A stretch of 56,410 bases of DNA, from IMG/VR virus record IMGVR_UViG_3300031759_000027, positions 1-56,410 of that record; one strand, written 5' to 3'. The notes under the pieces were generated by a model. The model was given only the letters and a program-made list of their open reading frames with translations. It was not told the DNA's origin and did not search any database. The position numbers and the translations under genes are program-made. Numbering within the stretch: position 1 is the first letter of the stretch; the number at the start of each line of letters is the position of its first letter. This document shows positions 1 to 56,410 of this stretch, piece after piece. The stretch is from a virus.

Positions 1-17
1 AACTATGAAAGAACAAA

Positions 18-761
18 ATGGCAACTAAAAAAATAATTCCAATTAAGCAGATCACTGCGTGGTCATTTAGTCGTTACAGTACGTACAAATCTTGCCCGTT
101 AAAAGCAAAGCTGGCATTCATTGACAAGATCAGTGAACCACCAAATGATGCGATGGTACGTGGAACTAAGATTCATGAACTTGCTGAGGACTACATCAAA
201 GGCAAGATTAGAGCGCTTCCACCTGAACTGAAGCTCTTTAAAGATGACTTCAAGTTTTACAAGACGCAGTACAAGAAAAGCATCAGCGGCATGGTTGTTG
301 AGGACACCTGGTCTTTTAGAAAAGATTGGACTGAAACCCAATGGAATGATTGGGCAGGTTGTTGGGTTCGGATTAAGCTTGACTGCGCGCACCATGAAGA
401 TGATCAGACACTTATTATCACGGACTTTAAGACCGGTAAATACCGTCAACAATCAAATGAGGAATATGTTGAGCAGCTTGAGCTTTATGCGCTTGCAGCC
501 TTGTTGTTGCATCCACACATCGAGGTGGCTAAACCACGGCTTCAGTACTTAGATGAGGGCGTAACTTACCCACCAGCTGACGAAGATTCATTAGTATTCA
601 CGCGTGCTGATATTCCAAAGCTTAAAAAGCTCTGGGAGAAGCGCACCAAGGCAATGCTTAGTGACACAACTTTCGCGCCTAAGGCAAATAACTTCTGCAG
701 ATGGTGTTGGTATGGTCAAAGCAAGAAAGCTGCAGGTGGTCCAGGACTTTGCAAGTATTAG
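18..761 (+). CDS. PD-(D/E)XK nuclease, Cas4/RecB-like
   Basis: Predicted 247-residue nuclease, probably the phage 5'-3' or recombination exonuclease acting on replicating DNA. The N-terminus has the SFSRYSTYKSCPLK pattern of this superfamily, followed by RGTKIHE, a catalytic D...DFKTGK stretch near residues 121-141, and a QLELYALAA helix. Four cysteines (C26, C227, C230, C245) are placed as in Cas4/AddB Fe-S nucleases, one at the N-terminus and three at the C-terminus. The start follows a GAAAGAA stretch and lies ten bases after the polymerase stop if the genome is closed. Family is clear; the exact polarity of cutting is inferred. Confidence 0.85.
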   Translation: MATKKIIPIKQITAWSFSRYSTYKSCPLKAKLAFIDKISEPPNDAMVRGTKIHELAEDYIKGKIRALPPELKLFKDDFKFYKTQYKKSISGMVVEDTWSFRKDWTETQWNDWAGCWVRIKLDCAHHEDDQTLIITDFKTGKYRQQSNEEYVEQLELYALAALLLHPHIEVAKPRLQYLDEGVTYPPADEDSLVFTRADIPKLKKLWEKRTKAMLSDTTFAPKANNFCRWCWYGQSKKAAGGPGLCKY

Positions 762-762
762 C

Positions 763-1257
763 ATGCAAAAACCAGAGTCAAAGATTGAGCGTAAAGCTTG
801 CGAATTAGTTAAGCAGCATCTTGGTATCATCGGGTCAAAGTTAGTTGTGCCTGGTGATACCGGCTTTCCTGATAGAATCTTTTGGATTCCAGGTGGTAAG
901 CCGCTGCTTATTGAATTTAAAAGACCTGGTGAAGAACCAAAACCAAAACAACTTCATAATCATCAGCAACTTAGAAAATTAGGATATAGGGTAGAAGTAC
1001 ATGACAACGAACTTAGAGCTCTTCAAGCCGTCATCGACGCCGTGGAAACCACACAACTACCAAAAGAAGGCCGTGAAATTCTTGCTAGAGCACGCAGCAT
1101 CTGCGCTCTTCTTAGACCCAGGGTTGGGCAAGACATCGATCACATTAGCAGCCATCAAGATGTTAAAAAAGAAAAAGCTCCTAAACAAGGTGCTACTCAT
1201 CGCCCCATTAAGGGTGTGCTACAGCGTGTGGCCAAAAGAAATCGAAAAATGGACTGA
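763..1257 (+). CDS. VRR-NUC domain nuclease
   Basis: Small (164 aa) virus-type replication-repair nuclease, a family known as holiday-junction/flap type PD-(D/E)XK enzymes. Visible motifs are GFPDRIFW near residue 36, LLIEFKRPG near 50 (E-x-K core) and a Q-rich helix with GYRVEV at about 75. The ATG begins one base after the upstream stop. The recognisable domain ends around residue 95, and the last 85 codons run out of frame inside the helicase gene. That tail may be unimportant or may be a genuine overlapping extension. Confidence 0.8.
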   Translation: MQKPESKIERKACELVKQHLGIIGSKLVVPGDTGFPDRIFWIPGGKPLLIEFKRPGEEPKPKQLHNHQQLRKLGYRVEVHDNELRALQAVIDAVETTQLPKEGREILARARSICALLRPRVGQDIDHISSHQDVKKEKAPKQGATHRPIKGVLQRVAKRNRKMD

Positions 1258-2479
1258 GTTCAATGATTTAAAAGTTGTTGTCTTACATGGCAAGCACAAA
1301 GAAAAGGCACTTCAAGAAGATGCTGACATCTACGTGATTAACCCAGAAGGTCTTGATTGGCTTTTAAAAGTTCAAAAAGAAAAGACCACGTCAGGCAAAA
1401 CCAAAGTAGCTTTAGACCTGAGAAGATGGAAGCAACTTGGATTTGACACGTTAATTGTTGACGAGCTTTCTAAGTTTAAGAACACGAACACCAACAGATT
1501 TAAAGCGATCAAGTTGATTCTTCATACATTTGGTCGTCGCTGGGGTTTGACAGGATCACCAGCATCAAATGGACTGCTAGACCTGTTCGGTCAGTGCTTT
1601 GTGATTGATCAGGGTAGAACCTTGGGTCCTTATATCACCCATTACCGCATGAAGTACTTCAATCCGACCTATGACGGCTTTGGCTGGGAAATCAGAGAAG
1701 GAGCTGAAGAAGAGATCTATGAGAGGTTGGCCCCGTTGGCCCTCAGAATGGCTGCTGACGATTATCTTGAGATGCCTACTCTAATTGAAAACAACATCAG
1801 AGTAGACCTTCCTGATGACATTAGAGATCTTTATGACCAGTTAGAAGAGGACCTGATTGCCAAAGTTGGTGATGGTGTAATTGTTGCAGCTACAGCCGCC
1901 GCCGCTTCGATTAAGTGTCGGCAAGTTGCGTCTGGTGGAATCTATCTAGATCCTGAGGTTGAGGCGTTAGTCAAGGTGCCAAAGACTAAGCGTGAATGGA
2001 TCAACCTACACACTGAGAAGGTGGATGCCTTAGCAGACCTCATTGATGAGCTGCAGGGATCACCCTTATTAGTAGCTTATGATTTTGCGCATGATCTAGA
2101 TCGGCTACAAGAGAAGCTTGGTAAAGAGGTGCCGTATATCGGAGGTGGAGTTAGCGCGACCAGGTCAGCCGAACTAGAGAAGCTTTGGAACGCTGGTAAG
2201 CTGCCAGTCCTATTAGGTCACCCACAGGCCATGGCGCATGGTCTAAACCTCCAAGAGATGGGCCATCATGTGGCTTGGCACAGCATGACTTGGGACTATG
2301 AGCTTTATGACCAGTTTATCCGCCGAGTCCTTAGACAGGGAAACAAGTCCAAGAAGGTGTTTGTTCACCACATTATGGCAAATGACACAATTGATGACGC
2401 AATGTTGGGATCTTTAAAAGCTAAAAAACGTGGTCAGAATGCTCTTTTTGATGCCTTAAAGCGGCTGCGGAAGAACTAG
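1001..2479 (+). CDS. SNF2/DEAD-like superfamily 2 helicase
   Basis: 492-residue SF2 translocase, probably used in replication or recombination. The N-terminal Q-type motif WKPHNYQKKAVKFLL precedes Walker A LDPGLGKTS, Walker B VDELSKFK (DExx type), the LTGSPASNG motif III, and C-terminal motif VI QFIRRVLRQGN. This is the usual phage length for the family. The start at 1001 has an AGG about ten bases upstream and gives the family-typical N-terminus, although it lies deep inside the VRR-NUC gene. The nuclease-nuclease-helicase order suggests a DNA processing cassette. Confidence 0.88.
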   Translation: MTTNLELFKPSSTPWKPHNYQKKAVKFLLEHAASALFLDPGLGKTSITLAAIKMLKKKKLLNKVLLIAPLRVCYSVWPKEIEKWTEFNDLKVVVLHGKHKEKALQEDADIYVINPEGLDWLLKVQKEKTTSGKTKVALDLRRWKQLGFDTLIVDELSKFKNTNTNRFKAIKLILHTFGRRWGLTGSPASNGLLDLFGQCFVIDQGRTLGPYITHYRMKYFNPTYDGFGWEIREGAEEEIYERLAPLALRMAADDYLEMPTLIENNIRVDLPDDIRDLYDQLEEDLIAKVGDGVIVAATAAAASIKCRQVASGGIYLDPEVEALVKVPKTKREWINLHTEKVDALADLIDELQGSPLLVAYDFAHDLDRLQEKLGKEVPYIGGGVSATRSAELEKLWNAGKLPVLLGHPQAMAHGLNLQEMGHHVAWHSMTWDYELYDQFIRRVLRQGNKSKKVFVHHIMANDTIDDAMLGSLKAKKRGQNALFDALKRLRKN

Positions 2480-2510
2480 TATAAGTAATAGCTAAAAATA
2501 GTTGAAAATA

Positions 2511-2589
2511 TTTGTAAATATGTGTTTACAAAGTGATTGTGAAGCACTATACTAATCATGTAGTCACTAATTAACTCTTGCTGAGGAAA
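2511..2589 (+). promoter_or_regulatory. Early promoter with palindromic operator and leader (copy 1)
   Basis: Perfect 8-base arms TTTGTAAA (2511-2518) and TTTACAAA (2525-2532) form a palindrome whose right arm contains a -35 box TTTACA (2525-2530). A -10 box TATACT (2548-2553) follows after exactly 17 bases. The leader TTAACTCTTGCTGAGGAAA (2571-2589) holds the ribosome site of the next gene. The same layout recurs at 45124 and 50968. A protein bound to the palindrome would cover the -35 box, so I infer repression or tight early control. Confidence 0.8.
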
Positions 2590-2594
2590 TACAA

Positions 2595-2771
2595 ATGAAA
2601 ACACTTTGGACACATGATGAAATGGTTGCTGCTGCAACCACTGATTTACCAACAGGTATTGATTATAAGAAATACCTTTTGCAAACAACAAATATGTACT
2701 CTCGCGCAGACGTCGAGGCAGCTAGAAGAATTTGCGTTGTAGTCGCTAAAAAACTTCTTGTTCCTGCCTAG
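2595..2771 (+). CDS. Small early protein, unknown
   Basis: 58-residue reading frame, first gene after early promoter copy 1, with the leader's TGAGGA sequence six bases before ATG. It begins MKTLWTHDEMVAAA and ends KKLLVPA. It is mostly helical with a basic C-terminal half and has no motif I recognise. First-gene position behind a strong promoter is typical of a host-takeover protein, but nothing in the sequence proves it. Confidence 0.6.
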   Translation: MKTLWTHDEMVAAATTDLPTGIDYKKYLLQTTNMYSRADVEAARRICVVVAKKLLVPA

Positions 2772-2787
2772 TACGGAGATATGCAAA

Positions 2788-2994
2788 ATGAAATTTAGTC
2801 TCTATTTTGGTGGCTTCAAGCTTGCTGGCGGTCCCATCGAAGCTGCAAATATCGATGAAGCTCAAGGTATCGCAAATAAAAAATATCCACCAAACCGTCG
2901 TGGTAGCTGTGTTGCAGTCCGCGCAGATGCCGATTCACAAATTATTGCATACGCGAAAGCGCATTCAAAACAACTCTCACTACCTACAATCTAA
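2788..2994 (+). CDS. Small early protein, unknown
   Basis: 68 residues starting MKFSLYFGGFKLAGG. ATG 2788 is preferred because GGAG lies eight bases upstream; an in-frame start 30 bases earlier overlaps the previous stop region. It contains an alternating small/aromatic N-terminal strand and an EAQGIANKKYPPNRRGS segment. Family unknown. It is co-transcribed with the gene before it. Confidence 0.6.
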   Translation: MKFSLYFGGFKLAGGPIEAANIDEAQGIANKKYPPNRRGSCVAVRADADSQIIAYAKAHSKQLSLPTI

Positions 2995-3010
2995 CTCTTG
3001 CTGAGGAAAA
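2992..3010 (+). repeat. Fourth copy of the early leader/ribosome-site repeat
   Basis: TAACTCTTGCTGAGGAAAA is identical to the leader of the early promoters at 2571 and 45183 and near-identical to 51020, but here it has no promoter in front. It overlaps the stop of the preceding gene and supplies the ribosome site of the gene at 3013. This suggests the leader is kept for translation or RNA stability rather than transcription. Confidence 0.75.
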
Positions 3011-3012
3011 CC

Positions 3013-3447
3013 ATGTCTAATATTAAAGTCTATTCTAACAGAGACTCTGCCACATCTGCGCTTCGTAAGATGGGCATTGAAGCTCGCGATTACAACCTAT
3101 TTATCTTCAAGGTTAAAGATGACAAAACTAAAGTTGAATGCAACTTTGATCTTGCAGATGCCTACTTAAAAAACAAACACAAATTTGAGAAGCCATTGGG
3201 ATCTCATAAGTTGAAATACATCAAGCAGCCAAAGCCACCTAAAGAACCAAAGATTCCACGTAAGACGTTGTCTGGAGATGTGCGCAAGATGATTCTTGAG
3301 GGTAAATCAAATCAAGAAATTTGGGCAATTATTAAAGTTGACTGGAAACTTGATGATTCTAAAAAGCACTATCCTACTTGGTATCGTTGTGAGATGTCTC
3401 GTAAAGGTTTACTTATTAAGACTGTTGGTTACGGAGACGCACAATGA
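3013..3447 (+). CDS. Early protein with C-terminal WYR domain
   Basis: 144 residues. The first half is basic with no recognised family. A proline/lysine linker (KQPKPPKEPKIPRK) joins it to a C-terminal domain with MILEGKSNQEIW, then LDDSKKHYPTWYR and RKG. The same domain pattern (I-EGK...L-K-Y-WYR-RK-G) ends the protein at 3754-4350, so the two genes share a duplicated module. Start chosen directly after the leader repeat. The function, perhaps nucleic-acid binding given its charge, is inference. Confidence 0.65.
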   Translation: MSNIKVYSNRDSATSALRKMGIEARDYNLFIFKVKDDKTKVECNFDLADAYLKNKHKFEKPLGSHKLKYIKQPKPPKEPKIPRKTLSGDVRKMILEGKSNQEIWAIIKVDWKLDDSKKHYPTWYRCEMSRKGLLIKTVGYGDAQ

Positions 3448-3545
3448 AAGACTTCATCTTAGCTTGTCTAATGGGTCTAGTACTTGGTGCTGGTCTAATG
3501 TATGTCTATCTACTTAGAATTGGTGTTTACGCATGGCCGCTATAG
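3444..3545 (+). CDS. Tiny membrane protein
   Basis: 33 residues: MKDF, then a single hydrophobic segment of about 20 residues (ILACLMGLVLGAGLMYVYLL), then a short basic/aromatic tail. It overlaps its neighbours by 4 and 13 bases, as expected for coupled translation. GGAG is seven bases upstream of the ATG. No known function. Confidence 0.55.
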   Translation: MKDFILACLMGLVLGAGLMYVYLLRIGVYAWPL

Positions 3546-3757
3546 AAATTGTTGACGAAGGTATGTATGATCATGTGCGATTTCAACTGTACATTGATGG
3601 CAGTCGTTGCGCAGCAATTACTAAAGCACCAAAGTGCCCAGTTCAATTTGTTTGGCAAGTCCATGGCCCGCAGTATTGGCCAGCAGCTAAGGAGTTGCTT
3701 CAAGGTTTACTTGAGCTTTCGGTAATCGCAGATAACCTAACAGGAGAGAAGCAATGA
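3533..3757 (+). CDS. Hypothetical protein
   Basis: 74 residues, MAAIEIVDEGMYDHVRFQLY..., with alternating strand-like residues followed by a C-terminal helix (AAKELLQGLLELSVIAD). The stop overlaps the next ATG by four bases. No recognised domain. Confidence 0.55.
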   Translation: MAAIEIVDEGMYDHVRFQLYIDGSRCAAITKAPKCPVQFVWQVHGPQYWPAAKELLQGLLELSVIADNLTGEKQ

Positions 3758-4350
3758 TTGCGCCATATTGGGACAGAGAAAGGAGAACTTGCATTGTAGT
3801 TCACCGGACGGATGATCTTGTGAAATACATCCCGCTTGAAGTTGCAATTGGTTTAGAAGTTTTGCAAATGAAGGCAAAAGAATTTGACCAGAAGTTTTCG
3901 CTAATGGTTAACTACTCGGCTGAAAAGGCATGTCGTTTATACACTGACTATGCACAGACAATCGGGGCAACAAAGGAGGCTCTAGATTTTCTAGGGAAAC
4001 TAATTGAAATCACTGAAAAGGAGTACAAAATGGCAACTACTAAGAAAAATGCCGCTGCAGTTAAATCAGTACCAACGAAGAAAGCAAGCGCTGCACCTAA
4101 AGAAGCAAAAGCCAGTTCACCGGCTAAGGAAAAGCCAGTGGCGACTGCTAAGCCTGCTAAGAGCGCTGGTAAGAAGCCGTCTGCAGCTCAGATGTTCCAA
4201 GATTTAATCATGGAAGGTAAACTGACAGACGACCAGATTTTTGAGAAGGTCCAAGCTGAATTTGGCCTTGATGAGAAAAAGCGAGCCTACGTCAAGTGGT
4301 ATCGCAACAACTTGCGCAAGCAAGGTAAAACTCCACCAGACGCAAAATAA
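3754..4350 (+). CDS. Lys/Ala-rich histone H1-like fusion protein
   Basis: 198 residues in three parts: a globular N-terminal 90 residues of unknown family, a low-complexity Lys/Ala/Pro/Ser linker (about 92-145) resembling histone H1 tails, and a C-terminal domain with LIMEGKLTDDQIF...YVKWYRNNLRKQG shared with the gene at 3013. The linker suggests nucleic-acid binding. A strong ribosome site (AAGGAG, 4019-4024) precedes an in-frame ATG at 4030, so the gene may make two products or be a recent fusion of two. Confidence 0.65.
   Translation: MIAPYWDRERRTCIVVHRTDDLVKYIPLEVAIGLEVLQMKAKEFDQKFSLMVNYSAEKACRLYTDYAQTIGATKEALDFLGKLIEITEKEYKMATTKKNAAAVKSVPTKKASAAPKEAKASSPAKEKPVATAKPAKSAGKKPSAAQMFQDLIMEGKLTDDQIFEKVQAEFGLDEKKRAYVKWYRNNLRKQGKTPPDAK
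4030..4350 (+). CDS. Possible internal-start product: H1-like tail plus WYR domain
   Basis: An in-frame ATG (MATTKKNAAAVKSV) has AAGGAG five bases upstream, a better ribosome site than most genes here. It would yield a 106-residue basic protein with the Lys/Ala linker and the WYR-type domain only. MATTKK also starts two other proteins in this genome region. Whether both long and short forms are made cannot be decided from sequence. Confidence 0.4.
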   Translation: MATTKKNAAAVKSVPTKKASAAPKEAKASSPAKEKPVATAKPAKSAGKKPSAAQMFQDLIMEGKLTDDQIFEKVQAEFGLDEKKRAYVKWYRNNLRKQGKTPPDAK

Positions 4351-4366
4351 CTAAGGAAAAACTAAA

Positions 4367-5197
4367 ATGGTACAACGTAAAGAAAAGAACCGCGACGACC
4401 GCGAATTTGATAACACCCAGTTGCGCGAAGCTGGTCATGGCCGCACGCTGCATCGTGACTACTCAGCTCACTTTTTTCGCTGGTCATTTGCTCGTCGTTT
4501 TATTACACCTAAAGACACGGTCCTAGAGATTGGTTGCGGTGAAGATAAGCCGCTTAGCAAGATCTTGACTGGTGGCGCAGCAGCTCGTGTCGATAAGTAT
4601 GTTGGTGTTGATCTAAATAAACTTAAACCATCAGGTAGTCAGCGCTTGACTTTCCTAGGTGAGTTTAATTTTGTTGAGCGCCATAAAGAACTTCTTAAAG
4701 ACGAATTTAAGGATGGCTTTGATGTTGTGGTTCATTATGAAGTCATTGAGCACATGCACAGCAAGTACACCTTAAAGTTCTTGAAGAATTGCTTTGATTC
4801 ATTAAAGCCAGGTGGCGCAATGTTAATGTCTACTCCAGTTTGGGATCATGTACGCATGGCGGCAAATCACATCAATGAGATGGACGTTGAGACTTTGCAA
4901 AAGCATACTGAAAAAGCAGGCTTCATAGTTGAGCGTCGCTTTGGAACTTTTATGGACATCAAGCACATCGGTAAGGTAGATACTGACCGCGCATCTAAAG
5001 CTTCAATCGCAGAAGTTCGTACTGCATTAGCTGAGTACTTTGACAACGACGCAATCAGCAACATCTTTGGCCCGCTTTATCCAGATAGTTCACGCAACAA
5101 TCTTTGGGTTTGTCGTAAGCCTTTAGATGGCGCAGCAGCTAAACCTACTAAAGCACCAGCCAAAAAAGTTGCTGCTAAAGGAAAGGCTCCATTCTGA
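4367..5197 (+). CDS. Class I SAM-dependent methyltransferase
   Basis: 276 residues. Motif I is VLEIGCGEDKPLSK (about residues 48-61), the acidic strand-2 residue lies in YVGVDLNK, motif IV is FDVVVHYEVIEHM, and LKPGGAMLMSTP matches the post-IV strand of UbiE-like small-molecule methyltransferases. A C-terminal Lys/Ala tail (TKAPAKKVAAKGKAPF) resembles the H1-like protein next door and may bind DNA. Substrate unknown; base or nucleotide modification fits the following nucleotide genes. The stop shares TGATG with the next start. Confidence 0.8.
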   Translation: MVQRKEKNRDDREFDNTQLREAGHGRTLHRDYSAHFFRWSFARRFITPKDTVLEIGCGEDKPLSKILTGGAAARVDKYVGVDLNKLKPSGSQRLTFLGEFNFVERHKELLKDEFKDGFDVVVHYEVIEHMHSKYTLKFLKNCFDSLKPGGAMLMSTPVWDHVRMAANHINEMDVETLQKHTEKAGFIVERRFGTFMDIKHIGKVDTDRASKASIAEVRTALAEYFDNDAISNIFGPLYPDSSRNNLWVCRKPLDGAAAKPTKAPAKKVAAKGKAPF

Positions 5198-5658
5198 TGG
5201 GAATCAAATTCACGAATCACGTGGATGTGGCCGACTTCCAAAAGAAGTTTGGCCATCTTCATAACAATAAACCAACGCATTTGACATTGAGAAAACTTCA
5301 AGAGCGCACTGCTTGCATGCTTGAAGAGCTTCAAGAATTTGTTGATGCCGCACATGCGCAAGATTTGGCTGGTCAGGCAGATGCACTTGTAGACCTGGTC
5401 TACTTTGCGCTAGGAACTGCAAACATGATGGGTCTTCCATGGCAAGCATTGTGGGACGACGTCCATCAAGCAAACATGCGAAAGGTCCCAGGTGTTACGA
5501 AGCGAGGCCATTTGGTTGATTGTGTCAAACCTGAAGGTTGGGTCGGGCCAAAGACACTAGAAATCCTTGAGCGCTTTGGGTATAACAAGGAAGTCGATTC
5601 AAAAGAGGAGAACCATTGTGATGATGCCGAATATCAGCGCAGCCCTGACAATCTTTGA
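5197..5658 (+). CDS. MazG-like nucleotide pyrophosphohydrolase
   Basis: 153 residues. The all-helical MazG/PRA-PH pattern is visible as MLEELQEFVDA followed by ADALVDLVYFALG, giving the E-E-x2-E and D-x2-D metal ligands. The family hydrolyses NTPs or dNTPs to monophosphates. Phage members are thought to adjust nucleotide or ppGpp pools. It overlaps the next gene by about 40 bases and opens the nucleotide-metabolism cluster. Confidence 0.75.
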   Translation: MGIKFTNHVDVADFQKKFGHLHNNKPTHLTLRKLQERTACMLEELQEFVDAAHAQDLAGQADALVDLVYFALGTANMMGLPWQALWDDVHQANMRKVPGVTKRGHLVDCVKPEGWVGPKTLEILERFGYNKEVDSKEENHCDDAEYQRSPDNL

Positions 5659-6553
5659 AGGTCCTGATGGTTCTGGTAAGTCAACTGCAGCAAAGGCTTA
5701 CGCAGAACTCACAGGAGCTAAGTACGTCCATTTTCCTGCTTTGCCTAGAGTATCACGTGGCTTAGCTAGAATGTATGTCGAGGCCATGCTTCCTGCGCTT
5801 CTCGGGTACCAGTCAGTTGTCTTTGACCGCTGCTGGTTAAGTGAAATCCCTTACGGAATTGCTTTTCGTGAGGGTTATGATCGGATGACCAGAGCTGACC
5901 GCCGGATGCTTGAGCGCTTGGCGATGCGTTGCGGAGCTGTTGTGGTGAAGTGCTTACCGCCTTGGGAGGACGTTAAACGAACTTATCTAAGTCGTAAGCA
6001 CATGGAGATGTTAGACAATGATGCGCAGTTGAAAACTGTTTACGAGCTTTATGTTAAGCAGAATACTGATCTACCAGTCTACGACTACGATTACACCATG
6101 CAGCCTGCGGGCATTACACCTGATGATTTAACAGGTCTAAGAATGATTTTGCATCCAACTGGTATGGCGTCAGCTGGTAATCTAAGTCCAACATCAATTG
6201 TACTTGTTGGTGAATCATTTGCAGAGCGCAAAGACAATGATTCATTTTATCAATGGCCGTTTGCCTCATTTACAAATGAAGGTTGCAGCCGCTGGTTAAC
6301 AGATCAACTAGACATTGCTGACATCAGAGAGAATAATCTATTTTGGATAAATGCTGATCAAGATCTTTCGGTTTTGAAATCATTTCTCAGAAAACCAGCA
6401 ATTGCATTAGGCGCAGAAGCTTGTCTAAAACTAGAAAAATTAGATATCGATGCGATTGGTATTCCGCATCCTCAATATCACAAAAGATTTAATGGTCGAG
6501 AAAACTACGCACTGATAACAACTATTAACAAAGTAAAGGCACAAAAGGTATGA
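5618..6553 (+). CDS. Thymidylate kinase-like domain fused to a UDG-fold domain
   Basis: About 311 residues. The N-terminal half is a dTMP-kinase-like P-loop domain with FEGPDGSGKST, VFDRCWLSEIPYG (DR-x-W) and a C-terminal YVKQNTDLPVYDYD. The C-terminal half (from PTSIVLVGESFAER) follows the uracil-DNA-glycosylase superfamily layout: VGE-type motif, NNLFWINA, IALGAEACLKL and a closing HPQYHKRF. GTG 5618 is chosen because GAGGAG lies seven bases upstream; ATG 5621 is equally possible. Kinase plus glycosylase-fold partner suggests nucleotide or base modification rather than plain dTMP supply; this is inference. Confidence 0.72.
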   Translation: MMMPNISAALTIFEGPDGSGKSTAAKAYAELTGAKYVHFPALPRVSRGLARMYVEAMLPALLGYQSVVFDRCWLSEIPYGIAFREGYDRMTRADRRMLERLAMRCGAVVVKCLPPWEDVKRTYLSRKHMEMLDNDAQLKTVYELYVKQNTDLPVYDYDYTMQPAGITPDDLTGLRMILHPTGMASAGNLSPTSIVLVGESFAERKDNDSFYQWPFASFTNEGCSRWLTDQLDIADIRENNLFWINADQDLSVLKSFLRKPAIALGAEACLKLEKLDIDAIGIPHPQYHKRFNGRENYALITTINKVKAQKV

Positions 6554-7365
6554 ACTACTTCCCAGAAGTCTGGATTGATACATTAGACGACCTTATGAAC
6601 AACGGCAGATTCGTTGCTCCTAGGGGTAAGATGACACGTGAGCTCCCGCAGCGGACTATTGAAGTTGATATGCGCCGCCCAGTTCTTACAGTGCCAGCTA
6701 GAAAGCTTAGCTACCAGTTCATGGCTGCTGAAGCTTATTGGATTTTAACTGGTGATGATCGTGTTGCTTCAATTGCGCCGTATAACAAGAACATTGCTAA
6801 CTTTAGCGATGATGGTGAAACTTTCTTTGGGGCTTATGGTCCGAAGATCTTAAATCAGATTGAGTACGTAGTTGCTAAGTTAGTTGCTGACCCCGGTAGT
6901 AGGCAGGCAGGATTGACTATCTGGCGAGAGAATCCTCCTGAGACTAAGGATGTACCTTGCACAGTTGCTGTCTTCTTCTCAATTCGAGGATTAGAACTGA
7001 ATTGCCACGTGTTTATGAGGTCCTCTGATGCATGGTTAGGTGTACCTTATGATGTGTTTAACTTCAGCATGCTATCACACCTAGTTTGCAGCCTAGTTAA
7101 TGAGAAGACGTGGGCAATAAATGACGCGACAACTGAAGAACGAATTTTATACGCCCCAGGCACCTTGTACCTGACTGCTGCGTCGTCTCATATTTACTCT
7201 GAGCACTGGGAAGCTGCGCAAAGTCCAGCAATTAGAAAGTGGGAGCATCAACATGCAACACCTCACCAATGTTTTACTAAGGCCACTGCGATTTACGCAA
7301 CGCTTCAAAAGCTTCGTGACTCTAAACCTGGCGATTCAATTCGTTGGTGGGAGCAAATGAAATGA
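6550..7365 (+). CDS. Thymidylate synthase family enzyme, probable dCMP/dUMP hydroxymethylase
   Basis: 271 residues. The catalytic cysteine is C137 in DVPCTV. The phosphate/base site reads RSSD (157-160) followed by LGVPYDVFNF, and PGTLYLTAASSHIYSEHW matches the C-terminal dUMP/folate region. At the position of the conserved Asn in thymidylate synthase (N177 in E. coli) this protein has D168. The same Asn-to-Asp change marks T4-type dCMP hydroxymethylase, so dCMP use is predicted. It overlaps both neighbours by four bases. Confidence 0.75.
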   Translation: MNYFPEVWIDTLDDLMNNGRFVAPRGKMTRELPQRTIEVDMRRPVLTVPARKLSYQFMAAEAYWILTGDDRVASIAPYNKNIANFSDDGETFFGAYGPKILNQIEYVVAKLVADPGSRQAGLTIWRENPPETKDVPCTVAVFFSIRGLELNCHVFMRSSDAWLGVPYDVFNFSMLSHLVCSLVNEKTWAINDATTEERILYAPGTLYLTAASSHIYSEHWEAAQSPAIRKWEHQHATPHQCFTKATAIYATLQKLRDSKPGDSIRWWEQMK

Positions 7366-7832
7366 GGCCAGATCGTGATGAGTGGGCGATGGACTTGGCC
7401 TTGTTGACCTCTAGAAGATCAACTTGCTTACGCCGTCAAGTAGGTTGTATTCTATTAAACGAGCGAGGACATGTTTTAGCAACCGGGTACAACGGGGTCG
7501 CTGCTGGGCAACCTCATTGCAATCATCACGATCAGTATCATGAGCTTGGGTTTCCTAACGCGTGTTCTGGTGCCCACTCACCAAGTGGGACAAATTTAGA
7601 TGGTTGTCAAGCAATTCACGCAGAGCAAAATGCTTTGTTACAGTGTCGTGATGTTTACACGATTCATACAGCCTACACAACAACAAGTCCATGCGTTACT
7701 TGCGCAAAGCTTTTGCTAAACACTAGCTGCCAGCGAATTGTCTTCTTTGAGGCATACGTTAATCAAGACGCCAAAAAGCTTTGGGAAGATGCCGGACGTG
7801 AGTGGGTTCATTTTAAATACATGAGGGAATAA
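7362..7832 (+). CDS. Deoxycytidylate deaminase
   Basis: 156 residues. It converts dCMP to dUMP. Zinc-site motifs are HAEQNAL (H-A-E) and SPCVTCAKLL (P-C-x2-C). The extra N-terminal region with GCILLNERGHVLATGYNG and PHCN...CSGAHSPSG matches phage and bacterial dCMP deaminases. ATG 7362 overlaps the previous TGA and keeps GGGAG upstream. It works with the neighbouring synthase-family enzyme to set the pyrimidine pool. Confidence 0.88.
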   Translation: MRPDRDEWAMDLALLTSRRSTCLRRQVGCILLNERGHVLATGYNGVAAGQPHCNHHDQYHELGFPNACSGAHSPSGTNLDGCQAIHAEQNALLQCRDVYTIHTAYTTTSPCVTCAKLLLNTSCQRIVFFEAYVNQDAKKLWEDAGREWVHFKYMRE

Positions 7833-7834
7833 TC

Positions 7835-8119
7835 ATGGAAGATAATTTTCAGATGTTTGAGTTCATGCGAAAAACTATTGAACACAAAGGCCCAAAGTTT
7901 GCTGATCTAGTCCAAGCAATTTCAAATATTCAAACTGCACTGGGTTTGATTGATCAGGTGCATGGAGAAGAACTTGCCAAGCGGCTTGGTATTGCGATCA
8001 TGATGCCATTGATTTCATTAGCTAGCAGCTTAGAGATTGAAGAGTTTGATTTACTGAAGCATGTGGATATGATCCATAAGCTTGCAAGAGAAGATATCGA
8101 CGAGCTTAGGAAGGGGTAA
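7835..8119 (+). CDS. Hypothetical helical protein
   Basis: 94 residues, predicted all-helical (MEDNFQMFEFMRKTIEHKG..., LAKRLGIAIMMPLISLASSLEIEEFD). No catalytic motif. It follows dCMP deaminase with a two-base gap and is probably in the same operon. Confidence 0.6.
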   Translation: MEDNFQMFEFMRKTIEHKGPKFADLVQAISNIQTALGLIDQVHGEELAKRLGIAIMMPLISLASSLEIEEFDLLKHVDMIHKLAREDIDELRKG

Positions 8120-8121
8120 TC

Positions 8122-8238
8122 ATGGTAATGATTTTACTTTTAGCTGGTATTATTTTTGGTCTGTTTGCAGTAGTTCAAACTATCTTATTGATTTTTCACC
8201 TGATTGGAAAAATGTATGCGTACCTTAACAAAGCTTAA
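8122..8238 (+). CDS. Tiny membrane protein
   Basis: 38 residues, nearly all one transmembrane helix (ILLLAGIIFGLFAVVQTILL) with a short YAYLNKA tail. An AAGGGG ribosome site overlaps the preceding stop. It is one of several small membrane proteins in this region. Confidence 0.5.
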   Translation: MVMILLLAGIIFGLFAVVQTILLIFHLIGKMYAYLNKA

Positions 8239-8263
8239 ATTGTCAATGATTTGCGGAGTCAAA

Positions 8264-8362
8264 ATGTTTAAACGAGCATGGACTGAACTTGGCAAAATTC
8301 AGTCTATTGCAAAAGAAGGCGATAATATTGTCGTGGTTCACGAAGTGGAGTTTAGACTATGA
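8264..8362 (+). CDS. Tiny hypothetical protein
   Basis: 32 residues starting MFKRAWTELGKIQSIAKEGD, with GGAG eight bases before the ATG. It reads like a small strand-rich fold and has no known family. Confidence 0.45.
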   Translation: MFKRAWTELGKIQSIAKEGDNIVVVHEVEFRL

Positions 8363-8377
8363 AAGGACAACGAAAAT

Positions 8378-8518
8378 ATGGTAGGAACTATAACGATCGA
8401 CTCAAGCTTGATAATTTGGTCATTGTTGGAGATAGTCATTTGGTATGGAAGTTTTCTCCTGGGAGCATTTCTGGGCTACCTTATCTTATGCCTGTTCTTG
8501 TACATACTGAGGAAATAA
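8378..8518 (+). CDS. Small membrane protein
   Basis: 46 residues, MVGTITIDSSLIIWSLL..., with one long or two short hydrophobic segments and a basic end (LRK). AAGGA lies ten bases upstream. A competing frame from ATG 8359 also stays open for 58 codons but is not hydrophobic and lacks spacing for a ribosome site, so I prefer this one. Confidence 0.45.
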   Translation: MVGTITIDSSLIIWSLLEIVIWYGSFLLGAFLGYLILCLFLYILRK

Positions 8519-8521
8519 GCT

Positions 8522-8959
8522 ATGGAAACAACTGAGTTTAAAACAGCTGTGACGTTTATTATCATAGTTTTAATTGCGATTATATTTGAGTTACCCGCGC
8601 GAATTATTAAACGATTGCAGCGCAAACAGATTGTTAAAGTTCAGATCGACGTTAATAAAATATTTGATAAGCCAGTAGATAAAGACAACGGATATTCAGA
8701 GCTTATGGCTACATGGACCGAACAAGATTTTTGGTACCCGCCTGAAATAAAGCCTGTTAGAGAAGGGGTTTACCGGGTCAAGTGGATCTCAACTATAGGC
8801 ACACCAATATTAAACTTTGCGTATTGGCGCCTTGGTGGCTGGGGAGTCATCTCCCATACGATCGATGGAGCTGCTGCAAACAAACATTCACAAAACTGTG
8901 TTATTCAAGACTTCGAATGGCGAGGTGTAACCTATGAAACTGAGCCCGTGGTTTCCTAA
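8522..8959 (+). CDS. Membrane-anchored protein with WYPP...TIDGA domain
   Basis: 145 residues. One N-terminal transmembrane helix (VTFIIIVLIAIIFELPA) and a basic stretch precede a soluble domain: WYPPEIKPVREGVYRVKW, YWRLGGWGVISHTIDGA, ending in EWRGV. The next gene carries the same domain without the anchor. Such Trp-rich domains occur in many phage early genes, function unknown. Confidence 0.6.
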   Translation: METTEFKTAVTFIIIVLIAIIFELPARIIKRLQRKQIVKVQIDVNKIFDKPVDKDNGYSELMATWTEQDFWYPPEIKPVREGVYRVKWISTIGTPILNFAYWRLGGWGVISHTIDGAAANKHSQNCVIQDFEWRGVTYETEPVVS

Positions 8960-9140
8960 AGGAGTTGATCCAGTTCATATTGGGGTCTACCAGACTGTTT
9001 TAAAGGGCGGTCTTATAGGATATCAATATTGGACTGGTAGATACTGGTCGCTGCAATCAACTACTATTGATGGAGCTGACGAGTGGCAAGGTTGGAGAAC
9101 AAGCTGGAAAACTAAACAATGGAGAGGAATTTTAAAATGA
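8934..9140 (+). CDS. Soluble paralogue of the WYPP...TIDGA domain
   Basis: 68 residues with the order WFPKGVDPVHIGVYQ, YWTGRYWSLQSTTIDGA, QWRG, matching the C-terminal domain of the upstream gene. It overlaps that gene by 26 bases, so the pair is a tandem duplication with divergence. No known activity. Confidence 0.6.
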   Translation: MKLSPWFPKGVDPVHIGVYQTVLKGGLIGYQYWTGRYWSLQSTTIDGADEWQGWRTSWKTKQWRGILK

Positions 9141-9367
9141 CTGCAAATGACAAAAACTTACTAAAGCAAATGATTGAGCGCGGTAGATTTAATGGCGCGA
9201 TCTATGACTTACTAGTTAAACAAAATGAGATTAACGCCAAAGAGATGATTGCTCAGATGGGAAATAAGTGGTGTTTGCACAAGGATAACCAAGTAAAGAG
9301 ATTAGACGTACCTCTGCCGCTTCTAAGCGACCTAAGAATCAGTAAGATCTTAAAGGCCAGAAGATGA
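9137..9367 (+). CDS. Hypothetical protein
   Basis: 76 residues, MTANDKNLLKQMIERG..., helical with a basic C-terminus (ISKILKARR). Start 9137 is chosen over 9119 because GAGAGGA lies about eight bases upstream and it gives the usual four-base overlap. No recognised domain. Confidence 0.55.
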   Translation: MTANDKNLLKQMIERGRFNGAIYDLLVKQNEINAKEMIAQMGNKWCLHKDNQVKRLDVPLPLLSDLRISKILKARR

Positions 9368-9540
9368 CAGCTGAGATTATTCCATTGGCTCCTCCACTAA
9401 TAATTGAGGAGCGCTGCTCATTTTGTGATGCTGCAAAAACATCAACAAAAGCTTTAATTGGTAGCGGAAACGGACATTATATTTGTGATGCCTGTGTCCG
9501 CCTAGCTAAGCAAAGAATGGCTCCAAAGGAGACAGCATGA
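9364..9540 (+). CDS. ClpX-type zinc-binding domain protein
   Basis: 58 residues. ERCSFCDAAK (C18, C21) and YICDACVRLAK (C41, C44) reproduce the four-cysteine zinc domain at the N-terminus of ClpX, including the SFC and ICD-CV context, but there is no ATPase. In ClpX this domain dimerises and binds adaptors and substrates. A free copy could compete for ClpX adaptors; that role is inference. It overlaps neighbours by four bases each. Confidence 0.7.
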   Translation: MTAEIIPLAPPLIIEERCSFCDAAKTSTKALIGSGNGHYICDACVRLAKQRMAPKETA

Positions 9541-9644
9541 AATTTAGTTGGGCAGATAAGATAGCGCAAGCTGTAGCCATTATTGCGGCAGTCATTATAT
9601 TATCAGCCATTAGGCTTTCCATCAAATTAGGAGGATTTTCATGA
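9537..9644 (+). CDS. Tiny membrane protein
   Basis: 35 residues, MKFSWADKIAQAVAIIAAVIILSAIRL..., a single hydrophobic helix. It overlaps the flanking genes by four bases on each side, which supports real translation. Confidence 0.5.
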   Translation: MKFSWADKIAQAVAIIAAVIILSAIRLSIKLGGFS

Positions 9645-10198
9645 TTTATTTAGAGTACGCACTATTGGCTGTAATTAACATCTTTGTGACTTTACTAGCC
9701 ATTCTTCTGGCTCCAATTTTGCCCTTGTTTGCGTCAAATAAGTCAGGGCCAATTAACAATGGATCGGGTGTCGGAGTAGAACCAAGATTGCCGTCGTGGC
9801 TAAATTGGTTTCAGACACCAGATAACAGCTTGTTAGGTGATGATACCTTCATCATTGACAATCTAGATGTGCCTATGTATTGGCATCAAGTAAAATGGCT
9901 TCTACGAAATCCAGCGTACAGCTTTGCTTTAAGATATATCCCTGGATTAACACCTGCCACCTTTACTGGCAACAATCTCATTAAGGATAACGACAATGCC
10001 GTTGCAGGACATCTCACAGTGCACGCCGACAGTTTATTTCAGTATACTTTGGTTAGGCAACTTTTTGGTTCTTCTAGGTGTCTTTACGTTAATTTTGGTT
10101 GGAATATTCGTGCTCTCGTTGACCCTAACGTTAAAAGACAAGATCGTCCGTATGAAGCAACGTTTGTTTTTTCACCTAGGATTTCAGGATTTAGATAA
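9641..10198 (+). CDS. Phage protein with N-terminal membrane segment (DUF7338-like)
   Basis: 185 residues. An N-terminal hydrophobic hairpin (YALLAVINIFVTLLAILLAP) precedes PSWLNWFQTPDNSLLGDD, a pattern I recall from a widespread phage family of unknown function. The C-terminal half is soluble and Trp/Tyr-rich. AGGAGG is well placed upstream. Confidence 0.6.
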   Translation: MIYLEYALLAVINIFVTLLAILLAPILPLFASNKSGPINNGSGVGVEPRLPSWLNWFQTPDNSLLGDDTFIIDNLDVPMYWHQVKWLLRNPAYSFALRYIPGLTPATFTGNNLIKDNDNAVAGHLTVHADSLFQYTLVRQLFGSSRCLYVNFGWNIRALVDPNVKRQDRPYEATFVFSPRISGFR

Positions 10199-10386
10199 TG
10201 ACAAAGATTAAACACACGCCATCAATTCAAGTACTACCATCAACAAAGATCTACGATGGAAAAGAATTAAAAAAGAAAAATCATCTTCGTCCAGGCGCTT
10301 ACAGCTTAGATACAACACCTAGCTTATATTGCGGGGTGTTGTACTTTCCAAATGGTGCCACAAAGGAGTTCGTAAATCATGAATGA
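10198..10386 (+). CDS. Hypothetical protein
   Basis: 62 residues, basic N-terminal half and a strand-rich C-terminus (YCGVLYFPNGATKEF). The start overlaps the previous TAATG. Unknown family. Confidence 0.5.
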   Translation: MTKIKHTPSIQVLPSTKIYDGKELKKKNHLRPGAYSLDTTPSLYCGVLYFPNGATKEFVNHE

Positions 10387-10555
10387 TCACCAACATTGTG
10401 AAAAGCCTTGTGATGATAATGAATGTAAATCCCTACGACGGATGCCAATCCAACGGCCAATGAGTCATAAGGAGGCTGATGATCTTCTTAACATAATTGG
10501 AAATGGCAGCTTTGCCTTAATCAGAGCCGTTGAACGATTTCATGGGATTGAATAA
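10379..10555 (+). CDS. Hypothetical Cys/His-containing protein
   Basis: 58 residues. The N-terminus has H-Q-H-C...C...C within 16 residues, possibly a metal site, followed by a helical part (SHKEADDLLNIIGNG). AAAGGAG lies ten bases upstream and the stop overlaps the next ATG (TAATG). Confidence 0.45.
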   Translation: MNDHQHCEKPCDDNECKSLRRMPIQRPMSHKEADDLLNIIGNGSFALIRAVERFHGIE

Positions 10556-10701
10556 TGTCTGCCTGGCTTATCATCGTCACAGGTATGATTTACTCATATA
10601 TTGCCTGCGAGCAGCTCTACCGTGGAAATGTTTGGATGGCTGTTGTTTACTTCGGGTATTCATTCTCAAATATTGGCTTGTACATGTTAGCTACTAAATG
10701 A
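10555..10701 (+). CDS. Small membrane protein
   Basis: 48 residues, two hydrophobic segments (LIIVTGMIYSYIA and MAVVYFGYSFSNIGLYML). Last gene of the rightward early block; its stop codon lies inside the convergent hairpin. Confidence 0.5.
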   Translation: MSAWLIIVTGMIYSYIACEQLYRGNVWMAVVYFGYSFSNIGLYMLATK

Positions 10702-10722
10702 CTTATAAACGAGTCATTTAGT
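10693..10722. terminator. Convergent hairpin between early and late blocks
   Basis: Perfect 11-base arms ACTAAATGACT (10693-10703) and AGTCATTTAGT (10712-10722) with an 8-base loop sit where the + strand early genes and the - strand late genes meet. There is no clear U-tract on either strand, so termination may be weak or need a factor, or the hairpin may protect 3' ends. Symmetry and location support a two-way role. Confidence 0.55.
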
Positions 10723-10724
10723 AC

Positions 10725-11144
10725 TTATAGGTTGTAAGTTTTAATAGGTTCGTGACTCTTTAGATCAACATTACAAGCCCATTTGACAGCCTCTTCAGCA
10801 GTTAGACCCATGCGCATGCAAACTTCAGCAGCCATGGCGCCAGATCCAATTGCCATAAAAGTTTTAGCTCTTTCCCATTCAAGATCTTCACCACAGTAAA
10901 AGAGACCTTCTTTAGTTAGCTTGATAAAAGAACTATCAGGCTTAAGCTTTGGTTTTACTTTACTCTTTTTGTTAATGTACTCGACTACCTTGTCACAATC
11001 ACTCCAGTTGCCAGCCACCCCTAACCACCCACCTTCAATCGGCACAATTTTCTCTTCAAAGTACTTAATGCCAGTGTCCTCATCTGAAAATTGACTGTCA
11101 GACACCAGAATTTTATTAGTCCAATCACCAACGATAGTAGTCAT
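10725..11144 (-). CDS. HslV/proteasome beta-like Ntn hydrolase
   Basis: 139 residues. MTTIVG at the start matches the mature Thr nucleophile of HslV (TTIV). SDSQFSDED, the EEKIVPIEGGWLGVAGNWSD strand pair with a Lys, and AIGSGAMAAEVCMRMGLTAEEA match the proteasome beta-fold order. It is shorter than bacterial HslV (about 175) but retains the nucleophile, the Asp and the Gly-rich S-G-x-A turn. No ATPase partner is encoded, so it may act alone or with a host ATPase. Last gene of the late strand. Confidence 0.65.
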   Translation of the reverse strand: MTTIVGDWTNKILVSDSQFSDEDTGIKYFEEKIVPIEGGWLGVAGNWSDCDKVVEYINKKSKVKPKLKPDSSFIKLTKEGLFYCGEDLEWERAKTFMAIGSGAMAAEVCMRMGLTAEEAVKWACNVDLKSHEPIKTYNL

Positions 11145-11146
11145 AA

Positions 11147-12124
11147 TTACACCTTATTTATGCAACCTCTAAATTCAAACTCGTCTTCACCTGACACCAT
11201 AATGAGCTCAGGCATTAGCATCCTACCATTTTCAAATGACAGTAAGACAAAACCAGATCGCCAATCTGTTGGTGCGTCCTCGATGTAGTGAATAAACGCC
11301 TCAGATTTAGGATCTGCCAATGTACCAGTCTGCACACCCCATCGTGTTCCGTTGTAATCTGTTATTGGGGCGGCTGATAGATTGTGCGTGTGGCCAGTGA
11401 TCATGTTGACGCCGGAGTTTAATGCGTTTGCCCGACCAGCCCCAAAACCACCTTTCCAGCGATGTTTGATGCAGGTATCTTCATTTACCCAAAAGCTCCA
11501 GCAACTCTTCCAGAATGGGAAGTGATCTTTTAATGTAAAGCCTTGGACACCTTCATACGAGGTTGCACCAGAATTGCTCAGGAACGTCTCAAATCTAGCG
11601 TCGTGATTACCTAAGCACCAGATCAGTTCAGCGTTTCCTGCAAGCTTCTCGATGCCTCCCATGAATTCCTGGCAGGCTTCTAGTTCTTCTTTGACAGTTG
11701 GTGTTGATGACCAGTTAATTCGTGGGTGCCTAGAAGCTTGTGAACCATCAAAGATATCACCATTAGCCACAATTGCTTTAATCTCGCCCTTAAATGTTTT
11801 AAGGACCGCTAGCAAAGCCCTATACGCAGTGGTGACTTCATCTGGTTGAAAATGAGCGTCAGAGAATACAACAACCCGACCCTTTTTAATGTCCATCCCG
11901 CGGCGGACATGGCCATTAGTCTGTTCGATCTTTTTGATAATTTCAAATGGCCTACCTGGCCCACTCTTTGACACAAGCTTAATGCCGTACTTAACTTCAA
12001 GCGAGCGTCTTCTAAAATAAACTGCTCTAATGTCAGTTGCTAAAGCTTTGCTGACTGCCGAGGCGCTTTTTAATTCATTCCAACACTTGATGAATGACTC
12101 ATCATCTACTATGTAACCTGGCAT
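11147..12124 (-). CDS. Calcineurin-like metallophosphoesterase with N-terminal HTH-like region
   Basis: 325 residues. The first 55 residues (SASAVSKALATDIRAVYFRRRSLE) look like a helix-turn-helix. The catalytic domain has the full metal-site series: FSDAHFQ (D-x-H), NGDIFDG, LGNHDARF, and MITGHTHN. The family cleaves phosphoesters in nucleotides or nucleic acids. A DNA-binding N-terminus suggests a DNA substrate. Two bases separate it from the HslV-like gene. Confidence 0.8.
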   Translation of the reverse strand: MPGYIVDDESFIKCWNELKSASAVSKALATDIRAVYFRRRSLEVKYGIKLVSKSGPGRPFEIIKKIEQTNGHVRRGMDIKKGRVVVFSDAHFQPDEVTTAYRALLAVLKTFKGEIKAIVANGDIFDGSQASRHPRINWSSTPTVKEELEACQEFMGGIEKLAGNAELIWCLGNHDARFETFLSNSGATSYEGVQGFTLKDHFPFWKSCWSFWVNEDTCIKHRWKGGFGAGRANALNSGVNMITGHTHNLSAAPITDYNGTRWGVQTGTLADPKSEAFIHYIEDAPTDWRSGFVLLSFENGRMLMPELIMVSGEDEFEFRGCINKV

Positions 12125-12133
12125 AGAACTCCT

Positions 12134-12316
12134 TTATTTTAGGTGGTATTTATCCCTACATGGTGCGCATACATTAAAGACCAGTCTTGGTGAGTATTCA
12201 CCACAGAGTTCGCATTCACCAGGCTCGCCTTTTGGCATAGGCTTAGCGGCTCGGAGCCTGGCGGCTCGAATGACCGCTTCTATTTCATGTTCTGCGTCGT
12301 CTGCAATATCACTCAT
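12134..12316 (-). CDS. TraR/DksA-family zinc finger protein
   Basis: 60 residues. It starts MSDIADDAEHEIEAVIRAAR, typical of TraR, and ends with a four-cysteine zinc finger (C35, C38, C50, C53). TraR-like proteins enter the RNA polymerase secondary channel and mimic ppGpp/DksA, so it may redirect host transcription. ATG 12316 is preferred over the TTG nine bases upstream because MSDIADDA is the family start. It overlaps the spanin stop by four bases. Confidence 0.72.
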   Translation of the reverse strand: MSDIADDAEHEIEAVIRAARLRAAKPMPKGEPGECELCGEYSPRLVFNVCAPCRDKYHLK

Positions 12317-12807
12317 TTTGGCCAACTCTTATCAAACATTTGAAGATCTAGTTCTGTTGTGTCAGCATGTCCTGCCAACGCTGAATATTCTGCTGTGCAC
12401 TCTGTGACCACTGTTGTGAGGGTTTCGACTCGCTTCTCGAGGGCTTGTCTGGAATAGTAGGACAGATTAAGGTTGTACTTGGCGGTTGATTCGCGCAGCT
12501 TGCTAGTAAGCTGATTGTTAGTACTAGTAAGAGTAGCAAGCTTTTGCTTTTGAATGTTGAGTTCATTTTGGGCCTCATTAAGTTGGTGTTGAAGTTCTTT
12601 TGTTTTTTCTGCGGCGGCTTTTAGATCCTTAATGCCTTGCACCTGCTCTTCAGAAATCCGTCGTTGATAGCCAACGTTTTCAAAGTGTTTTGCAGTCCCG
12701 TAAAGACCAGCAATGACTAAAGCAATGGCAGTCAGTATGGCGCCAATTTTTACCCAGATTGACATGCCACCCGATGCCGTATCTACAACATCTCCGATTA
12801 GACTCAT
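12313..12807 (-). CDS. Inner-membrane spanin (Rz-like)
   Basis: 164 residues. One N-terminal transmembrane helix (WVKIGAILTAIALVIAGLYG) is followed by a long periplasmic coiled coil rich in Gln, Glu and Lys, as expected of i-spanins that bridge to the outer-membrane partner. It follows the endolysin with a four-base overlap. The outer-membrane partner is encoded inside it in another frame. Confidence 0.8.
   Translation of the reverse strand: MSLIGDVVDTASGGMSIWVKIGAILTAIALVIAGLYGTAKHFENVGYQRRISEEQVQGIKDLKAAAEKTKELQHQLNEAQNELNIQKQKLATLTSTNNQLTSKLRESTAKYNLNLSYYSRQALEKRVETLTTVVTECTAEYSALAGHADTTELDLQMFDKSWPK
12348..12566 (-). CDS. Outer-membrane spanin lipoprotein (Rz1-like), embedded
   Basis: 72 residues wholly inside the Rz-like gene in another frame. 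A signal peptide (KSKSLLLLLVLTISLLASC) ends in a lipobox with Cys24, then a Pro/Ser/Gln-rich periplasmic part. TGAGG lies six bases before the chosen ATG; an ATG four codons earlier has no such site. The two spanins together fuse inner and outer membranes at lysis, confirming a Gram-negative host. Confidence 0.8.
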   Translation of the reverse strand: MNSTFKSKSLLLLLVLTISLLASCANQPPSTTLICPTIPDKPSRSESKPSQQWSQSAQQNIQRWQDMLTQQN

Positions 12808-13289
12808 GATAGTCCTTCCATGCAGACAGCTACTTCAGCAGCTCTGCGTTTTGTTAAACCAGGCAGCGGAACTAACTTGCCACCAACTTTTGCCTTATTC
12901 CACTTAGGAAGCTGCTGACATGCCTCTTTAAGTTTACCGGCTTTTAAAAGACGCGCCGCAGTTGATCTAGAGGTGTCACAGGCTGCAGTTCTTCCTTCGT
13001 TATAGGTAACATCACCAAAAGCACCTAAGACGTTTGCTGGAAGCCCTGGCACACAATGCTCTACAATCTCAACGGCTTTTTTCATATCATCATTCATGAA
13101 TTGATCACACTCAGCAAGACTGTACTTCTTCCCGATGACAACGTCATGACCAGTGTGACCACGGCAAACGGTTAAGATGCCGCCTGTGTCGTCGTACGCG
13201 TATTGACGTAAGCCTTCTGCAGGAACAGCTAAAGCTGTTGCTATGGCAGTTGCTGCAATGATCCGGCGTTGATTATCTGTGAGACTCAT
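12804..13289 (-). CDS. GH24 lysozyme endolysin with SAR-like N-terminus
   Basis: 161 residues. The catalytic triad spacing of T4 lysozyme is present: E25, D34, T40 (9 and 6 apart), in AEGLRQYAYDD and ILTVCRGHTG. A weakly hydrophobic N-terminal segment (IIAATAIATALAVPA) before the catalytic Glu resembles the signal-anchor-release segment of R21-type endolysins, and several cysteines could allow disulphide switching. It hydrolyses peptidoglycan. Confidence 0.88.
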   Translation of the reverse strand: MSLTDNQRRIIAATAIATALAVPAEGLRQYAYDDTGGILTVCRGHTGHDVVIGKKYSLAECDQFMNDDMKKAVEIVEHCVPGLPANVLGAFGDVTYNEGRTAACDTSRSTAARLLKAGKLKEACQQLPKWNKAKVGGKLVPLPGLTKRRAAEVAVCMEGLS

Positions 13290-13489
13290 ACGTTTTGTTG
13301 GCGAACCAATCTAGAGACATACGCGCCAGCAACTGCAAGAATGATAAGAGCCGTAAAGACATCTCTTGGAATCACATCAGTGTACATTGGAAGAACTACC
13401 TGCGCGACCTCGCAAATAACCGCCAATTCCATGAATCTTAATGACCATGCTTCTTTGACGATTGTCTTCCAGTTGTCGTAAAGTTTCAT
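13286..13489 (-). CDS. Probable holin
   Basis: 67 residues. A short amphipathic start (NWKTIVKEAWSLRFME) precedes two hydrophobic segments (AVICEVAQVVLPMY and VFTALIILAVAGAYVSRL) around an IPRD turn. This matches a phage holin family I recognise by pattern. It overlaps the endolysin start by four bases, which fits a holin-endolysin-spanin lysis cassette. Confidence 0.72.
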   Translation of the reverse strand: MKLYDNWKTIVKEAWSLRFMELAVICEVAQVVLPMYTDVIPRDVFTALIILAVAGAYVSRLVRQQNV

Positions 13490-13752
13490 TTTGGACGACT
13501 CATCATTTCAATACGATCAAAGCGGTCGTCCAAGTACTTTTTTAAGTTTTCAACAATCGCATTGATTTCAGTCTTTGGGTAGTGATTCTCAGCAATCTTT
13601 ACCTCCAACGTCTGCAACTTTGAAGCATCTGCCTCATGCTTCTTATAGAGATCTTCTAATTGAGCTTCTTGCGCAGCATCTTTTTTAGCTAGCAGATAGC
13701 CCATAATTCCAACAACAACTGCACACACTACACCAATGATTGCCGAATCCAT
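13486..13752 (-). CDS. Membrane-anchored coiled-coil protein, lysis region
   Basis: 88 residues. N-terminal transmembrane helix (AIIGVVCAVVVGIMGYLLA) followed by a charged coiled coil (AQEAQLEDLYKKHEADASKLQTLE split by short breaks). It overlaps the holin by four bases. It could be a second holin, antiholin or spanin-like accessory; the sequence does not decide. Confidence 0.6.
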   Translation of the reverse strand: MDSAIIGVVCAVVVGIMGYLLAKKDAAQEAQLEDLYKKHEADASKLQTLEVKIAENHYPKTEINAIVENLKKYLDDRFDRIEMMSRPK

Positions 13753-13768
13753 ACTACTCTCCCTATTG

Positions 13769-14095
13769 TTAATTTTCGTTGATGTCTTTGGATGGCGCAG
13801 CCATTGGAAGGGCTGATAATCCGCTTAGAAAAACTTGTCTGCTTGCTTGATTTGCATCAACCATCTCGTTTCTAAATGATTCTACAGCTGCCGCTGTGCT
13901 CATTTGTTGACGAGAATTTTCTACCAAAAGAACAGGTAGCCAGGCCATTGCGCAACCATTTTCATCTACAGTTTCGCCAGTGTTTGGATTTGTACCAGCT
14001 AACTTCGTAAACCAAATGCAGCGATGCATCTGATTATTTTTGATTTCTTCGCACTTGCTGCCTAATGGGCAAGTAAGAACTGTTTTAGTTTCCAC
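13769..14095 (-). CDS. Cys-motif protein, paralogue of 36311-36619
   Basis: 108 residues. LTCPLGSKCEE...HRCIWFTKLAG, NPNTGETVDENGCAMAWLPVLLVENSRQQ and AAAVESFRNEMV are shared nearly word for word with the protein at 36311-36619. GTG 14095 is chosen since GAGGAG lies seven bases upstream and places the first Cys at residue 9, exactly as in the paralogue. Four conserved cysteines suggest a metal or Fe-S site. Function unknown; both copies lie beside tail-fibre genes. Confidence 0.65.
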   Translation of the reverse strand: METKTVLTCPLGSKCEEIKNNQMHRCIWFTKLAGTNPNTGETVDENGCAMAWLPVLLVENSRQQMSTAAAVESFRNEMVDANQASRQVFLSGLSALPMAAPSKDINEN

Positions 14096-14336
14096 TTGCT
14101 GGCTCCTCAACAGTTTGCGCAGATTCTTCAACTGCTTCAGGTTCAGCGGCAGGCCCTGTCAAAGTCCAAGCTTCCCCGTTCCAAATCGCCTCTTGACCTT
14201 CTGGGATTGTCGGAGGTGCAATAAGCGTCGTGTGTGGAGGCATGTGAATTGGTTGATCTTCTTGATGGACAATTTGATACTCACCAATATATTGGTTATG
14301 TGTACCCCATTGATATCCAGTAGTGGAAATTTCCAT
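14085..14336 (-). CDS. Small tail-fibre associated protein
   Basis: 83 residues. Pro-rich middle (PIHMPPHTTLIAPPTIPEGQ), then EAIWNGEAWTLTG, which resembles the Trp-Asn-Gly segment of tail fibre assembly proteins, and an acidic end. It lies directly after the collar protein, as such helpers usually do. Homology is weak. Confidence 0.5.
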   Translation of the reverse strand: MEISTTGYQWGTHNQYIGEYQIVHQEDQPIHMPPHTTLIAPPTIPEGQEAIWNGEAWTLTGPAAEPEAVEESAQTVEEPASGN

Positions 14337-14346
14337 TTTTCAGTCC

Positions 14347-15108
14347 TTAGTTTTTCTGACAGATGATTAAATTAACGTATCTTGGAGACCAGTTTTGTTG
14401 ACTAGAGCCGCCATCAGTTCCACCTGAGTGGGAGTGATTGATGTCAGTATTATATATGCCAATGCCTGTTGCAGCACCAGCAGTGGTACCACCTCCGTCG
14501 TAGCTAGCATTTACACCGCCGTCAACTAAGTTACCACCATTGCCGTCCCAGTTTGTTTGAACTATAAATTGAGTGCCATGCAAAGGTGAATGAGCGTGAC
14601 CAGGATCATATACACCATGGCTATGCGGATTATTTCCGCTCATACCACCTGTTGTAAATCCGTGTGTATGGTATGGAACAACATTCATGATTGTAGGATC
14701 TGCGCTACCACCTACACCACCGCCTGCTGTACTAACAACTCTCATCATACGATTGTTTGCAGTGTCTGAAGTATCTTGCGTCCAACCTGTTGGTGCAGCT
14801 GCCTGGGCGAAAACCATTCTTGTACCAGATGGGACAAAGATATTCTTAATGGCAGTTGTTAAGTTAGTAACAAACCCGCTTAAGTTGCCATCATCGTTTG
14901 CGTTGTTTCCGTCATTGGCAATGAGTTGAGCAACTGCAGCGGCTACAAATGTCGCTTGACGCCAAACAGTATTTGCTTGCTGAGACGATGCAAGACCTGG
15001 TTGAAATCCTTGACCGACGACAGTTGTTAAAGCTGCGTAAGCAGTAGGTGTGAGCGTATTTGCACCTGATTGGGTGGCAAACGGCAAAAATTGATTAGTA
15101 CCTGACAT
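14347..15108 (-). CDS. Tail collar-domain fibre protein (short)
   Basis: 253 residues. After a 100-residue Ala/Asn-rich N-terminus comes the collar domain: GTRMVFAQAAAPTGWTQD, YHTHGF, NPHSHGVYDPGHAH, GIGIYNTDINHSHSG, and a C-terminal SPRYVNLIICQKN. The multiple H-x-H pairs suit metal-binding fibre tips as in T4 short fibres. A longer collar protein lies at 37322-39436 with the same C-terminal plan. Likely host receptor binding or baseplate-proximal fibre. Confidence 0.75.
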   Translation of the reverse strand: MSGTNQFLPFATQSGANTLTPTAYAALTTVVGQGFQPGLASSQQANTVWRQATFVAAAVAQLIANDGNNANDDGNLSGFVTNLTTAIKNIFVPSGTRMVFAQAAAPTGWTQDTSDTANNRMMRVVSTAGGGVGGSADPTIMNVVPYHTHGFTTGGMSGNNPHSHGVYDPGHAHSPLHGTQFIVQTNWDGNGGNLVDGGVNASYDGGGTTAGAATGIGIYNTDINHSHSGGTDGGSSQQNWSPRYVNLIICQKN

Positions 15109-15118
15109 AATCTAATCC

Positions 15119-15694
15119 TTATGGTGGGAAGTGGAAAGTTTGAAGGACACCAGCCGGTCTAAGTGGCAGATATCCATTTTGAAGCAGGCCAATTAGTAAT
15201 GCTGATGGCTTAGCTGAAAAGTAAACGTCGATCGTATCGTTTTGATTATCGACAAATGTAATTGTGATGCCAGTTCCTGAAAACACCTCTTGAAAATCAA
15301 CCAGATACTGCTCAGTAGAACCGTCCCATTGATTCGCTGCGATTTTTGCCTTAAGCATAATCCTATACGTGCCATCGTCCATGGTCACTGAATAGTTAAT
15401 TGGCTGTCCATTTCCATACCAGATACCTTGATCCCAACCTAGTCCTGTAGTGTCCCAACTAAAATAGACTAGTAACGGAGTTTGAATGGTTCTTGGAAGA
15501 CCAACCCATAAACCAATTGCGTCTAATTGCGCTCCAAATGCTACATCAATGTCATAAAGACTTGGTGTTGATTGTGCCAGCGCAATAGTATCTGCCCATG
15601 CTTGGCAAACACTTGACACCATGGACATAAATTTAGGAGCCGTCTGATATTCAGACGTGATCAAGCTGGTGTAGGGAGTAACGTTGCCGCTCAT
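15119..15694 (-). CDS. Baseplate protein, DUF2612-like
   Basis: 191 residues. The N-terminus (LITSEYQTAPKFMSMV) and LDAIGLWVGLPR...YFSWDTTGLGWDQGIWY match the DUF2612 phage family, found just downstream of baseplate J proteins and thought to link baseplate to fibres. The start overlaps the stop of the J-like gene. Confidence 0.75.
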   Translation of the reverse strand: MSGNVTPYTSLITSEYQTAPKFMSMVSSVCQAWADTIALAQSTPSLYDIDVAFGAQLDAIGLWVGLPRTIQTPLLVYFSWDTTGLGWDQGIWYGNGQPINYSVTMDDGTYRIMLKAKIAANQWDGSTEQYLVDFQEVFSGTGITITFVDNQNDTIDVYFSAKPSALLIGLLQNGYLPLRPAGVLQTFHFPP

Positions 15695-16881
15695 TAGGTC
15701 ACCGTCACAGTAATGTTAGAAGCTGCGCAATTGGCACCTTGATTATAGGCGATCGGAATATTTGACGTACCAGTTGGACTTGGAGCTGTTCCTAATCTAA
15801 AGTCTGTGATATAGAAAGTCTGACCTTCTGGCAATCCAATCATTGAAGCAATTGCTTGCACTTGCGAGATATAAACACTTTCTCCAATCGACAATCCCGT
15901 AACATAGTTAGTCAAGGCGCTAATGATATCGGCTGTTGTTGTGCTAACGTAACCCGCTAAAGCCTTAATTGTCACTGAGAAGTAAATGTTCACTTCGCCA
16001 AGCACAAAATAGTTGATGACGGATGTCAAACCAAGTGGACTTGTTTGGGTGTAGCTTGTTGTGCCGTAAGTTTGAATGCCTGGCGACTTGCGCTTAAAGA
16101 TTGCTGCAGTAATATCAGCTACTGAGCCACCCTCAACAATACAAGCAATCGCGTGAGCTGGCACACCATTAGCGTCAGTTGATCCTGTTGGGTTCTCGTA
16201 AACAGTGTAACGATTTACGCCGCTAACAGCTCCAATTGCTGCGTAAATTGATTCCCTGACAGACAAAGCTGGCGTAGCAACAGAAGCCGCTTGTCGTGTC
16301 CTAAGCGCTGCATCTGTTTCAATGGGTTCACCAACAACTGCTGGCGTAGTATTTGAGAAGGTCTGCCAACCAACTTGTGGGTTGTATATCTGGTTGATCG
16401 AAGCTACAACAGCTGAGATAGCTCCAGCTTGTTGCGCTGTTACTGTCACAGTAATTGATCCGCCGGTCGGGATGGTTACTGATGCCGGTAAGTTCCAAAG
16501 ATTTCCACTGGAATCTTGAACAACACCATTTGTGATGATGGTTCCTACCACGCCAGTAACTACGCCAGTTGCAGATGAGTTTGTTGCAATTGTCCTAGTC
16601 AACCCGTTAAGCTTAACTTGAGCTGACAATCCTGTACCTTGCGCATAGTAAGGTGAATAACCTTGAAAAACTGCTATCATCGCTTGGTTGCTGTCATTGA
16701 TTGCGGCTGCAATAACCGCTATGAATTGCCCGTCTTGCGAATCAGGGGCTACGTAAATATCTGACCCGTAAATATTTTGAAACGTTGCAATTAAGCTTTG
16801 ATAGATGTCAGCGTATTGTGGCGCTGAAATGCCAGAATTGCTAACTGTCGGGGCTAAGGTTGCTAGTGGATATGTGGCCAT
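15694..16881 (-). CDS. Baseplate J-like wedge protein
   Basis: 395 residues. GISAPQYADIYQSLIATFQNIYGSD at the N-terminus (split here by family variation), GQFIAVIAAAINDSNQAM, ETDAALRTRQAASVAT and SPGIQTYGT are the usual markers of Mu gp47/T4 gp6-like wedge proteins. Six copies normally form the baseplate ring. It is flanked by gp25-like and DUF2612 genes, as in simple contractile baseplates. Confidence 0.88.
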   Translation of the reverse strand: MATYPLATLAPTVSNSGISAPQYADIYQSLIATFQNIYGSDIYVAPDSQDGQFIAVIAAAINDSNQAMIAVFQGYSPYYAQGTGLSAQVKLNGLTRTIATNSSATGVVTGVVGTIITNGVVQDSSGNLWNLPASVTIPTGGSITVTVTAQQAGAISAVVASINQIYNPQVGWQTFSNTTPAVVGEPIETDAALRTRQAASVATPALSVRESIYAAIGAVSGVNRYTVYENPTGSTDANGVPAHAIACIVEGGSVADITAAIFKRKSPGIQTYGTTSYTQTSPLGLTSVINYFVLGEVNIYFSVTIKALAGYVSTTTADIISALTNYVTGLSIGESVYISQVQAIASMIGLPEGQTFYITDFRLGTAPSPTGTSNIPIAYNQGANCAASNITVTVT

Positions 16882-16888
16882 AGTGATC

Positions 16889-17242
16889 TCATAGATTTAT
16901 TGCAAGTTGAGCTTGACCATACTGCGTATTGATTGTGCAGTTGACAAGAGCCGCTCGGGTTGTAGGATCTACTCCGCTGGCGTATGAATCGATACTAGTT
17001 ACCCCTTGGGTATCTAGAATGACTTGTTGAATTGCCGCATCGTAAGTAGAGATTGTGCCAGCTCCCAAAATTTGAGAGTTGTATGGTGTTCCGTAGGTTA
17101 TGTCTAAAAACCACTCACCTTCAAATACTTTTAATCTGGTCATAACAGCTTGAGCCACTGCAGCCGGAACATCCTGATAGAAATTCCCGCCTCCTAGGCC
17201 AAAGGTGTAATCACCGGTAGAAGATAGTTGACGATATTTCAT
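16889..17242 (-). CDS. gp25-like baseplate wedge protein
   Basis: 117 residues. GDYTFGLGGGNFYQDVPAAV, LKVFEGEWFLDITYGTPY and ILGAGT match the gp25/W-like lysozyme-fold family that nucleates the sheath at the baseplate. The position between spike and J-like gene agrees. Confidence 0.75.
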   Translation of the reverse strand: MKYRQLSSTGDYTFGLGGGNFYQDVPAAVAQAVMTRLKVFEGEWFLDITYGTPYNSQILGAGTISTYDAAIQQVILDTQGVTSIDSYASGVDPTTRAALVNCTINTQYGQAQLAINL

Positions 17243-17244
17243 AA

Positions 17245-18018
17245 TTAGCCTGTAGGTAATCCTGTAGTGCCACCTTGAGGATCTGGGTGGGTGTGATGTC
17301 CGACAGTATGTCCATTGAAGGTGCCCTCGCCAGTGGCTGTGACAGGTCCTGTAATAGAAACTCCAGAACCTCCAGTTCCGCCATTTCCTGAGATACTGCC
17401 ATTAACTACTAAATTTCCATTGAGTGTTGTAGTTGGCGCATTAACAATCACCTGTGCGGCGTTAATCGTAACGTTTCCTGATGTGGTAACTGTTGATCCT
17501 GCTGGCGCGGTTAGGTTTATATGGTGGTCTGTTGTGATCTCTACGTAAGTTTCACCGGTATCAGTTCTTAACTGGACATTGCTAGTGCTAACAGACGGGA
17601 CAGTTCTAACTTGTGATCTTGGTCCAACTAGAGCAAAACCATCTGAAAGGTCATTCATTCTTAAAAGCGGTAGCTGGTTCTTATACCCGCCATTTTGCCA
17701 CCAGGTGTCAATGCAGCGCGATGAAAAGATCACAAGGCATTCGTCACCGTTCTTAATCGGAAAGGTCAGGGTAAAGCCGCCGCCAGACGGGTAAATGACT
17801 GGAACGTCTAATAGAACAGGAATCTCAACCTGGGATATCTCTGCGGTCTCAGGATCTTTCAGAGGGATCAAAACTGCTGGCTTTACTGTGCAGGTCATAG
17901 CAGAAGGATTAAATGACTGGATGATCCCTGGTAAAGCCGTCCAGACTTCTTTCTGGTGACCTTCCATTGCCGTTAAGATGGCAAGCGTATTATTCTCGTA
18001 GCGCTCGTTCCGGTTCAT
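17245..18018 (-). CDS. Gp138-type baseplate spike (membrane-puncturing)
   Basis: 257 residues. An OB-fold-like N-terminus (VWTALPGIIQSFNPSAMTC, VPVIYPSGGGFTLTFPI) is followed by a beta-helix of repeated hydrophobic/Asn strands (NVTINAAQVIVNAPTTT). It ends in HTVGHHTHPDPQGG, an H-x-H tip that binds iron in related spikes. ATG 18018 is chosen because GGAG lies eight bases upstream; an in-frame start 66 bases earlier lies inside the hub gene. Confidence 0.82.
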   Translation of the reverse strand: MNRNERYENNTLAILTAMEGHQKEVWTALPGIIQSFNPSAMTCTVKPAVLIPLKDPETAEISQVEIPVLLDVPVIYPSGGGFTLTFPIKNGDECLVIFSSRCIDTWWQNGGYKNQLPLLRMNDLSDGFALVGPRSQVRTVPSVSTSNVQLRTDTGETYVEITTDHHINLTAPAGSTVTTSGNVTINAAQVIVNAPTTTLNGNLVVNGSISGNGGTGGSGVSITGPVTATGEGTFNGHTVGHHTHPDPQGGTTGLPTG

Positions 18019-18020
18019 TC

Positions 18021-19013
18021 TTAAACTCCAGGCACCTTGCCAGTTGTCAAATCGATTGCCAGACAGATGAGATCTGTGTACCACTCATCACCTCTGGTAT
18101 CACCCACGTGCTCGACCACAAAAGCCATATAAGTTCCGTTTTTTGAGACCGGCGCTAAGGGCTGTCTTGCACTTCGGCTATTATAAAGAATTTGTGAAGG
18201 ATTCGACACAGCATTAGTGGTCTGGTTAATATCATTGCTATTCAGCTCCACAAGCTGACCAATTTTGATCTTGCTGTTTAGCAGGCATCGAACCCGGATG
18301 CCGCCGTCTGTCTGCTCTGGGATGCCAATCATGCCAGTTGCAGAATTGATTTTGACAACCTCATTTGAAGCGTATTGCGTCAATGGTGTGACTACGACTT
18401 TACCATTTTGGATTGACCACTGAGATCCCAGTGACCTGCTGTACATTCTCATTTGTGATCTACTCATTCCAAATAGGACCTGTCCCCTGATCACTGGAAC
18501 GAAAGCGGGAGTCCATGTAGCAAACATCTGATTGAGGTCTGATGCTGGTTGACCATTTTTGGAGTTTATGTCATCGGCAATCCGTTGCATTGCGTCTTTT
18601 GGGGTCTCACCGGCTTTGATATTTTCATTGATAAACGATTGAGAATATCCAAGGTCACCGTCAGAAGCCAAGATATCAACATAAGAGTTAATGTTGTTCT
18701 CGCGCCCGATTCTGAGCTGTTTAATGGTCCCATCAAAAATGATACCAAAATTGCCTTCACCCTCATAGCCAGCTTCTAAAATAACCCGGTTAAATTCGCC
18801 CAGATTTTGAAGATTGCCCTTATCCCGGCTAAGGATCTGGTTAATTGTGTTTTGAGATAGGTTATAAACCCGAGCTACCAGATTATCAGGAACTTCGACA
18901 TCAGCATTTTGTGTGCTAAATTTAATTTTGAATTCAGACAGATTGATAACAGCTTTGTCGCTGATGACACTAAGTTTGATCTTTCTGATCCATTGATTTG
19001 AAAGAGTGGTCAT
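18021..19013 (-). CDS. Baseplate hub protein
   Basis: 330 residues. Strand-rich, with a Mu gp44/Pam3-hub type layout: KIKLSVISDKAVINLSEFKIKF, IFDGTIKQLRIGREN, DGDLGYSQSFINENIKAGETP, RGQVLFGMSRSQMRMY. It lies between plug and spike genes, the standard hub place. It would form the trimeric channel above the spike. Confidence 0.75.
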   Translation of the reverse strand: MTTLSNQWIRKIKLSVISDKAVINLSEFKIKFSTQNADVEVPDNLVARVYNLSQNTINQILSRDKGNLQNLGEFNRVILEAGYEGEGNFGIIFDGTIKQLRIGRENNINSYVDILASDGDLGYSQSFINENIKAGETPKDAMQRIADDINSKNGQPASDLNQMFATWTPAFVPVIRGQVLFGMSRSQMRMYSRSLGSQWSIQNGKVVVTPLTQYASNEVVKINSATGMIGIPEQTDGGIRVRCLLNSKIKIGQLVELNSNDINQTTNAVSNPSQILYNSRSARQPLAPVSKNGTYMAFVVEHVGDTRGDEWYTDLICLAIDLTTGKVPGV

Positions 19014-19318
19014 GGTGTGGTAAAGATTAGATGCGAAGATGTACCAATGTTAGAAAAGGTCGGAACAGCCGTAGCGTTGCCGTCTGTTGAAACTGTAAGA
19101 GTCCCGCCAAAATACATGTCTGGATAAGGCTCTAATAAATTAGTTCCAGTCACCAAAGGAATTCCTTGAACCATAGGATTTCCCTGACTATCTGAAATAT
19201 CGATCGTCCAAATATTAGAAAAGCTGTTCCAACGCATGTAAATCTGATAAGTTTGTCCGCCTAACTGGATAGAAAAACTTTGCGCTTGGGGACTTAATGG
19301 AATTTCGTATGCTGCCAT
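19010..19318 (-). CDS. Baseplate plug protein (Pam3 gp18-like)
   Basis: 102 residues. YEIPLSPQAQSFSIQLGG, IWTIDISDSQGNPMVQGIP and LVTGTNLLEPYPDMYFGG fit the small plug protein described for the minimal baseplate of cyanophage Pam3. It overlaps the hub gene by four bases. Confidence 0.75.
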   Translation of the reverse strand: MAAYEIPLSPQAQSFSIQLGGQTYQIYMRWNSFSNIWTIDISDSQGNPMVQGIPLVTGTNLLEPYPDMYFGGTLTVSTDGNATAVPTFSNIGTSSHLIFTTP

Positions 19319-19320
19319 GA

Positions 19321-20046
19321 TTATGCCACCTTCACGTCGCTGTAAGGAATGACGCTTTGATTACCTTTAGGGACAGTAGATTCTGTTTTACCTGGGTCTG
19401 CTTGAGTTTCGCTAGAAAGCAAAACAGTTTGGGAATTCACAAGAATAACTTCTTTGCAGTTCATCACAACAAATAATGCATTCTCGCTTTTTTCCTCAGT
19501 TTCAACAACTAAGCTTTTGCAGATCATATTTTGATAAAGTCGTTTTCCAGTTTGAATTGAAAAGAGTGCTCTATTTTTCTGCAAAGTTTGAAGTTGTTTA
19601 TAGATCGAATTGATTTGACTAGCTTCAGAACCTGTCATTGCTGATTGAATTAAGCTACCTGCTTGATAAGCCGCAACCCCAATAGCTGCAGCATTAACAA
19701 TTCGATTGGCTGATGCATTTGTAGCTCCAACAGCTGTGGCTGCAGATAAACCAGCATTGATCAATGGCCCAAAACCTGATGGGCTGTTTGACCAGGCAAT
19801 CTCTAAAACTAGTTCTGCAGGTCTTTTAAACGCGTGGTCAGAGATCATTGCTCCGACCTCAACAGGATGCTCAGTGACTTCCAATTCGTCGTTATGAATC
19901 TCTCTGATGGTAGCTTGTGCCTTGATTGATTGCAATGTAGAACCATCAGGATTCTTGATATTAAAGAATCGACGGTTAGGTTTGATAATAATTGCATTCA
20001 GACCTAATTGAAGGCCGGCAATTGCGTAGCCAGTAAAATTGCTCAT
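19321..20046 (-). CDS. Dit-like tail/baseplate protein
   Basis: 241 residues. The N-terminal half has EVTEHPVEVGAMISDHAFKRP followed by AELVLEIAWS, a Dit-like N-domain signature, then a Gly/Ala-rich hydrophobic centre (AATAVGATNASANRIVNAAA) and a strand-rich C-terminus. It lies directly after the tape measure gene, as distal-tail proteins do. Confidence 0.7.
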   Translation of the reverse strand: MSNFTGYAIAGLQLGLNAIIIKPNRRFFNIKNPDGSTLQSIKAQATIREIHNDELEVTEHPVEVGAMISDHAFKRPAELVLEIAWSNSPSGFGPLINAGLSAATAVGATNASANRIVNAAAIGVAAYQAGSLIQSAMTGSEASQINSIYKQLQTLQKNRALFSIQTGKRLYQNMICKSLVVETEEKSENALFVVMNCKEVILVNSQTVLLSSETQADPGKTESTVPKGNQSVIPYSDVKVA

Positions 20047-21443
20047 GGTTGTAGTCCCGCAGTATTTCTTGTTACATCACCAATCTGCCGTTGAAGCGTC
20101 ATAGCAATGCTCTTTGAGATTGATTGGGCATCAGTACCAGTAACATTAAAATCATTTTTGATAGTCACATTATTTGCAGTAGAAGAATTTCCGCCACCAC
20201 CTAATGATCGGTTAAAACGATCTTGATATTGTTCTGACGTGAACCCTCTGTTTGCAGCTAGACCTTCAGAGGTCATTTTGCCTTGTGGGTTTCCGGTGTA
20301 CCAGACATTTGCCGCCTTGCCCATATCGCCGTATTGTTGAAGTAATTCAGACGCGTACTTTTTTGCAACTGTGTCTTGGATTTCTTTTGGTGCTGATTTA
20401 GCGCTGCCAAATTCTTGACCAACGCCATATTTTTTAGTTAACGACTGCCAGGTGCTATCAATAAACTGATACGCCCCAGATGCTGTTGAAAGAGGATTTT
20501 TTGCGCCGTAGTTTCCGCCAGATGATTCAACGCCTTTAATGCCCTTTAAAAACTTATCTACGTTTTCGCTTGTATTTTCAGCAGGTGAAGCTCCTTCAGG
20601 TTTTGGGCCGTTTAAAGGCTTGGACTTACTACCCCAGCGTTTTTCTGCATCTTCTCCTGAGGTTGTCAACCAATCCCAGAATCCAATTTCTCCGTGCGCC
20701 CACTTTGATAGTCCTGCAACTTGCGCGTCAGCTTTAGATGCGATGCTATCTAATGCAGGACCAAATTTGTATAGAAGAGCTTCACCAGCAAAGACGAATG
20801 AATTTTTTAGGCTGTCTACGGTGTTTGCGTAGTGAGCTAATTTTTGTTGATCTTCTTCATTAAACAGTGAGTCTTGTTGATTTTTGTAGCTTCTTGTTTT
20901 TTCAGCTAGCAAATCAAAATTTTGAGCCATTAAAAGATATTGCTCTTTACTGATTCCAAACTGCTCTGCAAACTGCGCAGCAACACCCCTACCTTCGGCA
21001 GTATCTCCAAACTTCTTTTTTAAAGCTTCAACAAGCCGAAGATAATTTTCTAAGTTGTTTGTATCAGCTTTTCTACCGGTGATTGTTTCAAAAAACCCCT
21101 TCATTGCAGGAGTATTTTGTAAGGTAGATCCAAATGATTGTAAGCTAGATTCTGCAGAGTCTGCTGAGATGCCAATCTGTTCTGCAGCTTTACTGAACGC
21201 CTTTACTGAGTTTGGCGTCGTGCCAGAAATACCTGACTCAAAAAATGTTTTTCGTGTCGCGTAAGCAAACTTTGTGGTGGCCGCAACAGTGGCTGCGACG
21301 GCTGCAGCAGCGGCTGTACCGACACCGAGCAGGCGCTTTTGAGTTGTGTTAAGGTTCTCATTAAATTTCAGGTAGGATGAAGCATCAACTTGATAACCAA
21401 GCTTAACTAAATACTCCTGAAGAATTTCAGCGCTTCCTTGCAT
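20043..21443 (-). CDS. Tail tape measure protein with transglycosylase domain
   Basis: 466 residues. Helical N-terminal half with an Ala-rich hydrophobic segment (GVGTAAAAAVAATVAATTKF). A C-terminal lysozyme-like domain starts at IKGVESSGGNYGAKNP with STASGAYQFIDSTW, the transglycosylase pattern with catalytic Glu in GVESSGG. For a tape measure it is short, implying a short contractile tail. The domain would open peptidoglycan at entry. Confidence 0.85.
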   Translation of the reverse strand: MQGSAEILQEYLVKLGYQVDASSYLKFNENLNTTQKRLLGVGTAAAAAVAATVAATTKFAYATRKTFFESGISGTTPNSVKAFSKAAEQIGISADSAESSLQSFGSTLQNTPAMKGFFETITGRKADTNNLENYLRLVEALKKKFGDTAEGRGVAAQFAEQFGISKEQYLLMAQNFDLLAEKTRSYKNQQDSLFNEEDQQKLAHYANTVDSLKNSFVFAGEALLYKFGPALDSIASKADAQVAGLSKWAHGEIGFWDWLTTSGEDAEKRWGSKSKPLNGPKPEGASPAENTSENVDKFLKGIKGVESSGGNYGAKNPLSTASGAYQFIDSTWQSLTKKYGVGQEFGSAKSAPKEIQDTVAKKYASELLQQYGDMGKAANVWYTGNPQGKMTSEGLAANRGFTSEQYQDRFNRSLGGGGNSSTANNVTIKNDFNVTGTDAQSISKSIAMTLQRQIGDVTRNTAGLQP

Positions 21444-21594
21444 GGCTCACCCGTTCCTGATTCTCTGCTTCTACATCAAGTGCCTCATTCATCTTTGCAA
21501 TATCTATGAGATTGATTTTCCCATTAACTAAAGATTCGTATTGACACATCCCTCGAAGAACAGGTCGAAGAAGCCAGTCTTCTTCACCTGACAT
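21427..21594 (-). CDS. Second tail-assembly chaperone segment (T part)
   Basis: 55 residues if started at ATG 21594: MSGEEDWLLRPVLRGMCQYESL, then NEALDVEAENQ. This small conserved protein normally lies between chaperone and tape measure. No good ribosome site precedes the ATG. The same frame is open upstream to a slippery heptamer inside the first chaperone, so it is more probably made as a -1 frameshift extension (190-residue fusion spanning 21998-21427). It overlaps the tape measure start by 17 bases. Confidence 0.7.
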   Translation of the reverse strand: MSGEEDWLLRPVLRGMCQYESLVNGKINLIDIAKMNEALDVEAENQERVSHARKR

Positions 21595-21605
21595 CCGAGC
21601 AAGTA

Positions 21606-21998
21606 CTATTGATCCACCGCCCCTTGTTGCAAACTGGCTAGGGCGGAATTGAAAAAACTTCCAAGATTCTCCACAATGACAGATGCTGTCAACTGCAATA
21701 AAGTAGCTAGGTCAATCTCAGAGAACATCAACACGCCATTGGGCATTAACTTCACCCAACCGGTATCTTGCTTGATTGAGACTACACCTAAGCACTTCTT
21801 AACAATCTCATCTGACTCTTCATCAGACAATCTAGAAAGCAATAAAACGACAAGCAAGGTAACATCCTTGCCTGCGTTTCGATCAGCCACTAGACCTTCT
21901 ACGATTGGAATTGCAGGACCTAATTTGCGAGCAACCGCTAACTGCTCGAAAACAGTTAGCTTGCCGATATCAAACTGGCCACAATTGAGGTCAATCAT
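21606..21998 (-). CDS. Tail assembly chaperone (G part)
   Basis: 130 residues. FDIGKLTVFEQLAVARKLGPAI and a helical core followed by VKLMPNGVLMFSEIDL match myophage tail chaperones that coat the tape measure before tube assembly. Its 3' end contains the slippery site for production of the longer form. Gene order tube, chaperone, tape measure is as expected. Confidence 0.78.
   Translation of the reverse strand: MIDLNCGQFDIGKLTVFEQLAVARKLGPAIPIVEGLVADRNAGKDVTLLVVLLLSRLSDEESDEIVKKCLGVVSIKQDTGWVKLMPNGVLMFSEIDLATLLQLTASVIVENLGSFFNSALASLQQGAVDQ
21651..21657 (-). promoter_or_regulatory. Slippery heptamer T TTT TTC for -1 frameshift
   Basis: On the minus strand the zero-frame codons read AGT TTT TTC, giving the canonical X XXY YYZ pattern with X=Y=T. 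After a -1 slip the frame continues without a stop through 24 codons (starting QFRPSQFATRGGS) into the conserved second chaperone segment, ending at 21427. Confidence 0.75.
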
Positions 21999-22441
21999 TA
22001 TGCACCGCTCCCGAGTGTACGATCAATAATACCGGCTTGGAAAGTCCATTCATTCATGCCGGCTTCTTTTGCGTAGGTAATCGCAGGCGCCTTACGGAAC
22101 GCCACGATCTGACATGTGATCACGTCTTGAGTTTGACTGTTAGCGATACTAATCGTATTCTGGCCATGATTAGCACCAGATGCGGTTTGAAACGCGTACA
22201 TCAAGCTCAATTGCTGATTTACCGGTGAGGTCTTAAGCAGACGCACAGTAATGGTGCCAGACTTATTGGCATGCAATGAGTGCATTGGCGTACCATCAGC
22301 TGCGATAGTCATGGTGTTGATATCTTCAGTAGGCTCTACTGTGATACCTTCTTCTGAAACTGCTGCACCAGCACCTAAGTTAATAGAACCACCAGGTCCG
22401 GTGATTGCAACTTGCGTATCTAAGAAGCTATATGTTGTCAT
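21998..22441 (-). CDS. Tail tube protein (DUF3277-like)
   Basis: 147 residues. MTTYSFLDTQVAITGPGGSI, EGITVEPTEDINTMTIAADG and a C-terminal AITYAKEAGMNEWTFQAGI match the DUF3277 tube family of myophages. Hexameric rings would stack to form the inner tail tube. It lies directly after the sheath gene. Confidence 0.85.
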   Translation of the reverse strand: MTTYSFLDTQVAITGPGGSINLGAGAAVSEEGITVEPTEDINTMTIAADGTPMHSLHANKSGTITVRLLKTSPVNQQLSLMYAFQTASGANHGQNTISIANSQTQDVITCQIVAFRKAPAITYAKEAGMNEWTFQAGIIDRTLGSGA

Positions 22442-22454
22442 TGATCTCTCCTAA

Positions 22455-23948
22455 TTATTGATTAACGTTGATGATGATATCAACTGTATGGATGGCTCCA
22501 GCTAACTTAGCAGCTACTTGGAACACAACTGATTTGCGAGCTGCACGATCAGCAGGGTTTTGAGTTGCGATTGGAGGGGCATAAACATAGAAGCCTTTAG
22601 GTAGGTAGTCACCTTGATTCAACGCACCAAAGCCGCCGCTATTCCAAACACCTGGAGCTAACAAACCGTTAGTCACGCCTTGTGAGCAAACTGCTTCAAT
22701 TGTTGTTGCAATCAAATGGTTACCGGCGTCAGTTTGTGGCACCTTAGTTGGTGTTGTGTAGAGCAGGTTGTAGACGCTAGTCTGAATATCAAGCGCTAAC
22801 CAATCTGTTCCTGTAATCACGTCGATAAACTGTCCAGACGCGCAAACACCAGGCTCAATAATTGCTGTGTTGTTGTTATAAGCAACAAACACGTTGCAAT
22901 TAAATGACTCAAGGGCATTTAACTGATTTACGTTTAAGGTTTCAGCAGCGATACCAGGCTCTTGTTTGTACATCAGCGTGATAACAGTGTTGTTGCCGTT
23001 ATAGTTAGTTGTTAAAATGCGAGCTAGCAAAGAGCAAACTGCATACGCGCTAGAGCTAGAGTACTGAGTTTGCGTGCGGTTATATCCAAGCTGTTTAACT
23101 TGATAGGCAATGTTCGTTGTATCAGAAGAATTCAATACCGCAGCTTCTTGTGTACTAATGCCGTATAGATGCTTAGTGGTTGCGCCTTCAATGTAAGCAG
23201 CACAAGCAAGATGGTCAGAATCAGATGCGCCAAGGATTGTTGTTGCGTACCACTGTGGGCCAAACTGGAGGTCAAACAACTCTAATGCTTGGATTGCTGT
23301 TTCAGCGGCAATACCAGGAACTAGGTAGGCGCCAGATGAAGTTGAAGTGCCGCCAAGCAAAGCGCTAATGTCTGTGCCAGTAGCTGCAGCAGTTAAGAAG
23401 CTCACAGAAGAAGTTGTTCCGGTAGTACCAGAAACAAACTCAAAGCGAGAGTAATTAGACGACCATTGAACAGTCACGCCAGTTACGATTAAATCAATTG
23501 CAGCTTGGATTGTTGCAGCAACTGCGTTTAAGTTTGCATCAGCTGAAAAGTTCAAGCCTGTAACATCATGGCCAGTTCCGTCGATTGATACATGGAACGA
23601 TCCAGATAGGATTGAAGTCCAAGTATTCATTGCCTGCGCAGAAGCCGATAAAGATGCGCAATACATCTCGCCAGCAGAATTGGTTTTTGCCCAGCGACCA
23701 ATGTTTAATGTAGTTGGTTGTGGTGATTGTTCAAACCAAAGAGCCGCTGCGTAGTACTCAGGAGCAGTTACCCCAAAGTCAGAAGCAACACCAGATAAAC
23801 TAGTATAAGTTCTCATACGTGTCACTGTGTCAATGACAGTAGAAGAACCAATAATCAACAAAGTTGAAAGATTTTGAAATTGCGCCCCTGCAGGTGTTAA
23901 GTTAACACTTGCATTGACTAATCGATTGATGGGAAGTGTACTGGTCAT
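22455..23948 (-). CDS. Tail sheath protein (DUF3383-like)
   Basis: 497 residues. LPINRLVNASVNLTPAGAQF, DFGVTAPEYYAAALWFEQSP and TTLNIGRWA are typical of the DUF3383 contractile sheath family. The C-terminal domain with RKSVVFQVAAKLAGAIHTVD carries the conserved sheath handshake region. This defines the phage as a myovirus. Confidence 0.9.
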   Translation of the reverse strand: MTSTLPINRLVNASVNLTPAGAQFQNLSTLLIIGSSTVIDTVTRMRTYTSLSGVASDFGVTAPEYYAAALWFEQSPQPTTLNIGRWAKTNSAGEMYCASLSASAQAMNTWTSILSGSFHVSIDGTGHDVTGLNFSADANLNAVAATIQAAIDLIVTGVTVQWSSNYSRFEFVSGTTGTTSSVSFLTAAATGTDISALLGGTSTSSGAYLVPGIAAETAIQALELFDLQFGPQWYATTILGASDSDHLACAAYIEGATTKHLYGISTQEAAVLNSSDTTNIAYQVKQLGYNRTQTQYSSSSAYAVCSLLARILTTNYNGNNTVITLMYKQEPGIAAETLNVNQLNALESFNCNVFVAYNNNTAIIEPGVCASGQFIDVITGTDWLALDIQTSVYNLLYTTPTKVPQTDAGNHLIATTIEAVCSQGVTNGLLAPGVWNSGGFGALNQGDYLPKGFYVYAPPIATQNPADRAARKSVVFQVAAKLAGAIHTVDIIINVNQ

Positions 23949-23959
23949 GGATTTTTCTC

Positions 23960-24547
23960 CTATTGGTTAACCGCGATATCAGTAATGTAGTGCTCATTAT
24001 CTAACCGGATATCTCCAGACAAAATATTGAGCACTGGGTAATCACGAACAATCTGTCTGCGGATTGAAAAAGGCAGATCAACGCGATATAACCACTTTTG
24101 CTTTAACAACTCTGGCAGCGTAACAATCTCGCCGCAAGCTACTAAGCCCATATTGTTCAGGCTAAGGATTTCCCTATTCTGAGACAAATACATGCCTTCT
24201 CGCAGCACCTGTGAATTAAGATCAGCATTAGGACCATAAAATGAAATCAAGAAATGCATGATCTCATGGTTAATTACTTGACCATATCCACCGGTCTCAT
24301 TCGGGATAAATTTTTCATACGCGAACGTCTGAATTTCACGCCGAACAACACCAAGCGCTGCCCAACTTACATCTTCTTGCGGGATATTTGTTGACTCTGG
24401 CTGCCAACGAGGCCTAACATTTTTGCCTAGCATACCAGTGATTCCTACAACCCAAGATTGCACAAAGTCGACAAGGGCTTCACCTTCCAATGGAGCTGGT
24501 GAGCTCGATGGTGTTAGGTAACCGCCAGTTGCCGAAGTGTTGCTCAT
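23960..24547 (-). CDS. Neck/tail terminator protein
   Basis: 195 residues. LVDFVQSWVVGITGMLGKNVRPRW near the N-terminus (read in two parts), TFAYEKFIPNETGGYGQVINH and LREGMYLSQNREILSLNNMGL match the phage neck terminator family found beside DUF3383 sheaths. It would cap the tail and join it to the head. Confidence 0.72.
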   Translation of the reverse strand: MSNTSATGGYLTPSSSPAPLEGEALVDFVQSWVVGITGMLGKNVRPRWQPESTNIPQEDVSWAALGVVRREIQTFAYEKFIPNETGGYGQVINHEIMHFLISFYGPNADLNSQVLREGMYLSQNREILSLNNMGLVACGEIVTLPELLKQKWLYRVDLPFSIRRQIVRDYPVLNILSGDIRLDNEHYITDIAVNQ

Positions 24548-24915
24548 CTTGTACCCGCTCCTTGCTGGTATTTTACTGTGAAAGTACCATCTGAATTTTT
24601 AACATGTGATACCACAAACCAGCCCTTGGTCTTCATGGCTGCCACTGCTTTTTCCATTTGATACAAGGATGTGTAAGATTCTTCTTTTGTGGAGTCTTTA
24701 GCTGAGCGGGCTTTCTTTAAGAGCTCTTGAAGATGTTTAGAGACCTCTGACAGTGACATCCTCTTGACTACTGCGATGAGCATCTGTTTTTCAGAAGAGG
24801 AAAGATCTTTCCTGGCCTCGAGCAAGCGAATCGCTGAAGCAATCTGACCGGCGTGGAATACACTGCCTTCCATTGAATCTCTATACTTCTTATGGATATG
24901 AATGTGAACTGCCAT
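24544..24915 (-). CDS. HIHIH-motif small head/neck protein 5
   Basis: 123 residues. It starts MAVHIHIHKKYRDSM, then a helical body (SAIRLLEARKDLSSSEKQML, VSKHLQELLKKARSA) and a strand-rich end (GTFTVKYQQGAG). It belongs to the set of five genes between 24544 and 27883 sharing the HIHxH start and a [KR]D[ATS] step. It overlaps the terminator gene by four bases. Confidence 0.65.
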   Translation of the reverse strand: MAVHIHIHKKYRDSMEGSVFHAGQIASAIRLLEARKDLSSSEKQMLIAVVKRMSLSEVSKHLQELLKKARSAKDSTKEESYTSLYQMEKAVAAMKTKGWFVVSHVKNSDGTFTVKYQQGAGTR

Positions 24916-24916
24916 G

Positions 24917-25192
24917 TTACCACTCCTTGCATGTAAATTGAACTCCCTGATTGCCCAGGATTGATACTTCGCCCTTAGCTACTGGGTAGTATTGTAATGT
25001 TGAATGCATGTGACCTGGGTCAATTCTGATTGAACCTAGACCAGACGATGCAGGTCCTAGATCGTTTATCCAGATCGAATGGCTTGGACTGAGGTTCTGG
25101 ATAAAGAAGCCCTTTCGAAGATCATTCTTTTCTAAGAGGATCTGGGCCGTACCCGTTTTAAGGACAGTGCCTGATTTATCTTCTAATCTCAT
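24917..25192 (-). CDS. Small structural protein, beta-rich
   Basis: 91 residues: AQILLEKNDLRKGFFIQNLS, WINDLGPASSGLGSIRIDPG, EVSILGNQGVQFTCKEW. The pattern suggests a receptor- or fibre-like beta-sandwich found in phage virion proteins. No firm family. Confidence 0.55.
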   Translation of the reverse strand: MRLEDKSGTVLKTGTAQILLEKNDLRKGFFIQNLSPSHSIWINDLGPASSGLGSIRIDPGHMHSTLQYYPVAKGEVSILGNQGVQFTCKEW

Positions 25193-25584
25193 ATTCTTAC
25201 CTTAGCTGGGTTGACGTCAGTCTTATCCATGGATTCACATTCGGCTTGGTAAAAACCCTCGCCAAATTGTGGGTAGTAGTCCACATGACGGACCACATAA
25301 TTATCACCACGCCATACTATCACGTCAGCTTGATATCCAGTCACCTCTGATTGGAGTTGGAACTTGAGCACCACCGAGATTGTTCTTGTCGTCGCTTGAA
25401 AGTCTACGTCGCGCCCAAGATCTGATGGACTACTCATCGTCACAGTTCCGTACACTGGATTGTAGGTTCTGATGACATTTTCACCCCGGCCATTATCTCC
25501 CATAACTTCCTGACGTCTTAGCACCTTGAAGGTATCTAAGAACATTGGATCTAGAAGGGCATCTGACATGTCTAAGAGAGCCAT
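25189..25584 (-). CDS. Head-tail joining / head closure-like protein
   Basis: 131 residues. DTFKVLRRQEVMGDNGRGEN, YGTVTMSSPSDLGR and ADVIVWRGDNYVVRHVDYY fit phage stopper/completion proteins with a beta-barrel. Its place between the DUF4054 connector and terminator agrees. Four-base overlap with the next gene. Confidence 0.6.
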   Translation of the reverse strand: MALLDMSDALLDPMFLDTFKVLRRQEVMGDNGRGENVIRTYNPVYGTVTMSSPSDLGRDVDFQATTRTISVVLKFQLQSEVTGYQADVIVWRGDNYVVRHVDYYPQFGEGFYQAECESMDKTDVNPAKVRI

Positions 25585-26144
25585 TATTTTTTCACCACGT
25601 AGATGATTGAATTTCTAAGTTGGCCAGTATTGACCAACGGTGTAATGCCAACAGATGCTTGGGCTTCTGCAGGAGAAGCTCCTTCAGCGATCTGCTTCAT
25701 GTATTCTTTTTCGCCCTTGCGCATAGACTTTGTCTTGCGCCCATATTTACGGGCTTCAATTGTTGCAGGCTTTAACGGTGGTGGAATACCTTCTGTGATA
25801 ACACCACGAATTGCGTTTTGAGCAGCTAGGCCAGCTCGGTTTAAGCAGGCATTGACCAAGCCTTCGTTGCCAGTCAGGACTGCTGAAGCAGCTACTTTAA
25901 ATTCTGCCCGAATGGTTGGCGTGGCGCGTTTAATACCAGGGCGCATAAAAGGCCTTGCAGGCACATTATTTGCAGGAGCCCCGTTGTCATGAATGTAAGC
26001 CAAGGTTGCATTATTGATCGGTTCATCTGTTCTCGCAGTCTTTGATCTAGGCACGCCAACAAGCACATCTTTCTGCACTAAAGCATCAAAAGCTGCCAGT
26101 AACTTGGGCAGCTTATTTGTGATGAGTTTAGCAGGGTTTTGCAT
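25584..26144 (-). CDS. HK97 gp10-like neck/tail completion protein
   Basis: 186 residues. VLVGVPRSKTAR, TLAYIHDNGAP, VPARPFMRPGIKR and INPLVNTGQLRNSI-like end (TPLVNTGQLRNSIIYVV) are hallmarks of the gp10-like family. It would sit at the head-tail junction. Confidence 0.78.
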   Translation of the reverse strand: MQNPAKLITNKLPKLLAAFDALVQKDVLVGVPRSKTARTDEPINNATLAYIHDNGAPANNVPARPFMRPGIKRATPTIRAEFKVAASAVLTGNEGLVNACLNRAGLAAQNAIRGVITEGIPPPLKPATIEARKYGRKTKSMRKGEKEYMKQIAEGASPAEAQASVGITPLVNTGQLRNSIIYVVKK

Positions 26145-26150
26145 TAGGAG

Positions 26151-26528
26151 TTATAAATCACCAAGCTGCATACGAACAACAGCACCAAGTCTGTTATATG
26201 AGGAAACAGCTTTCTCCATTGCTGCGCGTTCAGCTGGAGTAACAGTTTCTTTTCGAGATTCTTTGTGTTTAACTTCTTTCATCAAGTCTTGAGCTTTTTT
26301 CTTTAGCACAAGCGCGTTATCACGTTTTCTGATGAGATCATCAATGATCGCTTTTACCTCATTGATATTTTTCTTATCTGAATTTTTAGGGTACGGCAAA
26401 AGTCCAGAGCCCTGCCCAACGTGGGCTCCGTTCCATGTATTAAAGACAGTTTCGAGGATTCTATAACCTTTATATTCCACGACTTGTGTATCTTTTGTTT
26501 TGCGGTGGACGTGAATATGAATTGCCAT
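26151..26528 (-). CDS. HIHVH-motif small head protein 4
   Basis: 125 residues, beginning MAIHIHVHRKTKDTQ, then VVEYKGYRILETVFNTWNGA and a Lys/Glu-rich coiled coil. It shares the His-x-His-x-His start and KD step with four neighbours, though the rest differs. Confidence 0.65.
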   Translation of the reverse strand: MAIHIHVHRKTKDTQVVEYKGYRILETVFNTWNGAHVGQGSGLLPYPKNSDKKNINEVKAIIDDLIRKRDNALVLKKKAQDLMKEVKHKESRKETVTPAERAAMEKAVSSYNRLGAVVRMQLGDL

Positions 26529-26530
26529 GA

Positions 26531-27010
26531 TTAGCTTCCAAAGTTAGTAAAGCCAGGGGTGGTCAAAGGACCTTGCCAGCCTGGACCATTTAATGGGGGA
26601 GTGTAGCCGATGCCGACTTGTAGTGGGCCAGCTCCAAAGATCTTAGCAAGGCGGTAGAACCTGGTGCCATAAATCGTTTGATTCCAGTGACCAGCATCTT
26701 TTTCTGTTACTGCGCCAGTATCATACCCGATCGAGACCTTGTCAACGCCCTTGCTGCTAATTGGGCCAGTCTGTTGACCTGGAATGCCGCCGACAGAAGA
26801 TTCTTTTTGGGCCTTGGCCTCTAGTACGATTTGATGAGCCGTATAAAGAGCAACCCCTAGGTTTGTTGAGTTTGCCCAACGTGACCCATCGACAAACCGG
26901 CCTGCAACATCTAACCAAAAATCAATCTGCGCTTTTGGATAGGTTTGTGTGCATTCAAACTCAGGAAATTGCTGCCTAAAGGTTGCCGTGTCAAGGGTTG
27001 GAGTTGCCAT
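26531..27010 (-). CDS. Head-tail connector, DUF4054-like
   Basis: 159 residues. DTATFRQQFPEFECTQTYPK, a helical core (WLDVAGRFVDGSRW, ALYTAHQIVLEAKA) and KVSIGYDTGAVTEKDAGHWN with a final YGTRFYRLAK match the DUF4054 adaptor family, which binds beneath the portal. Confidence 0.8.
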   Translation of the reverse strand: MATPTLDTATFRQQFPEFECTQTYPKAQIDFWLDVAGRFVDGSRWANSTNLGVALYTAHQIVLEAKAQKESSVGGIPGQQTGPISSKGVDKVSIGYDTGAVTEKDAGHWNQTIYGTRFYRLAKIFGAGPLQVGIGYTPPLNGPGWQGPLTTPGFTNFGS

Positions 27011-27018
27011 GATAGTTC

Positions 27019-27243
27019 CTAGCGTGGATTTGCTTTGATTGCGGCTTCGACAGCTTCTAATGCGGTTCTGGCAGCTCCTGCAGCTTTATCAACTGAGAAT
27101 CTGTTTGTAAGAACACGCTCGTTGCCAGCAAGTGCTTTTAAATCAGCAGTAATTCTAGCAAGGTCACGCTGCGCACTTGCAAGGGTGCCGATGATGCCAG
27201 CATCTTTTGCTTTACCTGAATGAATGTGAATATGAGTGGTCAT
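27019..27243 (-). CDS. HIHIH-motif small head protein 3
   Basis: 74 residues, MTTHIHIHSGKAKDAG, then one long Ala-rich helical stretch (LASAQRDLARITADLKALAG). Clear member of the repeated N-terminal family. Unknown function. Confidence 0.65.
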   Translation of the reverse strand: MTTHIHIHSGKAKDAGIIGTLASAQRDLARITADLKALAGNERVLTNRFSVDKAAGAARTALEAVEAAIKANPR

Positions 27244-27245
27244 GA

Positions 27246-27458
27246 TTAGCTCTTTAGAACACGTTGAATTTCAGCCCAGATGCCAGGACCACGAAAGTTT
27301 CCACCAATTGAATAGGCTTCTTTTTTCAAGTCTTCTTTAAGTTTACGAGCTTTCTCTACGACTTCTTTGCGGCGACGCTCCTCATCAGGACCAATGGTGC
27401 CATCTGGGTTCGCGTCTTTTGCACGGCTACTTAGGTGGATATGGATGTGCTTGGTCAT
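27246..27458 (-). CDS. HIHIH-motif small head protein 2
   Basis: 70 residues, MTKHIHIHLSSRAKDANPDG, then a strongly charged helix (EERRRKEVVEKARKLKEDL) and a Gly-rich end. It overlaps the next family member by four bases. Confidence 0.65.
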   Translation of the reverse strand: MTKHIHIHLSSRAKDANPDGTIGPDEERRRKEVVEKARKLKEDLKKEAYSIGGNFRGPGIWAEIQRVLKS

Positions 27459-27883
27459 AGGATTTTTTCAGCCCCAATAATAGAGCCCATGTCAAGTTTG
27501 TGCAACTCTTTTGAGAGATCTTGTTCAGTCAACTTGTCAACTTTTGGTGCAAGTTCATTTGCGTCACGCAAAACAGCCGAGAGCTTTGCTTTGAGCTGCG
27601 CTAAAGAATCAATCTTAGCGATCAAGTTCTCAATACGCCTTGGCAAATTTTTTGCAAGTCTGGCGTTATAGCCTTCTGCATCTTTTGCTTTTTTATCATT
27701 AGCACGCTTCGCACGAAGATCATTATGACCTTTAGACCAGTCTAAATGCTCTTGTGTACCCTTCTCGTATGGGTTCTCATCGTACTTTACGCCTTTGGTC
27801 GCAGCCATCGAACCTTCGTTGTAGTGCTGCTTTGCGTCTCGTGCTTTCGCAGGACCTAAATGAATGTGAATGTGCTTGGCCAT
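27455..27883 (-). CDS. HIHIH-motif small head protein 1
   Basis: 142 residues, MAKHIHIHLGPAKARDAKQH, then NPYEKGTQEHLDWSKGHND and a basic coiled-coil region (RIENLIAKIDSLAQLKAKLS). A second KDA (KKAKDAEGYNARL) occurs mid-protein. It is the longest of the five related genes. Confidence 0.65.
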   Translation of the reverse strand: MAKHIHIHLGPAKARDAKQHYNEGSMAATKGVKYDENPYEKGTQEHLDWSKGHNDLRAKRANDKKAKDAEGYNARLAKNLPRRIENLIAKIDSLAQLKAKLSAVLRDANELAPKVDKLTEQDLSKELHKLDMGSIIGAEKIL

Positions 27884-27885
27884 GG

Positions 27886-28128
27886 TTAAGCCTCCGAGCT
27901 TGATTCTTCACCACCACGATGAGCCCAATATTTCTTGTTCTCTTCGTTAATCGTTGCCAAGGTTACGTGCTCAGGCACGCATTCGACAACTGTTGGTTCG
28001 TATTCGTCGTTTGCGCGCTGAGTCTCGTAAGCGATTGCTGCCGCCTGCTTAGGATCTTTGCCATGCTTGATCTCTGTCGCAATATTCTCTTTTAATGCTT
28101 TTTCTGAACTTCCTTGAATTAACGGCAT
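27886..28128 (-). CDS. Small conserved head-region protein (DUF6496-like)
   Basis: 80 residues. [19 protein letters not shown] and [12 protein letters not shown] form a helix-turn-helix-like motif seen in many phage head operons. The C-terminal [14 protein letters not shown] resembles the LNKKNASYWANH end of the prohead protease, hinting at a common capsid-binding tail. Confidence 0.6.
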
Positions 28129-28143
28129 AATCGCTCTCCTTAA

Positions 28144-28467
28144 TTACTTCTTGTAAATTGTAACGCCATTCGCTTTTGCATACCAATGCTCAGCATGCTC
28201 AATTGGCATCTCGCAGATTCCGGCGGCATAATCAACAATGTGATCATGTGTTGTGCGTAGTTTAAATGCTTTTGGCACTGTCACTGTTACGTAAACTGCT
28301 TCATCTGCAGGAGCTGCTTGAGGCTGCTCAGCTTCTGTCGCTGGTTCGGCTTGCTCTGTTGCGTTGGTTTGTTCTGGCAGGGCTTCAGCTTGTTCAGCTT
28401 GCTCTGTTACTTCTGCCTGATCTAATTCTTGATCTTCAACTTGGGTTGCTTGATCTTTTTTAGCCAC
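28144..28467 (-). CDS. Acidic head-associated protein
   Basis: 107 residues. The first 60 are a Glu/Gln/Ala/Thr low-complexity stretch, probably disordered. The C-terminal 45 (FKLRTTHDHIVDYAAGICEM, PIEHAEHWYAKANGVTIY) resemble small conserved phage head proteins encoded next to capsid genes. AGGAG is well placed upstream. Confidence 0.6.
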   Translation of the reverse strand: MAKKDQATQVEDQELDQAEVTEQAEQAEALPEQTNATEQAEPATEAEQPQAAPADEAVYVTVTVPKAFKLRTTHDHIVDYAAGICEMPIEHAEHWYAKANGVTIYKK

Positions 28468-28483
28468 GGTAATTCTCCTAAAG

Positions 28484-28523
28484 AAAAAAGAGACCCCTAC
28501 TTTTCGTGATAAGTAGAGGTCTC
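28484..28523 (-). terminator. Rho-independent terminator after the capsid gene
   Basis: On the minus strand 13-base arms (28511-28523 and 28490-28502, one G-T pair) with an 8-base loop are followed by six T residues. It lies directly downstream of the major capsid gene and would limit read-through into the neck and tail genes, setting high capsid mRNA. Confidence 0.85.
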
Positions 28524-28535
28524 AAGCTGCAAGGT

Positions 28536-29645
28536 TTAGATACCGTCGAAGTAGCCGATGGTCTCTGGGTAGACAACTTCAACTGCGCCTAAGCGGCAGA
28601 AGTAAGTAGTCTTGTGGTAGATCGAGTCGTACTGGATTGGAGTACGTTGCAACAATGTCATTGGGTAACGAACACGTTGCTTCTCTTTTGTGTAAACTAC
28701 CATACGGTCAACTGTACCGAGTGTGCCGATAGTACCGCCTACACCTGCACCGATCAACCATTTCAATGGGAAGATCTCTAACTTGCCCTTACCAGAAGTA
28801 GTCAAGAGGTTGTTCTCTTGGATGTACTTGAGGATGGACACGTTACCAGCATTAGAAACTTTAGCTGTTGAGATGTAACCAAATTGTGCTGGTGGCAACA
28901 ACAAACGACCTGGGATGACTGCCCATGCAGAGGCTTGCCATACTGATGTCAACGCAGTGTTAACGTCAGCAAGGATCTCGTCAGGAGTCTTCTTAGACCA
29001 TTGTGTGAAGGTAGAAGCGCCAGCAACTACAGGCTGAACGTTTGTTACCAAGCTGTTGTTAACTAGACCAGTGTCGCCAGTGGAATAGTCACCAATATAC
29101 ACTTGCTCATCAATGTCCATTTGATGCTTGAGCTGTAAACCTTCATACTTCTGTTGGTCTACTGGACGGCCGAGTTTAGCAGCAGATTCAAGTTCCAAGA
29201 TGGTGTACTTGAGTTCCATTGCCCATGGGCGCAATTGATGTGGTACTTTGGCGATATCAGCAGAGATGCCAGTGATCTGGTCGGTATTCTTACCGATCCA
29301 TGCCTTGCCGTTACCAACGCCTTGTCCAGCGCCTAAACCAGAGGCTGAAGCGAAGGTAGACAATGTGAAGCTAGAAACTTCATCAGCAATCGTTACGTCT
29401 TCACGCAGATCCAAGTCACGACCCCAAGTCACAGAAGCCAAAGGCTCGTGCAAGGTCATGTCTAAGCGCTCTAATTCACCAACCAAGAACGCGCCTGTGC
29501 TATCAACTGTACGACCGTCAGCTGTGCGGAATGAACCACCCAAAGGACGACCAACCATGTTGCCCATTTTGTCGATTGTTCGGAAGCCTGAATCGAAAGT
29601 CATCATGTCGCGAACCTTGCGACGTGGTAAAAGAATGTTGCTCAT
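28536..29645 (-). CDS. Major capsid protein (DUF2184-like)
   Basis: 369 residues. MTFDSGFRTIDKMGNMVGRP, LERLDMTLHEPLASVTWGRD and IADEVSSFTLSTFASASG match DUF2184 major capsid proteins, an HK97-fold group. WAMELKYTILELESAAKLGRP also fits. Strong terminator downstream and cement protein gene upstream support the call. A KVRDMMTFDSG sequence near residue 10 may be a processing site. Confidence 0.85.
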   Translation of the reverse strand: MSNILLPRRKVRDMMTFDSGFRTIDKMGNMVGRPLGGSFRTADGRTVDSTGAFLVGELERLDMTLHEPLASVTWGRDLDLREDVTIADEVSSFTLSTFASASGLGAGQGVGNGKAWIGKNTDQITGISADIAKVPHQLRPWAMELKYTILELESAAKLGRPVDQQKYEGLQLKHQMDIDEQVYIGDYSTGDTGLVNNSLVTNVQPVVAGASTFTQWSKKTPDEILADVNTALTSVWQASAWAVIPGRLLLPPAQFGYISTAKVSNAGNVSILKYIQENNLLTTSGKGKLEIFPLKWLIGAGVGGTIGTLGTVDRMVVYTKEKQRVRYPMTLLQRTPIQYDSIYHKTTYFCRLGAVEVVYPETIGYFDGI

Positions 29646-29660
29646 TGTTAGCTCCTTATT

Positions 29661-30215
29661 TTAGTTAGCTGGGGTGATGAAGATTTCAGCAACACCGTTT
29701 GCATCCATACCGCCTTGGAAATTAGCATTCGTTACCAAAACGTTATTTGTGCCGTCAGCAGCTGTTTCAAACTGACCGATGATGTGTGCGCCAGAGGTTG
29801 CAGCTACGCGAACGTAAACTGGACCATTTTTAACTGGAGCTGTTTGACCAAGATTAACTTGGACCATGATGTAACCAGAACGCAATACATCAATCACGTT
29901 GCCTGCAATTCCAGCGTTGCCGATAGCAGCAGCACCAAAGTTGTTAGCAGATGATTGTTGGAATGGGTATGGACGAACTGTCACACCGTAAGCAGCGCTA
30001 GAAGCGTCGCCAGTTGTGAAAGGACGTGTACCTTGGCTTGCTGGATCAATCAACACAGCCTGACCAAAAATGGCAGGAGGTGCAGCTGGGTCAACCAAGC
30101 ATGGCTCGATTGAAGCTGGGTGGGTACGGTTTACATCACCGGAGAAGCCTGCGCCCATACGGAATGGGAAGGCCACGTCACGGGTTTTCATGCGTGTAAC
30201 TTGTTTCATTTTCAT
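29661..30215 (-). CDS. Structural cement protein
   Basis: 184 residues. AFPFRMGAGFSGDVNRTHPA, FGQAVLIDPASQGTRPFTTG and AAYGVTVRPYPFQQSS fit the phage cement/decoration family, a beta-tulip fold that trimerises on the capsid. It lies between protease and capsid genes. Confidence 0.8.
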   Translation of the reverse strand: MKMKQVTRMKTRDVAFPFRMGAGFSGDVNRTHPASIEPCLVDPAAPPAIFGQAVLIDPASQGTRPFTTGDASSAAYGVTVRPYPFQQSSANNFGAAAIGNAGIAGNVIDVLRSGYIMVQVNLGQTAPVKNGPVYVRVAATSGAHIIGQFETAADGTNNVLVTNANFQGGMDANGVAEIFITPAN

Positions 30216-30221
30216 TTCTCC

Positions 30222-31595
30222 TTAGTGGTTGGCCCAGTATGAGGCGTTCTTCTTGTTCAGTTCAGACAAGGACAGAGGACCGGCTGATTGAGCAGAGTTG
30301 CTCACGTCACCAGTGCGACCGGCATTGTTATTTGCTGTCTTTTTAATCGCGGCAGCAGAACGGAACAGGGTACGAACAGCGTCACAGGTCATCTGTTTAG
30401 TGTTCAAAGTTTTACCAGCTAACAACTCATCAAGAATTGCGCGGGTAGAAGGTTGGTTGTAAGCAACGTCCAAAGCTTGACGACGCAAACCACAAATCTT
30501 CTTGAAAGACTGGCCAGGTTTTGCAGCGCGATCGAACGTAGGAACACGGATGCCAGGAACTAAGATCTCGGCCAAGCCGATTGTGTCTTTGTAAGAATCA
30601 ACTAGCAAGCTAGAATCCTTAGTCATCTTAATTTCTTCATCTGAAGTACCTTCAGGAGCTTCTTCTTTCAAAGCACCTTCGATTTCGCCTTGAATACCTT
30701 CTTCGTCACCGGTAGCTGCGCCTTCACCTGCTTGACCAGCAATCAGCTTCTCTAGTGCTTCGATGCGGGCGCGCATTTCAGCATGTTCAGCTTCGTTCTT
30801 GTCCATGTGCTCTTGGATGTCGTCATCAGTAAAACGAGCGCGAGAACCTAATTCTTCTCCGCCTTCGTCGCCTGTGCCAGCACCAGAAACTGGGGTTGGA
30901 GCAACTTCTCCGCCGTGAACATGCACATGCACGTCACCAGGTTCTGCGTGTGGAGGGAGGTCTTCGTCATGAACCTTTCCTTTACGCAAGGCATCCTTTA
31001 CGCCTTTTGATACAGCATCAGCAATACGGCTATACTTTGGCATAGCTATCTCCTTTGGTGAATGGTCGTTAACAGCGCATCGCGGGCCGCAACGACCTTG
31101 GTCGACCAGCGCGATATGGTTGCAAATTATGTTGAGTTGGCGTCCAACACCAGGACGGACTTCTTCATAATCTGCGTCGTAGCCAAGACTAATTTCAACT
31201 TTGTCATTGTCTAAGATTTCTTTGATACCTTCTTTATCAGTGATAATCAGATCACCAATAAGAAGATCGTCGTAAGCACCTTCGCCACGACGAATATTGA
31301 TTGCAGTACCTAAAGCTAATTCTTTCCAGTTTTCAGGAGTTACATCCTCATCAGGATGATCATTTGTGACTGGCTTGCCTAGTAAACTTGCCATTGTTTC
31401 AGGACGGAATACTTCATCATCGTCTCTGAAGATCTTTACTAAACCATCAGGACCTGCGTCAATCGGTGTTTCATCAGGGCCGTAAATCATCATACCAGTT
31501 CTAGCTAATGGAACATCTTCGCAAAGCAAAAATCCCTCAGGTGTAAGCGACCGTTTTGGCCCTAGCTTCTCAGTGGTATAAAAAGAACCCTTCAT
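30222..31595 (-). CDS. Prohead protease-scaffold fusion (DUF2213-like)
   Basis: 457 residues. The N-terminal 175 form a DUF2213 domain: SLTPEGFLLCEDVPLARTG, H80 in TNDHPDED, S136 in VEISLGYDA and H160 in CNHIALVDQGRCG, consistent with the Ser-His-His triad of herpesvirus-type proteases. A Glu-rich coiled coil typical of a scaffold follows (residues 230-330). Between them is GDVHVHVHGGE (H223, H225, H227), echoing the HIHIH genes. It cuts itself and capsid proteins during maturation. Confidence 0.8.
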   Translation of the reverse strand: MKGSFYTTEKLGPKRSLTPEGFLLCEDVPLARTGMMIYGPDETPIDAGPDGLVKIFRDDDEVFRPETMASLLGKPVTNDHPDEDVTPENWKELALGTAINIRRGEGAYDDLLIGDLIITDKEGIKEILDNDKVEISLGYDADYEEVRPGVGRQLNIICNHIALVDQGRCGPRCAVNDHSPKEIAMPKYSRIADAVSKGVKDALRKGKVHDEDLPPHAEPGDVHVHVHGGEVAPTPVSGAGTGDEGGEELGSRARFTDDDIQEHMDKNEAEHAEMRARIEALEKLIAGQAGEGAATGDEEGIQGEIEGALKEEAPEGTSDEEIKMTKDSSLLVDSYKDTIGLAEILVPGIRVPTFDRAAKPGQSFKKICGLRRQALDVAYNQPSTRAILDELLAGKTLNTKQMTCDAVRTLFRSAAAIKKTANNNAGRTGDVSNSAQSAGPLSLSELNKKNASYWANH

Positions 31596-31629
31596 ATTAA
31601 CCCGCCTTGTGGTTGATGGATATGTGTGT

Positions 31630-31665
31630 ATTGTAATGCGTTATGTGGTGTGTTGTAAGCACCAC
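31630..31665 (-). promoter_or_regulatory. Candidate late promoter and hairpin before the protease gene
   Basis: In the 72-base gap after the Nudix gene, the minus strand reads TTACAA (31653-31658), 17 bases, then TACAAT (31630-31635), followed by the protease start. A perfect hairpin (GTGGTG 31645-31650, CACCAC 31660-31665) overlaps the -35. The -35 match is poor, so this may be a promoter, an attenuator or both. Confidence 0.35.
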
Positions 31666-31667
31666 AA

Positions 31668-32120
31668 TCAAAGCAATTCTAACACAAGAGCCTCTAGTGT
31701 GTCACGTAAATGTGGATGAAGATCATCAGGTAATTCATGCAACTTGATCCACTTATATTTGCTATGTTCAGGGCTCAATTTTGGCTCGAACTTATCAACA
31801 CGTAACATAAATGTGGTGTAGTCAGCCTGACCATCAACCGTGTGGGCAATCTCTTTTAAGGCATCTGCGTAGCGATCAAAGTCCTTGCTAATTCCACACT
31901 CTTCTCGGCACTCACGAATGGCTGTAGCTCTGATTGATTCATCACCATCATCTGCCTTACCACCTGGAAGATCCCACAGACCTGGATGATTAGATTCCTC
32001 ACTTCTCTTCATCACAAGAATCTCATCATCAGCCACAAACAAAATACCTGCTGCAATGACTCTTGGAGCGGCATCCGTGATGTGGACTCGTTTGCCTAAA
32101 ATGTGTAGTGTGATGTTCAT
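31668..32120 (-). CDS. Nudix hydrolase
   Basis: 150 residues. The Nudix box is GGKADDGDE...REC-REECGI, with E61, R69, E70, E73 and E74; the loop between Gly and the first Glu has one extra residue. The family hydrolyses nucleoside diphosphates linked to another group. It sits unexpectedly among head genes. Its N-terminus (NITLHILGKRVHITDA) faintly resembles the HIHIH...KDA starts of nearby proteins. It overlaps the minor head gene by four bases. Confidence 0.82.
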   Translation of the reverse strand: MNITLHILGKRVHITDAAPRVIAAGILFVADDEILVMKRSEESNHPGLWDLPGGKADDGDESIRATAIRECREECGISKDFDRYADALKEIAHTVDGQADYTTFMLRVDKFEPKLSPEHSKYKWIKLHELPDDLHPHLRDTLEALVLELL

Positions 32121-32890
32121 TCGTTAATCTCCGGTAAGATAGGTTCCATGTAGCACCTGCAGTTGTAAATTCCACCTGGAAGTAATGGTTGACCATCGAC
32201 AATGGGTGGATTGGCAATTTCAAAGATCTTGTTTGCGACCTTCTTGTGTGATTCTCTGACATCATGATCATTGGCTGTCCGCCAAACAAAATGAGTACAT
32301 TGCGCAGTCCTAGCGCGTGCTGCTGTAAGCTCGGTCGCGATTCTAGAGGTTTCAGTCCTTGCAATTAACATCGCACGACTTTCAGTGACCTTTCCAGTCT
32401 TTAAAACTTCTTGCGCAATTGTAGAAGCTCTAGTACCTGCAGACATACCGTCAATAATTACTTTGTGGACTCGCTGCGCAGCTTGTGTTGGCAAGGATGT
32501 GATCAGATCAACTTGCTCGTTAATAGAATCTCTAAATAGTTGACCTGTTGGTGTTGTTTCAATTTCACCACGAAGCTGCTCACCAATGTCTGCTCCAAGA
32601 TCTGCCCACATGGTGGCGTCGCGTCTTGCTACATCTTCAACCATTCTTGTTGCGACAGACTTCGCCCAGGGACGAAGCATCTCAGCATACTTCGACAAGG
32701 CGTTTTGAAGTTGCGTAGAATCGGTGATCTGCTTTGGGCTAACAAAGCCCTTAACAATTGAACCAACTTGTTTAGCTACTTGTCTGAGCTGCCTAGCGTA
32801 AGCTTGCTCAGCCTTTCTACTTTTTAAGTAGATCTGCTGACTTTTACGATACTCAGTCTTCGATCCTCTGGCATCAAATGTTCTTAGCAT
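32117..32890 (-). CDS. Mu gpF-like minor head protein
   Basis: 257 residues. The C-terminal domain has SRAMLIARTETSRI, THFVWRTANDHDVRESHKKV and the final GIYNCRCYMEPILPE typical of the phage Mu gpF/SPP1 gp7 family. It is needed for head assembly and DNA entry. It overlaps the portal gene by 17 bases. Confidence 0.85.
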   Translation of the reverse strand: MLRTFDARGSKTEYRKSQQIYLKSRKAEQAYARQLRQVAKQVGSIVKGFVSPKQITDSTQLQNALSKYAEMLRPWAKSVATRMVEDVARRDATMWADLGADIGEQLRGEIETTPTGQLFRDSINEQVDLITSLPTQAAQRVHKVIIDGMSAGTRASTIAQEVLKTGKVTESRAMLIARTETSRIATELTAARARTAQCTHFVWRTANDHDVRESHKKVANKIFEIANPPIVDGQPLLPGGIYNCRCYMEPILPEINE

Positions 32891-34475
32891 TGCTTTGAGC
32901 CTCTAAATCTTCAGGCTTTGCACCAGCTTCATCTGATGAAATTTTCTCAACTGATGGTTCAGCTGCTGGCAAATTTGATTCTTTTGGCTTTATCTGTTTG
33001 ACATGGCTTGCTGGACTAGGTTCTGAAAAACCGGTGAATCCCTCATGCTCGCCACCGTCTTCATGACCTGGCACCAAACCTTCACCTGATGGTGGCATAG
33101 CTGATTCAGCGTCCTCAATGTCCTCATCGGTGATATTCGTGAAGATGCCGGTCTTATCAGATGATTGGCGAAGCTCTTTCATGGCTGCTGCTTGACTGAT
33201 TAGACCTTGCGACTCAGCACCTGAGATAGCTTGAGCTACAGTACTTGCCACGTTGGCCTTATCAAGATCAGACATCTGCCACAAGCTCTTAAACTCAATG
33301 CCAAAACCTTCTGGTAGCTCGATGTCTTCAGAAGCTGCAATCGCACGATAGATCTTAGTCATCGGAACAAGCAGCTGCTTGACCTGTTGTTGGCGAATGT
33401 TATCATAGTAGTTGCGTAAATCAGAATCACCAGAATTAAAGCCTAACGGTGACTGACCAAACAAACGGACTAATGGAATTTGAAGGGCACCAGAAAGTTG
33501 CTGGCCAAACTGTTGTAGAGCGTCAGACAAGCCTGAGAAGCCACCATGTGTTGTTGCCTCCATGCTGTCATTGGCATCTAGCAACGTGATACCCTCAATG
33601 CCCTGGAAGCGACGCATCATGTCGACATATCTAGTCAAAGCTGCAACTGCGTCGCCACCGGCTGCTGAGATCTCACGCATGCCTTCAATCTTATACGTTC
33701 TGATGTAGCTCTTGAAAACAAGCTGCGCAGCTCCTGTTGTGGCTGAATCAAACGCAACCATGCGATCATAGAGACGTTCAAATACGGATAAGCCCCAAAG
33801 GTTCTCCATTACTCGCTGCCAATATGGCAAACGAACACCCTCAAGACGTAAGCAACGGCTGTAATGAATCTTTTGGCGGTTTAATGCGGGCGCGTTTGCT
33901 GTTACTGAATAGAATTTAGGCTCACCCATGTTGGCGCCCATTTCAGTAACCAGGTCTGAAAGACTAGGCTCAACCATCCAGCGGTCTAAAACTAACAAGC
34001 CACGGAACTGACCCTTGCGGATCGTATTTAGTCGCAGCGGCGTCTCAGGATCTTGACCATCAATCAGCATGACGGCAATGCAACCACCATAAAGACGAGA
34101 CCACTTAATGGCGTCGTTGATCTGATTCCAAACGCCGTACATTGTGGCAACTTCTTCGATGTGCTGCATGTCATCAGGATCTAACTTGCCTTTGAGCTCA
34201 ACACCAGCTCTTGTCATGTCATCAGCAACAACGTCAACAGCAACACCACCTAACCAAGATCCGCGATGGATCCATTCAAGCAATGTTCGATTGCGAGTAA
34301 TCGGGTTGAAGCCGTAAGTCGAAGACGTTAATGGATTATCTGAACCGATACCCATGTTCTGAGAAAAATTAACGAAGCTATCAGCTGCAACGCCGCGCTT
34401 CGCTTTGTCTCTTGCCCGATTGTCCTTGTTTAAAGAACTGTTGGCAAATCGTTGAATGCTTTTTTGCTTAGCCAT
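32874..34475 (-). CDS. Portal protein (DUF1073-like)
   Basis: 533 residues. Residues in RNRTLLEWIHRGSWLGGVAV, DAIKWSRLYGGCIAVMLIDG, SGALQIPLVRLFGQSPLGFN and SGDSDLRNYYDNIRQQQ follow the DUF1073 portal family. A Pro/Glu/Ser-rich tail of about 80 residues is probably disordered. A dodecamer would form the DNA gate and bind terminase. Confidence 0.85.
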   Translation of the reverse strand: MAKQKSIQRFANSSLNKDNRARDKAKRGVAADSFVNFSQNMGIGSDNPLTSSTYGFNPITRNRTLLEWIHRGSWLGGVAVDVVADDMTRAGVELKGKLDPDDMQHIEEVATMYGVWNQINDAIKWSRLYGGCIAVMLIDGQDPETPLRLNTIRKGQFRGLLVLDRWMVEPSLSDLVTEMGANMGEPKFYSVTANAPALNRQKIHYSRCLRLEGVRLPYWQRVMENLWGLSVFERLYDRMVAFDSATTGAAQLVFKSYIRTYKIEGMREISAAGGDAVAALTRYVDMMRRFQGIEGITLLDANDSMEATTHGGFSGLSDALQQFGQQLSGALQIPLVRLFGQSPLGFNSGDSDLRNYYDNIRQQQVKQLLVPMTKIYRAIAASEDIELPEGFGIEFKSLWQMSDLDKANVASTVAQAISGAESQGLISQAAAMKELRQSSDKTGIFTNITDEDIEDAESAMPPSGEGLVPGHEDGGEHEGFTGFSEPSPASHVKQIKPKESNLPAAEPSVEKISSDEAGAKPEDLEAQSNAKNI

Positions 34476-34794
34476 TATTTTGTGCCCTTACAGGTAGGAT
34501 GGCAGTTACTGCCAAGCGGCGGTGTGGGATGCTGGTATCACAGAGCATTTGGATGTTGTAGGTCACGTTATCAAGACCACCAACAACTGGCTGCTGTGCA
34601 AATTTTCCAGATGGGTCAATCCAAGAAGCTCCTGAAAGAATATTTGAGGCATTAGGATCGACTCCTGAGTTCAATGTCACAACAACTGAAACAACATTGA
34701 CAAGAATCTCATCGGGAGCTAATGCATCAGAATAGTCAAAAGTGATAATGACATCCTCATCTGGATCTTTATCAGTCAAAATGTTGCATGTCAT
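34468..34794 (-). CDS. Fibre-tail adaptor-like small structural protein
   Basis: 108 residues. KDPDEDVIITFDYSDAL, a strand series (VNVVSVVVTLNSGVD), and IQMLCDTSIPHRRLAVTAIL match the small Ig-like protein often labelled fibre-tail adaptor. It overlaps both neighbours by a few bases. Confidence 0.55.
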   Translation of the reverse strand: MTCNILTDKDPDEDVIITFDYSDALAPDEILVNVVSVVVTLNSGVDPNASNILSGASWIDPSGKFAQQPVVGGLDNVTYNIQMLCDTSIPHRRLAVTAILPVRAQNNG

Positions 34795-36293
34795 TTCAAG
34801 GTCCTCGCTATGTAGTCACGCACCGATGAGTAAGCTGTATAAAACCGCTCGCCAATGTAAGTAGTATATTCTCTCACAAACGACTGGGCTAGGTAGCGGT
34901 AGTCTAGCTCTAGTGGCTTTTTCAACTGGGCGAATAGCGTTATTATACCTTGGACCGCCACGGTCAAAATTGGCCTGATTTGTCGCACAATGGACGCGGT
35001 AGCACTAACTGAGACCATCATTAGATGACCTCGAAGTGTACTGAGTTGAGATTCTACGTAGGTGATCACACTCTGCAACATGTTAATTGACTTAATCATC
35101 AAGTTTGTTGATAGCACGTCCACAAATTTTGTGATACTTAAGAATTTAGCAATGTAAACAAAAGATGAAACTGCAATTGCGTATGATGCACTGATAAATC
35201 TACCGATTTGTATGGACGTAGTCACAGCAACTGAGTACGTAGCGCCGATCACTCGATTGATATACACCAACGAGCTTACAACAACCATGTCGACTAACTT
35301 ACCAATCTGGTTTGTAAGCGTAGCTACTGAACTAACAGCTGCAATGAGTAAGCTGCTAACTTGCTTGTAGACAGCAGCTGAGCCAATAACAAGTGTGCTG
35401 AGAGTAGTACTAATGAACCGGCCAATTGCCAGAAGCGATAAAACGCTAGTTACGTAAGTTACGCTAATCGCGCGGGCAATGTACATGGAAGCTGTTGCAG
35501 TGGTGTTAAGCAGCTTACCAACCTGATTTGTAAGGGCGGCTATTGAATTAGCTGCAACAACTTGTAAGTTGCTGACTTGTTTATAAACTGCGGCCGAGCC
35601 TGTGATTGCCCAACTGATAGCTGTTTTAATAAAGCGGCCGATTTGGATGTCTGTGACAACAAGAACAGCGATTGTAAGAAGATGTCCTGCATTATGTTGA
35701 ATGGAGATATACGTTGCTGAAACAAAATAGTAAACATTGACAAAGAGATTTCTAGGCGTTACGATTGCAGCAGTTGCTGTAGTGAGCAACAACTTACCAG
35801 CTTGCCTAGTCAACGTAGCGACAGCTGTAGAAGCTGCTGAAAGCGGCTTTAAGATATTTTTTGTAGCTACAAGAACAACACTAGATGCAAAAGCAATTGT
35901 CTGGCCAATAAATCTTGAAGTTGTAATTGTTGAAGTTGTTGAAATCGATCTTAGGATGCCTACTGTTTTAGAAAGGGTTACTCCGCCAGATGCACTAAGC
36001 ACAAAGGTCTTTATCATCGACAATTGGACAACTAATGTGGTAGTAATAAAAAACGCTATGGTTTTGCTAATGGCTCTTAATTGAGACACCGCAGCCAAAA
36101 CTAACACCGCTAAGTTCTTATTGACCATTTTCAACATTGAAACAGCTGAAATGCAAGAAATCAAAATATTTTTCAATGTTAGCGTAGATCTTGCTACGAA
36201 AGATGTGACTGAAATGGTCATCACCTTTATAAACGAGTTTCCTGACTTAATACTTGAATAAGGAGTTTCAGAGAACGAAGATCCAGAGAACAT
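34791..36293 (-). CDS. Giant 18-residue-repeat hydrophobic protein
   Basis: 500 residues, nearly free of acidic residues. After a start MFSGSSFSETPYSSIKSG, it consists of roughly two dozen 18-residue units: for example VSNLQVVAANSIAALTNQ, VGKLLNTTATASMYIARA, ISVTYVTSVLSLLAIGRF, ISTTLSTLVIGSAAVYKQ. Each unit has a Ser at about position 11 and a polar or basic residue at its end. It closes with a charged, Tyr-rich C-terminus (LDYRYLAQSFVREYTTYIGE). A fibre-forming beta structure is more likely than a membrane protein because of the strict period. Function unknown. Confidence 0.65.
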   Translation of the reverse strand: MFSGSSFSETPYSSIKSGNSFIKVMTISVTSFVARSTLTLKNILISCISAVSMLKMVNKNLAVLVLAAVSQLRAISKTIAFFITTTLVVQLSMIKTFVLSASGGVTLSKTVGILRSISTTSTITTSRFIGQTIAFASSVVLVATKNILKPLSAASTAVATLTRQAGKLLLTTATAAIVTPRNLFVNVYYFVSATYISIQHNAGHLLTIAVLVVTDIQIGRFIKTAISWAITGSAAVYKQVSNLQVVAANSIAALTNQVGKLLNTTATASMYIARAISVTYVTSVLSLLAIGRFISTTLSTLVIGSAAVYKQVSSLLIAAVSSVATLTNQIGKLVDMVVVSSLVYINRVIGATYSVAVTTSIQIGRFISASYAIAVSSFVYIAKFLSITKFVDVLSTNLMIKSINMLQSVITYVESQLSTLRGHLMMVSVSATASIVRQIRPILTVAVQGIITLFAQLKKPLELDYRYLAQSFVREYTTYIGERFYTAYSSVRDYIARTLK

Positions 36294-36310
36294 TATGAGC
36301 CCCTATAAAA

Positions 36311-36619
36311 CTATTTTGACTCGTCAATAAGATTTGGCGTGCTTGGAAAATTTGCAGTGGCCAAAAGAATTCTTTGAGTCGATTGATTTGACTTCACCAT
36401 TTCATTACGAAACGACTCAACAGCTGCGCCTGTTTGGCGTTGTTGTTGACTATTTTCAACCATCATAATAGGAAGCCAAGCCATCGCGCAACCCCACTCT
36501 TCAACATCTTTTCCTGTGTTGGGGTTTTTACCGGCGACTTTCATAAACCACGCGCAATCTAGTTTTCTGCATGGGTTAAAGCCGTCTAATGGGCAATTAG
36601 CTTTTGGTTCAATTTGCAT
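36311..36619 (-). CDS. Cys-motif protein, paralogue of 13769-14095
   Basis: 102 residues. ANCPLDGFNPCRKLDCAWFM, NPNTGKDVEEWGCAMAWLP, MVENSQQQRQTGAAVESFRNEM. Start 36619 aligns the first cysteine (residue 9) with the paralogue. I recall similar proteins in unrelated myophages next to tail genes; no function is known. The cysteines may hold a metal. Confidence 0.65.
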   Translation of the reverse strand: MQIEPKANCPLDGFNPCRKLDCAWFMKVAGKNPNTGKDVEEWGCAMAWLPIMMVENSQQQRQTGAAVESFRNEMVKSNQSTQRILLATANFPSTPNLIDESK

Positions 36620-37127
36620 CTTCAAACTCGTCAATAAAGATTTGTAGGCTTTCCCTAAATGGGGCGTTTAGATTAGTTAATGTAACACTATGCATCAAGG
36701 GAGGTTCAAAAGCTACGCATGTGTTATACGTTGGCACAATTGCTTTAACTTCTTCACCTTCTTCATACGCAAAATATCCGCCCCAATCTTTACTCCATTC
36801 TTGATTGAGGTAGATGGTGATTGAAGTTAGGTGACTACCATCATCATGCCAAGGAATAAAAGATTGTCTAGAGTACAGTGCAACATTGGCTGCATATCTC
36901 TTAGGTTGCTTTTTAATGATCCCTTTTTCTAACAAGGTAGAGATGATCTTTTGCTTCAACTCATCTTCTAACTCAAAAAAGAAAATCGCATTGCTAGATT
37001 GAACTACTGATTGGCTCCAGTTAAAGAAGTTAATCCTTGTCGGAGCCATACCTTGCCGCGTAAATAAATGCAGCTCGTTTAGTAATTCGGCATCTAGTAC
37101 GTTTTTTCGTACCTCTAGAGCACCCAT
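36609..37127 (-). CDS. 2-oxoglutarate/Fe(II) dioxygenase
   Basis: 172 residues. The iron triad is visible as H94-x-D96 (IPWHDDG) and H146 (PLMHSVT), with R158 for 2-oxoglutarate. A prolyl-4-hydroxylase-like strand order (LTSITIYLNQEW, GGYFAYEEGEE) supports the family. The substrate is unknown; the adjacent 59-residue proline-rich protein and tail fibre are possible targets. Confidence 0.78.
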   Translation of the reverse strand: MGALEVRKNVLDAELLNELHLFTRQGMAPTRINFFNWSQSVVQSSNAIFFFELEDELKQKIISTLLEKGIIKKQPKRYAANVALYSRQSFIPWHDDGSHLTSITIYLNQEWSKDWGGYFAYEEGEEVKAIVPTYNTCVAFEPPLMHSVTLTNLNAPFRESLQIFIDEFEDAN

Positions 37128-37128
37128 T

Positions 37129-37308
37129 TTATGGGGTTGTAGGTTGATTTACTAAAGGCTCAGGAAAGTTCTGATCTGAGATTGGAGCTGGTATTGGTGG
37201 ATAGTCATATCGTTGTAGTTCATGATTCCACACAAAATAGCATCCTGGAGGAATATCAGCTGGGTTTACAGGTGGGATATAAGGTGGAACATACGGAGCG
37301 TCAGACAT
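37129..37308 (-). CDS. Small proline-rich protein
   Basis: 59 residues, 15 of them proline: MSDAPYVPPYIPPVNPADIP, a central CYFVWNHELQRYDYPP, and a Pro-rich end. It sits between the tail fibre and the dioxygenase with gaps of 13 and 1 bases. It may be a fibre chaperone or connector; its C-terminal WN context resembles the helper after the other collar gene. Confidence 0.55.
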   Translation of the reverse strand: MSDAPYVPPYIPPVNPADIPPGCYFVWNHELQRYDYPPIPAPISDQNFPEPLVNQPTTP

Positions 37309-37321
37309 TTTTCTTTATCCT

Positions 37322-39436
37322 TTAATTTTTAGATGCTGCAATTACGTCTACATATTTTACGGCGAGATTGATTGCTGTGCCCGTAAATGTATGCGTGTGA
37401 GCTGCTCCAGTAAAGGCAACAGCTACGCCTGATACTCCGTGTGAGTGAGCTGCATTGCTACCGTTAGCTTGCGTGCTGATACCAGTTCCTGCGCCGTAAA
37501 TACCAATACCTGTATATGCTCCTGCTGTACTTGTAGGAGCTGCCAAGTTCCAGTAAGAACCTGGGTTTACTGGCCAGTTACCATAAGCACCTTGTCCGTG
37601 GGCGTGAGTTGGATCAGCAACACCGTGGGCGTGACCAGGGTCATTGATACCGTGGTTATGCGATGGCATTTGAGCTGTGGTGATTGCTGTACCATCAACG
37701 CTACCAGACACTGCATTTGTACCAGATGCAGTAGTATTGGCGTTTGTTCCCGATACCGCTTGAGACGCAAAAGCTGTTGTAAATGCTACCGTACCACCAG
37801 TTCCTGCAGTTCCACTAACGACGCGCAAAGCAGCATTATCGTTTGTAGTTATCTTTGTCCATCCTGTAGGAGCTGCTGTTTGCTGGAATATTAGTACTGT
37901 TCCAGATGCAAACTCAGAAAAACCTGCAGGTAAGTCAGACTGAACTAAAGATCTAAATCCTGGAACCGCTGCTGCGCCACTAGAAGGCCCTGCAAATACT
38001 TGATTTGCTGTTTGAACACCGGCAAGTTCATTGTATTGGGCCAGTGTTAAATGGTAGTACTGAGATGCTGCGCCACCTTGAAGTCCACCCAAGCTATTGT
38101 GGTCTGCGACTGTTGTGCCTGAAAACACTTGCGTAAATGCAGAATCAATCTCAGTTGCTGTTGCAGCACCATTTTGAACAATGATACGACCAACTAAAAT
38201 TGCCATTGTCGACAAGATTGCAGGTGGTGTTGGAACGCTTGCAGTAATTGCCTGGTTTAAATTGTACGAGCCAGTGCCCAAAACATAAGCTATCTTAGGT
38301 AAGCCAGATCCGTCAATGTAGCGATACACCCAGTTTACAGCGTATTGAGAAGCGGCTAATGAAGCTAAATTTGTGCCGTTGTCGTATTGGGTGTTGTTGT
38401 ATGTTGAAACTGTTGAGCTTGTCCAAGCTCCTGCTGAGTGATACCAAAATTCGGCATTTGACGAAGCAGATGTTTGCGCAGTTTCATTGTACTGATTTAC
38501 ACCGTACCAAATGACGCCAGCACCTACAGTAATCACGTTGCCTGTTGATTCACCTAACGCTAAGCCCGAAGCCCATTGATATCGGTTTGTCTGAACTAAG
38601 CGGCGATTTAATCTTGATGCGGTTGACAAGCCCCAGTTGATGGGCTGATAGTGAACTGCTGTGCCATTGCGCCAAAGTAGCGTGGCACCAACAATTGCGG
38701 AGTTGTCAATGTTTCCGACGTTTGTGGTAACTGAATAAACAGGTGTTCCACTGTTGTAGCTAACAACTAGGTAGTTCGCCGACTGGTCAGTCAGTGCTAA
38801 ACCTGAAGCTGCTGGGATGGTGTAAGTCTTTAAATCACCAGTCCAACCTGTTTGGCTAAACAACAACGCTTTAACTGAACTTGCGCTAAACGTTGCGCCA
38901 CCAGCATCAACTGTGATTGTCGGAGCTGTAAGTACGCCAGGCGTATTGCCACGAAGATCTATTTGGCTGATGTAAGAAGTGTTCTTTGAGAAGTAGCCAT
39001 TGGCCTCTTGCCAAATATCACCAGTTAACGGAGCTGTAGGTGCAACACCCTGTGGAATGTTAAACGAAGCTGCAGCTGTTGTTGATGGGTTGAATGTGAC
39101 TTCGCCATTTGCATCTTGCACAACAGCCTTAGCTGCGGGGTACACAACAAAGATGTCTTTAATTCCTGTGGAGAAGTTAACAAGCGCGTTGCTGTTAGAT
39201 GAACGAAGTGGAGTTGTTCTTGTAAGTGCGTTGCTTGAAACAGAATACGAACCAAGACCAACTTCCCAGTTTGTTCCAGTCCCCTGATCACTGATGCAGT
39301 AGTAACAAGTATTTCCGTCGCCGATACCAGAACTAAAAGACTGGTAAGGACCTAACGCAACTCCTAAGAGCGTCGCAGGACCTGTACCAGTTACGGCCGT
39401 TGTTTCACGGACACGATCATTGTTAATTAACGCCAT
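37322..39436 (-). CDS. Tail fibre protein with collar domain
   Basis: 704 residues. The N-terminal 130 residues (VRETTAVTGTGPATLLG, VGLGSYSVSSNALTRTT) form an attachment region. A long beta-rich shaft follows. The C-terminus is a collar domain: GTVLIFQQTAAPTGWTKI, MPSHNHGINDPGHAHGVAD, and GIGIYGAG followed by AAHSHG and AAHTHTF. The variable His-rich tip probably binds the host receptor. Confidence 0.82.
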   Translation of the reverse strand: MALINNDRVRETTAVTGTGPATLLGVALGPYQSFSSGIGDGNTCYYCISDQGTGTNWEVGLGSYSVSSNALTRTTPLRSSNSNALVNFSTGIKDIFVVYPAAKAVVQDANGEVTFNPSTTAAASFNIPQGVAPTAPLTGDIWQEANGYFSKNTSYISQIDLRGNTPGVLTAPTITVDAGGATFSASSVKALLFSQTGWTGDLKTYTIPAASGLALTDQSANYLVVSYNSGTPVYSVTTNVGNIDNSAIVGATLLWRNGTAVHYQPINWGLSTASRLNRRLVQTNRYQWASGLALGESTGNVITVGAGVIWYGVNQYNETAQTSASSNAEFWYHSAGAWTSSTVSTYNNTQYDNGTNLASLAASQYAVNWVYRYIDGSGLPKIAYVLGTGSYNLNQAITASVPTPPAILSTMAILVGRIIVQNGAATATEIDSAFTQVFSGTTVADHNSLGGLQGGAASQYYHLTLAQYNELAGVQTANQVFAGPSSGAAAVPGFRSLVQSDLPAGFSEFASGTVLIFQQTAAPTGWTKITTNDNAALRVVSGTAGTGGTVAFTTAFASQAVSGTNANTTASGTNAVSGSVDGTAITTAQMPSHNHGINDPGHAHGVADPTHAHGQGAYGNWPVNPGSYWNLAAPTSTAGAYTGIGIYGAGTGISTQANGSNAAHSHGVSGVAVAFTGAAHTHTFTGTAINLAVKYVDVIAASKN

Positions 39437-39449
39437 TTGGCGATCCTAA

Positions 39450-39815
39450 TTAACTAAATGAAACGCGGAATGTGAACTGAATCGAGTCGTTTGCCTGCAA
39501 AGGAATACCTGCAAAATCACCCTTCACAAACAGATTACCTGATGTCAATGCGTCAAACAAACCAGCATTTGTGATTGTTTCAGGTGTTGCTGCTACTTGC
39601 GTGGCTACAACTTGAAATGTATCGTTTGTGGTGTTTGTAGTTTGTTGGGTAACTGTACCGGCTACTCGTGGAGATACTTCAGCAAATAACGTGGTATCTG
39701 TTTGACCAGTTGTGCCAGCGCCTGTGCCCCACGCAACGAATGATGGAATTGTTCCGCCAGAATTCAAGCGGTTAGTGATGATTGCGCGTCCAGTGTTAAC
39801 AAGTAATGTGGCCAT
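39450..39815 (-). CDS. Tail-fibre proximal structural protein
   Basis: 121 residues. RAIITNRLNSGGTIPSFVAW, ETITNAGLFDALTSGNLFVK and IPLQANDSIQFTFRVSFS resemble a small conserved virion protein usually found upstream of fibre genes. Probably a connector between fibre and baseplate. Confidence 0.6.
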   Translation of the reverse strand: MATLLVNTGRAIITNRLNSGGTIPSFVAWGTGAGTTGQTDTTLFAEVSPRVAGTVTQQTTNTTNDTFQVVATQVAATPETITNAGLFDALTSGNLFVKGDFAGIPLQANDSIQFTFRVSFS

Positions 39816-39817
39816 AA

Positions 39818-40015
39818 TTATTGTCCTTTAAAGAGAGTTGATACGCGCTTTGAGCCGCGCAAGAGAGCTTGTTTGAGATTCCAGCAGAGCATAGAAACAG
39901 GATTGCGATCGTAAAAAGCAACTGTGCCATGATTGACGATAGTTCCATCAGCCTTGGTAACCACAGCGTCGATTTCGATTCGCTTCGCATTAAGAATTGT
40001 TGAAAGGATTGACAC
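39818..40015 (-). CDS. Small hypothetical protein after terminase
   Basis: 65 residues, MSILSTILNAKRIEIDAVVT..., ending RGSKRVSTLFKGQ. The start lies three bases after the terminase stop. No family recognised. Confidence 0.5.
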   Translation of the reverse strand: MSILSTILNAKRIEIDAVVTKADGTIVNHGTVAFYDRNPVSMLCWNLKQALLRGSKRVSTLFKGQ

Positions 40016-40018
40016 TGA

Positions 40019-41506
40019 TTATCTCCCAAGTTTTTGCCAGATGGCAAGGGTTGATGAAACAACTAAAAATTCGTTGATCGCGTCAATCATTGGATCGATT
40101 TGATCGTCATGCATGTGCGAATCGTCTGCAGTAAAACTTTCGCACTCGGTGATGAAGTCGTTGAGCCAAGGTGCATTTTTAGGCAGATGGACCTTTCCAG
40201 CTTCGATGTACCCGACCACGTCGAGCACCCTGGTGTACTTGTCTTTTGTCCGTTCGACACCTTCAACAAGCACTAGGCCTTCTGACTTCATGTCTTGGAT
40301 CAATCCAGTTCCTGATGCCTTGTCTTCGATTTTCATTTTACGAAGAACACCCAATTCTGGGCCATTCAGTGCTTTGTGCTTTTGCCAGAAAGTCACAGCT
40401 CGTCTGCGAAGTTCTGGAGCTTCCCACTTGCCCCGAATCAAGTCAATCAGATACGCATTGCCATCAACACCTGCTCCCCAACACTCAAACACCGAATAAT
40501 CGTTTCGTTCTGCTGTCTTTTGTGCAGTATCTGCGAAGATTATACGATGCTTTATAACTGGAAGAGTTTCATAGAGCCTAAAATACTGACCCTTGATAAT
40601 CTCGCCACCTTCAATTTGCGGATTTTGTTGGTACAACGCTTCAAAGTTCAACGTGCCCATGATGGTCCGGCGTTCTTCTAAGAATTCTTTGCTCTTTAAT
40701 TGTGGAAAAAGGGCTTCACCGACTTCACGGTGCTCATCACTCTTTGTGGCAAGCGCTGGGTAGGAAAGGCTTTTAATCTGGTCGCCAAATGTAAGCTTCA
40801 AGCGGCCAATTGGATCATCAATGTGCCAACGTGTCATGATGGCTAGCAGCCCAGCATCTTCACTAAATCGGGTGAAGAAGTCATCGGTAAACCATTCCCA
40901 AGTTTTCTCACGTACAAGAGCAGACCTTGCATCTTCGCGCCCCTTGATCGGATCATCAATGATGCCTAAGTCTAAGGATTCACCGGTGATCTGTCCACGC
41001 ACGGTGGTGTTTCTGAAATAACCTAACCTGCCCATGAACTCAATGAGGCTGCGATTTCTTGTGGACCAGGTGCCTGATGAGCCTGAGCTGATGATGGTCT
41101 CAGGGAAAATGGCCTTGTAAATGTCAGACTCCATGATGCGTTGAATCTGCAAGTTAGCTCGTTCACCAAGGCGGTCAGAGAATGAGGTGTAGATGGTCTT
41201 GCAATCTGGGTTCTTACCAGCAAGCCAAGTCACAAAGTCCACAACTACCCAGGACTTACCATGTTGTGGAGGTGCTTCGATGCAAAGCTTTGGGCGCAGT
41301 CCGCCAACCAGGTCCTCGTAGAATTCTTGCAGTTGACCGGTCACTTCTTGGATAAACCACCCCTGCTTCATGGTGGGGCGGATCAACTTGCGGTATTCGA
41401 AGAACGAGTCCCTAGCCGGGCGGTAGAGGTTTAATTCAGCCTCGATCTGATCGTACAGTCGTTGAAGTTTTTGCCGATCATACTGATCAAGCGTCGTCTT
41501 TTCCAC
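40019..41506 (-). CDS. Terminase large subunit
   Basis: 495 residues. ATPase: Walker A-like APPQHGKSWVVVD (K84), Walker B region LDLGIIDDP, and coupling motif MTRWHIDDPIG. The nuclease domain shows IIFADTAQKTAERNDYSV with the first metal Asp, and a later HDDQIDP. It packages DNA into the prohead. Circular permutation of the genome fits a headful mechanism. It overlaps the small subunit by 20 bases. Confidence 0.9.
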   Translation of the reverse strand: MEKTTLDQYDRQKLQRLYDQIEAELNLYRPARDSFFEYRKLIRPTMKQGWFIQEVTGQLQEFYEDLVGGLRPKLCIEAPPQHGKSWVVVDFVTWLAGKNPDCKTIYTSFSDRLGERANLQIQRIMESDIYKAIFPETIISSGSSGTWSTRNRSLIEFMGRLGYFRNTTVRGQITGESLDLGIIDDPIKGREDARSALVREKTWEWFTDDFFTRFSEDAGLLAIMTRWHIDDPIGRLKLTFGDQIKSLSYPALATKSDEHREVGEALFPQLKSKEFLEERRTIMGTLNFEALYQQNPQIEGGEIIKGQYFRLYETLPVIKHRIIFADTAQKTAERNDYSVFECWGAGVDGNAYLIDLIRGKWEAPELRRRAVTFWQKHKALNGPELGVLRKMKIEDKASGTGLIQDMKSEGLVLVEGVERTKDKYTRVLDVVGYIEAGKVHLPKNAPWLNDFITECESFTADDSHMHDDQIDPMIDAINEFLVVSSTLAIWQKLGR

Positions 41507-41933
41507 TATTCACCCCAGCTTTGACCAATAGCGTTTTGAGTTGAGCCAGCTCAGAAGTTCCTAAATTTTGAAGGCCCCTGATGTCAAGGTTTAGTGGACG
41601 GTTTGGATCGCCACCTTCAATTGCAATTGGCATCTTCTTGTGGAGGTATGGCGCTGCGACCTTAGCCGCTTCGATTCTTGTGTCCATTGATTCGTCTTCA
41701 TCACGAGCAATTGAGATCAAAAGATAAAGCGGCGTGATGCCGTCAGTGGCCTCAGCTAATTTCTTTCGCTGCTCATTGGTCAGTATAGACCTTTTATTCA
41801 GTGAGCCCTTAGGCCGTCCCTTGGGGTTCAGAGGCCCAGTTCCTTTAACAAGGATGCCTTTTGCTCCATTCGTTCTGGTGACGGGCTTTGCGGCTTTGCG
41901 CTCTGATGTGTTTTGTGGAGCAGTATCTTCCAC
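41487..41933 (-). CDS. Terminase small subunit
   Basis: 148 residues. A basic, Pro/Gly-rich start with GRPKGSLNKRSILTNEQRKK, then MDTRIEAAKVAAPYLHKKMP, both common in phage small terminases. The GTG start at 41933 has GGAG eight bases upstream. First late gene, directly downstream of the divergent control region. Confidence 0.8.
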   Translation of the reverse strand: MEDTAPQNTSERKAAKPVTRTNGAKGILVKGTGPLNPKGRPKGSLNKRSILTNEQRKKLAEATDGITPLYLLISIARDEDESMDTRIEAAKVAAPYLHKKMPIAIEGGDPNRPLNLDIRGLQNLGTSELAQLKTLLVKAGVNSGKDDA

Positions 41934-42259
41934 GATTTTCTCCAGTAGTTTTCAAATAGACTTCACAAGACAGATATTACCACTTTCTATGGAGGTGTGA
42001 TTAAGACGCGGAATTTCGCCAAGAATGGGCTGAAATAGCAAACTCCACATGCTGCTACAGCATCTACTAGGGGGTACCGTCTCCTATTATATATACGTTA
42101 GATTAGATATTTATAATATAATTAAGATAATATATAAATAGGAAAGATAGTATATATATAATAGGGGATGGGGCCCTAAGCAGCTTGGTGTAGCGGGCAA
42201 AGCGCAAGGCTCTACGAACAAACATCTTGCAAATCAAGTACTTATAGGAAAACTACATA
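41934..42259. other. Divergent intergenic control region
   Basis: 326 bases without a gene between the leftward late block and rightward early genes. The central 42083-42165 is almost pure AT with nested inverted repeats (separate entry). On the left is a small hairpin TGCTG/CAGCA (42050-42062). On the right is a GC-rich stretch 42168-42215 with no clear fold. I see no tRNA. It is the natural place for divergent promoters and possibly the replication origin. Confidence 0.6.
42083..42165. repeat. AT-rich nested inverted repeats (candidate origin/divergent promoter)
   Basis: Outer arms CCTATTATATATAC (42083-42096) and GTATATATATAATAGG (42150-42165, one extra TA) face each other. Inner arms TATTTATA (42108-42115) and TATAAATA (42133-42140) lie within. 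Both outer arms are followed outward by G/C-rich AGGG-like bases, so the region is roughly mirror-symmetric. Easily melted DNA with symmetric ends suits an origin or paired -10 elements. Confidence 0.55.
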
Positions 42260-42739
42260 ATGTCCACAAAACCGACAACTACGCAACTAGAAGCGGCATT
42301 TCATGAAATTATTATCAAACTGCCACGTGCAAAGCGCAAGGAGCTTAGTCCACAAATTGAAGTTTTTAAGTCCTTTTTAGGTATTACTAAGGACATCGTA
42401 AACCTCGATCGTCGCTCGTTGACCTGGGCGCCTGGTAGCGAGACACGAAAAGCTGTGGAGGAAAATCGTAACCTTGAGCTCATTTTTAGAGGTGCTGACG
42501 TCATTAAATGCAACATCTATGAAGCTTCAAAGCTGCTAAATAAACCAGTTCATTCGATCAGAGTTCTTTTAGGCCGTGGTGAAGGCAAGTGGTTTGGGCA
42601 GGTCAAAGGTGAAGATGGTGAGGTAGACTTTGCGCAGCTCTATAAACTAGACAGTGAAGGTAAAAGAATCTATCAAGCTCCTGTTGCTAAGCCGAAAAAA
42701 TCAGAGTTCCAAGTTCCTGAGGGGTCAAGGTCTTACTAA
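42260..42739 (+). CDS. Hypothetical early protein
   Basis: 159 residues. QLEAAFHEIIIKLPRAKRKE, a middle with LNKPVHSIRVLLGRGEGKWF and a basic end (VAKPKKSEFQ). The SIRVLLGRGEG segment could be a DNA-binding helix pair. First rightward gene after the divergent region; family unknown. Confidence 0.6.
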   Translation: MSTKPTTTQLEAAFHEIIIKLPRAKRKELSPQIEVFKSFLGITKDIVNLDRRSLTWAPGSETRKAVEENRNLELIFRGADVIKCNIYEASKLLNKPVHSIRVLLGRGEGKWFGQVKGEDGEVDFAQLYKLDSEGKRIYQAPVAKPKKSEFQVPEGSRSY

Positions 42740-42749
42740 GCTCCATATA

Positions 42750-42778
42750 TTTACGATTGATTTTACATGCGCTATTAT
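42750..42778 (+). promoter_or_regulatory. Candidate sigma70-type promoter upstream of the primase leader RNA
   Basis: TTTACG (42750-42755), 17 bases, TATTAT (42773-42778). Predicted start near 42785, just where a long inverted repeat begins. It lacks the palindrome of the other early promoters. Confidence 0.6.
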
Positions 42779-42784
42779 CGATCC

Positions 42785-42906
42785 TGCCAGTTGAGCCGAA
42801 TGTCTACTACCTACAAGGTAGTTTGTCAAAAGCCCTCAGCAAGCCCATCGCTCAACTGGCACCTTCTTATTGGCTGAGCAAAAGAAGAAAGCGAGTCCGC
42901 TGAGGG
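42785..42906 (+). ncRNA. Structured leader RNA of the primase-helicase gene (element copy A at 42833-42906)
   Basis: Helices visible by eye: TGCCAGTTGAGC (42785-42796) with GCTCAACTGGCA (42850-42861), 12 perfect pairs; ACTACC/GGTAGT hairpin (42806-42822); CCCTCAGC (42833-42840) with GCTGAGGG (42899-42906), 8 perfect pairs. The last encloses a 5' core AAGCCCATCGC and a 3' core GCGAGTC, like three other copies near 53 kb. The 12-pair helix uses bases that could pair as GCTCA/TGAGC inside the element, so two exclusive folds are possible, as in a switch. Confidence 0.65.
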
Positions 42907-42945
42907 GACATTGACAATTAGACAGATAACCGGGAAATAATAATT

Positions 42946-45078
42946 TTGGCAACTAAACAAACGAAAAGATCTCCATCAGAGATCCTTGGTAAGCCGTCAG
43001 CTGAGTTAAAAGCTGCTGACCTTGGCTTATTAAAGTTAGCAAGTTCAGGCCTAGATCTTGATGACGCTAAAAAGTTGAGCATGTCCTTCTTAGGTCCAAT
43101 CTCCACAAGTAAGCTGCATCCCTCGTTCAAGGCGCTTAGTGCGTTAAAGATTGATTATCTTGGCATCGATGGTAAGCCCATCAGTGACTGGCACGCAGCA
43201 CCACCCTTCTACCGCATCAGGTACTTAGAAGCCGGAACTGGTTTTGATGCCATTAGTGTGAAGAAAGAAATCAGGTATACCCAAGAACCAAATACAGCTC
43301 CAGTTGCCTACTACCCTGGTAATTGTGACTGGACGAAAATTTCAAAGAACGTTGATGTGCCAATCATCATCACTGAAGGTGAGCTGAAAGCTGCAAAGGC
43401 CTGCAAGGAAGGTTTTCCGACCATTGGCCTTGGTGGTGTCTATAACTGGCGAAGCGCAAAACTGGGGTTAGGTTGGTTGCCAAGCCTAGAGCTCATTGAT
43501 TGGAAGCGGCGCAATATCTACATTTGCTTTGACTCAGACTACCAAACAAATCCGATGGTGTGTGCTGCTTTAAAAGAGCTTGCTGATGAGCTAGAGCGGC
43601 GCGGCAGCTTTGCGCACATCGTCACGCTACCTAGCCTTGATGGCTTAGAAAAGGTTGGTCTTGATGACTTCTTAGTGCATGCTGGTGTTGATGCGAATGA
43701 TCAGTTTGCAAATTTGTTACGTGTTGCTGAGCCACTTGGCATGGCCAAGGTGCTGTTCGCGTTTAATGAGAAATATGTGTATGCTGACAGTCCTGGCCTG
43801 ATTGTGAATCAGGAGACGAGTCAGAAGATTAGCCCATCTGCGTTTAAGGACCACTTAGAATCGGTGGCAAACTATCAGGAGCGGAAGCTGAAGGCCGATG
43901 GTTCAGTTGTCTTTCAAACTGTATCAGCCGGAGGAGCTTGGATTAAGTGGCCACTCAGGCAACGAGTTGATAAGATTACTTATGTGCCAGGAGCCGAGCG
44001 CTTTGTGCATGGTGAGAACCGCGTGATGCTGAATACCTGGCCAGGTTGGGGTTGCGAACCGAAAGCCGGTGATGTGCAGCCGTTCTTAGATTTGCTTGAT
44101 CACATCTTTAAGGGTGCTGAATCAGGCGCCTTGCAGTGGTTCTTACGTTGGTGCGCCTATCCAATTCAGTACCCAGGGACGAAGTTGTTTAGTAGTGCGG
44201 TGATTCATGGTATTAGACACGGAACTGGTAAGTCACTCATTGGCTATACGTTAGGTAGGATCTACGGCAAGAACTTCACTGAGATCAGCCAAATGGACTT
44301 GCACAACGGCTTTAATGAGTGGGCAGAGTCGAAGCAGCTGGCCATGGGCGATGACGTGACAGGTAGTAATAAACGGGCTGATGCCGACTTCTTGAAGAAG
44401 CTGATCACGCAGCGTGAGCTTAGGATTAACGCGAAGTTTATTCCTAGCTACACGGTCCCTGATTGCCTGAACTACTTCTTTACAGCAAACCATCCTGACT
44501 CGTTCTTTTTAGAAGACGACGATCGGCGGATGTTTGTGCATGAGGTGCATGTTGGTCCCTTGCCAGAACAGTTCTATATGGAATATGACCTGTGGCTAGA
44601 TACTGGCGGTGCTGAGGCGATCTTTCATTACTTGCTGAACTTAGATCTTGGTGACTTCAATCCAGCAGCTCCTGCCTTTAAGACAGCTGCGAAAGAGCGC
44701 ATGATCAGCAACGTGCAGAGTGACTTAGCCGGTTGGGTTCGCAGCTTACAATCTGTTCCTGATCACGTCCTTAAGGTTGGTGAGATTGTGGTGAACAAGG
44801 ACTTGTTTACAAGTAAAGAGTTGCTGCAGTTCTATGATCCATCTGGAAAGACCGGCACGACAGCAAATGGCCTGGGCCGTGAACTTGCCAGAGCAGGAAT
44901 TCGTCAGGTGATTAGCGGCAAGCCCGTTAGGTTGGCTGATGGTAGTCAAGCCAGGTACTACGCCGTGCGAAATGCTGACCACTGGTTAACAGCTGGAATA
45001 GCAGATGTGACAAGCCACCTGAATGCCTGGAACAAGGGGCATGGCGCCGGAAGCCCAGTGAAAGCTGCAAAGTACTAG
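42946..45078 (+). CDS. Primase-helicase (DUF3854 TOPRIM plus SF3 helicase)
   Basis: 710 residues. The N-terminal half has a TOPRIM-like core: PIIITEGELKAAKA, IGLGGVYNW, ICFDSDYQTN. The C-terminal half is a D5/P4-type SF3 helicase with Walker A HGIRHGTGKSLIG, QLAMGDDVTG Walker B, and FFTANHPDSFFLEDDDRRMF as motif C and Arg finger. It would prime and unwind DNA at the fork. TTG start at 42946, twelve bases after CGGGA; no ATG lies nearby in frame. Confidence 0.82.
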   Translation: MATKQTKRSPSEILGKPSAELKAADLGLLKLASSGLDLDDAKKLSMSFLGPISTSKLHPSFKALSALKIDYLGIDGKPISDWHAAPPFYRIRYLEAGTGFDAISVKKEIRYTQEPNTAPVAYYPGNCDWTKISKNVDVPIIITEGELKAAKACKEGFPTIGLGGVYNWRSAKLGLGWLPSLELIDWKRRNIYICFDSDYQTNPMVCAALKELADELERRGSFAHIVTLPSLDGLEKVGLDDFLVHAGVDANDQFANLLRVAEPLGMAKVLFAFNEKYVYADSPGLIVNQETSQKISPSAFKDHLESVANYQERKLKADGSVVFQTVSAGGAWIKWPLRQRVDKITYVPGAERFVHGENRVMLNTWPGWGCEPKAGDVQPFLDLLDHIFKGAESGALQWFLRWCAYPIQYPGTKLFSSAVIHGIRHGTGKSLIGYTLGRIYGKNFTEISQMDLHNGFNEWAESKQLAMGDDVTGSNKRADADFLKKLITQRELRINAKFIPSYTVPDCLNYFFTANHPDSFFLEDDDRRMFVHEVHVGPLPEQFYMEYDLWLDTGGAEAIFHYLLNLDLGDFNPAAPAFKTAAKERMISNVQSDLAGWVRSLQSVPDHVLKVGEIVVNKDLFTSKELLQFYDPSGKTGTTANGLGRELARAGIRQVISGKPVRLADGSQARYYAVRNADHWLTAGIADVTSHLNAWNKGHGAGSPVKAAKY

Positions 45079-45123
45079 GTATTTCACCGGTTTGAAGCTA
45101 GTAAATGTATTAGGCTGATTATT

Positions 45124-45201
45124 TTGTAAATAAGTGTTTACAAGGCTACTTTTAGGCACTATACTAGCCCTGTAGTAACAAATTAACTCTTGCTGAGGAA
45201 A
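45124..45201 (+). promoter_or_regulatory. Early promoter with palindromic operator and leader (copy 2)
   Basis: Arms TTGTAAA (45124-45130) and TTTACAA (45137-45143); -35 TTTACA (45137-45142), 17-base spacer, -10 TATACT (45160-45165). Leader TTAACTCTTGCTGAGGAAA begins at 45183. The -35, spacer length and -10 are identical to copy 1, and the spacer shares only part of its sequence, so the boxes and palindrome are under selection. Confidence 0.8.
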
Positions 45202-45207
45202 ACACAA

Positions 45208-45558
45208 ATGAAACAGATTTATAGTCACTTGATACCCTGTGAGGATCACGTGTATGTAACAGACAACTTTGGTATCTACGACCTTAAGGGCCGTGAAATT
45301 GGAGCCATCTACACGATTAGCCATTGCGAGTTTGTTGAGTACGATCCTGTTGCTCATAAGAACTATGGGTCACGCGCAATTTTACCTGGGAAGTACTTCT
45401 TTACGAACGCGCAAGCTGCTAGAGACGGCTACGCGTATGGAGCTTGTCAACCATCGAAGTTCTTTAAAACAATTGAAGAAGCGCAGCGTGAAATTGCTAG
45501 GTATTTAGGAGTTGCGAAGCTTTACGCCTTTAAGAAATACGCGAAGGAGCAAGCATGA
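45208..45558 (+). CDS. Early protein, unknown
   Basis: 116 residues, first gene after early promoter copy 2. It begins MKQIYSHLIPCEDHVYVTDN, Tyr-rich and strand-like, with a helical end (IEEAQREIARYLGVAKLYAF). ATG 45208 follows the leader's TGAGGA. No family recognised. Confidence 0.6.
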   Translation: MKQIYSHLIPCEDHVYVTDNFGIYDLKGREIGAIYTISHCEFVEYDPVAHKNYGSRAILPGKYFFTNAQAARDGYAYGACQPSKFFKTIEEAQREIARYLGVAKLYAFKKYAKEQA

Positions 45559-45854
45559 GCTGCATTAAAACTGGCTGCACCGTGCTGGCCAATGGAAAGT
45601 ATTATCACGGCGATTTGTTTTTAAGTTCATTTGGTTTTGAGCTGCGTGGTGTGCCTGAAGGTGGTGATGGCTATGAACCAAACGGACTTCATCATTGTGA
45701 AGTTTGCGAAGTTGGTGGTGTTGAGCTTGCAAAAACTTCTGGTGGGTACAAACTTTTTTGGATTCATGGATGGCTAACTGCTACAAAAGAGTTTTACAAG
45801 TATCTTCAACAATGGGAACCTGCAGCAGTTCAATACTTCAAGGTGGCAGAATGA
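45555..45854 (+). CDS. Hypothetical protein with paired cysteines
   Basis: 99 residues. MSCIKTGCTV and HHCEVCEVGG give two C-x-C/C-x2-C pairs plus histidines, a possible zinc site. The rest is Gly/Trp-rich. Four-base overlaps with both neighbours. Confidence 0.55.
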   Translation: MSCIKTGCTVLANGKYYHGDLFLSSFGFELRGVPEGGDGYEPNGLHHCEVCEVGGVELAKTSGGYKLFWIHGWLTATKEFYKYLQQWEPAAVQYFKVAE

Positions 45855-46120
45855 ACTTAAATCTTTCGCCAGAAGATCTTGCTGAATATACAAGACGATG
45901 CTTAGAGAATGAAATCAACAAGCAAGCTGCGATAGCTTGTGGCAACGTGCAAGGCGCAAAGCGCGCAAGACAAGCCAATACGTATCTTTATAAAGAGTTC
46001 GCAAAGCGTCAACTTCCTCCGTCACCACCAACACCGTGGGAGCGTGAACAATCAATGAGCTTAGAGGATCGGATAAGCCGCATTGAGCAACATTTAAAAC
46101 TAGGAGTTTGGTCAGAATGA
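45851..46120 (+). CDS. Hypothetical helical protein
   Basis: 89 residues, LSPEDLAEYTRRCLENEINK, a basic KRARQANTYLYKEFAKR segment and a Pro-rich linker before a short coiled coil (SLEDRISRIEQHLKLG). Start 45851 overlaps the previous stop by four bases. Confidence 0.55.
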   Translation: MNLNLSPEDLAEYTRRCLENEINKQAAIACGNVQGAKRARQANTYLYKEFAKRQLPPSPPTPWEREQSMSLEDRISRIEQHLKLGVWSE

Positions 46121-46317
46121 AAATCATTGAAACCAAAGAAGGAAGGGCTGTGTTTTCATTTAACGGCAGAGTGCACCCTGCAAAGCTGCTTAGATATGAG
46201 AACAATCAGTTCGAGTTGAAGCTCACGTGCTCTTGTCCTGATACTCAGAAGCTGAATGGTGTTCGCTTCTTAGAAGGACGTGATGGCATAAATTGCTTAG
46301 GATCTAGGAGACATTGA
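46117..46317 (+). CDS. Hypothetical protein upstream of the HNH gene
   Basis: 66 residues. KIIETKEGRAVFSFNGRVHP and LTCSCPDTQKLNG; it ends RDGINCLGSRRH. The HNH endonuclease follows after one base. An interrupted C-terminus is possible but cannot be shown without relatives. Confidence 0.5.
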   Translation: MKIIETKEGRAVFSFNGRVHPAKLLRYENNQFELKLTCSCPDTQKLNGVRFLEGRDGINCLGSRRH

Positions 46318-46318
46318 G

Positions 46319-46921
46319 ATGGCTAGAAAAAACGAGCGAGTTGAGACGTACATCCCAGATCTTGAAGGTGAGATTTGGAAACCTGTTGAAGGTTACGAAG
46401 ATGCTTATCATGTTTCAAATATGGGGCGCGTGAAATCATTAGATAGAGAAATTTTGACCTCACATGGAAATGTTCGCTGGGTAACTGGTAGGCTGTTAAC
46501 AGTGTCGCATGGAAAACTTGGACATCGAAAAAGTGGTGTAAACACTGGAACAGTAGTTTTTTCAAGTTGTGGCGAAAAAATTGTAGTTGTTGTTTCAAGA
46601 TTGGTGTTAAAACATTTTGTAAGTACTCCAGAAAATTTAAAAAACTTGTGGGCTATTCATCGTGATGGTAATGTAAAAAATAATTGCGTAAAAAATCTTT
46701 TTTGGGGTACTGAAAAAGAAAGCATTGACGAAAAATATAAACGCGGTAATGGCCATGAAGGTATTAAGCACCCGCACGCCAAAATAACAGATGCGCAAGT
46801 TCTTGAAGTTAGAAGACGATTTGAAGCAGGTGAAAAACAGTGCCATATAGCACGTTCAATGCAACTAACAGATAAGCTTGTTTGGAAACTTGTGCATAAA
46901 AAAGAATGGAAACATATTTAA
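46319..46921 (+). CDS. HNH homing endonuclease (NUMOD4)
   Basis: 200 residues. NUMOD4 motif EIWKPVEGYEDAYHVSNMGR with VKSLDR, HNH core AIHRDGNVKNNCVKNLFWGT, and a C-terminal helix-turn-helix (AKITDAQVLEVRRRFEAGEK, CHIARSMQL). It is visibly richer in A and T than its neighbours, with many AAA/TTT codons, as expected of a mobile gene. It makes site-specific breaks to spread itself. Confidence 0.82.
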   Translation: MARKNERVETYIPDLEGEIWKPVEGYEDAYHVSNMGRVKSLDREILTSHGNVRWVTGRLLTVSHGKLGHRKSGVNTGTVVFSSCGEKIVVVVSRLVLKHFVSTPENLKNLWAIHRDGNVKNNCVKNLFWGTEKESIDEKYKRGNGHEGIKHPHAKITDAQVLEVRRRFEAGEKQCHIARSMQLTDKLVWKLVHKKEWKHI

Positions 46922-46939
46922 CGTAAAGGAGAAGTAAAA

Positions 46940-47329
46940 ATGGCAACAAAGAAATTAGCAACGGCAGCAGAACTTGAAGCAAGCGCAAAAAAGACTGAAA
47001 AAAGAGTTTGGGGAAATAATCCATCAACAGCTCTTGTTGATGAGGTGGTGGTAGATCACCCACTTTATGACATCATGATAGCTGCAATCAATCAAGCCAT
47101 GTATGGCAAGGGTGAGCGCCACGGCGGCAACGTGACCCCGTTCATGGACCAGCCTTGGGTACATTACTCAAAGCTGCATGGTCGTGGATTCTTAACTGGT
47201 CAAGCAGCAAAGAAGTTAGAAGAAGCTGCATCGCAGCGAACTGGTGAGGCATTTGAGGCCGAGGTGCTTGGAGCTATCGTCTACGCAGCTATGGCAATTC
47301 TGAAAGACCGCGAGGATCAGGCGAAATGA
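46940..47329 (+). CDS. Conserved phage protein, unknown
   Basis: 129 residues. DHPLYDIMIAAINQAMYGKG, ERHGGNVTPFMDQPWVHYSK and LHGRGFLTGQAAKKLEEA are highly regular, with conserved-looking Arg/His/Gly. I recall similar sequences in other phages, without function. MATKKL start after AAAGGAG. Confidence 0.6.
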   Translation: MATKKLATAAELEASAKKTEKRVWGNNPSTALVDEVVVDHPLYDIMIAAINQAMYGKGERHGGNVTPFMDQPWVHYSKLHGRGFLTGQAAKKLEEAASQRTGEAFEAEVLGAIVYAAMAILKDREDQAK

Positions 47330-47436
47330 CATTTGAAGAATTTGCGATTGGTTTTTGTTTAATCTGCGCTATGTGGGCATGCAGCCTTGTAGCTGTTGGA
47401 GTTACTTATGTCGTTTACAAGCTTTGGACGGATTGA
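47326..47436 (+). CDS. Tiny membrane protein
   Basis: 36 residues, MTFEEFAIGFCLICAMWACS followed by LVAVGVTYVVYKLWTD, a single membrane helix with three cysteines. Four-base overlap with the preceding gene. Confidence 0.45.
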   Translation: MTFEEFAIGFCLICAMWACSLVAVGVTYVVYKLWTD

Positions 47437-47439
47437 ACC

Positions 47440-47640
47440 ATGAGAACCCTTGATGCGATTTGGTATGCACCAGGAATGAGCTGCATTGGAATTGTCCGAG
47501 CTGAAGATCCAATTGGAGGACCTAGGTACTACATTGGTGTTGCAGGTGGTGAAGATGAGCAAGCGGACATGGAGTTTATTGCAGCTCATGGAGCAAAGTT
47601 CAGCTGGAATGCCGGACGACTATTGTTTGGAGATAAGTAA
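47440..47640 (+). CDS. Hypothetical protein
   Basis: 66 residues, MRTLDAIWYAPGMSCIGIVR, PRYYIGVAGGEDEQADMEFI. Strand-rich and soluble. The stop and the next start share TAATG. Confidence 0.5.
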   Translation: MRTLDAIWYAPGMSCIGIVRAEDPIGGPRYYIGVAGGEDEQADMEFIAAHGAKFSWNAGRLLFGDK

Positions 47641-47858
47641 TGAAGCAAATTAAAAAGGTTGTGGTTTACTACGATGATGGTACGTATGTTGAGCTTGCAA
47701 ACAATCCTTGGAATACAGCGATGGCAAGACCTATAGAGCATATCCATACGCCGCACCCAAGATGTACATGCATACTTTGCGGTGGTTCTGACCATGCTGT
47801 AACCTGCAAACATACTTCGCATTACCAAACGACTAAAACAACAGGGGCGGCTTCATAA
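47640..47858 (+). CDS. Hypothetical Cys/His-rich protein
   Basis: 72 residues. After a strand-like start (KKVVVYYDDGTYVEL), HIHTPHPRCTCILCGGSDHA followed by VTCKH supplies at least four cysteines and several histidines, a probable zinc-binding site. Confidence 0.5.
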   Translation: MKQIKKVVVYYDDGTYVELANNPWNTAMARPIEHIHTPHPRCTCILCGGSDHAVTCKHTSHYQTTKTTGAAS

Positions 47859-48016
47859 TGTGCCTTAAATCAAGCGGTGAGTATCAGTACTGTCTACTAA
47901 AGCGCAAGGTAGCTCAATGCAAAGCAGATTGGGAAAGTTCAATTGCTTACCTGATTGCTAAACGTCGAGGTTGGTTAGAACTATTAGAGGAAGACTATGA
48001 AGCCAGGACCGTTTGA
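47858..48016 (+). CDS. Small helical protein
   Basis: 52 residues, MCLKSSGEYQYCLLKRKVAQ, then an amphipathic helix with WLELLEEDYEARTV. It overlaps the J-domain gene by 20 bases. Unknown. Confidence 0.45.
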   Translation: MCLKSSGEYQYCLLKRKVAQCKADWESSIAYLIAKRRGWLELLEEDYEARTV

Positions 48017-48296
48017 AATTATGGGCCTTGAGCTCACATCAACGCCCGAAGAGGTGAAGCAACGATGGCGAGATCTTTGCATGATCCATCATCCTGATCG
48101 GCCAACGGGGAATGCTGTTGAGTTTAATACCATCAGGCAAGCTTATAAGAAATGCATGGCAATCGCTTTGGAGCCGAAGCTTTGCGCTGATTGCAAGGGA
48201 TCTGGTAAGGTAAGGATTCAGCACGGGTTTAATACAACTGAGATTGTTTGCGGTGAGTGCAAAGGAGTAGGCCATGAGTTACCTAATCAGAAATGA
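47997..48296 (+). CDS. Mini DnaJ-like protein (J-domain plus half zinc domain)
   Basis: 99 residues. The J-domain core shows the HPD triplet at H32-P33-D34, helix II before it (PEEVKQRWRDLCMIH) and helix III after it (EFNTIRQAYKKCMA). Two C-x2-C-x-G-x-G units (CADCKGSGK and CGECKGVGH) follow, half the number in DnaJ. No substrate domain is present. A J-domain stimulates Hsp70, so the protein could recruit host DnaK for replication or assembly. Confidence 0.75.
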   Translation: MKPGPFEIMGLELTSTPEEVKQRWRDLCMIHHPDRPTGNAVEFNTIRQAYKKCMAIALEPKLCADCKGSGKVRIQHGFNTTEIVCGECKGVGHELPNQK

Positions 48297-48438
48297 GGAC
48301 AACGAGGTGATGCGTGTTGTAGGCCGCTTAGAGGAGGCTCAGATCATTTGCGCCCTTCGTCCTGGCTGGACGTTTAAGCGAGTCCTTGAAAGAAGACCTA
48401 AAAGAGATCTGAGTATATTTGAGGAGGCGTTATTTTGA
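48274..48438 (+). CDS. Hypothetical protein
   Basis: 54 residues, MSYLIRNEDNEVMRVVGRLE, then AQIICALRPGWTFKRVLERR. A small fold common in phage early regions by pattern (two strands, helix). It overlaps both neighbours. Confidence 0.5.
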   Translation: MSYLIRNEDNEVMRVVGRLEEAQIICALRPGWTFKRVLERRPKRDLSIFEEALF

Positions 48439-48803
48439 ACACCCCAATTAGCCGCGAAGAAGCTGAGGAAATAATGCTAGACGGCCATCAAAAGTATTGG
48501 TATGACAAGGGCGTTGCTTCTGCACAAACTGAGCTTGAGTACCGTAAGAAAGATAATAAGGAACTTCATGAAGAGATTTGGCAGTTAGAGGACAAAATAG
48601 CTTCATTAGAAGCGCAGTTAAGAAGAAAGCCAATATTTGAAATAAGACATCACGTTGCTTCTGCGCAGGCTGAAATAGAGGCGTTTAAAGCAAATGTGAA
48701 AGTTGTGTTAGATGCAGTTTTATATGAATATGGGTCTACGACTAACATGGTTGACGAACTTGCAAATGCTACTATTGAATTGCAGAAAAGGATAGAAAAA
48801 TGA
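48435..48803 (+). CDS. Coiled-coil protein
   Basis: 122 residues from a TTG start with GAGGAG nine bases upstream. A central coiled coil (ELEYRKKDNKELHEEIWQLE, DKIASLEAQLRR) is followed by a second helix pair. No family recognised. Confidence 0.5.
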   Translation: MNTPISREEAEEIMLDGHQKYWYDKGVASAQTELEYRKKDNKELHEEIWQLEDKIASLEAQLRRKPIFEIRHHVASAQAEIEAFKANVKVVLDAVLYEYGSTTNMVDELANATIELQKRIEK

Positions 48804-48943
48804 GCGAAATTATTTATACTTGGATCTGGCTATTTATTGCTTTTCTAATAGTTCATCCATGGGCTGCAGTAGTTCTTTATTTAATCGCAGGTTTATGCGT
48901 GTGGGATTTTATTTATACATTACATAGGACACAAGAAAAATGA
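48800..48943 (+). CDS. Small membrane protein
   Basis: 47 residues, two hydrophobic stretches (IYTWIWLFIAFLIVHPW and AVVLYLIAGLCVWDFIY) forming a hairpin. Four-base overlaps on both sides. Confidence 0.5.
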   Translation: MSEIIYTWIWLFIAFLIVHPWAAVVLYLIAGLCVWDFIYTLHRTQEK

Positions 48944-49674
48944 TATTTCAATTTCCAAAAAAGAAAATAGTTTTAGATTGCTTTACAGCAGACGAAGTGG
49001 CTATTAGAACAGCCCCAATAGATTTTGCAATTAAGCACATGCCTGAATGGTGGCAAGATTTACCAGCTACATACACGCGAGATTCATTTCCATTTGGCAC
49101 TATGAAGAACTGCGCTGGCATGGTTGACTTCTACAGGTATTCAATCGCTATTCCAATGTGGTCAGACCTAGTAATAAGCATCGGGAAAAATCAATTTAGC
49201 TGGAAATTTTCTGACTATATGTCTAGCGCAGATTTGCATAACACTGCTCAAGAAGCAACAGGATTTTTGCCGCCAAACTACAACCATCTAAAGTTAATAT
49301 CACCGTGGCATTTATCATGCAAGCAGTCTATTAACTGGTTATGGAACACTCCGTTGTATAACCTAAATAAAAATCCTGATATTTTAATTCCTCCTGGAAT
49401 TGTGAACTATTCAAAGCAAAACATAACGAATGTAAATATTCTATTCAACACAGAAAAAGAGCGCGTTATTAAATTGGCTCAGGGGTCACCTATTGCCATG
49501 ATTACCCCTATGACAGATAGAAAAATAGAAATCGTAAGGCATTTAGTATCAAGGCAAGAACTAGAACGAAAATCAAGAATACTTATCACCTTTAATCGAC
49601 CGTATGATCGCCGCAATGAATTAGTTAAAAAGTTTAAAGATTGTCCGTTTCATAATCATGTGGGAAGAAAATGA
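48940..49674 (+). CDS. Conserved phage protein, unknown
   Basis: 244 residues. IKHMPEWWQDLPATYTRD, GTMKNCAGMVDFYRYSIAIP followed by MWSDLVISI, and LKLISPWHLSCKQS. A very similar order (MP-W-W, then K-C-G-x-D near IP-W-D) appears in many aquatic phage proteins of unknown role. It is AT-richer than its neighbours, which may point to separate acquisition. Confidence 0.6.
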   Translation: MIFQFPKKKIVLDCFTADEVAIRTAPIDFAIKHMPEWWQDLPATYTRDSFPFGTMKNCAGMVDFYRYSIAIPMWSDLVISIGKNQFSWKFSDYMSSADLHNTAQEATGFLPPNYNHLKLISPWHLSCKQSINWLWNTPLYNLNKNPDILIPPGIVNYSKQNITNVNILFNTEKERVIKLAQGSPIAMITPMTDRKIEIVRHLVSRQELERKSRILITFNRPYDRRNELVKKFKDCPFHNHVGRK

Positions 49675-49853
49675 ATACTAGAATCCTTGAAGTTTTACAA
49701 GAGGTAATGTGCACATGCAATTTATCAGAAGAGCAGAAAAACGCGCTGCACTTATCAATTACAAGTCTTCTTCAACTTAAACTAGAGAACAAGACATTGC
49801 GTGAAAGAAATCAATATCTAGAAGCCCAAGTTTACGGAGGATCTACAAAATGA
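49671..49853 (+). CDS. Small coiled-coil protein
   Basis: 60 residues, LEVLQEVMCTCNLSEEQKNA then a leucine-rich coil (LLQLKLENKTLRERNQYLEA). Coupled to both neighbours by four-base overlaps. Unknown. Confidence 0.5.
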   Translation: MNTRILEVLQEVMCTCNLSEEQKNALHLSITSLLQLKLENKTLRERNQYLEAQVYGGSTK

Positions 49854-50041
49854 CAACGTTTACTGGTGACGAATATGGCGGACCTGAATTGCAGATTGGT
49901 AAGTACCGCCTAAGGTCTAACCTAACAAACTCAAAGATCCACATCAGCTTAATGGATGGTGATCGGTTTGTTGAAGCCGGGCAATTTAGCGCAAAGCAGC
50001 TAGAAGCTGTGATTGACCAGTTTTATAAGGAGAAGTTCTGA
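49850..50041 (+). CDS. Small hypothetical protein before ligase
   Basis: 63 residues, IGKYRLRSNLTNSKIHISLM, FVEAGQFSAKQLEAVIDQFY. Beta-strands followed by a helix. The stop overlaps the ligase ATG by one base (TGATG). Confidence 0.5.
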   Translation: MTTFTGDEYGGPELQIGKYRLRSNLTNSKIHISLMDGDRFVEAGQFSAKQLEAVIDQFYKEKF

Positions 50042-50946
50042 TGTCTGAATTTAAACCCATGCTTGCCAGCCCGACTGATGGTCACAAGCTTACGTTTCCG
50101 ATGCTAGTCAGCCCGAAGCTAGATGGCGTCAGGTGCCTGATCATCGACGGCGTGGCTATGAGCCGGTCACTCAAGCCCATTCCTAACAAGCACGTGCAAA
50201 AGCTGTTTGGGCGCAAGGACCTAAATGGCTTAGATGGCGAGCTGATTGTAGGACCACCAACTGCAAAAGATGTGTACAACAAAACCACGTCAGGCATCAT
50301 GACGATTGAAGGTGAGCCTGCAGTTAAGTTTTACGTGTTTGATGACTTTAGCGCCAAGGACAAGGTAAAAGAAAACTTGTTTGGTCAATCGTCTCATTTT
50401 GAACATCGATTGCTGAGTTCCATTAGAAGGATTACTTTAGAAGATAACTGTAAGGAAGTTAAGCACTACAAGGCAAATAACGAAGCTGATTTATTTCACT
50501 ATGAAGCCCACTTTTTAAAGCAAGGCTATGAGGGCATGATGCTTAGATTGCCAACTAGCCCATACAAATTTGGTAGATCTACTACTAAAGAGGCTTGGCT
50601 ACTAAAGCTAAAGAGGTTTATTGATAGTGAGGCCGAGATCATTGGCATGACTGAGCTCATGACAAACACCAATGAAGCGGTTAGAAATGAGCTGGGTCAT
50701 CTAGAGAGGTCCTCAAAGAAGGCTGGAATGAAGGGTAAAGATACCCTTGGGTCCTTGATTGTTAGAGATATTAAAACTAAGGTGGAATTTGAAATTGGAA
50801 CTGGGTTTACTGCAGAGCAGCGAGCTGGCATCTGGAAGCTAAACCCAATTGGAACACTTGTGAAATATAAGAGTCAACCTGTGGGCGTAAAAGATAAACC
50901 ACGCTTTCCGGTCTTTTTAGGCTTTAGAAACACAATAGACCTATAA
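50041..50946 (+). CDS. ATP-dependent DNA ligase
   Basis: 301 residues. Adenylation motif I is SPKLDGVRCL (Lys nucleophile in K-x-D-G), with motif III LDGELIVG, motif IV YEGMMLRLP and motif V WLLKLKRF. The C-terminal OB domain is present (GTLVKYKSQPVG). The size matches T7-like minimal ligases. It seals nicks in phage replication. Confidence 0.88.
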   Translation: MSEFKPMLASPTDGHKLTFPMLVSPKLDGVRCLIIDGVAMSRSLKPIPNKHVQKLFGRKDLNGLDGELIVGPPTAKDVYNKTTSGIMTIEGEPAVKFYVFDDFSAKDKVKENLFGQSSHFEHRLLSSIRRITLEDNCKEVKHYKANNEADLFHYEAHFLKQGYEGMMLRLPTSPYKFGRSTTKEAWLLKLKRFIDSEAEIIGMTELMTNTNEAVRNELGHLERSSKKAGMKGKDTLGSLIVRDIKTKVEFEIGTGFTAEQRAGIWKLNPIGTLVKYKSQPVGVKDKPRFPVFLGFRNTIDL

Positions 50947-50967
50947 CATGTACTAGGTACTAAAATA

Positions 50968-51038
50968 GTTGTAATTAGTTGTTTACAACAATAAAAGAAG
51001 CGCTGTAGAATAAAACTGTAATTAACTTGCTGAGGAAA
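50968..51038 (+). promoter_or_regulatory. Early promoter with palindromic operator and leader (copy 3)
   Basis: Arms GTTGTAA (50968-50974) and TTACAAC (50983-50989), same arm spacing as the other copies; -35 TTTACA (50982-50987), 18-base spacer, -10 TAGAAT (51006-51011). The leader ATTAACTTGCTGAGGAAAA starts near 51020 and lacks the internal CT found elsewhere. It lies after the ligase gene and drives the SSB/polymerase block. Confidence 0.75.
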
Positions 51039-51044
51039 AAAATC

Positions 51045-51191
51045 ATGTTTATTGAAGTTGTTGTGGTCATTGCTGCCACACTAGCCCTTATTAACTGGCT
51101 GCTCTTTGGGTCGTTGCCAGTCAACACCTTCCATTTCTATTTTGGCCTAGCCTTACTCATCATCACAATCAACAGAAAGAAAGACAAATGA
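51045..51191 (+). CDS. Small membrane protein, first gene after early promoter 3
   Basis: 48 residues, two membrane helices (FIEVVVVIAATLALINWLLF and TFHFYFGLALLIITI) and a basic end (NRKKDK). TGAGGA is ten bases upstream. Unknown role. Confidence 0.55.
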   Translation: MFIEVVVVIAATLALINWLLFGSLPVNTFHFYFGLALLIITINRKKDK

Positions 51192-51427
51192 GCTTTAATC
51201 AATTTTCTAATACTCGTCAAGAAGGCGAGTCCTTTGATGACTATCGTCTGCGCCTAAGGTCAGAGAAGTTTCGTAAGCAACTAGTTAGCCGTGGTGTTCA
51301 AGTTTGGAATAGCGGCAAGCAAGGTACTTACACAAAGATCAAAGCGATGCAGCTAAAAGCAGCGCAAGCGATGGTTCAGATCGAAAAAGACAAGCAAGCT
51401 AAAAAAGAAGAGGTTAAAAATGGCTGA
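51188..51427 (+). CDS. Hypothetical basic protein
   Basis: 79 residues, SFDDYRLRLRSEKFRKQLVS, then a lysine/glutamine-rich helix. Basic, possibly nucleic-acid binding; no family. Four-base overlap with the preceding gene. Confidence 0.5.
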   Translation: MSFNQFSNTRQEGESFDDYRLRLRSEKFRKQLVSRGVQVWNSGKQGTYTKIKAMQLKAAQAMVQIEKDKQAKKEEVKNG

Positions 51428-51818
51428 GAAAGAGGTTGTTTATAAATTTCCTAAGGGTTTAGGCGCCTGCGCCGATAAGCTATATCAAATTAAGCAGAAG
51501 CGTCTAGACGCGCAAAAGATTGTTGATGCATTTGCAGCTGAAGAATCTGCTTTAAAGAATCACATCATTGAGAATCTTCCAAAGTCTGACGCATCAGGCA
51601 TTGCAGGTAAACTTGCTAGGGTAACTGTTGTAACTAAAGAGGTGCCACAAGTAACTGATTGGGACGCGCTTTATAAGTACGTTGTAAAGACCAAGGATTT
51701 CAGCTTGTTGCAGCGCCGTGTTGGTGATGCTGCCATTAAGGAGCGTTGGGAAGCAGGTAAGGAAGTCCCTGGTGTTGGTCACTTTAATGCCGTAACAGTT
51801 AGCATGAACAAGGTTTAA
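51420..51818 (+). CDS. Conserved replication-region protein
   Basis: 132 residues. A helical coiled coil (ACADKLYQIKQKRLDAQKIV, EESALKNHIIENLPKS) precedes a strand domain (GKLARVTVVTKEVPQVTDWD, LLQRRVGDAAIKERWE). I recall similar proteins next to family A polymerases in other phages. Function unknown; replication accessory is inferred from the neighbourhood. Confidence 0.6.
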   Translation: MAEKEVVYKFPKGLGACADKLYQIKQKRLDAQKIVDAFAAEESALKNHIIENLPKSDASGIAGKLARVTVVTKEVPQVTDWDALYKYVVKTKDFSLLQRRVGDAAIKERWEAGKEVPGVGHFNAVTVSMNKV

Positions 51819-51820
51819 TT

Positions 51821-52033
51821 ATGAGGATCATTGCTCTAGCTCTCAGCGGCAACGTGTTTAGCGCAGTCAAGTGGATCAACGACAAGGTGCTTGGTCAACA
51901 CTTGCTGCAAGTAGATTGCCGCGATGGCTATAACACAGTTGCGGTCTTTAAATTTCCAGATTATCCAAGCTATGTCAGGTACTGTGAGAAGACAAAGCAA
52001 GAACCAATGAGTGCAGATGAATTTTTTAATTGA
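51821..52033 (+). CDS. Hypothetical protein
   Basis: 70 residues, MRIIALALSGNVFSAVKWIN, FKFPDYPSYVRYCEKTKQEP. Mixed strand/helix. Two-base gap after the preceding gene. No family. Confidence 0.5.
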   Translation: MRIIALALSGNVFSAVKWINDKVLGQHLLQVDCRDGYNTVAVFKFPDYPSYVRYCEKTKQEPMSADEFFN

Positions 52034-52039
52034 AGTAAG

Positions 52040-52071
52040 CAGTGTCCTTAGAGCCTGGTCTTTGGACACTG
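52040..52071 (+). other. Intergenic hairpin
   Basis: CAGTGTCC (52040-52047) and GGACACTG (52064-52071) form eight perfect pairs around a 16-base loop, in the 87-base gap before the SSB-like gene. No U-tract follows. It lacks the AAAGC and GCGAGT cores of the nearby RNA family, so I keep it separate. Confidence 0.5.
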
Positions 52072-52120
52072 AACATTTAACCGCCAGGGACTAGTCACTA
52101 GTTACTAATAGGAGCATCAA

Positions 52121-52984
52121 ATGGCAACAACAAAACGAGCAGCAACAAAAGACGCGGCAGCTAAGGGAACTGGCACCGCAATTACTAAATGGGAAGAAGA
52201 ACTTGCTAAGCAAGCTGATGTTGCATCAGCAATGGAAGCAAATGCTGGTGGAGGTCAGTTCTTTAGTTTAAAGTCAGGCATTCTCAGCTGGCAAGACGCT
52301 CCGCTGCCTGGAAATCAGATGGCAGTCATCATCGTTGACGGCATTCTTGAGAACGTGTTTTACGAAGGTGAATACGATCCAGATACCCCACAGGGACCAA
52401 CTTGCTTTGCGTTTGGGCGTGAAGAGAAAACAATCGCGCCGCATCAACTAGTTGTAGAGGCTGGCAATGCGCAGCATGATCAGTGTCATGGTTGCCCAAT
52501 GAATGAATGGGGTACAGCAGATAAAGGCAAGGGTAAAGCTTGTCGTAACAGCCGTCGCTTGGCGATGATTCCGGCTGGTAACTTTGACCAGGCGGGAAAG
52601 TTTCAACTGTTTGAAGATGAGGATCACTTTGCATCAACACCAATTGCGTTTATGAAGTTACCTGTGACCTCAGTAAAGGGTTATGCAGGCTTTGTTAAAC
52701 AAGTTGCTGGTGCACTTCGTCGTCCACCGCATGGCATCATCACGAAGGTGAAGGTTGTTCCAGATCCGAAGAGCCAATTCAAGGTGTTATTTGAGCCTAT
52801 CATGAATGTACCTGATGAGTACATGAGCATCGTCATGCAGCGCCATGAAGAAGGTAAATCAACTATTGACTTTCCATACCAACCGTTTGACGCTGAACAA
52901 GCACCAGCACCAAAAGCAAAGAGCCGCGCAGCTCAGCGCCCACCGGTAAAAGGTAAGCCAGCAGTTAAAGGTCGTAAGTATTAA
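52121..52984 (+). CDS. Probable ssDNA-binding/replication protein with zinc motif
   Basis: 287 residues. The centre has CHGCPMNEWGTADKGKGKAC followed by RNSRRLAMI, a C-x2-C...C cluster that could bind zinc. Strands around MAVIIVDGILENVFYEGEYD and a basic, Ala/Lys-rich C-terminus follow. The position before polymerase and recognisable relatives in other phages suggest an SSB-like role, but I cannot show an OB fold. MATTKR start after AGGAG. Confidence 0.55.
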   Translation: MATTKRAATKDAAAKGTGTAITKWEEELAKQADVASAMEANAGGGQFFSLKSGILSWQDAPLPGNQMAVIIVDGILENVFYEGEYDPDTPQGPTCFAFGREEKTIAPHQLVVEAGNAQHDQCHGCPMNEWGTADKGKGKACRNSRRLAMIPAGNFDQAGKFQLFEDEDHFASTPIAFMKLPVTSVKGYAGFVKQVAGALRRPPHGIITKVKVVPDPKSQFKVLFEPIMNVPDEYMSIVMQRHEEGKSTIDFPYQPFDAEQAPAPKAKSRAAQRPPVKGKPAVKGRKY

Positions 52985-53002
52985 GGTTTGAGCGGGAAAG
53001 AA

Positions 53003-53053
53003 CCTCAGGACTAAAAGCAATGCTTTGGACAGCGGCGAATTTTAGTTCTGAGG
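53003..53053 (+). ncRNA. Structured RNA element copy B
   Basis: CCTCAGGACT (53003-53012) pairs with AGTTCTGAGG (53044-53053), one G-T pair; four further A-T pairs may extend it. Inside: 5' core AAAAGCAATGC (53013-53023), a short loop with GCT/AGC, and 3' core GCGAAT (53035-53040). It is the shortest copy and so shows the minimal form. It lies 28 bases before the ATG of the next gene. Confidence 0.6.
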
Positions 53054-53081
53054 ATCGATCCGAAACACACAGGAGAATAAG

Positions 53082-53459
53082 ATGTCAGATACAAATGAGA
53101 TACTAGACGCAAAAGAAATAGCGACAGAAATACCGCAACCAGATACAAAAGTTGCGATGAAACAAAACAAAGGTTTTTGTAAACTTGATTTAGAACCTGT
53201 TGTCTATAGGACTAAAGCTTTTACCTTAACTGCAGAAATCGCGATGCGCCTGCTTGAAAAGTTTGCGATGGTTACTTGCATCGAAGACGGTGAGGACAGC
53301 GCAGGTCGTCAAAAATTAAAGCTTATGGACCCAAAACACGTGGTAGATAGGTCGTTTGAACTTGCTGAAGAGTTTATGCACCAAGCAGATTTAGGAAACT
53401 ATATTGTTGACATTCCAGATCCTGCTTTTGATGTTCCCGCAGCAGAAGATTTAGATTAA
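53082..53459 (+). CDS. Hypothetical early protein
   Basis: 125 residues, acidic (NEILDAKEIATEIPQPDTKV, ending AAEDLD). A central helical part (FTLTAEIAMRLLEKFAMVTC). Preceded by AGGAG and RNA element B, followed by element C. Family unknown. Confidence 0.55.
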   Translation: MSDTNEILDAKEIATEIPQPDTKVAMKQNKGFCKLDLEPVVYRTKAFTLTAEIAMRLLEKFAMVTCIEDGEDSAGRQKLKLMDPKHVVDRSFELAEEFMHQADLGNYIVDIPDPAFDVPAAEDLD

Positions 53460-53466
53460 ATTTTAC

Positions 53467-53539
53467 GGGGTGAAAGCAATGACACTATTCAGCTCAAGTA
53501 CTCGAAGACGAACGACTAAAAAGACTTGCAAGTAACCCC
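53467..53539 (+). ncRNA. Structured RNA element copy C
   Basis: GGGGT (53467-53471) pairs with ACCCC (53535-53539). 5' core AAAGCAATG (53473-53481), inner helix CAAGT/ACTTG with a TCG/CGA hairpin, 3' core GCAAGTA (53528-53534). The bases after it, CCCCACCCAATTTAG, match those after copy D almost exactly. It lies 22 bases before the next ATG. Confidence 0.65.
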
Positions 53540-53560
53540 ACCCAATTTAGAAAGGTTGTT

Positions 53561-53770
53561 ATGAAAAGTATGCAGTATGAAAAACAAGTTGCAAAAATTA
53601 TTAAGCCGCTCAAATATATTAGGGAAAACGACGGTATGTGGGTTGTTCACCCTAAACAAGGAAAAATTTGGGAGCCTGATAAGCTTTACAAGATTGCTTT
53701 GTTGGCAGCAAAAGCTGGTAATGGTCTTCGTGTAAATCAGATAGCATTTGGTTTGTTAAAAGCAGCTTAA
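53561..53770 (+). CDS. Hypothetical basic protein
   Basis: 69 residues, basic: MKSMQYEKQVAKIIKPLKYI, VVHPKQGKIWEPDKLYKIAL. Flanked by RNA elements C and D. No family recognised; nucleic-acid binding is possible. Confidence 0.55.
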   Translation: MKSMQYEKQVAKIIKPLKYIRENDGMWVVHPKQGKIWEPDKLYKIALLAAKAGNGLRVNQIAFGLLKAA

Positions 53771-53775
53771 TCACC

Positions 53776-53872
53776 GGGGCAAAAGCGGATGCTGTGAATG
53801 GCAACCACTGGGAATTTCTTTAAGAAGGAAATTAAAGATTGCGACCCCAGCACAGACGCAGCGAGTAGCCCC
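53776..53872 (+). ncRNA. Structured RNA element copy D
   Basis: Nested helices: GGGGC (53776-53780) with GCCCC (53868-53872), CTGTG with CACAG, CTGGG with CCCAG, and AATTTC with GAAATT at the tip. 5' core AAAAGCGGATGC (53781-53792); 3' core GCGAGTA (53861-53867). It is the largest copy, with an insertion only in the tip. It is followed by CCCCACCCATTTTAG and an AGGAG ribosome site for the next gene. Confidence 0.68.
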
Positions 53873-53891
53873 ACCCATTTTAGGAGTTAAC

Positions 53892-54293
53892 ATGACAACA
53901 GAAGTTGCAGAAAATAAGACGTTTCAAGAGCGTATGTTTGAACGCATTCGCGATCAGATGGGCGACCTCATGACTCAAGAAGAGCTTAAGAAGATCGTTG
54001 AGACGGCAGTTGATAAAGCCTTCTTTCAGCCAACAGTCATTAAGCGCGACTATGGGCGAGATGAAACAGCACCTCCACCTTTTGTAAAACTTGTGGAAAA
54101 AGAATTGCAAGAACAAGTGCAAACTTATGCGTCAGCCTGGATGAAGGACAACTCAGACAAAGTTGAAAAGATTATCAACGACGCAATTGGTAAGGGGATG
54201 TTTGGAATTATTACCTCCTACGTTGAAGGAATTGCAAGGCAGCCGCTGTATAACTTTGCTAACGAGCTTAGAAATAAGGGCCTTCTTGTTTAA
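53892..54293 (+). CDS. Hypothetical helical protein
   Basis: 133 residues. Predicted all-helical: FQERMFERIRDQMGDLMTQE, VEKELQEQVQTYASAWMKDN, ending ANELRNKGLLV. Good AGGAG ribosome site. Function unknown; downstream of RNA element D. Confidence 0.55.
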   Translation: MTTEVAENKTFQERMFERIRDQMGDLMTQEELKKIVETAVDKAFFQPTVIKRDYGRDETAPPPFVKLVEKELQEQVQTYASAWMKDNSDKVEKIINDAIGKGMFGIITSYVEGIARQPLYNFANELRNKGLLV

Positions 54294-54313
54294 GAGATCT
54301 ATTTGAGAAAATT

Positions 54314-54526
54314 ATGTATAAAAAAGAAATTAAGAACACAGCTTTAAAATCATGGATTGGTTTAAATGATTTTCTACCAACTGCAGATGAAGCAGTCTGC
54401 AAACAACTACTCCGTGAAGAGATGAAGGGAAGATCAAGAGAGTCTTTTTTAAACCGCATCCACAGCCGCTTGAACAAGGTCAGGGCTGATCGTGAGCGTG
54501 CTGAGTTGAAAGAAAAATCAAAATGA
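54314..54526 (+). CDS. Small basic protein before polymerase
   Basis: 70 residues, TADEAVCKQLLREEMKGRSR, ESFLNRIHSRLNKVRADRER. The charged helix pair resembles small nucleic-acid-binding helices. It overlaps the polymerase ATG by four bases. Confidence 0.55.
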   Translation: MYKKEIKNTALKSWIGLNDFLPTADEAVCKQLLREEMKGRSRESFLNRIHSRLNKVRADRERAELKEKSK

Positions 54527-56410
54527 AGCAGCCAAAGCCTGTTGTAGTTGACTTTGAGACCTTTGGAATTGAAGGTCGTCCTGATTACCCACCTAAGCCG
54601 GTGGGAGTCTCGATTAAGTACCCTGGAAAGAAGGCAAAATATTATGGTTGGGGTCATCCAACAAAGAACAACAGCACGTTTGCTGAAGCGCAAGCAGAGT
54701 TAAAGAAGGCCTACGAGCATAAAGATGGGCTGCTCTTTCAAAATGCTAAGTTTGACGTGGATGTGGCTGATGCGCACATGGGCTTACCAGTGCCTGCATG
54801 GCATCTAATCCATGACACATTGTTCTTATTGTTCTTAGATGATCCTCATCAGAAAGAGCTAGGTTTGAAGCCATCATCTGAGCGGCTGCTAGGTCTTCCA
54901 CCTGAAGAACAAGATGCTGTTGGTGAATGGCTAGTAGAAAATCAACCCCTTAAAGGCGTTAAGATCAGCAAAGCAAAATCATCTGAGCACTATTTTGGCC
55001 GGTACATTGCGCTAGCTCCTGGTGACATTGTTGGTAAGTATGCCAATGGTGACGTTGACAGAACCGAGCAGCTATTCAATTTACTGTGGCCAAAGACATT
55101 AGAGCGTAAGATGCTTGAAGCTTATGATCGTGAGCGCGAGCTTATGCCAATTCTTTTAGAGATGGAGCGCAATGGAGTTCCTGTTGATTTAAAACGGCTT
55201 AGATCAGATGTTGAGATCTACAACGAGTGGCGCCATAAGATTGACGTATGGATCATTAAGTCATTAAAGGCAGATCCGCTGATTAACTTAGATTCTGGTG
55301 AACAGCTTGTCAAAGCCATGGTGCTATGCGGTAAAGCAGATCCTAATTTGATTCCAAAGACTCCGACAGGGAAGTTTCAAACAAATAAGGCTGCTTTGTT
55401 GTTAGGAGTTACTGACAAGGTACTTTTAGCGATGCTTAAATACAGGACTCAACTAAACACCTGTATGAACACCTTCATGGAGCCTTGGCTTAGAGTCGCT
55501 GAGAAGTCAGGTGGCAAGATCTTTACTACTTGGAACCAAACTAAATCAACTGAGTCTGGTGGTTCAGTAGGCACACGGACTGGTCGCTTGTCAAGCACCC
55601 CAAACTTTCAAAACGTCCCCAAGATCTTTAAGCCGATCTTTGATCACGAGCAACCTAAGGCAAAACTGCCAAAGTGCCCACTCAAAGATCTACCTGGTTT
55701 GCCACTTGTAAGAAGCTACATCATCTCGTCAAAGGGCCACGTGCTATGTGGCAGGGACTTCAGCAGCCAGGAGCTTCGCGTATTAGCCCACTTTGAAGAT
55801 GGTGAAATGAAAGACAGATACAACGTAGAACCAAAAACTGACTTGCATCAATATGCTGCAGACTTGATCACAAGCACAACAGGCGTTGTTGTTAGCCGGT
55901 CAGACGCTAAGACGATCGCGTTCTCAATTTTGTATGGTAGTGGTCTTGGTAAGTTGGCTGAAGGTGTTGGATGCTCAGTTGATGAGGCCAAGCAACTTCG
56001 CAATGCTTACTTGGGCACCTTTGCAGGTATTAAGAACATGCAGAAGGACATGAAGTCAAGAGCAGGTGAGAAGTTACCTATTAGAACTTGGGGCGGTCGT
56101 GAGTATTACTGCGAGGAGCCAAAGTTTGTCGATGGCAGATTAAGAACTTTTGACTACAAGCTTTTAAACGTCCTCATTCAAGGATCATCAGCAGATCAGA
56201 CCAAAGCAGCAATGATCAGGTTCTATAATGCTAAAACTTCTGGAAAGCTGCTCTTAACAGTGCACGATGAAATTATTGTTGAGGCCCCTGTCAAGCAAGC
56301 TAAGGCGGTCATGGCTGCATTAAAGACTGCAATGAACGAAGCAGGATTAGACGTGCCAATGATCAGTGATGGTGAGATGGGTAATATCTGGACTGAAATG
56401 AAAGAGTGTG
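54523..56410 (+). CDS. DNA polymerase family A with 3'-5' exonuclease (cut by window edge)
   Basis: 629 codons lie in the window. Exonuclease: D10/E12 in VVDFETFG, FQNAKFDVDV and YANGDVDRT. Polymerase: NGVPVD, RTGRLSSTPNFQNVPK, motif A CGRDFSSQELRVLAHFED, motif B RSDAKTIAFSILYGSG, motif C TVHDEIIVE. The last base plus window bases 1-8 read GAA CTA TGA, giving a 631-residue T7-like enzyme. It replicates phage DNA. Confidence 0.92.
   Translation, partial: MKQPKPVVVDFETFGIEGRPDYPPKPVGVSIKYPGKKAKYYGWGHPTKNNSTFAEAQAELKKAYEHKDGLLFQNAKFDVDVADAHMGLPVPAWHLIHDTLFLLFLDDPHQKELGLKPSSERLLGLPPEEQDAVGEWLVENQPLKGVKISKAKSSEHYFGRYIALAPGDIVGKYANGDVDRTEQLFNLLWPKTLERKMLEAYDRERELMPILLEMERNGVPVDLKRLRSDVEIYNEWRHKIDVWIIKSLKADPLINLDSGEQLVKAMVLCGKADPNLIPKTPTGKFQTNKAALLLGVTDKVLLAMLKYRTQLNTCMNTFMEPWLRVAEKSGGKIFTTWNQTKSTESGGSVGTRTGRLSSTPNFQNVPKIFKPIFDHEQPKAKLPKCPLKDLPGLPLVRSYIISSKGHVLCGRDFSSQELRVLAHFEDGEMKDRYNVEPKTDLHQYAADLITSTTGVVVSRSDAKTIAFSILYGSGLGKLAEGVGCSVDEAKQLRNAYLGTFAGIKNMQKDMKSRAGEKLPIRTWGGREYYCEEPKFVDGRLRTFDYKLLNVLIQGSSADQTKAAMIRFYNAKTSGKLLLTVHDEIIVEAPVKQAKAVMAALKTAMNEAGLDVPMISDGEMGNIWTEMKEC

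Follow-up and report, generated by a model that had tools for sequence, protein, structure and literature searches.

A widespread RNA element of freshwater phages with an exchangeable head and ends that resemble an RNase P processing site

Several described systems come close to the RNA element presented here. The non-tRNA substrates of RNase P include the precursors of 4.5S RNA and tmRNA, the phage C4 and M3 RNAs and operon mRNAs, and gene 32 of phage T4 encodes the single-strand-binding protein (SSB) of this phage. Documented determinants of RNase P recognition are G+1, C+72, A+73, C+74 and C+75, together with the RCC-GGU pairing (PMC11143913; PMC12710915), and the gene 32 mRNA has been reported as an RNase P substrate (PMC11143913). 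The put RNAs of phage HK022 are made up of two stem-loops and work without a dedicated protein (PMC9378689).

With the non-tRNA RNase P substrates, the element shares the C|G1 start, the closing G1-C72 pair, the 3' ACC, the intercistronic place and the precedent of a phage SSB mRNA; it differs from them by a loop-E-like module, a GGA/CA loop, an exchangeable head and the lack of a CCA end, and its cleavage is predicted. Both put and the element are structured phage RNAs, some 70 nt long and part of early transcripts, but put has two stem-loops near a promoter, and R1, our covariance model of the family, has no significant match in HK022 (best 11.2 bits, E 0.49). The internal loop with RAAA opposite RAGUA beside a helix fits the GAA/AGUA module of the bulged-G (sarcin-ricin, loop E) motif, which is a motif rather than a family and was assigned here from the sequence alone. 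In twister and twister-sister an enclosing P1 also surrounds conserved internal loops and a further stem, whereas the conserved bases of the element are different and there is no Rfam match. Finally, integron attC sites are likewise imperfect hairpins that follow a stop codon and vary in their terminal part; unlike these, the element has no GTT/AAC ends, shows RNA-type pairing and keeps a fixed gene neighbourhood.

Two of four reported sites are copies of a phage RNA family

The window is the whole stretch of 56,410 nucleotides that was analysed, virus record IMGVR_UViG_3300031759_000027. An earlier note had described four copies of one structured RNA in it, and all four quoted sequences are found letter for letter on the + strand, at the positions listed below. 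Only sites 3 and 4 belong to one family, however; sites 1 and 2 fail the covariance-model test. The training set of R1 comprised 77 copies, all from other phages and none from the window. This model divides the sites: R1 finds sites 4 and 3, but site 2 scores as noise and site 1 gives nothing.

42833–42906, + strand: reported site 1, a stem-loop ahead of the primase gene, non-member (no R1 match even with filters off; fold z −2.9)
53003–53053, + strand: reported site 2, a strong 14-bp hairpin, non-member (R1 2.3 bits with filters off; fold z −5.2)
53467–53539, + strand: site 3, a short-type element (R1 18.3 bits with filters off; near-identical copy in L298/L309)
53776–53872, + strand: site 4, a full-length element (R1 61.2 bits, E 3.5e-16)

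Sites 1 and 2 are ordinary stem-loops outside the family. Both fold better than their shuffles, as the z values indicate, and both lack the AGUA strand and the end signature of the family. They were also rejected as members with a descriptor based on sites 3 and 4, by which both rank with the chance matches. By inspection, terminator-like hairpins are found at the position of copy 2 in L006-L024, the polymerase/primase relatives of the source phage; no R1 match was obtained in these relatives. For site 3, a second line of support is the near-identical copy in an unrelated phage: the inner parts differ at two positions, the flanks are unrelated, and a U-A pair of P1 is replaced by C-G. Our data show that a real phage RNA family is represented by sites 3 and 4. 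The closing helices, which had been said to covary, do so across the other phages; the helices compared among the four sites include those of unrelated stem-loops, and that comparison is therefore not covariation.

Architecture and spread of the family

The element follows a constant order: stop codon, a spacer of 4-8 nt, a P1 of 5-6 bp with a C|G start, the RAAA/RAGUA loop, GC/GC and the GGA/CA loop, and then the variable P2 head, P1', ACC and the RBS. The parts of site 4 and the borders of site 3 are as follows:

53768–53770, + strand: stop codon ahead of site 4, 5 nt before P1
53776–53780, + strand: P1 5' strand GGGGC, partner GCCCC at 53868–53872; P1 covaries in the family
53781–53784, + strand: AAAA, 5' side of the loop-E-like internal loop, conserved as RAAA
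53785–53786, + strand: GC, partner 53861–53862, paired in 77/77 rows of alignment A3
53787–53789, + strand: GGA of the second internal loop, facing CA 53859–53860, conserved in the first scan
53790–53796, + strand: P2 5' strand, UG plus CUGUG, partners CACAG 53851–53855 and CG 53857–53858 with a bulged A at 53856; P2 covaries
53797–53850, + strand: hypervariable head, exchanged between phages
53863–53867, + strand: GAGTA, 3' side of the loop-E-like loop, conserved as RAGTA
53868–53872, + strand: P1 3' strand GCCCC
53873–53875, + strand: ACC directly 3' of P1, as family-wide
53457–53459, + strand: stop codon ahead of site 3, 7 nt before P1
53540–53542, + strand: ACC directly 3' of P1 of site 3, as family-wide

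Site 3 has P1 (GGGGT/ACCCC), the GAAA/AAGTA loop and GC/GC, without the GGA/CA loop.

IMG/VR was scanned twice, first with a pattern based on sites 3 and 4 and then without any constraint on the closing helix (P1-free); each scan gave at least 120 matches. GGA was not part of the first pattern, and its conservation came out independently of it. Among the matches listed in the P1-free scan, 107/120 copies are closed by a helix of 4 bp or more, which covaries extensively. In the 77-row alignment, 95.8% of the pair counts are paired and 10 of the 14 pairs show double changes; the covariation score is 0.411 versus 0.124 for shuffled alignments. For the family, the earlier claim of selected RNA structure is thus borne out, and so is that of conserved inner bases on both strands (RAAA/RAGUA, GC/GC, GGA/CA) flanking a variable hairpin zone, the head. 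The GC/GC pairs carry no covariation evidence because they are invariant in the 77 rows of A3. An invariant U-G wobble and many further G-U pairs in the helices argue for RNA rather than DNA. The RAAA/RAGUA strands fit a loop-E-like (bulged-G) internal loop, with R/R changes at the expected positions. That the conserved ACC pairs with GG in the second loop is not supported: L125 has AA there and keeps ACC.

The element is an uncatalogued structured RNA that is widespread in uncultured phages: it is spread over hundreds of uncultured phage contigs, and R1 matches exactly once in 48 of 50 records. The first pattern, run on 257 Gb of bacterial genomes, gave 14 matches, three of which appear real. 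That the RNA has no named family, as had been supposed, agrees with Rfam 15, which at the gathering threshold has no match over the element in the window; at E up to 5, the region 42000-56410 and 16 loci gave a tRNA in the head of L161 as the sole match, below threshold. A BLAST search of GenBank phages and plasmids returned no element except in the unannotated metagenomic phage record MW202879.1, and no description of the motif was found in searches of open-licence papers. Rfam lacks this sharply delimited and strongly covarying RNA family.

Neighbouring genes and a putative RNase P processing site

The upstream stop codon lies 3-9 nt from P1 in 163/204 cases, and this tight spacing ties the element to the upstream gene. 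It had been proposed that each copy sits just before a replication-side gene. The copies do lie within the replication module, beside polymerase or primase genes, but the element is not the leader of the downstream gene, as the fixed distance is that to the upstream stop codon. An RBS usually comes within about 18 nt of the element end; in some lineages, a terminator follows instead of a gene. The preceding gene often encodes a single-strand-binding protein, and these proteins belong to unrelated families, including gp2.5/Enc34-type, SSB PF00436, DUF669-type and phrog_7364-type ssDNA-binding proteins; an ssDNA-binding annotation is missing in about half of the deduplicated upstream genes. The largest upstream group, phrog_27714, is possibly an SSB as well, judging from the acidic C-terminal tail of homologues. 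Its predicted structure is of low confidence (pLDDT 60) and gave no significant match in a fold search, and no solved relative was found. What makes the family stand out is that an RNA present usually once per genome keeps a constant spacing after ssDNA-binding-protein genes that come from unrelated families. In the window, the neighbouring genes are:

52121–52984, + strand: phrog_27714 gene (family match), the family commonest upstream of the element elsewhere
53082–53459, + strand: ORF ahead of site 3, no homologue beyond near-identical contigs of the source phage
53561–53770, + strand: ORF between sites 3 and 4, without family match
53892–54293, + strand: ORF after site 4, start 19 nt past P1'

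The small ORFs of the window have homologues only in near-identical contigs.

ACC directly follows P1' in 169/214 family contexts, with a background of about 1%. Among the matches listed in the P1-free scan, G-C forms the outer pair in 67/68 and C precedes it in 53/68, and a perfect ACC is absent in 32/100 contexts. The fourth base past P1 is U in most cases rather than A. At the level of sequence, G1-C72, R73-C74-C75 and a stem are all present, and the ends resemble a site processed by RNase P, a putative function. An intrinsic terminator was rejected: P1' is followed by ACCU rather than a U run, and no terminator was called at sites 3 and 4.

Given the constancy of G1-C72 and ACC beside a variable P1, the precedent of the T4 SSB mRNA and the tRNA bodies among the heads, we tentatively favour the reading that the element may be an intercistronic mRNA processing and stability element cut by host RNase P. 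It would act in cis, between the upstream gene and the next: folding would begin once the upstream stop codon has been passed in the transcript, the basal stem with its C|G1...C72-A-C-C ends would be displayed like a tRNA acceptor end, and host RNase P would cleave 5' of G1. This would leave an SSB mRNA with a short tail upstream and an mRNA with its 5' end locked in a stem downstream, and would set SSB output apart from polymerase or primase output. The head would be dispensable for recognition, so that recombination through the conserved arms could exchange it freely. Neither the loop-E-like module nor the GGA/CA loop is a known RNase P determinant, and their conservation therefore needs a second reason, a protein or docking site. 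If RNase P cuts here, the element would be a tRNA-end mimic that separates SSB from polymerase expression, and the isolated T4 gene 32 precedent would be extended to a dedicated element.

The interchangeable head and other readings

The head is exchanged wholesale between phages. There are 124 head families among 219 copies; in 34 contig pairs both flanks are at least 75% identical and the heads unrelated (in L038/L143, flanks 96 and 98%, head 49%), and in 70 pairs the head is at least 80% identical and the flanks unrelated. Bodies of tRNA-Arg and tRNA-Thr were called as heads in L161 and L185 only, and no tRNA gene was called inside the window. Such diversifying exchange, the captured tRNA bodies and the single copy per genome would be explained by a trans-acting small RNA or decoy, with a constant docking base for a shared host or phage factor and a head directed at a host- or rival-phage-specific target. 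We consider this rather unlikely: the head can be minimal (L086, whole element 44 nt), head folding is mostly not strong (median z −0.5), a terminator of its own is not usual since the RBS comes so soon, and the swapping may be neutral, via the short conserved arms. Somewhat more doubtful is the idea that a fixed docking base with a swappable specificity head, which picks a host or competitor target, would form a modular arms-race system, its heads, tRNA bodies included, being traded through the conserved arms, usually once per genome beside the SSB gene. A target for the head, if there is one, would make the element a natural modular RNA whose domains can be swapped.

The short stem with its two conserved internal loops, together with the link to ssDNA-binding genes, may also be taken to indicate a binding site for a host or phage protein at the loop-E-like base, e.g. 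for SSB autoregulation or for a translational or stability factor. This is unlikely, as it leaves the conservation of the outer pair and ACC unexplained, and the unrelated families of the upstream ssDNA-binding proteins speak against a common autoregulator. Less likely again is a put-type antiterminator, i.e. a nascent RNA that binds RNA polymerase and allows read-through of terminators across the replication operon: size, structure, early operon and single copy per genome would suit it, and the site just past a stop codon is where Rho could load, but there is one enclosed stem instead of two stem-loops (PMC9378689), put sites lie near early promoters and the element inside the operon after particular genes, and R1 finds nothing significant in HK022. 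A new small self-cleaving ribozyme is improbable: strictly conserved core strands, variable P1/P2 and a dispensable head are the usual plan of such RNAs with peripheral stems, but no Rfam ribozyme matches at E up to 5, the loop-E module is a structural motif and not a known active site, and two further conserved regions lie outside the stem. A DNA element acting as single-stranded DNA (replication origin, primosome site or integron-like recombination hairpin) is highly improbable despite the usually single copy in the replication module, beside polymerase or primase genes, and a head exchange that recalls recombination sites, given the wobble pairs, the fixed orientation relative to the genes, the exact fit between stop codon and RBS and the absence of attC-type ends.

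Of two proposals on the heads themselves, a CsrA/RsmA sponge was rejected: GGA occurs in 80/158 heads versus 71.7 expected, and unpaired GGA is not in excess. T-loop mimicry does not extend to all heads but may apply to a minority: the T-loop-like GGTTC occurs in 16/158 versus 4.5 expected.

A phage RNA family represented at two of four sites

The earlier note had proposed four copies of one structured RNA in the replication half of the window, a virus record of 56,410 bases:

42833-42906, + strand, site 1
53003-53053, + strand, site 2
53467-53539, + strand, site 3
53776-53872, + strand, site 4
Genes of the replication half: primase, ATP-dependent ligase and a DNA-polymerase-like ORF, the last running off the end

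The four quoted sequences are present at these coordinates, but they do not form one family. R1, a covariance model built from 77 copies in other phages with the window left out, gave 61.2 bits for site 4 and, with filters off, 18.3 bits for site 3, only 2.3 bits for site 2 and no match in the window for site 1. A descriptor drawn from sites 3 and 4, which alone share the extended sequence GGGGY-RAAAGC ... GCRAGTA-RCCCC-ACCCA, did not single out site 1 and scored site 2 at chance level (about eight such scores per shuffled window). The site 3 copy recurs in two other phage contigs, L298 and L309, with two differences in its inner part, C-G in place of U-A at the fifth pair of the closing helix P1, and different flanking genes; the protein upstream has the start and acidic tail seen in SSB-like groups.

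Beyond the window, the pattern GGGGNRAAAGC...GCRAGTANCCCC had at least 120 matches in IMG/VR, and most of those listed also agree in bases outside it: the 5' side has GCGGATGCTG, the 3' side has CAG(TG or ACG)CAGCGAGTA, and the stem is followed by ACC. Fourteen matches came from 257 Gb of bacterial genomes; three of these carry the full consensus, all of them in MAGs labelled beta-proteobacterium or Limnohabitans. A second IMG/VR scan with the core only, P1 unconstrained and a non-C second base in its 3' strand (P1'), again gave at least 120 matches; among those listed, a closing helix of four or more pairs is present in 107 of 120 copies, an unfiltered count. These helices include GGGGCC/GGCCCC, GAACCC/GGGTTC, GAGGTC/GACCTC, CAACATC/GATGTTG and TGAAG/CTTCA, and one has 14 bp. 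The R1 alignment was selected for P1 of at least four and P2 of at least three pairs, so its 95.8% of paired cells is inflated; with the same pre-filtering, double changes occur at 10 of the 14 pairs, and covariation scores 0.411, compared with 0.124 after shuffling and no more than 0.111 when the partners are slid. The RNA family is real, and its closing helix covaries as the earlier note proposed, though across other phages and not among the four sites.

Exactly one R1 match was found in 48 of 50 whole virus records; L080, one of the other two, carries a short type by sequence. Exceptions to the single copy are the window (two) and three tandem loci. The element is rare in bacterial genomes (4/401 of one family and 1/398 of the phylum, anchoring MAG included), and the sole clear GenBank case is MW202879.1 (Manatee Spring), where it is unannotated. 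In keeping with the earlier note, no named family matches it: the curated thresholds of Rfam 15 gave no match in the window, relaxing the cut-off to E 5 brought up nothing plausible for the region, and the papers found in an open-licence library give no description of its sequence or structure.

Conserved core and exchangeable head

P1 has 4-7 bp, mostly 5 or 6. It is followed by an internal loop, RAAA opposite RAGUA, which matches the sequence of the bulged-G (loop E, sarcin-ricin) module and probably forms it. Next are an invariant GC/GC and a second loop, GGA opposite CA. Beyond it the stem resumes with a U-G wobble, also invariant, followed by a G-C or G-U pair and in some copies a bulged A, and leads into P2, which covaries well. 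Both this wobble and the G-U pairs speak for an element that would function as RNA rather than DNA. The short type is without the second (GGA/CA) loop. Each tandem (L067:1558-1678, L079:1181-1311, L133) joins a long type with P1 GAGG/CCTC and a short type with P1 GGGGG/CCCCC. At L303:1381-1413, L308 and L323, a collapsed 33-base element, GGGGGGAAAGCACCAGACGCAGCGAGTACCCCC, keeps P1 and both core strands and has lost the head and P2.

The head enclosed by P2 is variable, with lengths between a few and about 60 bases, and is exchanged among phages: In 34 contig pairs both 120-base flanks are at least 75% alike and the heads as unlike as random; in 70 pairs the heads are at least 80% alike and the flanks unrelated. 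The 219 copies carry 124 head families. Two heads were called as tRNA bodies, tRNA-Arg(TCG) at L161:1904-1973 and tRNA-Thr(TGT) at L185:1100-1172, with P2 where the acceptor stem was; the Arg-like head also occurs in L044, L072, L094 and L100. Since the folding of heads exceeds that of shuffled sequences by only a little and the L086 copy has 44 nt in total, the head may be dispensable. Close to the element on the L161 MAG contig, the Rfam family Betaproteobacteria toxic sRNA matches below its threshold (2208-2265, - strand; 24.4 bits, threshold 50).

Association with the upstream gene

A stop codon lies 3-9 nt ahead of P1 (mode 5) in 163 of 204 cases; on the other side, 18 nt is the commonest distance from P1' to the next ATG. 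Many of the 134 deduplicated upstream proteins belong to mutually unrelated ssDNA-binding families. The largest group, phrog_27714, is a possible SSB family, for which a fold search gave no significant match. ORFs were called mechanically, and some of the short upstream ones may not be genuine.

Upstream protein types among the 134 proteins
phrog_27714 (acidic tail; includes window gene 52121-52984): 21
gp2.5/Enc34: 14
phrog_7364: 12
DUF669/phrog_6015: 9
SSB PF00436: 7

Downstream genes are diverse (polymerase, primase, MazG, small unknowns). The spacing, the recurring upstream families and the varied downstream genes show that the element goes with the upstream gene; the replication-side setting in the earlier note stands, whereas its tie to the downstream gene does not. 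A few upstream ORFs match anti-defence domains (Acb2/Tad1 hairpin domain, two; Tad2-like, one).

End signature and possible RNase P processing

The outer end is conserved while the P1 sequence varies: in 169 of 214 contexts ACC stands directly after P1', against a background of about 1%. Among the listed matches of the P1-free scan, 67 of 68 have G-C as the outermost pair, and 53 of 68 have C just before it. The SSB of T4 is encoded by gene 32. In tRNA precursors, bacterial RNase P reads the corresponding positions, G+1, C+72, A+73, C+74 and C+75, of which the last three base-pair with GGU in its RNA (PMC11143913; PMC12710915). It also cleaves non-tRNA stems with a 3' RCC (PMC12710915) and mRNAs, that of T4 gene 32 being the first reported (PMC11143913). 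Together, these parallels favour the tentative idea, our leading one though less likely than not, that host RNase P would process the element as an intercistronic site and so separate the SSB mRNA from the remainder of the operon. This proposal does not account for the two conserved loops. If it is true, the chemistry would be a variation on a known one; what would still be new is the family itself, together with its association with SSB genes and its exchangeable head.

Elsewhere in the window, an AT-rich imperfect inverted repeat between divergent gene blocks (42072-42176; 44-nt arms, 73% complementary) is possibly a control region. Two similar promoter-plus-leader units (45137-45210 and 50982-51046) consist of TTTACA, 17-18 nt, TATACT or TAGAAT, and then CTTGCTGAGGA ahead of the start codon; their leader also occurs in the relatives L009, L010, L018 and L022.
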